IMG/VR virus record: IMGVR_UViG_3300046542_000343
Location: 1-20,591 of that record
DNA: 20,591 nucleotides
Reading direction: 5' to 3' (one strand)
Source of the DNA: a virus
In this document: piece by piece, positions 1 to 20,591 of the stretch
How positions within the stretch are numbered: position 1 is the first letter of the stretch
Layout: each line of letters starts with the position of its first letter
Made by a program: the position numbers and the translations under genes
Notes under the pieces: model-generated
What the model was told of the DNA's origin: nothing
Seen by the model: only the letters and a program-made list of their open reading frames with translations
Databases searched by the model: none

Positions 1-27
1 AAGGCTGACCTATCTCTTTGATTTCAT

Positions 28-98
28 TGGTCGGGGCGAGAGGATTCCAACCTCCGACCACCTGCACCCCATGCACGCGCACGGCTCGCTGCAACCCG
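28..98 (-). pseudogene. Degraded tRNA-Pro(GGG)-like sequence
   Basis: On the minus strand this reads as a tRNA-Pro remnant. It has an anticodon loop ATGGGGT (anticodon GGG), a T-stem GGAGG/CCTCT, an acceptor 3' strand CGCCCCG and a terminal ACCA. It departs from a working tRNA in three ways: the T-loop reads TTGGAAT where TTCGAAT is expected, the D-arm is about 5 nt short, and the 5' acceptor strand CGGGTTG mismatches its partner. The length is 71 nt with CCA against about 77 normally. tRNA genes are common integration sites, so this may be a decayed attachment-site copy for the neighbouring integrase. That reading is inference. Confidence 0.5.
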
Positions 99-124
99 CA
101 TGGAGACTGCCTCTTCGCGAATCT

Positions 125-198
125 CATCTAATATACAGTAGTTTGCTTTCGGCCCTCCATGCCCCGGCAACCCGGCTTTAGCTGACCTATATTAGATG
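125..198. repeat. AT-rich 11-bp inverted repeat
   Basis: CATCTAATATA at 125-135 is perfectly inverted as TATATTAGATG at 188-198, with a 52-nt GC-rich spacer that contains two CCGG tetramers able to pair. It lies just downstream of the minus-strand amidase gene. A separate 10-bp direct repeat, GCTGACCTAT, occurs at 4-13 and 181-190. The arms could form a transcript-end hairpin, recombinase arm sites or the ends of a small mobile element. There is no T-tract that would make a convincing terminator. Confidence 0.5.
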
Positions 199-209
199 CA
201 TTCGTGCCC

Positions 210-704
210 CTACTTCAGCGGCCAGAACCACACCTCCACGGAGTCCCAGTAGCAGCCGCCGGCGTCGTCGTTGTTGCTGCCGCAGCGCTGGTACTTGTTC
301 CACCGGTCCATCATGATGATGTCGATATGCCCCTGGTTGTCCGCCGGGCCATGCAGCCGGAAAAACGAAATCAGGCCGTGGCGGGCGCTGATGCCCTTCT
401 GGGCCGCTGCGCCGCCGGCGTACTTTTCCGGCTGGCCGAGGTGGCGCACCAGCCAGTTGCTCAGCTTGCGCTGCTTGGTCTCGATGGCGCGGCCCTTGAA
501 TTTCCCTCCGAGCACCGGCCACGTACCCGGATCCGGAAACCCGGCCCCCAGTAGCGCCATGCTGAGGCGGATTGCGCACGTGTTGGCGAAGTTGGCGTCG
601 GGGATCAGGTCGGCGCGGCCGATCCACTGCAGCAGCTCCTCGCGGGAGATGCTGACGGTATCCGGGAAGTGCGCGCGTACGACTTCGAACGGTACGTTTT
701 TCAT
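210..704 (-). CDS. tae4: Tae4-family T6SS amidase effector
   Basis: This 164-aa protein is predicted to be a type VI secretion peptidoglycan amidase that cleaves cell-wall peptides in the periplasm of a rival cell. The Tae4 fold uses a Cys/His catalytic pair. Here Cys43 sits in NTCAIRLSMALLGAG and His126 in NQGHIDIIMMD, close to the spacing of characterised Tae4 proteins. Cys141 and Cys151 near the C-terminus could form a disulfide. No signal peptide is present, as expected for a T6SS-delivered toxin. The start at 704 is preferred over the ATG at 737 because GAGGAGG lies 6 nt upstream. It overlaps the immunity gene by 4 nt, which points to translational coupling. It is the last gene of the hcp-immunity-effector cassette. 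Confidence 0.88.
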   Translation of the reverse strand: MKNVPFEVVRAHFPDTVSISREELLQWIGRADLIPDANFANTCAIRLSMALLGAGFPDPGTWPVLGGKFKGRAIETKQRKLSNWLVRHLGQPEKYAGGAAAQKGISARHGLISFFRLHGPADNQGHIDIIMMDRWNKYQRCGSNNDDAGGCYWDSVEVWFWPLK

Positions 705-1123
705 TGTTGCCTCCTCGAGCTGATCGGGCACGGCCACTTCGCGCGCCAGATTGCCGGCAGCAGTTGCGCGGCGTTGCGCTTGCGTTGGTCGTCAGGAAGG
801 CTGGCCAGCCCCCAGCGCGACGCGTTCCAGAAGTCCTCGTCGTTGGGGGTTTGATGGCGGGCGTCGAAGCACCACACGGTGCCCTCGGTGGCGTCGTGCA
901 GCGCCGCGACATAGCCGCGCGCGTATTCGACGTTCGTGTTGGTGTGCAGCGCCGCCAGCTCCTCGCGCGATACGCCGCTCTTGGGCGTCCAAGGCACGTC
1001 CTGGGGGCGCACCGGCTCGAGCTTCTTGAGCAGGCCTGCGGCCGTCATCCAGGGGGCGGCGGCGGCCGGCTGCGCGCCGCAGGGCGTGGCCAGCACCAGC
1101 CCGGCGAGAACCAGGGCGCGCAT
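701..1123 (-). CDS. tai4: Rap1a/Tai4-type T6SS immunity protein
   Basis: This 140-aa secreted protein probably neutralises the Tae4 amidase in the periplasm. Residues 1-18 form a signal peptide (MRALVLAGLVLATPCGAQ). The mature part has the Rap1a/Tai pattern YARGYVAALHDATEG followed by WCF, with Cys85 and Cys132 placed for a disulfide. The start at 1123 shares one base with the hcp stop codon (TGATG), and the 3' end overlaps the effector start by 4 nt. Immunity is therefore made before effector from one transcript. The family call is based on pattern recognition. The pairing with the adjacent Tae4 is inferred from gene order. Confidence 0.8.
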   Translation of the reverse strand: MRALVLAGLVLATPCGAQPAAAAPWMTAAGLLKKLEPVRPQDVPWTPKSGVSREELAALHTNTNVEYARGYVAALHDATEGTVWCFDARHQTPNDEDFWNASRWGLASLPDDQRKRNAAQLLPAIWRAKWPCPISSRRQQ

Positions 1124-1614
1124 CACGCGATCCTGTTCGTCGCCAGGTCCCATCCGCCGACCGTGGCGCCGCCGGCCCCGCCTGCGATTTTCTGCTGCAT
1201 GTACCGCCACCGGATCTTCGAGAACTTCAGGCCGAGATTCTCGGTCGGCTGGCCGCCGCCATTGAAGGCGGGCGCGATGTGCGCGATCAGCACGTTCTCG
1301 AGCTCGACCTCGAAATACTTGATCGGCTCGCCCTGGCCATCGGCGCGCATCATCTCGAGCTTGGCTTTGGGGATCGTCTTGCCGCATGCGCAAGTCTGGG
1401 CAAGGATGGGGGACGCGAGGTCGACCAGCTTGCTGATCGTGATCTGGCTAAGCTCGGCGCGTTCCGCGGTGTGTCCGCCGCCGGTCGAAGCGGTGGCGCT
1501 CTTTGGTTGATGGATCGACCAGTTGACCGAGGTGCACTCGATCCAGCCGCCGTGCTTCGAGTCTGCCGACTCGCCCTTGATGCCGTCGATCTGCAGGTAA
1601 TAGTCCGCTGCCAT
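1123..1614 (-). CDS. hcp: Hcp, T6SS inner-tube protein
   Basis: This 163-aa protein has the start typical of Hcp, MAADYYLQIDGIKGES, followed by GGWIECTSVNWSIHQP. The C-terminal part KYFEVELENVLIAHI is also characteristic. Hcp hexamers stack into the T6SS tube and can carry small effectors in their lumen. The length is normal, with no fused toxin domain. The start at 1614 follows GGAGGAGG at good spacing. No other T6SS core gene is visible, so this is an orphan hcp-effector-immunity unit of the kind that relies on a main T6SS locus elsewhere. An inverted repeat just upstream could mask the ribosome binding site. Confidence 0.92.
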   Translation of the reverse strand: MAADYYLQIDGIKGESADSKHGGWIECTSVNWSIHQPKSATASTGGGHTAERAELSQITISKLVDLASPILAQTCACGKTIPKAKLEMMRADGQGEPIKYFEVELENVLIAHIAPAFNGGGQPTENLGLKFSKIRWRYMQQKIAGGAGGATVGGWDLATNRIA

Positions 1615-1622
1615 TGCCGCCT

Positions 1623-1658
1623 CCTCCGTGGTTGGTGTAAGGACCATTCTCACGGAGG
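1623..1658 (-). promoter_or_regulatory. Hairpin overlapping the hcp ribosome binding site
   Basis: In the minus-strand transcript CCTCCGTG pairs perfectly with CACGGAGG, which is the 5' part of the hcp Shine-Dalgarno tract GGAGGAGG. A possible inner stem TGGT/ACCA closes a 6-nt loop. If it forms, the hairpin would partly hide the ribosome binding site. The pairing is read directly from the sequence; a regulatory role is inference. Confidence 0.45.
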
Positions 1659-1761
1659 TGGCGCTGGTGTGGCTTGGGGATGCGCAACCGAGCTCGGGTG
1701 TAGCGTCAACCGCGCAGCGCAATCGCCTGCGCCCGGCCTGGCGCGTGTGCCGGGGCCCGGT

Positions 1762-2883
1762 CTAGCTGGACTTCCAGGGGAGGCTCATGTCGATCGCGGA
1801 GATGTCCGGGATCGCCTCCTTGATGTAGATTTCGCTGGTCTTGGCGGTCGTATGCACCAGGCGCTTCTGGATGTCGTGCATCTGCTTGCCCGCCCTGGCC
1901 GCGTCGGTGGCGCCGAGCGCGCGCAGGTCCTTGAACCAGACCGGGTCCGTGATGCCGGCCCGATCGCGCGCGCGAACCCACATGGTGTTCAGCCCGCTCT
2001 TGGTGTAGGGCTGGCCCTTCTGCGTCGGGAACAGGTAGGGCGAGATCACCTCGTAGCCCTTCTTGATGGCGCGGGCCCGGTTGATCACGTCCTGGATCGC
2101 CGGCGTGATCGTGATGTCGACCACCTTGCCGCTCGACTTGCGCGTCTTGCTCGGCTGGATACGGATGTGCCCGCCCTCGATCTGGCTTTCCTTCAGGGTG
2201 CGGATGTCGAGCGCGCGCGCCCACAGCAAATAGGCCATGTCGACCAGGCAGGCGAACATCGGGCCACTCTGGGTCGGCAGCGTCAAGCCGTTGTCGGCGC
2301 GCGGCTTGCTGAACATGCCGGCCGCGCGGATCCGCTGCACCTGGTCATGCGTGGGCAGCACGGTCCGGCGCTCGGTCTCGAAGTCGCTGAGGTCCAGCTG
2401 CTCGATCGGGTTGTCCTCGCGCAGGCCGAGCCGCGAGATCGCGTACTTGAACAGCTTGCGCGCCAGCGCCGCGACCTTCTGCGCGGTGTTCGCCTTGCCG
2501 CGGTAGCGCTCGCTCAGGAAGTCGGCGAATTCCTTGGTGGTCACCTGACCCACGTGGAAGTCTTCGAACTCGTCCGCGATCACGTCCAGGTACTGCTTGT
2601 ACTGGTCCTGCGTTTCCTTGGTGTACTTGCCCAGCTTGTGCTCCTTGAACTCGGCGCACAGGTGCGGCATGCTGCCCTCGACCAGGACTTTGTTGCCCAG
2701 CAGCTCGGACAGCTTCGCGAGCATCACGCTCTCGCCGTCGTCAAGCGAGCATAGCCGGACCCACTTCTTGTACTCGTTGGTCTTGGGCACGCGCATCGGT
2801 TCGGCCGCGACAAAGTAGTAGGCGCCGAACTTCACATACACGCGGCGCGGGAGTCCGCGATTCTTTTTACGCTGCCGATTCAT
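1762..2883 (-). CDS. int: Tyrosine recombinase (phage integrase)
   Basis: This 373-aa protein catalyses site-specific integration and excision. The N-terminal half has a SAM-like core-binding domain, with residues 90-155 resembling KYTKETQDQYKQYLDVIADE. The catalytic part shows Arg223 in LLWARALDIRTL, a beta-hairpin Lys246 in PSKTRKSSGK, Arg321 in KDLRALGATDAA, His344 in LVHTTAKT and the nucleophile Tyr353 in SEIYIK. The box II His (HxLR) is replaced by Lys, a known variation in the family. The start at 2883 is chosen from AAGGAA just upstream and the basic N-terminus MNRQRKKNRGLPRR; the frame stays open to 2976. The gene ends the leftward early operon and overlaps the upstream DUF4224 gene by 4 nt, a common pairing in prophages. 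Confidence 0.93.
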   Translation of the reverse strand: MNRQRKKNRGLPRRVYVKFGAYYFVAAEPMRVPKTNEYKKWVRLCSLDDGESVMLAKLSELLGNKVLVEGSMPHLCAEFKEHKLGKYTKETQDQYKQYLDVIADEFEDFHVGQVTTKEFADFLSERYRGKANTAQKVAALARKLFKYAISRLGLREDNPIEQLDLSDFETERRTVLPTHDQVQRIRAAGMFSKPRADNGLTLPTQSGPMFACLVDMAYLLWARALDIRTLKESQIEGGHIRIQPSKTRKSSGKVVDITITPAIQDVINRARAIKKGYEVISPYLFPTQKGQPYTKSGLNTMWVRARDRAGITDPVWFKDLRALGATDAARAGKQMHDIQKRLVHTTAKTSEIYIKEAIPDISAIDMSLPWKSS

Positions 2884-3107
2884 TTCCTTGCCGATTTCCT
2901 TCTCGGGGTGGCGCCCGTTGCCGGCGCGCCAAGCGTCATCGTACTGGGATTGGTCAGGTGCGCGCGCAGCACACACACCGTATTGTCGATCTTGCGCAGC
3001 TGCGCCGGGATGCCCAGTTCGCGCAGCGCGGCAAGCTGCTTCTTCGGAAGCTTGTAATGCGTGATCTGATAGATCTCGTCGTTAGACAGGGTCAGGTCGT
3101 CCATCAT
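2880..3107 (-). CDS. DUF4224 family phage protein
   Basis: This 75-aa basic protein contains LTLSNDEIYQITHYKLPKKQ and a following stretch on relative Ala/Leu/Arg residues that match DUF4224, a small family almost always encoded next to phage integrases. Its molecular role is not established, and a part in recombination or DNA binding is only suggested by context. Two adjacent ATG codons (3107 and 3104) are possible starts; AGGCGG lies upstream. The C-terminal tail (PRRKSARK) is strongly basic. It overlaps the neighbouring genes on both sides by about 4 nt, so it belongs to the int transcript. Confidence 0.75.
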   Translation of the reverse strand: MMDDLTLSNDEIYQITHYKLPKKQLAALRELGIPAQLRKIDNTVCVLRAHLTNPSTMTLGAPATGATPRRKSARK

Positions 3108-3229
3108 TCGGAACCGCCTTTCCGCTCACAGTTACACGCCCTGCCCTGGTTGCAATTGTGGTTGCAGCCGCTCGGGGCCGGCGCGGTCCATATGTTCCAC
3201 CACATGAGCCAGAATAGGTAGAGCTTCAT
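3104..3229 (-). CDS. Small Cys/Trp-rich phage protein
   Basis: This 41-aa protein begins MKLYLFWLMWWNIWTAPAPS, a short hydrophobic Trp-rich segment. It is followed by four cysteines in a Cys/Asn/His-rich tail (GCNHNCNQGRACNCERK). The N-terminus could insert in a membrane, and the Cys/His tail could bind metal or form disulfides. The ATG at 3229 is chosen because the longer frame upstream lacks coding character and a G-rich ribosome binding site (GGGCGG) precedes it. The ends overlap the flanking genes by 4 nt, typical of a packed phage operon. The function is unknown. Confidence 0.6.
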   Translation of the reverse strand: MKLYLFWLMWWNIWTAPAPSGCNHNCNQGRACNCERKGGSE

Positions 3230-3978
3230 GCCGCCGCCCCACTTGCATCGGCCGGGCCGGCTGCGACCGGTTCCACCGCTCCCTTTGTCAGGGCGAGGGC
3301 CTGTTCGGTGAGCTCGACCTGGCCCCGCCAATACTTCCGGCTGTCGTCGGTCGTCGCCTGGGCCTGCATGTGCTTGCAATACCGGAGTTCCTGATAGAGC
3401 CCATGCTCCACCGCGACCCGCTGGCACGCGGAGAAGGTAATGGTCAAGGGGTCGATAGCGGGGTGGGTTGCGGCTCCTGAGCTGCCGGGAGCGCTCGCGC
3501 GGGCGCAGCGCAGCACGCCGATCGCCGCCGGCACTGCCAGCGGCAACTTAGCCGGATCGAGCGCCTCGAGCATCCCGATCGCGATCCTGATGGCGCCCGC
3601 CAGGCCGGCGTCGGTGCAGCCTGCCCTGCATGGCTGGCCAGCTGGTGCACAGCACGCCGGGCAGCAGAACCCGCCGGGGTGTTGCTCCGCAGCGGCTGCG
3701 GCGCGCAGCTCCGCAATCTCGGCCACCATCGCCCGCTCAACATCGGTCGGCACATGGAGTGGGAAACTCTCGTCGGCGCCGATCCGCTCGCGCCAGGTCC
3801 TGATCACCGCTGGCGCACTGGCGGCTGGTGGCGCGGCCCCGGCCATTGCCTCAACCACGTTGATCGCCGCGTTGCGGCCGATGCGCCCGGGCTTGCGGCA
3901 ATCGCACAGCACGGCCGCGCCGGCGCTGATCTGTTTGTCGGTCAGCACGATATTGACTCTCTCGGGGGTAGTAGCCAT
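3226..3978 (-). CDS. Unknown phage protein with Cys-rich centre
   Basis: This protein is about 250 aa and I do not recognise its family. The N-terminal part contains VLTDKQISAGAAVLCDCRKP and INVVEAMAGA. Residues about 105-122 hold a CCPACCAPAGQPCRAGC cluster resembling a metal-binding knuckle. The C-terminal part is helical (YWRGQVELTEQALALTKG). The Ala/Pro-rich stretches between them look like linkers. The start at 3978 is favoured over the ATG at 3984 and 4011 because AAAGGA is then well spaced. It lies between the DGR reverse transcriptase and the small genes before int, on the same strand with short spacing. It may be an ordinary early accessory protein. Confidence 0.6.
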   Translation of the reverse strand: MATTPERVNIVLTDKQISAGAAVLCDCRKPGRIGRNAAINVVEAMAGAAPPAASAPAVIRTWRERIGADESFPLHVPTDVERAMVAEIAELRAAAAAEQHPGGFCCPACCAPAGQPCRAGCTDAGLAGAIRIAIGMLEALDPAKLPLAVPAAIGVLRCARASAPGSSGAATHPAIDPLTITFSACQRVAVEHGLYQELRYCKHMQAQATTDDSRKYWRGQVELTEQALALTKGAVEPVAAGPADASGAAA

Positions 3979-4007
3979 GTTCATTCCTTTCTGTCGCTTT
4001 GGGTTTC

Positions 4008-5204
4008 TCATCGGGTGCCGGTCCTGTAGGCCTTGGTGAAGCTGCGGTTCACCGCATGACCGCGCTGCAGCACCGCCCGCGCCACCTGGGCTCGGTCAGC
4101 GTGGCTGCTGTCCGACTGACACAGCAGGCCGAAGTAGCTGTTGGCCGCCGCGTAGACGTCGCCGGCGTCCATCGTCGCCAGCCGCGAGATCGCCTGGCTG
4201 ACCGTGCGCCGCCGGGCGCGGGTGTGCCAGGGCTTGATCACGTGGCCGACGAAGTCGACGCCGCGCGCCACCGGCTGCAGGATGGTCTTAGTAGGGTTCA
4301 GCCTTGCGCCGAGCGTAGGCAGGAACGCGTCGATGCTCGCCAGCGCGCCGTTCAGCCATTGCGGCGACTCGTGCAGCAGCACGAAGTCGTCGACGTAGCG
4401 CACGTAATGCCGCGCCCGCAGCTGGTGCTTGGCGTGCTGGTCGAGCGCATCAAGGTAGATATTGGCGAAGAACTGGCTCGACAGATTCCCGATCGGCAGG
4501 CCGAGATAGTCGGGCTGGCTGGCCAGGCGCTTGTGCGGCGGTACCAGGTCGACCAGTCGGCGCTTACCGCGCAGTTCGAAGTCCTGGCGCGGGTCGTGGA
4601 ACAGGATCACGCCGGCCAGCCACAGCCACCACGGCTCGGTGACGCGCGCCGCGATCTGGCGCCACAGCACGCGCTTGTCGATCGCCACGAAGAAGTTGGC
4701 GAGGTCGCACTTCAGGTACCACAGCGGGCGGCTCCAGTTCTGGGAAGCGCTGCGGATCTTGTGCTCGAGGCGCTGGGCCGCGTACAGCGTGCCGCGGCCC
4801 GGGATGCAGGCGCAGGTGTCGCTGATGAACGAGCGGTAGAAGCGCGGCGCGATACGGTTGTACAGCAGGTGGTGCACGATGCGGTCTCGGAACTCGGCCG
4901 CCCATACCTCGCGCGGCCTGGGGCGCGTGATGATGAAGCAGATCGAGCGGCCGGGCCGGTAGCTGCCGTCGGCCAGCTCGTCGCGCAGGCGGGCCAGGTT
5001 GCGCTCCTGGTCCTGTTCGAACGCGGCGGCGCTGGCGGAGTTGCGTTTGGTCTTGCGGCAGTCGAGGTAGGCCTGCACCAGCTCCTCGAAAGAAAAATCA
5101 GCATGGAGGCGACCGGGATAATCTGCGGACCGCGCGAGCGCGGAGGCTGGCCGACTTGTTGTTGTTGTTCTGGTTGCCGTTGTTGAAATTCTGATTCCAG
5201 GCAT
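4008..5204 (-). CDS. DGR-type reverse transcriptase
   Basis: This is the reverse transcriptase of a diversity-generating retroelement. It copies the TR transcript with errors at adenines, and the cDNA replaces the VR. Counting from the in-frame ATG at 5204 it has 398 aa. Asp167 lies in KCDLANFF, the DGR-like motif IGNLSSQ is at 238-244, and YVDD is at 270-273. The first recognisable RT residues are FSFEELVQAYLDCRK, around residue 38. The true start is unclear: the ATG at 5204 lies inside TR, a GTG at 5078 would trim the RT0 region, and an ATG at 5104 is out of frame by one base. The frame is open to 5438 but that extension has no coding character. It is transcribed after avd and TR, the standard order. 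Confidence 0.92.
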   Translation of the reverse strand: MPGIRISTTATRTTTTSRPASALARSADYPGRLHADFSFEELVQAYLDCRKTKRNSASAAAFEQDQERNLARLRDELADGSYRPGRSICFIITRPRPREVWAAEFRDRIVHHLLYNRIAPRFYRSFISDTCACIPGRGTLYAAQRLEHKIRSASQNWSRPLWYLKCDLANFFVAIDKRVLWRQIAARVTEPWWLWLAGVILFHDPRQDFELRGKRRLVDLVPPHKRLASQPDYLGLPIGNLSSQFFANIYLDALDQHAKHQLRARHYVRYVDDFVLLHESPQWLNGALASIDAFLPTLGARLNPTKTILQPVARGVDFVGHVIKPWHTRARRRTVSQAISRLATMDAGDVYAAANSYFGLLCQSDSSHADRAQVARAVLQRGHAVNRSFTKAYRTGTR

Positions 5205-5223
5205 AGTCGTCGTTGGCAGCGTG
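5120..5223 (-). repeat. DGR template repeat (TR)
   Basis: This 104-nt repeat lies between avd and the RT domain, on the minus strand. Read in the VR frame it is rich in AAC codons (for example CAGAACAACAACAACAAG), the usual TR composition that lets adenine mutagenesis yield many residues. Its last 38 nt, including SASLRARAVRR-coding sequence and a CCGCG/CGCGG hairpin at 5130-5143, are identical in both VRs. This end is the likely counterpart of the initiation-of-mutagenic-homing region. Similarity to the VRs stops just beyond both ends. Confidence 0.95.
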
Positions 5224-5404
5224 CTGCGTGTATTCGTGCTATCTACATCGCCCCGCCGAAGGCCGCAGCGGCCGATCAGCGGGGAAACTGCGCCAGACCT
5301 GCCCGAACTATGTCGGGTGGTATCTGCGGTGCGCATGGCGGTGGCCTTGTGGGCCAGCGGCACGACCAGATTAAAAGTTCGCACAGTCATGGTGGCCGTG
5401 ACCA

Positions 5405-5758
5405 TCACGAAGCGGGCGACGTTGCGGAGCGGCGCCATCCACTGGCCTGCTTGCCGATGCTGGTGGTCAGCTCGACGGCGCGGGCGTACTGCTTGACGGT
5501 GATCAGGCGCTTGTCGCGCGAGAGCCGCAGCAGCAGTTCCGCCACCTGCAGGCGCTCGGTGAGCCCCTGCAGGTGAGGTGCCTTCTCCCGCGCCGTGTTG
5601 GCGCGGAAGATCAAGATCGTGACTGCGACCACCTCGTCACGGAGCTTCCCGCCGATCGATGCCTTGAAATCCCTGGGCATGTTCTTGGCGAGGTCTGTGA
5701 CGACGTCGAGGAGGTCGTAGGCGGCCTTGTAGATCGGCAGTTGGGTGTGGAGTGCCAT
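5405..5758 (-). CDS. avd: Avd-like DGR accessory protein (four-helix bundle)
   Basis: This 117-aa, almost wholly helical protein is the accessory variability determinant. Avd proteins form a barrel-like pentamer of four-helix bundles that binds the RT and TR RNA and is needed for mutagenic copying. Recognisable segments are LPIYKAAYDLLDVVTDLAKN, IGGKLRDEVVAVTILIFRAN and LQVAELLLRLSRDKRLI. The last is basic and amphipathic. It follows the VR1 gene with a 14-nt gap and precedes TR, the classic VR-avd-TR-RT order. The ribosome binding site is weak, which suggests translation coupled to the upstream gene. The family call is strengthened by context. Confidence 0.88.
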   Translation of the reverse strand: MALHTQLPIYKAAYDLLDVVTDLAKNMPRDFKASIGGKLRDEVVAVTILIFRANTAREKAPHLQGLTERLQVAELLLRLSRDKRLITVKQYARAVELTTSIGKQASGWRRSATSPAS

Positions 5759-5772
5759 GCTGATAAAAAGCG

Positions 5773-6204
5773 TTAAATTACTGAATAATTAATCTGCGGA
5801 CCGCGCGAGCGCGGAGGCTGGCCGACTTGTCGTAGTTGACCTGGAATGCCGTCGTCGAAAACCTGAGTCCAGGCATAGTCGACGAGGGCAGCGTGCTGCT
5901 CGCTCGACCAGTACCAGCGCGGCTTGAATTCGCGCTGCAGGTTGGCGTAAAGCAGCGCCTGCTCGCGGCGCGTCGGCAGCTCGCCGCCCGCCTTCACCGC
6001 GAAGGCTTTTGCGGCTTCCCAGGTCACTTCTTCCGCCTCGCCTGGCAACAGCACCAGGTGATGATCGGGTTGGCCGTCCTGTCCAAGGATCAGGCCGGCG
6101 TACAGCTCGCCCGCCTTGAGGTTCTCCGCGATCCATTGCGCCTTGCTGGCTACCATTCCGGCGACGCGGCCGCCTGGCTGCTGCAGTTCTTGTGCTTTCT
6201 TCAT
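5773..6204 (-). CDS. DGR variable protein 2 (VR1), frameshifted C-terminus
   Basis: This DUF1566/Lcl-like C-type-lectin-fold target protein is 143 aa. It contains ELPTRREQALLYANLQ, then RWYWSSEQHAALVDYAW at the start of the variable region. An extra T on the plus strand at 5847, relative to TR and VR2, shifts the frame. The end therefore reads RQVGQPPRSRGPQINYSVI where KSASLRARAVRR is expected. Restoring the frame gives GFQVNYDKSASLRARAVRR and a stop soon after. AGGAG precedes the ATG at 6204. No signal peptide is seen. The protein is a shorter paralogue of the gene upstream. The shift could be a real DGR by-product or a sequencing error. Confidence 0.85.
   Translation of the reverse strand: MKKAQELQQPGGRVAGMVASKAQWIAENLKAGELYAGLILGQDGQPDHHLVLLPGEAEEVTWEAAKAFAVKAGGELPTRREQALLYANLQREFKPRWYWSSEQHAALVDYAWTQVFDDGIPGQLRQVGQPPRSRGPQINYSVI
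5791..5895 (-). repeat. DGR variable repeat VR1
   Basis: VR1 is 105 nt, one longer than TR. Hand alignment gives 14 substitutions, all at TR adenines, for example AAC to CTC, GAC to GTC, AAT to GTT and AAC to TTC. The only other difference is the 1-nt insertion at 5847. The 3' part (5791-5828 on the plus strand) is identical to TR. It lies at the 3' end of the second target gene. Confidence 0.95.
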
Positions 6205-6233
6205 GATCAGTTACTCCTGAAATGGATGAAGGG

Positions 6234-6848
6234 TTAAATGGGCAATCTGCGGACCGCGCGAGCGCGGAGGCTGGCCGACTTGAGGTTGCTGACCTGGAAG
6301 CCGAAGTCGAAACCCTGAATCCAGGCATAGTCGTCGCCGGCAGCGTGATGCGTGCTCGACCAGTACCACTCGTCTTCGAACGCCTGCTCCCCGCCCTCGG
6401 TGAAGGCTGGCGCCATGGTCTGCGCCGGCACCTCTCGGCTGTAAGCGAAGGTCGGCGGTACCGCCGAAACGTTCACGCCCGAGCGGCCGTACAGGGAATT
6501 GGTCTCGGCGGTCGGCTTCAGGTTGCGGTAGAGGATCTCCAGCTCGTCCTGGCTCGGGATGTGCCAATCGGTGAAGCCGTTGATGTTCAGCCCGCGAGCC
6601 CATTGCCCCAGCTCGCTTCCAGCTTCGGCCATCGCGACCGTGTTCTGCATGCCGTCGCAGTAGCTGTCGGCCCCGGCCACGCGCTGCTCGGATTCGAGCC
6701 AGGCGCCCTGGCGCTCGCCCTCAGCCTTCGGTGCGACGATCAGCGCGTGCAGCACGCCGGCGATCATTATCTGGCCGGCGTAAAACCCGCCGCCGAAAGG
6801 GGTTCCCGGAATAGCGGGAACGATAGGGGTCTTCTCTTGGGTATTCAT
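6234..6848 (-). CDS. DGR variable protein 1 (VR2), DUF1566-like
   Basis: This 204-aa protein is the intact DGR target. The N-terminal region (PFGGGFYAGQIMIAGVLHAL) is typical of DUF1566/Lcl-like phage proteins. The centre has FTDWHIPSQDELEILYRNLK, and the lectin-fold end carries WYWSSTHHAAGDDYAW followed by the variable residues and the conserved KSASLRARAVRRLPI. Diversified residues would line a ligand-binding face. There is no signal peptide or membrane segment, so whether it sits on virions, the host surface or in the cytoplasm cannot be told. AAGGA lies upstream of the ATG at 6848. It follows the methyltransferase after a 61-nt C-rich, G-poor gap. Confidence 0.92.
   Translation of the reverse strand: MNTQEKTPIVPAIPGTPFGGGFYAGQIMIAGVLHALIVAPKAEGERQGAWLESEQRVAGADSYCDGMQNTVAMAEAGSELGQWARGLNINGFTDWHIPSQDELEILYRNLKPTAETNSLYGRSGVNVSAVPPTFAYSREVPAQTMAPAFTEGGEQAFEDEWYWSSTHHAAGDDYAWIQGFDFGFQVSNLKSASLRARAVRRLPI
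6244..6347 (-). repeat. DGR variable repeat VR2
   Basis: VR2 is 104 nt, the same length as TR. Hand alignment gives 15 substitutions, every one at a TR adenine, for example AAC to GGC, AAT to GGT, AAC to TTC and AAC to CTC. Non-adenine positions are unchanged from CACGCTGCC to the end at GCAGATT. The frame is preserved. This is direct evidence that TR-templated adenine mutagenesis has acted here. Confidence 0.96.
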
Positions 6849-6909
6849 GGTTTTCCTTGTTGTGGTTGGTGGGACTACTGGGTGTTGCTGGGTGAGTTTG
6901 ACTTTGTGT

Positions 6910-7830
6910 TTACGCCGCCTCCCGGAGCGCGTTGATGACGTCGCGCGCAGCCGGCGGGCAAACAGAATTTCCGAGCATGTGCACGGCGTCCTTGTGCGTT
7001 TTGGGAAGGATGTAGTCAGACGGGAAGCCCATCGCCGCGCGACACTCCTGAGTGGTCAGCATGCGAGTGAGATCACCATCCACTACGCCCCAGCGGTCAC
7101 GCGTCGTGATCGTGCCCAGCGGGCGACTCAGGCAGCGGCCGGTCAGCCCTGAGCCGCCTCCGTAGTACGGCATGACGAAGCGCTCACCATGCGCGCGGCG
7201 CCCAGCCTGGACCCGGCGAAGCGTTGCCGCAGCGCGCCCCGGCCTATCGATCTGCGACCATTTGCCGGAGTTGAAGTCAATAATGTCGCGGGCCGGCACG
7301 TACTTACGCTTCGGCAGATTGATCATTAGCGGGTGTTTCGCCCGCACCGCGACGATGAACAGGCGCTCGCGGTGCTGCGGCACGCCGTGGTCTGCGGCGT
7401 CGACGATCATCGGCGTCAGCGCATAGCCCAGCGCATCCATTGCCGCGCACCAGGCCGGGTACAGTGCCCAGCGCGTGAACTCGGGCACGTTCTCGATCAC
7501 AGCAAAGGCCGGTCGGTGATACTCGGCGGCAGACACCACTGCCCAAGCAGTCGAGCGGCTGGCGTCGTGCTGTGGGTTGCCGTTGGCCTTGCCGCGCGCC
7601 TTGCTATGACCCTGGCAGCATGGCGACGCGAGCAGGATGTCGTGCCTGGGCACATCCTGCCACCGCGCCTGGTGCAGGTCCTGGCATGCATGCTCGACAT
7701 TCGGGTGGTTGGCGGCGTGAATCTCCACGGCGCTCTGCCAGTGGTTGGCAGCCCACACGACGTCGATGCCGGCCATCCTGGCGCCAGTGCTGAACCCACC
7801 GGCGCCGGCAAACAGATCGATCGCCCTCAC
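6910..7830 (-). CDS. C5-cytosine DNA methyltransferase
   Basis: This 306-aa enzyme transfers a methyl group from S-adenosylmethionine to C5 of cytosine. Motif I is DLFAGAGGFS (5-14). Motif IV is ASPCCQGHS, where alignment on QGxS makes Cys72 the catalytic residue and the usual second Pro is Cys. Motif VI is VIENVPEF, motif VIII is QHRERLF, and motif X is LGNSVCPPAA. The segment between VIII and IX (GERFVMPYYGGGSGLTG) is short, so target recognition may be compact. A GTG start at 7830 overlaps the upstream stop in GTGA. No restriction endonuclease partner is visible, so this is an orphan phage methyltransferase that may protect DNA from host restriction or regulate genes. Confidence 0.93.
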   Translation of the reverse strand: MRAIDLFAGAGGFSTGARMAGIDVVWAANHWQSAVEIHAANHPNVEHACQDLHQARWQDVPRHDILLASPCCQGHSKARGKANGNPQHDASRSTAWAVVSAAEYHRPAFAVIENVPEFTRWALYPAWCAAMDALGYALTPMIVDAADHGVPQHRERLFIVAVRAKHPLMINLPKRKYVPARDIIDFNSGKWSQIDRPGRAAATLRRVQAGRRAHGERFVMPYYGGGSGLTGRCLSRPLGTITTRDRWGVVDGDLTRMLTTQECRAAMGFPSDYILPKTHKDAVHMLGNSVCPPAARDVINALREAA

Positions 7831-8267
7831 GCCCCTGCTCCCCGCGCCAGCCCAAACATCGCCGCGACCATCGGATCACGCTGCATGCCCATCTGGCGCG
7901 CCGGAACCACCGTGCGCTTCACGTCGCTCTCGTCATCGCCCAGCGGCGTCGCGCCCTTGCTCGCCAGCGCTGGGTCCGCGCCCAGGCGCCAGAGCACAAC
8001 CGAGAAGCCCGGGCGCTCCTGGTACTGGCGAATCTCACGCTCTTCAAGGTGCAGATGGCGCAGGTAGCTCGCGACCAGCTCGGGCCGCAGTTCGAGCTTG
8101 GCGGCAATGGCCGCGGTGCTCGCCGGCCCAGCCAGCAGGATCTTGAGAATCTTCGGCGCGTAGTGCTCGCGCTGGTCGCACGCGGACACCTTGCGCAGCA
8201 TGCAGTCGGAGATGCCGCGGCATGGCCGGTCGCAAGTCTTGCCGCCGCAGTGTTTGGTGGTTGCCAT
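7827..8267 (-). CDS. Winged-helix-like protein with Cys-rich N-terminus
   Basis: This 146-aa protein has a Cys-rich N-terminus (C7, C12, C16, C22 and C30, in HCGGKTCDRPCRGISDC), which could bind metal. A helix-turn-helix-like region follows at about 36-82 (KILKILLAGPASTAAIAAKL, then SYLRHLHLEEREIRQY). The layout suggests a small DNA-binding regulator, but the family is not recognised. AGGGAA precedes the ATG at 8267. The gene overlaps the methyltransferase start by 4 nt, so the two are translationally coupled and may work together. Confidence 0.65.
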   Translation of the reverse strand: MATTKHCGGKTCDRPCRGISDCMLRKVSACDQREHYAPKILKILLAGPASTAAIAAKLELRPELVASYLRHLHLEEREIRQYQERPGFSVVLWRLGADPALASKGATPLGDDESDVKRTVVPARQMGMQRDPMVAAMFGLARGAGA

Positions 8268-8302
8268 TTTTGTTCCCTGGTGGTCTCGTTGTTGTTCTCG
8301 GT

Positions 8303-8893
8303 CTACAGCGGATCGACCGGGTGCGCTTCTGCTGTGACGGCAAGGGCGCGCAGTTCCTGCGCCACCGCTTCGGCGTCGAACTGGGCCATAAATTCATGTT
8401 CCTTGGCCCAGATGCCGTGCTCGCGCTCGTACGCCACCGAATGGTCGACGTCCCAGCCGGCTAGGATGATGCGTGCGACCACCGAGGTGATGGAGTGGAG
8501 CATGTGGTAGATCGGCTCCGGTAGCTGCGCGCTGAACTGGTCGGCGATCGCCTTCGATGCGGTGGCGACCGTCGTCAGCCTGGGCAGCCAGGCGCGCAAC
8601 AGCGGCGCCATGCCCGGCTCGAGCTCCAGCGTGAACCCGGTGCGCAGGATCGGTGCGTAGGGGTCGGCCGCAAAGCACTCCAGGCGCGTGTCGTGCACCT
8701 CGATCCCGTCCGGGGCAAAGTAGGGGCGGTCCTCGCCGGACAGCCGGCACGGGCCGTCGAAGCCGGTGAGCGCGGGCAGCCCGATCACCGTCACGCTGAT
8801 CGTTCCATCGGGGTGCGGGTGCAGCCGCAGGGCGATGCGCTGCCCGGCCAGATGCACGCCGTCCAGGTCGCGACTAGCCGTTGGGAAGAGCAT
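8303..8893 (-). CDS. Unknown early phage protein
   Basis: This 196-aa protein is not recognised. It has a beta-rich N-terminal half (IALRLHPHPDGTISVTVIGL, then FTLELEPGMAPLLRAWLPRL) and a helical C-terminal half (PIYHMLHSITSVVARIILAG) ending in acidic and alanine-rich helices. The start at 8893 is preferred over 8926 because GAGG is about 8 nt upstream. It overlaps the 3' end of the preceding small gene by 20 nt, as is usual in packed leftward phage operons. It is the second gene downstream of PL. Confidence 0.6.
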   Translation of the reverse strand: MLFPTASRDLDGVHLAGQRIALRLHPHPDGTISVTVIGLPALTGFDGPCRLSGEDRPYFAPDGIEVHDTRLECFAADPYAPILRTGFTLELEPGMAPLLRAWLPRLTTVATASKAIADQFSAQLPEPIYHMLHSITSVVARIILAGWDVDHSVAYEREHGIWAKEHEFMAQFDAEAVAQELRALAVTAEAHPVDPL

Positions 8894-9044
8894 GGCTCGC
8901 CTCGGCGCAGGTGACGGTGATCCCACACGGCTGGTCGCCGAGCAGCTCGGCTGTCAGCATCGCGGCGTCGCCGCTCGAGCGCGCCAACGCGCTGAAGGTG
9001 ATGCAGAGGGTCGCGGTTCGCGCCGTGATGAGAAAGGGTCGCAT
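8874..9044 (-). CDS. 56-aa first gene of the leftward operon
   Basis: This short frame encodes 56 aa, beginning MRPFLITARTATLCITFSAL and containing TAELLGDQPCGITVTCAEAS. The pattern looks like a small protein seen in proteobacterial phages, but I assign no function. GGAGA lies about 9 nt upstream of the ATG at 9044. It is the first gene after PL, about 50 nt from the promoter, the position lambda uses for N. However, it is not arginine-rich and does not look like an N-type antiterminator. It is easily missed because of its length. Confidence 0.6.
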   Translation of the reverse strand: MRPFLITARTATLCITFSALARSSGDAAMLTAELLGDQPCGITVTCAEASHALPNG

Positions 9045-9088
9045 CTGAGTCTCCGGTCTGCGGCTCGGCGGGTGCTGAGCTCGCTAAT

Positions 9089-9127
9089 TTGCATATTACG
9101 CATATTAAAAATATGCGTCAAGCGCAA
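9089..9127 (-). promoter_or_regulatory. PL promoter with two operators (OL)
   Basis: On the minus strand a -35 TTGACG (9121-9116) and -10 TAATAT (9098-9093) are 17 nt apart. Two 15-bp sites fit the consensus ATGCGT-nnn-ACGCAT: TTGCATATTACGCAT at 9089-9103, covering the -10, and ATGCGTCAAGCGCAA at 9113-9127, covering the -35. The inner half-sites make a perfect 9-bp inverted repeat at 9098-9118. Repressor bound here would block the leftward operon. Confidence 0.8.
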
Positions 9128-9176
9128 ACTATGAAATTTCCCGAAGCGATCGATGCCATGGGGGATCGATTGGGTG

Positions 9177-9200
9177 AAAAAAAACCCGCTTGAAGGCGGG
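9177..9200 (-). terminator. Rho-independent terminator of the repressor operon
   Basis: Read on the minus strand, a stem CCCGC/GCGGG closes on a 6-nt loop and is followed by eight T residues. It lies about 40 nt past the stop of the gene co-transcribed with the repressor, so it would end the lysogenic transcript before PL. Confidence 0.85.
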
Positions 9201-9242
9201 GCTGGATGCGGGTGGGGGGGGGTGTGGCCGGCCTGACCTGCG

Positions 9243-9680
9243 CTAGGTCACTTTAATGGCAATGTACACGAGGAGCCAAATAACGGTCCAAAGCAAAGTT
9301 CGATTTCGAGCGGTAGCCTTCAGAAGTACGCTGGTGGCTTCCAGGGTTGTGCGCTCAAGGACGTGAAGTCGATCAAGCCGCTCGAGTAGCGATAACTGCG
9401 TTCGCGTCACCGTATCAATATCCTCACGACTCAAGCATGCCGCTTTGATCCCTTGCCTGACACTCAGTTGGCGGGCGCCGTGGTCGTCTATATATGGTCG
9501 GATTCCGTGCTTCTTGGCGGAGCGGCGGGCCTCGAGGGCAGCTCCGTAAAACTCCTTGCGTGCGGGGCTTTCTTCCATTCGCTGGAGCATCTCCGATTCA
9601 AAATCAGCTTCCTCGGCTCGTAGTTTGCTCAGTCCATAGGCGTACGTGTTCTCCCACAAGTACCGTTCCGATTCGGTCAT
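9243..9680 (-). CDS. Membrane-anchored protein co-transcribed with the repressor
   Basis: This 145-aa protein is not recognised. It is helical and charged over residues 1-125 (EADFESEMLQRMEES, LSLLERLDRLHVLERTTLEA). It ends in one transmembrane helix (LLWTVIWLLVYIAIKVT), so it looks tail-anchored with the bulk in the cytoplasm. Its ATG overlaps the repressor stop in ATGA and a strong terminator follows. It should therefore be made together with the repressor in the lysogen, the usual place for superinfection-exclusion or lysogenic-conversion genes. That role is inferred from position and topology only. Confidence 0.75.
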   Translation of the reverse strand: MTESERYLWENTYAYGLSKLRAEEADFESEMLQRMEESPARKEFYGAALEARRSAKKHGIRPYIDDHGARQLSVRQGIKAACLSREDIDTVTRTQLSLLERLDRLHVLERTTLEATSVLLKATARNRTLLWTVIWLLVYIAIKVT

Positions 9681-10393
9681 ATCCGATCACTTTCTTTTCG
9701 AACAACTCGCCCTATGATTAAGCAAGCGTCGCCCTGGCATATTTTCCGGTGGTACTTGCGCTGATCAACATTATCTGAGGTGAGCCACCACTGACCGGCG
9801 TCGCGTGAGAGGCGCTTCACCACTGCCTCCCCTTCGTAGTTGACCGCAAAGACGACTCCGTCCACAGGCTTCATGTCGGCCGTATTGATGACGACAGTGT
9901 CGCCTTCATGAAGGGTGGGCTCCATGCTCTCCCCGCGTACTTTTATCGCGATCAGATTGCGGAGATTAAACCGGTTTTTGTCCACCCACTCCCGACTGAC
10001 GGGAGTAGTGCGCCCCTCGTCATATTCCGGGTCGACCTGTATCCCCATGATTCCGGCCGAAAGCCGTGGTTTTACGAGCGGAACTTGAACAAAACGGTCA
10101 TCACTATCGTGGGGGATGTGTACGGCCCGGAAATCATACCCCTCTCGTAAAGTCACTCCGCGCGCCACCAGTTCGGCAATCGCCTCTGCTTCGGTTTCAC
10201 TCCCCACGAAAAGCGCTCCCACTGGGACCTCCAGCGCAGCGGCAATCTTTTCCAAGGTGGCTTCGGTATAACCCTGGACACCACGTTCCAGACGAGAGAG
10301 GTTGCCCACATCGCTCTCAATCATCGTTGCGAGCTGGTTGAGTGTGTAGCGGCGCGCCTTGCGCAGTATGCGAATTGTCTTTCCGATGGCCAT
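9677..10393 (-). CDS. cI: CI-like repressor, HTH plus S24 (LexA-type) peptidase
   Basis: This 238-aa protein maintains lysogeny and should be inactivated by RecA-stimulated self-cleavage. Residues 5-60 form an XRE helix-turn-helix (RRYTLNQLATMIESDVGNLS). The S24 domain has the nucleophile Ser156 in VRGESMEPTL and the general base Lys193 in EAVVKRL. A plausible cleavage bond is Ala113-Gly114 in RLSAGIMG. The start at 10393 gives the normal family length. It faces a Cro-like gene across an intergenic region with three operator-like sites, and the same sites recur at PL. Confidence 0.95.
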   Translation of the reverse strand: MAIGKTIRILRKARRYTLNQLATMIESDVGNLSRLERGVQGYTEATLEKIAAALEVPVGALFVGSETEAEAIAELVARGVTLREGYDFRAVHIPHDSDDRFVQVPLVKPRLSAGIMGIQVDPEYDEGRTTPVSREWVDKNRFNLRNLIAIKVRGESMEPTLHEGDTVVINTADMKPVDGVVFAVNYEGEAVVKRLSRDAGQWWLTSDNVDQRKYHRKICQGDACLIIGRVVRKESDRI

Positions 10394-10413
10394 TCTTCTA
10401 TCGTGACTTTTTA

Positions 10414-10476
10414 ATGCGACATACGCAAAGCGTGTTGCGCATATTTTTCACGCGCGTTATTATGCGTACTACGCAA
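10414..10476 (+). promoter_or_regulatory. PR promoter with three operators (OR)
   Basis: A rightward promoter has -35 TTGCGC (10435-10440) and -10 TATTAT (10458-10463), 17 nt apart. Three 15-bp sites fit ATGCGT-nnn-ACGCAT: ATGCGACATACGCAA at 10414-10428 (near the repressor), AAGCGTGTTGCGCAT at 10428-10442 (over the -35) and ATGCGTACTACGCAA at 10462-10476 (over the -10). This parallels lambda OR3, OR2 and OR1. No convincing PRM hexamers could be picked. Confidence 0.8.
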
Positions 10477-10495
10477 ACATTCCACGAGTAAACCG

Positions 10496-10723
10496 ATGAA
10501 AACACCACTTCGTCTCGCCCGGGAGGCCAAGGCGCAAACCCTCAGTGAGGTTAGCCGCGCAGTCGGTACCGACCCAGGAAACCTTTCCCGTATCGAGAGT
10601 GGTAAACAACGGGCCTCCACCGAACTGGCGGAACGACTCGCAAAGCATTTCGAAGGCGTTCTCACTGAACTCCAGATTTTGTATCCCGAGAGGTTTGCCC
10701 CTGCTGATTCCTTGCGGCGATAA
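10496..10723 (+). CDS. cro: Cro-like XRE transcriptional regulator
   Basis: This 75-aa protein is a minimal XRE helix-turn-helix (residues 4-55, with QTLSEVSRAVGTDPGNLSRI as the recognition unit) and no peptidase domain. It diverges from the S24 repressor across the OR region and is the first gene of the rightward transcript, so it should act as Cro, turning down repressor and early transcription. Its recognition-helix sequence DPGNLSRIESG resembles the repressor's DVGNLSRLERG, consistent with both reading the same sites. The ribosome binding site is weak (GAGTAAACCG). Confidence 0.9.
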   Translation: MKTPLRLAREAKAQTLSEVSRAVGTDPGNLSRIESGKQRASTELAERLAKHFEGVLTELQILYPERFAPADSLRR

Positions 10724-10842
10724 GGCCGAGGGGTCCACAGCTTTTGTGCCCAAAAAGTTTCCATCAGGCAGTTGACCACGGTCGATTTCCCAGCTCCACC
10801 CACCCCGATGTCCTGAACCACCGCACCACTAGGAGAAAAACC

Positions 10843-11106
10843 ATGACCACCACCCCGAACCCGAAGCGCGAGAAGCAGCTGAAGGTGCCGCTGAACGACA
10901 ACGAGGATGCCGCGCTCCGCAAGTTCTGCACCAGCATCGGCCGCCACGTCGCGCCGTTCGTCCGCGATCTCGCCTTCGCCCACATCCGCGCCGAGGTGAA
11001 TCGTACCGCTGGGAAACGGAAAAGCGAATGGCCACGCCATGGCCATATGCAGCGCTTTCCGGGCCGGGCCGCTGTCGCTGGGGGCCTCAAGCGCCTGCAC
11101 CTTTAA
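10843..11106 (+). CDS. Small basic, possibly ribbon-helix-helix-like protein
   Basis: This 87-aa protein has a basic N-terminus and a core (KVPLNDNEDAALRKFCTSIG) with the strand-helix-helix look of ribbon-helix-helix or MobC-like proteins. The start at 10843 follows AGGAG; the longer frame upstream to 10744 has no coding signal. It lies where lambda carries cII, after cro, but it does not resemble CII. DNA binding is a guess from the pattern. Confidence 0.6.
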   Translation: MTTTPNPKREKQLKVPLNDNEDAALRKFCTSIGRHVAPFVRDLAFAHIRAEVNRTAGKRKSEWPRHGHMQRFPGRAAVAGGLKRLHL

Positions 11107-11169
11107 GGGTGGGGATTTCAGGCTGCGCGCGCAGCGCAGCGCAGAGCATCAAGTAACGAAGGGAGGTTC

Positions 11170-11388
11170 ATGACACATCAGGAGGAACGGCGAGCGACGC
11201 CGGACGAGAAGGTCGTCCACCGGGCCAAGGCCTGGCGCGATCGCGACAAGGCAGCCACTGCCAACCGCTGCGACGACACGAGACGGGCCGAGTACTTCGC
11301 GCGGCAGCAGCTGCGCGAAGCGGTCGACATGCTCGAGAAAAAAACAGCGCCGGCTGACGTGGCGCACAACAAACCAAGGGGGGATTGA
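11170..11388 (+). CDS. Small charged phage protein
   Basis: This 72-aa highly charged, probably helical protein is not recognised (AWRDRDKAATANRCDDTRRA, then QQLREAVDMLEKKTA). GGGAGG is well placed upstream of the ATG. Its stop is directly followed by the next ATG, so it sits in a run of small early genes typical of a phage rightward operon. Confidence 0.6.
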   Translation: MTHQEERRATPDEKVVHRAKAWRDRDKAATANRCDDTRRAEYFARQQLREAVDMLEKKTAPADVAHNKPRGD

Positions 11389-11589
11389 ATGGATGAACCG
11401 ATCATCTCGCGCGAGGCGATCCGCGCAAAGGCACGGCGCGATTTCCAACGCGGCGCCGGCCGTGACGAACACGGCATGAATCCTGGCGCGGCCGCAATCG
11501 CGGAATGGCAAGGCGAGTGGGATCGCCAGTACGCCGAGTGGACCCAGCGTTCCCGCGTGCGCGGGAACCAGGCGCTGGAGGCCGCGTGA
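11389..11589 (+). CDS. Small hypothetical phage protein
   Basis: This 66-aa protein is rich in Arg, Glu and Trp (EWQGEWDRQYAEWTQRSRVR) and probably helical. The ATG immediately follows the stop of the previous gene, with AAGGGGGG upstream. Its stop overlaps the next ATG by one base (TGATG). No family is recognised. Confidence 0.6.
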   Translation: MDEPIISREAIRAKARRDFQRGAGRDEHGMNPGAAAIAEWQGEWDRQYAEWTQRSRVRGNQALEAA

Positions 11590-11801
11590 TGGAACACCCT
11601 ACCGACTGCCTCTGCCCGGAAGTTTGCGCGCCGATTTCGCTGCCGACACGTTCCCCCAGCCTGAACGATGCGCTCGCTAAAAAGAACGGTTTTGACGTAG
11701 CTCAAGCTGTCACGTTGCTCGTCGGCCTCAAGCCGTACGCGCAACAGGTGGCCATTGCCCACCTGCGCGCGCTGAGCGGCCTGCAACGAAAGCTGAGGTA
11801 G
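11589..11801 (+). CDS. Small hypothetical phage protein
   Basis: This 70-aa protein has a Cys-containing start (MEHPTDCLCPEVCAPIS) and a helical C-terminus (AQAVTLLVGLKPYAQQVAIA). The start at 11589 is chosen because it couples to the stop of the upstream gene in TGATG. An upstream in-frame ATG at 11505 lies well inside that gene. The function is unknown. Confidence 0.55.
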   Translation: MEHPTDCLCPEVCAPISLPTRSPSLNDALAKKNGFDVAQAVTLLVGLKPYAQQVAIAHLRALSGLQRKLR

Positions 11802-11803
11802 GC

Positions 11804-12001
11804 ATGGACAGCACCAACTGGACCCCGATCGCCGCCCGGCTTCCCGATGCCGACACTCTGGTGCTGATCGCGTTCTCCGATCTCGAGGTGTGGACCGGCT
11901 ACCTCGACGGGGATATCTGGCGTGACGTGAGCGCGATGTCGCTCGAGCCGGGCTTCGTAACCCATTGGATGGACCTGCCGCCGCACCCGGGCGCGGCCTG
12001 A
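11804..12001 (+). CDS. DUF551 domain protein
   Basis: This 65-aa protein matches DUF551 along its whole length, with WTPIAARLPDADTLVLIAFS at the start, WTGYLDGDIWRDVSAM in the middle and VTHWMDLPPHP at the end. DUF551 proteins are common in phage early regions and have no settled function. It starts 2 nt after the previous stop. Confidence 0.8.
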   Translation: MDSTNWTPIAARLPDADTLVLIAFSDLEVWTGYLDGDIWRDVSAMSLEPGFVTHWMDLPPHPGAA

Positions 12002-12057
12002 GCTAGACATTTCGCGCGCGAGCGCATAACCGCAGTACCAAAACGAAGGGAATACCC

Positions 12058-12747
12058 ATGCGATTCATCGGAACCAAGACCGTCATTGCCGAAGCCATGA
12101 CCCGTGCGGCTTACAACGCATTCCGCGGCTGGACGCTGCCTGCCGACGAGAATGGCGCGGACGCAGGCTACCTGGTCGAGTACCAGGACGGCGGCAAGCC
12201 GAACGTGCCGGGCCGCGAGGGCTACGTCAGCTGGTCGCCGAAAGAACAGTTCGACAACGCCTACCGCCCGTGCACGGCGATGACGTTCGGATTGGCGATC
12301 GAGGCGCTCAAGCGCGGCCACCGCGTCGCACGCGCCGGCTGGAACGGCAAGGGCATGTTTGTCTACCTGGTCCCGGCGAACACCTACCCGGCGCAGACCG
12401 GCGCGGCGAAGGCATTCTTCGGTGAGGGCGCGCTGGTGCCGTACAACGCGTACATGGCGCTCAAGGGCGTCGACGGCAGGGTAAGCACCTGGGTTCCGAG
12501 CGTGACCGACACCTTGGCCGAAGACTGGCAGATCGTCGAGACCGTCGCGTCGTCCATCCCGCCGCACCAGCAGCGCGTCATCGACGAGAAGGCCGAACTG
12601 GACGAGAAGCGCACGAAGCTGAAAGCGTTCTTCGACACGCCGATCTTCGCTGGCCTCGACCCCAACGAGCAGGACCGGCTGTGCGCGCAGTCCGAAGCGA
12701 TGGGCAATTACTCCGACATCCTTAGCCAGCGCATCGCGGCCTTCTAG
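12058..12747 (+). CDS. Three-part phage protein with a Tad2 (DUF2829) domain
   Basis: This 229-aa protein appears to be a fusion. Residues 1-73 are a phage module (LPADENGADAGYLVEYQDGG, GYVSWSPKEQFDNAYRP). Residues 75-162 match Tad2/DUF2829 (MTFGLAIEALKRGHRVARAG, then YMALKGVDGRVSTWVPS and DTLAEDWQIV). Residues 169-229 are a helical tail (PHQQRVIDEKAELDEKRTKL, AMGNYSDILSQRIAAF) resembling the crAss001_48-related family. Tad2 proteins bind the cyclic ADP-ribose-type signal of Thoeris defence and so block it. AAGGGA precedes the ATG. The Tad2 assignment is by motif pattern. Anti-Thoeris activity of this fusion is inference. Confidence 0.8.
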   Translation: MRFIGTKTVIAEAMTRAAYNAFRGWTLPADENGADAGYLVEYQDGGKPNVPGREGYVSWSPKEQFDNAYRPCTAMTFGLAIEALKRGHRVARAGWNGKGMFVYLVPANTYPAQTGAAKAFFGEGALVPYNAYMALKGVDGRVSTWVPSVTDTLAEDWQIVETVASSIPPHQQRVIDEKAELDEKRTKLKAFFDTPIFAGLDPNEQDRLCAQSEAMGNYSDILSQRIAAF

Positions 12748-12912
12748 CCCATTCAGCCCCGCAGGCGGCGCGGGCCGGCGAGAGCCGGGGACATACCCAA
12801 CCGAAGCTGAAGGGTGCCGCCCAGCGAACCAATGGGAGCGAGCGCGCCAACGCCGCTGCACCGCGCGCCAGTGACCATGCAGGCGCATCACAACAACGAC
12901 AAGGAGAACGAC

Positions 12913-13326
12913 ATGCGATCACTGACTTTCGCCGCACTGAGGGAGGCCAACACGTTGCGCCTGCCGCAGTTCAAAAACCCGCACGGCCAGCTCGCGCACA
13001 GCAAACCGGATGGCTCGGACTGGAGCCCCGCGCAGTGGCTGCAGGCCGTGATGGGCGAGCTGGGCGAATACGCGAACGTTCGTAAGAAGTTTGAGCGTGG
13101 CGACCTGACCGCGGAGCAGTTCGAAGTGCTGGCCACCAAGGAGCTGGCCGACGTGCAGACCTACCTCGACATCCTCGCGCGGCGTTGCCTCGATGTGACG
13201 GGAACTGCGCACCCGGTCGGCGTCGACCTGGGGCTGGCGACGCTCGCGAAGTTTAACGAAGTGTCCGAGCGCGTGGGCGCCGACGTGTTCATCGACAACT
13301 ACGGCGGGGTGTACCAGACCGTGTGA
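12913..13326 (+). CDS. MazG-like nucleotide pyrophosphohydrolase
   Basis: This 137-aa protein is an all-alpha NTP pyrophosphohydrolase of the MazG-like type. The metal-binding motif shows as Glu49-x-x-Glu52 (MGELGEYAN) and Glu77-x-x-Asp80 (KELADVQTYLDILARR). Such enzymes hydrolyse (d)NTPs to monophosphates, and phage versions may tune nucleotide pools or stress signals. The ATG at 12913 follows AAGGAG; earlier in-frame ATGs lie in non-coding sequence. The gene stands apart from its neighbours, with 165 nt upstream holding no gene I can support. Confidence 0.85.
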   Translation: MRSLTFAALREANTLRLPQFKNPHGQLAHSKPDGSDWSPAQWLQAVMGELGEYANVRKKFERGDLTAEQFEVLATKELADVQTYLDILARRCLDVTGTAHPVGVDLGLATLAKFNEVSERVGADVFIDNYGGVYQTV

Positions 13327-13381
13327 ATCGGGCCGCGCCCGGTCCGCCGGGAGCAACCGCCAAAACTAAAAACAGGGAGTA

Positions 13382-13645
13382 ATGATGTTTCGAAAGTCAC
13401 TGACAGCATTGATCGGCATGACGCTCGCATTGGGCGCCGGCGCAGGTTTCACCCAGACCGCGCCGACGGTTCGGATGGAGGCGCCACGCACCAGCACCCC
13501 GCGCCGCCAGCTGCGCGGCACCGCCACGAAGCGCATGCTCTACGGCGCCAAGGGAGTCGGCATCACCGCCGCCCAGCAGCAGCGCGCGGCCAACAAGGCG
13601 CGCAACGTGCGCCGCCACAAAACCCACGTGCGGGGCCGGAAATGA
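13382..13645 (+). CDS. Small secreted basic protein
   Basis: This 87-aa (or 86-aa) protein has an N-terminal signal peptide (KSLTALIGMTLALGAGAGFT). The rest is very basic and low in complexity (RRQLRGTATKRMLYGAKGVG, then RNVRRHKTHVRGRK). Two adjacent ATG codons are available; GGGAG is better spaced for 13385. It overlaps the next gene by 4 nt. No family is recognised. Confidence 0.55.
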   Translation: MMFRKSLTALIGMTLALGAGAGFTQTAPTVRMEAPRTSTPRRQLRGTATKRMLYGAKGVGITAAQQQRAANKARNVRRHKTHVRGRK

Positions 13646-14226
13646 CGGACGACCTCTACCTGGCCGAGCGTCCGGATCCGGCGCAACTGGCGGTCGCCAA
13701 GGCCGACATCCTCGCCTTCCGCGAGCAACACCTCACGCTGGGCCCTGCCGCGCTGGCGAGCGCCTTCATCGCGCGCCGCGGCAGCGCGACCTCGGCCGAG
13801 CTGAGCATCCTGCTGGACCTCGGCCCGGATCGCTACCCGTCCGTGGAGCTGCGCAGCTCGGTCCAGGGCGAGCGCCTGGTGTGCAAGGACCGCGTCTGGA
13901 CGCTGGGGCCGAAGGCATCCCTGGAAAAGCGGGAACCGGCCGTGCAGACTGACGCGCTGGCGTCCGGCGCTGAGCTGGGCAAGCAGGACACGAAGCCTCT
14001 GGTGGAGGTCCCGCGCTTTGCCGAGAAGCAGGCCGGCCAGCCGCCGCAGAACCGCAGCCAGGTGCTCATCAAGCCCGAGCCAGCCGCCCCCGCCAAGCCG
14101 CCACGCTGCCGTTTCGCGGTCTGGTCCGATGGCCATGTCGAGATCAAGCCCGCGGGATTGCCGTCGCTCGAGCTGTCGCGTGAGGAGTTCGAGGCCCTGG
14201 TGGATTTCGTGCGGGACTGGTCGTGA
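13642..14226 (+). CDS. Hypothetical phage protein with Pro-rich linker
   Basis: This 194-aa protein is not recognised. An N-terminal helical part (LAVAKADILAFREQHLTLGP) is followed by a basic segment (GERLVCKDRVWTLGPKASLE), a Pro/Ala/Lys-rich linker and a compact C-terminal unit (RFAVWSDGHVEIKPAGLPSL, then SREEFEALVDFVRDW). The start overlaps the preceding stop by 4 nt. It lies in the rightward early operon. Confidence 0.6.
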   Translation: MTDDLYLAERPDPAQLAVAKADILAFREQHLTLGPAALASAFIARRGSATSAELSILLDLGPDRYPSVELRSSVQGERLVCKDRVWTLGPKASLEKREPAVQTDALASGAELGKQDTKPLVEVPRFAEKQAGQPPQNRSQVLIKPEPAAPAKPPRCRFAVWSDGHVEIKPAGLPSLELSREEFEALVDFVRDWS

Positions 14227-14276
14227 ACGCGCTCGCCCCCGCCCACTCGCTAACCAACCTGCAGGAGTAGACAACC

Positions 14277-14642
14277 ATGGGTGCATTTTGTGTGTTTGGC
14301 GTCAGCAAGGGTGTCTGCCGTGGCATCGCGAACCGCAAGGTGGCGGCTTCCGAGCGCGACAGCGACGGCAAGGAGCTCTTCCTGACCCAGGCGGAATGGG
14401 CGGCCCGGCGCGACGCCCATGCGGCGCAGCTGTTCGAGCAGTCGACGCGCCCGGTCAAGGTCAGCCCCGAATTCGACGCGCCGCAGTTCTGCCACGACTG
14501 GCTGGCGGTCAGCCCGGGCGAAGTGAAGCTGGCGCGGCTGATGGTGCGCGGCCCGAAGATCGACAAGAACGGCAACGCGGTCGTGAGGGGGGGGGCGCCT
14601 GTGCTCACCTGGGTCGAGTACGTGCCACCGCGCGCACGCTGA
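14277..14642 (+). CDS. Hypothetical phage protein
   Basis: This 121-aa protein begins MGAFCVFGVSKGVCRGIANR and contains LFLTQAEWAARRDAHAAQLF and VSPGEVKLARLMVRGPKID. It looks like a recurring phage early protein of unknown role. GCAGGAG precedes the ATG. A run of nine G at 14587-14595 lies near the 3' end, where a base-count error would change the last 15 or so residues, but the frame as given reads plausibly to the stop. Confidence 0.6.
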   Translation: MGAFCVFGVSKGVCRGIANRKVAASERDSDGKELFLTQAEWAARRDAHAAQLFEQSTRPVKVSPEFDAPQFCHDWLAVSPGEVKLARLMVRGPKIDKNGNAVVRGGAPVLTWVEYVPPRAR

Positions 14643-14686
14643 CCTGGCTCGGCTGAGCATCCACCACCGCATTTCAGAGCATACCA

Positions 14687-14998
14687 ATGGAAAAAATCTA
14701 TATCGCCGGTCCCATGACCGGCCTGCCCGAATTGAACTTCCCCGCGTTCCATGCTGCCGCGGCGGTCCTGCGCGAGCGCGGCCACACCGTCATCAACCCC
14801 GCCGAGATCAACCTCGATGTCGGCGCCGACTGGGCCGACTGCATGCGCGCCGACATCGCCCAGCTGGTCACGTGCGACAGCATCTGCCTGCTACCAGGCT
14901 GGGAGAAGTCGCGCGGCGCCACGCTCGAGCACCACATCGCAGCTGCGCTCGGGTTCGAGGTGCAGTTTGCACCGGCACAGGAGGCGGCCAGTGCGTGA
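14687..14998 (+). CDS. DUF4406 (nucleoside deoxyribosyltransferase-like) protein
   Basis: This 103-aa protein has the DUF4406 start MEKIYIAGPMTGLPELNFPA, followed by RERGHTVINPAEI and LLPGWEKSRGATLEHHIAAA. The fold is related to nucleoside 2-deoxyribosyltransferases and the GPMTG loop would contact nucleoside or phosphate, though enzyme activity for the family is uncertain. Its 3' end overlaps the replication protein start by 8 nt. Together with the MazG-like gene it suggests nucleotide metabolism in this operon. Confidence 0.85.
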   Translation: MEKIYIAGPMTGLPELNFPAFHAAAAVLRERGHTVINPAEINLDVGADWADCMRADIAQLVTCDSICLLPGWEKSRGATLEHHIAAALGFEVQFAPAQEAASA

Positions 14999-15848
14999 CT
15001 ATTCCAAGGTCGGCCCCCAGTTCTGGATCGGCAAGACCGGCAAGGCGCTACGCGCCAAGGGCACCGAGGCGATGCTGGTTGCGGCGTACCTGATGACGGC
15101 GCCGAACTCCAACATGCTGGGCCTGTACTACCTGCCGATCGTGACCATTGCGCACGAAACCGGGCTTGGCATGGAAGGGGCTTCGAAGGGGCTTCAATGG
15201 GCCATCGATGCCGGTTTTTGCGACTACGACCACGACGCCGAGGTGGTCTGGGTGTACGAGATGGCCGCGTACCAGATCGCTGCCCAGTTGAAGCCGGAAG
15301 ACAAGCGCTGCATCGGCGTCCAAACCGAGTTCGACAATCAGCCTGAAAGCAAGCACCTGTGCGGGTTCTACGAGAAATACCGGTCCGTTTTCCACCTCAA
15401 ATCCGCCCCTGAATTTGGTGCTTCCACGGAAGCCCCTTCGAAGCCCCTTCGAAGCCAGGAACAGGAACAGGAACAGGAACAGGATAAAGACAAAGACAAA
15501 GACAAAACCCCGCCGCGCAAGCGCGCCGCCCCGGCTGCGCCGGCCTTCGATCCGAAGCCGGACCTGAAGGCGCATGGCGTAAGCGACCAGACCATGGCCG
15601 ACTGGCTGGCCCTGCGCACGAAAAAGCGCGCGCCGGTGACCGCCACCGTGCTGGCCCAGCTGGTGCGCGAGACAGCGAAAGCCGGCCTGTCGCTCGACGC
15701 CGCCCTGGCGCTGTGCTGCGTACGCGGCTGGACCGGGTTCGAGGCCGATTGGGTGCTCAAGCCGAACCGCGACTCGCCGGCCGGCGGTAACGCGCCCAGG
15801 TTCAACCCGACCGCCCACGTCAACCGCAACCGGACCAATCGCCCATGA
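14991..15848 (+). CDS. Phage replication initiator (O-like)
   Basis: This 285-aa protein is the likely replication initiator. The N-terminal half is a winged-helix-type region (YSKVGPQFWIGKTGKALRAK, LYYLPIVTIAHETGLGMEGA, MAAYQIAAQLKPEDK). A Gln/Glu then Lys/Asp repeat linker (from CAGGAA and AAAGAC hexamers) leads to a C-terminal domain (VSDQTMADWLALRTKKRAPV, AALALCCVRGWTGF) of the kind that contacts the helicase loader. The start is a GTG at 14991 preceded by AGGAGG. The gene overlaps the P-like gene in ATGA. Paired 11-bp palindromes lie inside it, as lambda ori iterons lie inside O. Confidence 0.82.
   Translation: MRDYSKVGPQFWIGKTGKALRAKGTEAMLVAAYLMTAPNSNMLGLYYLPIVTIAHETGLGMEGASKGLQWAIDAGFCDYDHDAEVVWVYEMAAYQIAAQLKPEDKRCIGVQTEFDNQPESKHLCGFYEKYRSVFHLKSAPEFGASTEAPSKPLRSQEQEQEQEQDKDKDKDKTPPRKRAAPAAPAFDPKPDLKAHGVSDQTMADWLALRTKKRAPVTATVLAQLVRETAKAGLSLDAALALCCVRGWTGFEADWVLKPNRDSPAGGNAPRFNPTAHVNRNRTNRP
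15174..15195. repeat. Paired 11-bp palindromes, candidate origin iterons (left pair)
   Basis: Two tandem copies of GAAGGGGCTTC, each nearly self-complementary, lie inside the O-like gene. The 22-bp pair is the exact reverse complement of the pair at 15429-15450. The copies encode part of EGASKGL, so protein constraint alone could explain this side. Confidence 0.55.
15429..15507. repeat. Palindrome pair plus purine-rich hexamer repeats, candidate origin
   Basis: Two tandem copies of GAAGCCCCTTC (15429-15450) and a partial third are followed at once by CAGGAA repeated four times and AAAGAC repeated three times, a purine-rich A-rich stretch to 15507. In lambda the origin is a set of iterons followed by an AT-rich unwinding element inside O, and this arrangement is similar in outline. 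The repeats also encode the flexible linker. Confidence 0.55.
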
Positions 15849-16642
15849 CCGACCAGCAAACCGCGCTGCAAGCCGCGCCGGCGGCGCCCGTCACCACCCG
15901 GCCCTACTCGCAGTGGTTCGAGCCGCACCCGGGGCTCGGGATCTCGCTGATGGACCACCTGTACAACCGGCTCGATGGCGCCTACCCGCACAAGTGGCGC
16001 TCCAACTTCCCGGACGCGCAGGCGATCGACAACTGGCAGGAAAGCTGGGTCGAGGCGTTCGAGGAGGAAGGGATCACGCCCGAAGATGTCAAGGCCGGGC
16101 TCAAGGCCTGCCGCAGCCGCTACGCCTGGCCGCCTAGCTGCGCCGAGTTCATCCAGGCGTGCAAGCCGCTGGTCGACCCGGTGGCCGCGTACCACGAAGC
16201 GGTCGCGGGACTGGAGGCGCGCCGCAAGGGCGAGATGGGGACCTGGTCGCACCGCGCGATCTACTGGGCCGCGATCTACATGCAGAACGACCTGATGGGG
16301 CAGGCCTACTCGGCGATCAAGGACCGCTGGGCGGCGCTGATGAAGGTGCAGCTGTCGCAGTCGCACTGGGCCGACATCCCGCCGCCGCGCGTGCAGCTGC
16401 CGGCGCCCGGGAAGGCGGCGATGTCGCGCGAGTCGGCCGAGGCGATGATCCGCGAGCTCGAGGAAAAGGGCATCGTCACGCGCGGCGTGGTCAAGGCGCC
16501 CGGGGACGGGTTCGACCACCTGCGCTGGGCGCGCCGGATCGTCCAGCGGGTGAAGGACGGCGACAAGTCGGTGTCGGCCCTGCAGGAGAACAACGCCCGC
16601 GAGGCGCTCGGGATGGCGCCCAGGCAAGGAACGCAGCCATGA
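15845..16642 (+). CDS. Phage replication protein P-like helicase loader
   Basis: This 265-aa protein fits the lambda replication P family by pattern and position. It has LYNRLDGAYPHKWRSNF, then NWQESWVEAFEEEGITPEDV, then KACRSRYAWPPSCAEFIQAC. Lambda P delivers host DnaB helicase to the origin complex. The gene overlaps the O-like gene in ATGA and the following recombinase by 4 nt, which fixes both its ends. The helical C-terminus is not diagnostic. A host-type DnaC relation is less likely because no Walker motif is seen. Confidence 0.78.
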   Translation: MTDQQTALQAAPAAPVTTRPYSQWFEPHPGLGISLMDHLYNRLDGAYPHKWRSNFPDAQAIDNWQESWVEAFEEEGITPEDVKAGLKACRSRYAWPPSCAEFIQACKPLVDPVAAYHEAVAGLEARRKGEMGTWSHRAIYWAAIYMQNDLMGQAYSAIKDRWAALMKVQLSQSHWADIPPPRVQLPAPGKAAMSRESAEAMIRELEEKGIVTRGVVKAPGDGFDHLRWARRIVQRVKDGDKSVSALQENNAREALGMAPRQGTQP

Positions 16643-17688
16643 GCTACAGCCTGTTCCGCGCCGGTCCCGGCAAGGCCTGGCACTACCGCTTCCAGGTGGC
16701 GGGGCTGCGGATCCAGCGCAGCACGCGCGAGAAGCTCAAGGGCCGGGCCGAGAAGGTGGCCCGGAAGGCGTACGACGACGCGGTCGTGCGCGCCAACGGC
16801 GGTCAGCCGGTCCCTACTCTGCGGGAGCTGATCGCCGCCTGGCTGGAGATCCACGAGCCGATCCGCAGCGCGCGGCACATCGGCAGCGTCAAGACGTTCG
16901 CCAGGTTGCACCTGTACACCTTGGGCGACAAGCCGGTCGGCGCCATCACCACGACGGACATCGAGCTCGCGCGCAACAAGCACCTCGAGACCCATGCGCC
17001 GTCGAGCACCAACCACTGGCTGCGGCTGATGAAGCTGATCACGATGTGGGCCGTCAAGCGCGAGATCATCCCGCTGCTGCCATGGAAGGTCACGATGCTG
17101 AAGGTGCAGCGCAAGCCGCGCGCGATGCTGCCGGTCGACGTGGCCAACACCTGGTTCGCGGCGATCGACAGCGCGGCGCGCTCGGTGGCGGTGGGAACCG
17201 CGGTGCGCCTGATGTTCGGCGTGGGCCTGCGCGAGTCGGAATCGGCCAGCGCGCGCTGGGAGTGGATCGACTGGGAGCGCGCCACCTACACGCCCGGCAT
17301 CACCAAGGGCCGCGAAGCCAAGCCGGTGCCGATGGCCGACTGGCTGATCGCGCACCTGGCGCCGCTGCGCCGCGAGTCGGGCCTGATCGCACCGCGCCGC
17401 GACGGCCGCCAGCTGCCGGCCGGGTTCTCGCGCAGCGCGATGGCCCGGGCGAACGCGGCGTGCGAACTGGTCGGCATCACCCCGCACCGCCTGCGCGGCA
17501 CGTTCGCCACCATGCTGTCCGAGGCCGGCGTGCCGCTCCAGACCATCCAGGAGGTGATGCGCCACAAGCACCCGATGACCACGATCGGTTACCTCGAGCC
17601 GAACCTCGACACCGCCGCCAAGGCCGTCAACGAGATCGGCCGGAAAATCGGAAATGCCCGGCGCGAAAGTGGCGCGGCGGCCCAATAG
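16639..17688 (+). CDS. Second tyrosine recombinase
   Basis: This 349-aa phage-type integrase has the full catalytic set: Arg198 in GVGLRESE, Lys223 in GITKGREAK, His283 and Arg286 in PHRLRGTFAT, His309 in VMRHKHPMTT and nucleophile Tyr318 in IGYLEP. The N-terminal region has the usual AP2-like and core-binding parts (LRELIAAWLEIHEPI). The ATG at 16639 overlaps the P-like gene by 4 nt, so it is co-transcribed with replication genes. Its place in the rightward operon, while another recombinase ends the leftward one, is unusual. It could serve excision, multimer resolution, or be the main integrase of a merged element. Confidence 0.9.
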   Translation: MSYSLFRAGPGKAWHYRFQVAGLRIQRSTREKLKGRAEKVARKAYDDAVVRANGGQPVPTLRELIAAWLEIHEPIRSARHIGSVKTFARLHLYTLGDKPVGAITTTDIELARNKHLETHAPSSTNHWLRLMKLITMWAVKREIIPLLPWKVTMLKVQRKPRAMLPVDVANTWFAAIDSAARSVAVGTAVRLMFGVGLRESESASARWEWIDWERATYTPGITKGREAKPVPMADWLIAHLAPLRRESGLIAPRRDGRQLPAGFSRSAMARANAACELVGITPHRLRGTFATMLSEAGVPLQTIQEVMRHKHPMTTIGYLEPNLDTAAKAVNEIGRKIGNARRESGAAAQ

Positions 17689-17964
17689 TTTCATAGAGGA
17701 ATGGGAATTATCAACAGTCATCCGGTTTTTGCCCGCGAAATCGGCGCTTTTTCGGGGCTTCGCGGCGCGATTGAAGGGTGGCGCGACGGACCTGGGCACC
17801 GGTCTTTAACGCCGATAACGCACGAAATAAAGCCGAATAAAGCCGAACCGAAAACCGGCGAAATTGGCGGGGCTTTCATAGGGAGCGGGAGAAACGAGGG
17901 GCGCGCATCGAAATTTCGTTTTGCCGAAGAGGTTTCTTTATAGCAACTATAAAAAGGGGATGTC
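17689..17964. other. Intergenic region after the second recombinase
   Basis: This 276-nt stretch holds no gene I can support; an 80-aa frame at 17701-17943 has poor coding character. It has an A-rich bias, a repeated AAAGCCGAA motif near 17830, an 8-bp TTTCATAG direct repeat at 17689 and 17875, and a perfect inverted repeat TTATAG-CAA-CTATAA at 17938-17952 just before the next gene. Lying directly downstream of an integrase, it is a candidate attP, and the inverted repeat could be an operator. Confidence 0.45.
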
Positions 17965-18099
17965 ATGAGCACGGTGTTTTGCGGCGTTGGCGTGGTGGTT
18001 CTGGCTGGGGTGGTGATCGCAGTGGTCGGGGCATTGCTGATCGATCGGGCGCAGCGGGAAATCGACAGCATGAGATTTGGGCTTGATGAGGAGTATTGA
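17965..18099 (+). CDS. 44-aa single-pass membrane protein
   Basis: The frame encodes MSTVFCGVGVVVLAGVVIAV followed by VGALLIDRAQREIDS and an acidic end. One hydrophobic helix spans about residues 5-26, and the C-terminus is charged. AGGGG lies 6-7 nt upstream of the ATG at 17965. The stop is directly followed by the ATG of the next gene. It could be a small phage membrane peptide; the position is early for a holin and no lysis partner is visible. Confidence 0.6.
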   Translation: MSTVFCGVGVVVLAGVVIAVVGALLIDRAQREIDSMRFGLDEEY

Positions 18100-18468
18100 A
18101 TGAAAATAAACGAAGAGCGCCAACTGGCCGATGAGTTGCTGGTGGAGTGGCACGACTGGTCCGCCGCTTACCGCCCGGCCCTGGGTGTGAATCGGGTATC
18201 GGTGTCGTGCCGCGATGCGCGCAGCAGCCGCCAGTACGAGGACAGCACGGAGGCCAGCTGCGGGCGCCTGCACGTCACCGAGATGCAAGCGGTCGCGTTT
18301 TGCGTCTACCAGCTGCCGGTCGCACAACAGATGGCCATCGGCCTGGAGATGAAGAACCGTGTGGCGCGCGCCAGGGTATGGCGCAACGACGCGGCCGACA
18401 CCTATGAGAACGCGGTCGAGGCAATCCGGCCGCTGATGCGTCGGCGTGGCTTGTTCGATGGAAAGTAG
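18100..18468 (+). CDS. Possible late-gene regulator (Q-like position)
   Basis: This 122-aa protein is not firmly recognised. It has an N-terminal WHDWSAAYRPALGVNRV segment, an Arg-rich middle (CRDARSSRQYEDS), a helical part (MQAVAFCVYQLPVAQQMAIG) and an Arg-rich C-terminus. The Trp/aromatic start and AV..CV..L..A pattern resemble phage proteins in the antiterminator Q or late-regulator position. It lies before a promoter-like sequence, two hairpins and the terminase genes, as Q does. The function is inferred mainly from position. Confidence 0.55.
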   Translation: MKINEERQLADELLVEWHDWSAAYRPALGVNRVSVSCRDARSSRQYEDSTEASCGRLHVTEMQAVAFCVYQLPVAQQMAIGLEMKNRVARARVWRNDAADTYENAVEAIRPLMRRRGLFDGK

Positions 18469-18497
18469 TTGACAACGGAAAAGTTTCTAATCATCAT
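18469..18497 (+). promoter_or_regulatory. Candidate late promoter
   Basis: A perfect -35 hexamer TTGACA (18469-18474) is followed 17 nt later by CATCAT (18492-18497), a weak -10. It stands at the end of the Q-position gene and before the terminase genes. A late promoter that needs help from a phage regulator would look like this, but chance is possible. Confidence 0.4.
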
Positions 18498-18531
18498 GCT
18501 CGCGTGGTGGGAGAGGTGCGCCCACTGAAAT

Positions 18532-18561
18532 CAGCCCCGCCCCGAAAGGTCAGCGGGGCTG
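18532..18561 (+). terminator. Strong hairpin ahead of the terminase genes
   Basis: CAGCCCCGC pairs perfectly with GCGGGGCTG over 9 bp with a 12-nt loop. The following TTGCATTTCC is only moderately T-rich, so termination may be partial. It lies between the candidate late promoter and terminase, where antitermination would act. Confidence 0.55.
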
Positions 18562-18619
18562 TTGCATTTCCGAGTCTCCTCCAGCGCTACCAGGCGATGG
18601 ACTTCGCCCGCCAGGTGCC

Positions 18620-18639
18620 AAGCCTGTGCGGGCTTTTTT
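18620..18639 (+). terminator. Second terminator-like hairpin before terminase
   Basis: A 5-bp stem AAGCC/GGCTT with a 6-nt loop runs into a T stretch, giving TTTTTTA overall. The short stem makes it a weaker terminator. With the hairpin at 18532 it forms a two-hairpin block about 30 nt before the terminase start. Confidence 0.5.
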
Positions 18640-18669
18640 ATTCGTAGTCTCAGCCGAAAGGGGGTAAGC

Positions 18670-19263
18670 ATGGGCCGCAAGTCTTCTCTTACGCCCGAGC
18701 AGTGGGCTGAGGTCGAGCGCCGGCACCTGGTCGACGGCGTGTCCATCAACGCGCTCGCGGCCGAGTTCCGCGTGAACGAATCGTCGATCCGCCGCAAGAT
18801 CAAACCCGGCAAGGCTAGCTCGCCCAGCGGCAAGAGCCCGCTGCACGTGCTGGCCGAAGAGAAGGTCCGCGCCGAGGCTGAGGCGAAGCGCGTGACTGCG
18901 CAGATCGCCCAGCTGCCGCAGACCCAGCAGCTGATCGTGTCGGACCTCGCGCGCAAGCTGAGCAACATCAGCGAGCACATCGGCACTGCGGCCGAGATCA
19001 GCGCGGCGTCGGCGCATCGTCTGTCGATCCTGGCCAACCAGCAGCTCGAGCTGGTCGACGACGTGAACCCGCTGGCCACGGCCGCGCAGCTGAAGACGTT
19101 CGAGGTACTGCAGAAGATGGCCAACGGCGCGAGCGAAATCCCGATGAACCTGCTGCGTGCGAACAAGGAAACGATCGAGGACCAGAACAAGCGCGTCAAC
19201 GAGCAGGCCAGCCCGGTGAACCCGGCACGCGGCACTGTCTTCAAGATCGTGAGGCCCGCATGA
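18670..19263 (+). CDS. terS: Terminase small subunit
   Basis: This 197-aa protein should bind the phage packaging site and start DNA packaging. An N-terminal helix-turn-helix (SLTPEQWAEVERRHLVDGVS, then FRVNESSIRRKI) is followed by long helices (LSNISEHIGTAAEISAASAH, LKTFEVLQKMANG) that probably form the oligomer. The start at 18670 follows AGGGGG at good spacing; a longer frame upstream runs through the hairpins. Its stop overlaps the large-subunit start in ATGA, which supports the pair. Confidence 0.85.
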   Translation: MGRKSSLTPEQWAEVERRHLVDGVSINALAAEFRVNESSIRRKIKPGKASSPSGKSPLHVLAEEKVRAEAEAKRVTAQIAQLPQTQQLIVSDLARKLSNISEHIGTAAEISAASAHRLSILANQQLELVDDVNPLATAAQLKTFEVLQKMANGASEIPMNLLRANKETIEDQNKRVNEQASPVNPARGTVFKIVRPA

Positions 19264-20591
19264 GCGAAGCGCTCGAGCAACCGTTGGAGATCGAGCTGTT
19301 CGAGGCGTTCGAGTTCCTCCTGTACCCGAAGCGGATCAAGGTGCCGTTTGGTGGCCGGGGCGGCGCCAAGACCGAGGAAATCGCCGAGATCCTGGTGTGG
19401 ATGATGTGGCAGTACGGCACCAAGCTGCTGTGCGCGCGCGAGTTCCAGAACTCGATCGAGGAATCGAGCAAGGCCGTGCTGGAGGCCAAGATCGAGAAGC
19501 TGGGCCTGAGCGAGTTCTTCGACATCCAGAACGACGGCATCTACGGACGCAACGGCTCATGTGCCAAGTTTGTCGGCTTGGCGCGCAATGTCGCCTCGAT
19601 CAAGTCGAAGTTCGGCTACAACATCGTCTGGGTCGAGGAGGCGGAAAACGTCAGCGAGAACAGCTGGAAGGTACTGGTGCCGACCGTCCGAGAGGCGAAC
19701 TCCGAGATCTGGATCAGCTTCAACCCGAACGAGCCCGACGCGCCGACCTACAAACGCTTCGTGCTGCCGTACATCGACCACATCAACGCCGAGATCGCCG
19801 CAGGCCGCCCCGGCGTCTACGAGGACGACTACACCTACGTGCGCAAGGTGTCGTACCGGGACAACCCGCGCTTCCCAGACGTGCTGCGCGTCGAGATGGA
19901 GCGCGACAAGGCCGCCAACTTCAAGAAGTACCTGCACGTCTGGGAAGGCGAGTGCAATGCCGACTACGACGACTCGGTGATCGAGCCGGAATGGATCGAC
20001 GCGGCCATCGACGCGCACAAGAAGCTGAACTACACGCCGCGCGGCGACCGCGTCATCGGTTTCGACCCGGCTGACAGCGGCAGCGACGCCAAGGGCCTAG
20101 CCAAGCGCTACGGCATGCTCGTCCAGGATGTGAAGCGCTGGACCGATGGGGACATTGACGATGCGATCACGCGCACCTTCGACGACGCCTTCGAGCATCG
20201 CGCGAACATCATCGTGTACGACAGCATCGGCGTCGGCGCCGGTGTGAAGGTCGGACTGAAGGAGCGGATCGCCGGTCGCGACATCGATGTGCAGGGTTTC
20301 GGCGCGGGGGACTCGCCCTGGCCCGGCCTGTACGAGAAGGACCGCAAGAACGAGGACGTGTTTCGCAACCTGCGGGCGATGGGCTGGTGGCTGCTGCGCG
20401 ACCGCTTCAAGCGCACCTATGAAGCGCTGGTCAAGGGCGAGTACCACGACCCGGCCACGATGATCAGCCTGTCGAGCGAGATCAAGGACCTGCAGCAGCT
20501 CAAGACGGAGCTGGTCCGCCAGCAGCGCAAGCGCACCGCCGGCTCGAAGATGATCCAGCTGGTCAGCAAGGACGAGATGCGCGCCAGGAAG
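19260..20591 (+). CDS. terL: Terminase large subunit (PBSX/Terminase_3-like), cut by window end
   Basis: This packaging motor ATPase and nuclease is open for 444 codons to the end of the window, so the C-terminus is missing. The ATPase part has a Walker A-type GGRGGAKT at 31-38 and Walker B IVWVEEAEN with Glu126/Glu127. The nuclease part shows Asp269 in VIGFDPADSG and Asp321 in IVYDSIGVG; the last acidic residue should lie beyond the window. ISFNPNEPDAPTYKRF between them is also typical of PBSX-like large terminases. The ATG overlaps the small-subunit stop. Structural genes should follow to the right. Confidence 0.93.
   Translation, partial: MSEALEQPLEIELFEAFEFLLYPKRIKVPFGGRGGAKTEEIAEILVWMMWQYGTKLLCAREFQNSIEESSKAVLEAKIEKLGLSEFFDIQNDGIYGRNGSCAKFVGLARNVASIKSKFGYNIVWVEEAENVSENSWKVLVPTVREANSEIWISFNPNEPDAPTYKRFVLPYIDHINAEIAAGRPGVYEDDYTYVRKVSYRDNPRFPDVLRVEMERDKAANFKKYLHVWEGECNADYDDSVIEPEWIDAAIDAHKKLNYTPRGDRVIGFDPADSGSDAKGLAKRYGMLVQDVKRWTDGDIDDAITRTFDDAFEHRANIIVYDSIGVGAGVKVGLKERIAGRDIDVQGFGAGDSPWPGLYEKDRKNEDVFRNLRAMGWWLLRDRFKRTYEALVKGEYHDPATMISLSSEIKDLQQLKTELVRQQRKRTAGSKMIQLVSKDEMRARK

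Follow-up and report, generated by a model that had tools for sequence, protein, structure and literature searches.

Evidence for a complete, recently active diversity-generating retroelement beside the lysogeny genes of a temperate phage

The window analyzed here, the whole 20,591-nt stretch of IMG/VR virus record IMGVR_UViG_3300046542_000343, almost certainly carries a complete and recently active diversity-generating retroelement (DGR) of a temperate phage, as judged from its gene content and from the variation among related sequences. Open reading frames, repeats, and family scans showed that the minus strand holds all parts of a complete DGR: two Lcl_C/C-type-lectin targets, Avd, TR, and RT. 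The same analyses bore out the initial annotation that these parts lie on a single strand in the order target 1, target 2, avd, TR, and RT. The phage host probably belongs to the Oxalobacteraceae or other Burkholderiales. The relevant features of the window are as follows.

1762-2976, minus strand: tyrosine integrase, last in the leftward operon (PF00589, E 2.4e-14)
4008-5108, minus strand: RT domain with PIGNLSSQ and YVDD; probable start codon upstream, at 5336 or 5204
About 5120-5223, minus strand: TR (repeat families D1-D3), identical in contig L087
5227-5421, minus strand: RT-15 structured RNA (Rfam RF03018), directly 5' of TR
5405-5758, minus strand: Avd accessory protein (Pfam bAvd; PHROG "Avd protein of DGR")
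5773-6204, minus strand: target 2 (143 aa as read), a second Lcl_C-fold protein, its C terminus frameshifted in the window copy
5791-5895, minus strand: VR2, with TR-adenine substitutions and one inserted base at about 5847
6234-6848, minus strand: target 1 (204 aa), a free-standing Lcl_C (DUF1566) C-type-lectin-like protein with VR1 at its C terminus
6244-6347, minus strand: VR1, with 15 substitutions relative to TR, all at TR adenines
6910-7830, minus strand: C5 cytosine DNA methylase, the upstream operon neighbor (PF00145, E 1.2e-46)
9090-9102, unstranded: CI-operator-like 13-mer over the -10 element of the putative PL, pattern TGCGTANTACGCA
9093-9121, minus strand: putative PL of the leftward operon, TTGACG-17-TAATAT, by consensus match only
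9200-9185, minus strand: terminator-like stem
9677-10393, minus strand: CI-like repressor (PHROG transcriptional repressor, E 3.5e-39)
10415-10427 and 10463-10475, unstranded: a pair of operator-like 13-mers in the cI-cro interval, pattern TGCGTANTACGCA

Target 1 matched Pfam Lcl_C (E 1.2e-11), and Avd matched both Pfam bAvd (E 1.7e-12) and its PHROG family (E 7.5e-34). The RT was recognized as RVT_1 (E 2e-17) and as a PHROG reverse transcriptase (E 6e-118), and it contains the DGR-type SQ (PIGNLSSQ) and YxDD (YVDD) motifs. TR holds ten AAC/AAT codons in the target frame, which with five other mutable codons allow about 6e14 protein variants.

Adenine-specific variation in the VRs

The boundaries previously assigned to VR1 and VR2 agreed with our alignment. 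All differences from TR within the two repeats had been placed on TR adenines, with 14 in VR1 and 15 in VR2; the adenine specificity was upheld, but the counts were revised to 15 in VR1 and 13 or 14 in VR2. The VR2 number varies with the placement of a 1-nt insertion at about position 5847 that had been overlooked (TR GGCA-ACCAG versus VR2 GGCATTCCAG). One further G>T difference from TR lies just outside VR1, at position 6348. The VRs and TR also share an identical 3' block, which measured about 39 nt instead of the 38 nt reported earlier.

Adenine-specific VR variation between close relatives, which the initial annotation had proposed looking for, was evident in L087 (IMG/VR contig 3300046648_000176), a separately assembled sequence that overlaps window positions 3558-14847 and is 99.2% identical to the window over 11.3 kb. 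Among the 97 differences between the two, 34 lie in or beside the two VRs, 57 are confined to two mosaic patches (3580-3778 and 8459-9018), and 6 lie elsewhere. TR is identical in the two sequences, and the RT domain is without any difference. VR substitutions fell on TR adenines in 32 of 33 cases (Fisher p about 4e-19). These comprised 17 of 18 differing sites in VR1 and 15 of 15 substitutions in VR2, where the insertion is an additional difference, and the sole non-adenine VR difference is position 6348. Activity is read here from natural variation between two assemblies.

The same bias was observed across the family. At 109 loci, we compared the VRs with their TRs, and of the 2,785 mismatches in the resulting 221 distinct VR/TR pairs, 97.9% were at TR adenines. 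Adenine sites were changed in 39.7% of cases, compared with 0.37% for non-adenine sites. The sequences support a mechanism in which TR serves as the template, adenine positions are randomized, and the copy replaces VR1 and VR2 at the C termini of two small lectin-fold paralogs, with the fixed 3' block acting as the homing site. By analogy with known DGRs, RT and Avd would produce cDNA from an RT-15/TR transcript, and RT-dependent retrohoming would install this cDNA in the VRs.

Early-arm setting across the RT family

Scans for related RTs yielded 80 loci in viruses and another 36 in bacterial genomes, the latter including Janthinobacterium, Herminiimonas, Cupriavidus, Paraburkholderia, Caballeronia, Pandoraea, and Pseudomonas. 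DGR motifs were present in the RTs of 113 to 115 of 116 distinct relatives, and conservation of the cassette extends to 109 loci, most of which have two VRs. In a tally that includes loci from overlapping contigs, 111 loci with enough upstream sequence contained two (85 loci), three (17), one (8), or four (1) VRs. Full-length TR matches in 10 records (nine viral and one bacterial genome) were limited to TR and two VRs; one additional 31-nt match lies on a different contig of the 5.2-Mb bacterial genome. We also considered whether a structural gene elsewhere might carry a VR and rejected this idea, as none was found in these 10 whole records.

The location of the window cassette between the methylase and integrase genes, downstream of PL, agrees with the initial annotation, with PL itself a probable promoter identified by its consensus match. 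That annotation had called this setting unusual, a view that was not supported as a property of this phage. Across 26 diverse relatives, the 108 proteins encoded after RT include 10 integrases and 5 DNA methylases, and the 110 encoded before the targets include 10 CI-like repressors as well as several RecE-type exonucleases. Tail families are absent from the 25 commonest families on the RT side of these relatives, and on the target side, the only virion structural family among the commonest neighbors had three weak matches. The cultured phages Magia, Haboob, Cruim01, LPPA56, and Shewanella QDWS have a similar cassette location. The early-arm location is thus a trait of this RT family, in which early and lysogeny neighbors are the rule, and it is unusual only relative to the tail-fiber DGRs in the literature. 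The window DGR is real, active, and ordinary in its parts, and the targets are encoded away from tail genes across the phage family. At the left edge of the window, we considered the T6SS genes as possible host DNA; this is less likely because an att-like tRNA end lies beyond them.

The pattern TGCGTANTACGCA, with up to two mismatches, matched three sites in the window, one at the putative PL and two between cI and cro. In a shuffle control, 5 of 100 shuffles reached three matches anywhere, and neither promoter-like nor terminator-like sites in the window outnumbered those in shuffles. The location of the three sites, more than their number, suggests that they are CI operators. From these sites, we infer that the operon would be transcribed leftward from a CI-repressible PL, so that the targets would be made and diversified soon after infection or upon induction and not alongside expression of the tail genes.

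Fold, role, and frameshift of the targets

A structure search with the DUF1566 targets, as suggested in the initial annotation, found both to be closest to the Legionella pneumophila Lcl C-terminal domain (8q4e) among solved folds. The AlphaFold2 model of target 1 (pLDDT 86.8, pTM 0.86) matched this domain with an E value of 2e-4, and that of the intact target 2 from the near-identical phage L007 (pLDDT 89.8) matched it with an E value of 8e-5. Legionella Lcl is a surface collagen-like adhesin, and we know of no DGR that acts on it. Viral fold matches included both short free-standing proteins and tail-fiber proteins. The proposal of two paralogous lectin-fold targets thus stands with regard to the fold of both proteins and the completeness of the DGR, but with VR2 frameshifted, only one of the two targets is intact in the window copy.

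A strongly hydrophobic N terminus is absent from both targets, in line with the earlier statement that signal peptides are lacking. No fiber or anchor domains and no secretion signal were found in the targets, both of which are free-standing. We also considered the targets as part of a defense system and rejected this identity, as PADLOC gave no match for Avd or either target; for the RT, the general RT model was best, with weaker matches to DRT models. As the most likely role, though at somewhat less than even confidence, we propose that the two signal-less and apparently early-made targets are variable ligand binders inside the infected or newly lysogenized cell, acting for example on host or rival-phage proteins.

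The role of the targets is the weakest part of this explanation, given that their fold also forms phage tail-fiber tips and that target homologs in phage PMBT3 are encoded near lysis, peptidoglycan hydrolase, and lysozyme genes. Both observations would fit a somewhat unlikely alternative in which a genuine DGR diversifies adhesins of the virion or cell surface that, although made early, attach to tails or the envelope and alter adsorption as in BPP-1. In its favor, the domain of target 1 recurs in tail-fiber, collagen-repeat, and S74-peptidase proteins, and in clades 1, 4, and 6, most targets of viral DGRs are predicted to be tail proteins (PMC8144416). Such adhesins are harder to reconcile with free-standing targets that have no fiber or anchor domains or secretion signal, with a cassette located between repressor and integrase across the family and common neighbors that do not include tail genes, and with the lack of a third VR in other genes of the 10 records. 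Among the known sources of programmed protein hypervariation in bacteria and phages, DGRs are the principal one, and where the role of a viral DGR is known, its targets are tail proteins. Early, free-standing, signal-less targets in a large phage family point to another use of hypervariation, possibly an intracellular one, and because cultured phages carry the same cassette, its role is testable.

The VR2 insertion shifts the C terminus of target 2 to ...GQLRQVGQPPRSRGPQINYSVI in the window, compared with ...NKSASLRARAVRRLIIQ in the near-identical phage L007/L087, which has an intact target 2. We consider it unlikely that the insertion is an assembly error rather than biology. It is known from one contig alone and is missing from the close relative L087, but it does not lie within a homopolymer run, and indels of +1, -1, +4, and +3 were found in the same A-rich stretch at six other loci. 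Indels occurred in the variable core in about 7 of the 221 VR/TR pairs, as four frameshifts (in the window, L010, L018, and L120) and three indels of +3. Indels in multiples of three within AAC repeats have already been described for DGRs (PMC12875486); the other VR indels in this family could be errors. A later homing event might overwrite the target 2 frameshift. It is very improbable that the DGR is a decayed relic, with old VR/TR differences and function lost through the VR2 frameshift, since, despite the frameshifted window copy and the two DUF1566 proteins retained by Medea1 with no RT found near them, the VRs differ at 33 positions between genomes with identical RT and TR, RT and Avd are intact in the window and across the family, and L087 lacks the frameshift.

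RT-15 RNA and comparison with known systems

The RT-15 RNA scored 185 bits with its covariance model against a cutoff of 82 bits. It was located 5' of TR in 10 of 11 relatives tested and also in L129, and RNAalifold supported several covarying helices. Of 107 loci, 96 keep the RT frame open over 200 nt or more upstream, compared with 3 and 1 loci for the other frames. The RT-15 ATG shares the frame of RT in 52 of 61 motif matches, and in 93 of 107 loci, no start codon occurs from the end of TR to the RT domain. Because the upstream frame is open and a start codon is mostly absent after TR, RT probably starts inside RT-15 or TR, so that TR would be translated. The candidate starts in the window are at 5336 (within RT-15) and 5204 (within TR), from either of which the ORF would continue through TR.

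A protein-coding role for the stretch from the RT-15 ATG through TR was considered and not retained; the frame is open, and third-position variability was weakly raised among close relatives and not raised among distant ones. With third-position variability at most weakly raised, this stretch is conserved mainly as RNA. In a codon-position test, the 5' codons of RT showed neither reduced synonymous variation nor an excess of third-position conservation. A structured TR-RT spacer of the BPP-1 type was not found in the TR-RT gap of about 11 nt, and hairpins 3' of the VRs did not exceed chance (DNA folding z-scores of 0.03 and -0.24). RNAalifold also suggested a long-range pairing between RT-15 UCUGGU and TR ACCAGA, which we rejected, since the RT-15 bases stay the same even in sequences whose TR has no partner for them.

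Where RT-15 lies, and the fact that TR is in frame, also prompt one to ask how cDNA synthesis would be primed in a DGR that lacks a 3' spacer. One doubtful extension of these observations is that temperate phages of proteobacteria have a DGR design of their own, in which RT-15, lying 5' of TR and not in a 3' spacer, would recruit RT and Avd, an RT start in RT-15 or TR would make one transcript both mRNA and template, CI would control the diversification of early cytoplasmic binders, and VR indels would be reversible off-switches.

Some varied lectin-fold targets of the cellular clade 5 DGRs of Thiohalocapsa PB-PSB1 are predicted to be cytoplasmic (PMC10907252). The PB-PSB1 targets are fused or linked to NACHT/MoxR defense modules, whereas no defense module was recognized with the window targets. 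DiGReF group 3 DGRs are a known class in which TR overlaps the annotated RT ORF (PMC3521204). Like these, the window has TR inside the open RT frame, but in the window family, the overlap is kept in frame and starts inside RT-15 in most loci.

The prototype DGR of Bordetella phage BPP-1 has in common with the window an RT, Avd, TR, a C-terminal VR in a C-type-lectin-fold target, and adenine mutagenesis. The BPP-1 element acts on a tail protein, and its TR is followed on the 3' side by a structured spacer (PMC12875486). In contrast, the structured RNA of the window lies 5' of TR, only about 11 nt separate TR from the RT domain, and the neighbors of the cassette are early and lysogeny genes, not the structural genes of the BPP-1 tail-fiber DGR.

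The DGR of Burkholderia phage Magia (MT701587) resembles that of the window in its RT (66% identical), Avd, and lectin-fold targets and in its position between repressor/RecT genes and the integrase. The Magia RT is annotated from an ATG that matches the RT-15 ATG of the window. Part of this arrangement is already known, as the Magia record names two lectin-fold proteins as possible DGR targets, together with an Avd-like protein. Magia differs from the window in its host, in its gene content, and in having three VR-bearing genes instead of two.

T6SS-type genes at the left edge of the window

On the minus strand, the window carries a group of T6SS-type genes (187-1722); its three members and the adjoining att-like site are:

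1123-1722, minus strand: Hcp (PF05638)
701-1393, minus strand: Rap1a-like immunity protein
210-737, minus strand: Tae4 amidase
16-74: att-like site resembling a tRNA 3' end

Because they are placed between the integrase and this att-like site, the Hcp, Rap1a-like, and Tae4 genes look like phage-borne cargo.

Recombination and accessory functions

In addition to the integrase at 1762-2976, we observed a second tyrosine recombinase on the plus strand (16642-17688; PF00589, E = 4e-18), which is also present in two related loci, L092 and L093. Comparison of the window with the overlapping contig L087 revealed dense differences in two patches, 3580-3778 and 8459-9018, with the remainder near-identical; these patches probably arose by recombination. 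The plus-strand protein at 12058-12747 combines a domain resembling the Thoeris anti-defence protein Tad2 (PF11195, E = 2.8e-25) with a C-terminus related to crAss001_48. We also detected a weak match to the Rfam Betaproteobacteria toxic small RNA at 18573-18641 on the plus strand (31.7 bits, below the 50-bit cut-off).

DGR-related loci in relatives

The related locus L085 contains, on the same contig as its DGR, a second RT-like stretch (11259-12014, minus strand) with 32% identity to the window RT. In Pseudomonas phage Medea1 (L004, 7301-8609), a decayed pair of repeats accompanies two DUF1566 proteins, and no RT was found nearby. The Medea1 proteins may be either targets retained after loss of a DGR or targets of a DGR located elsewhere.
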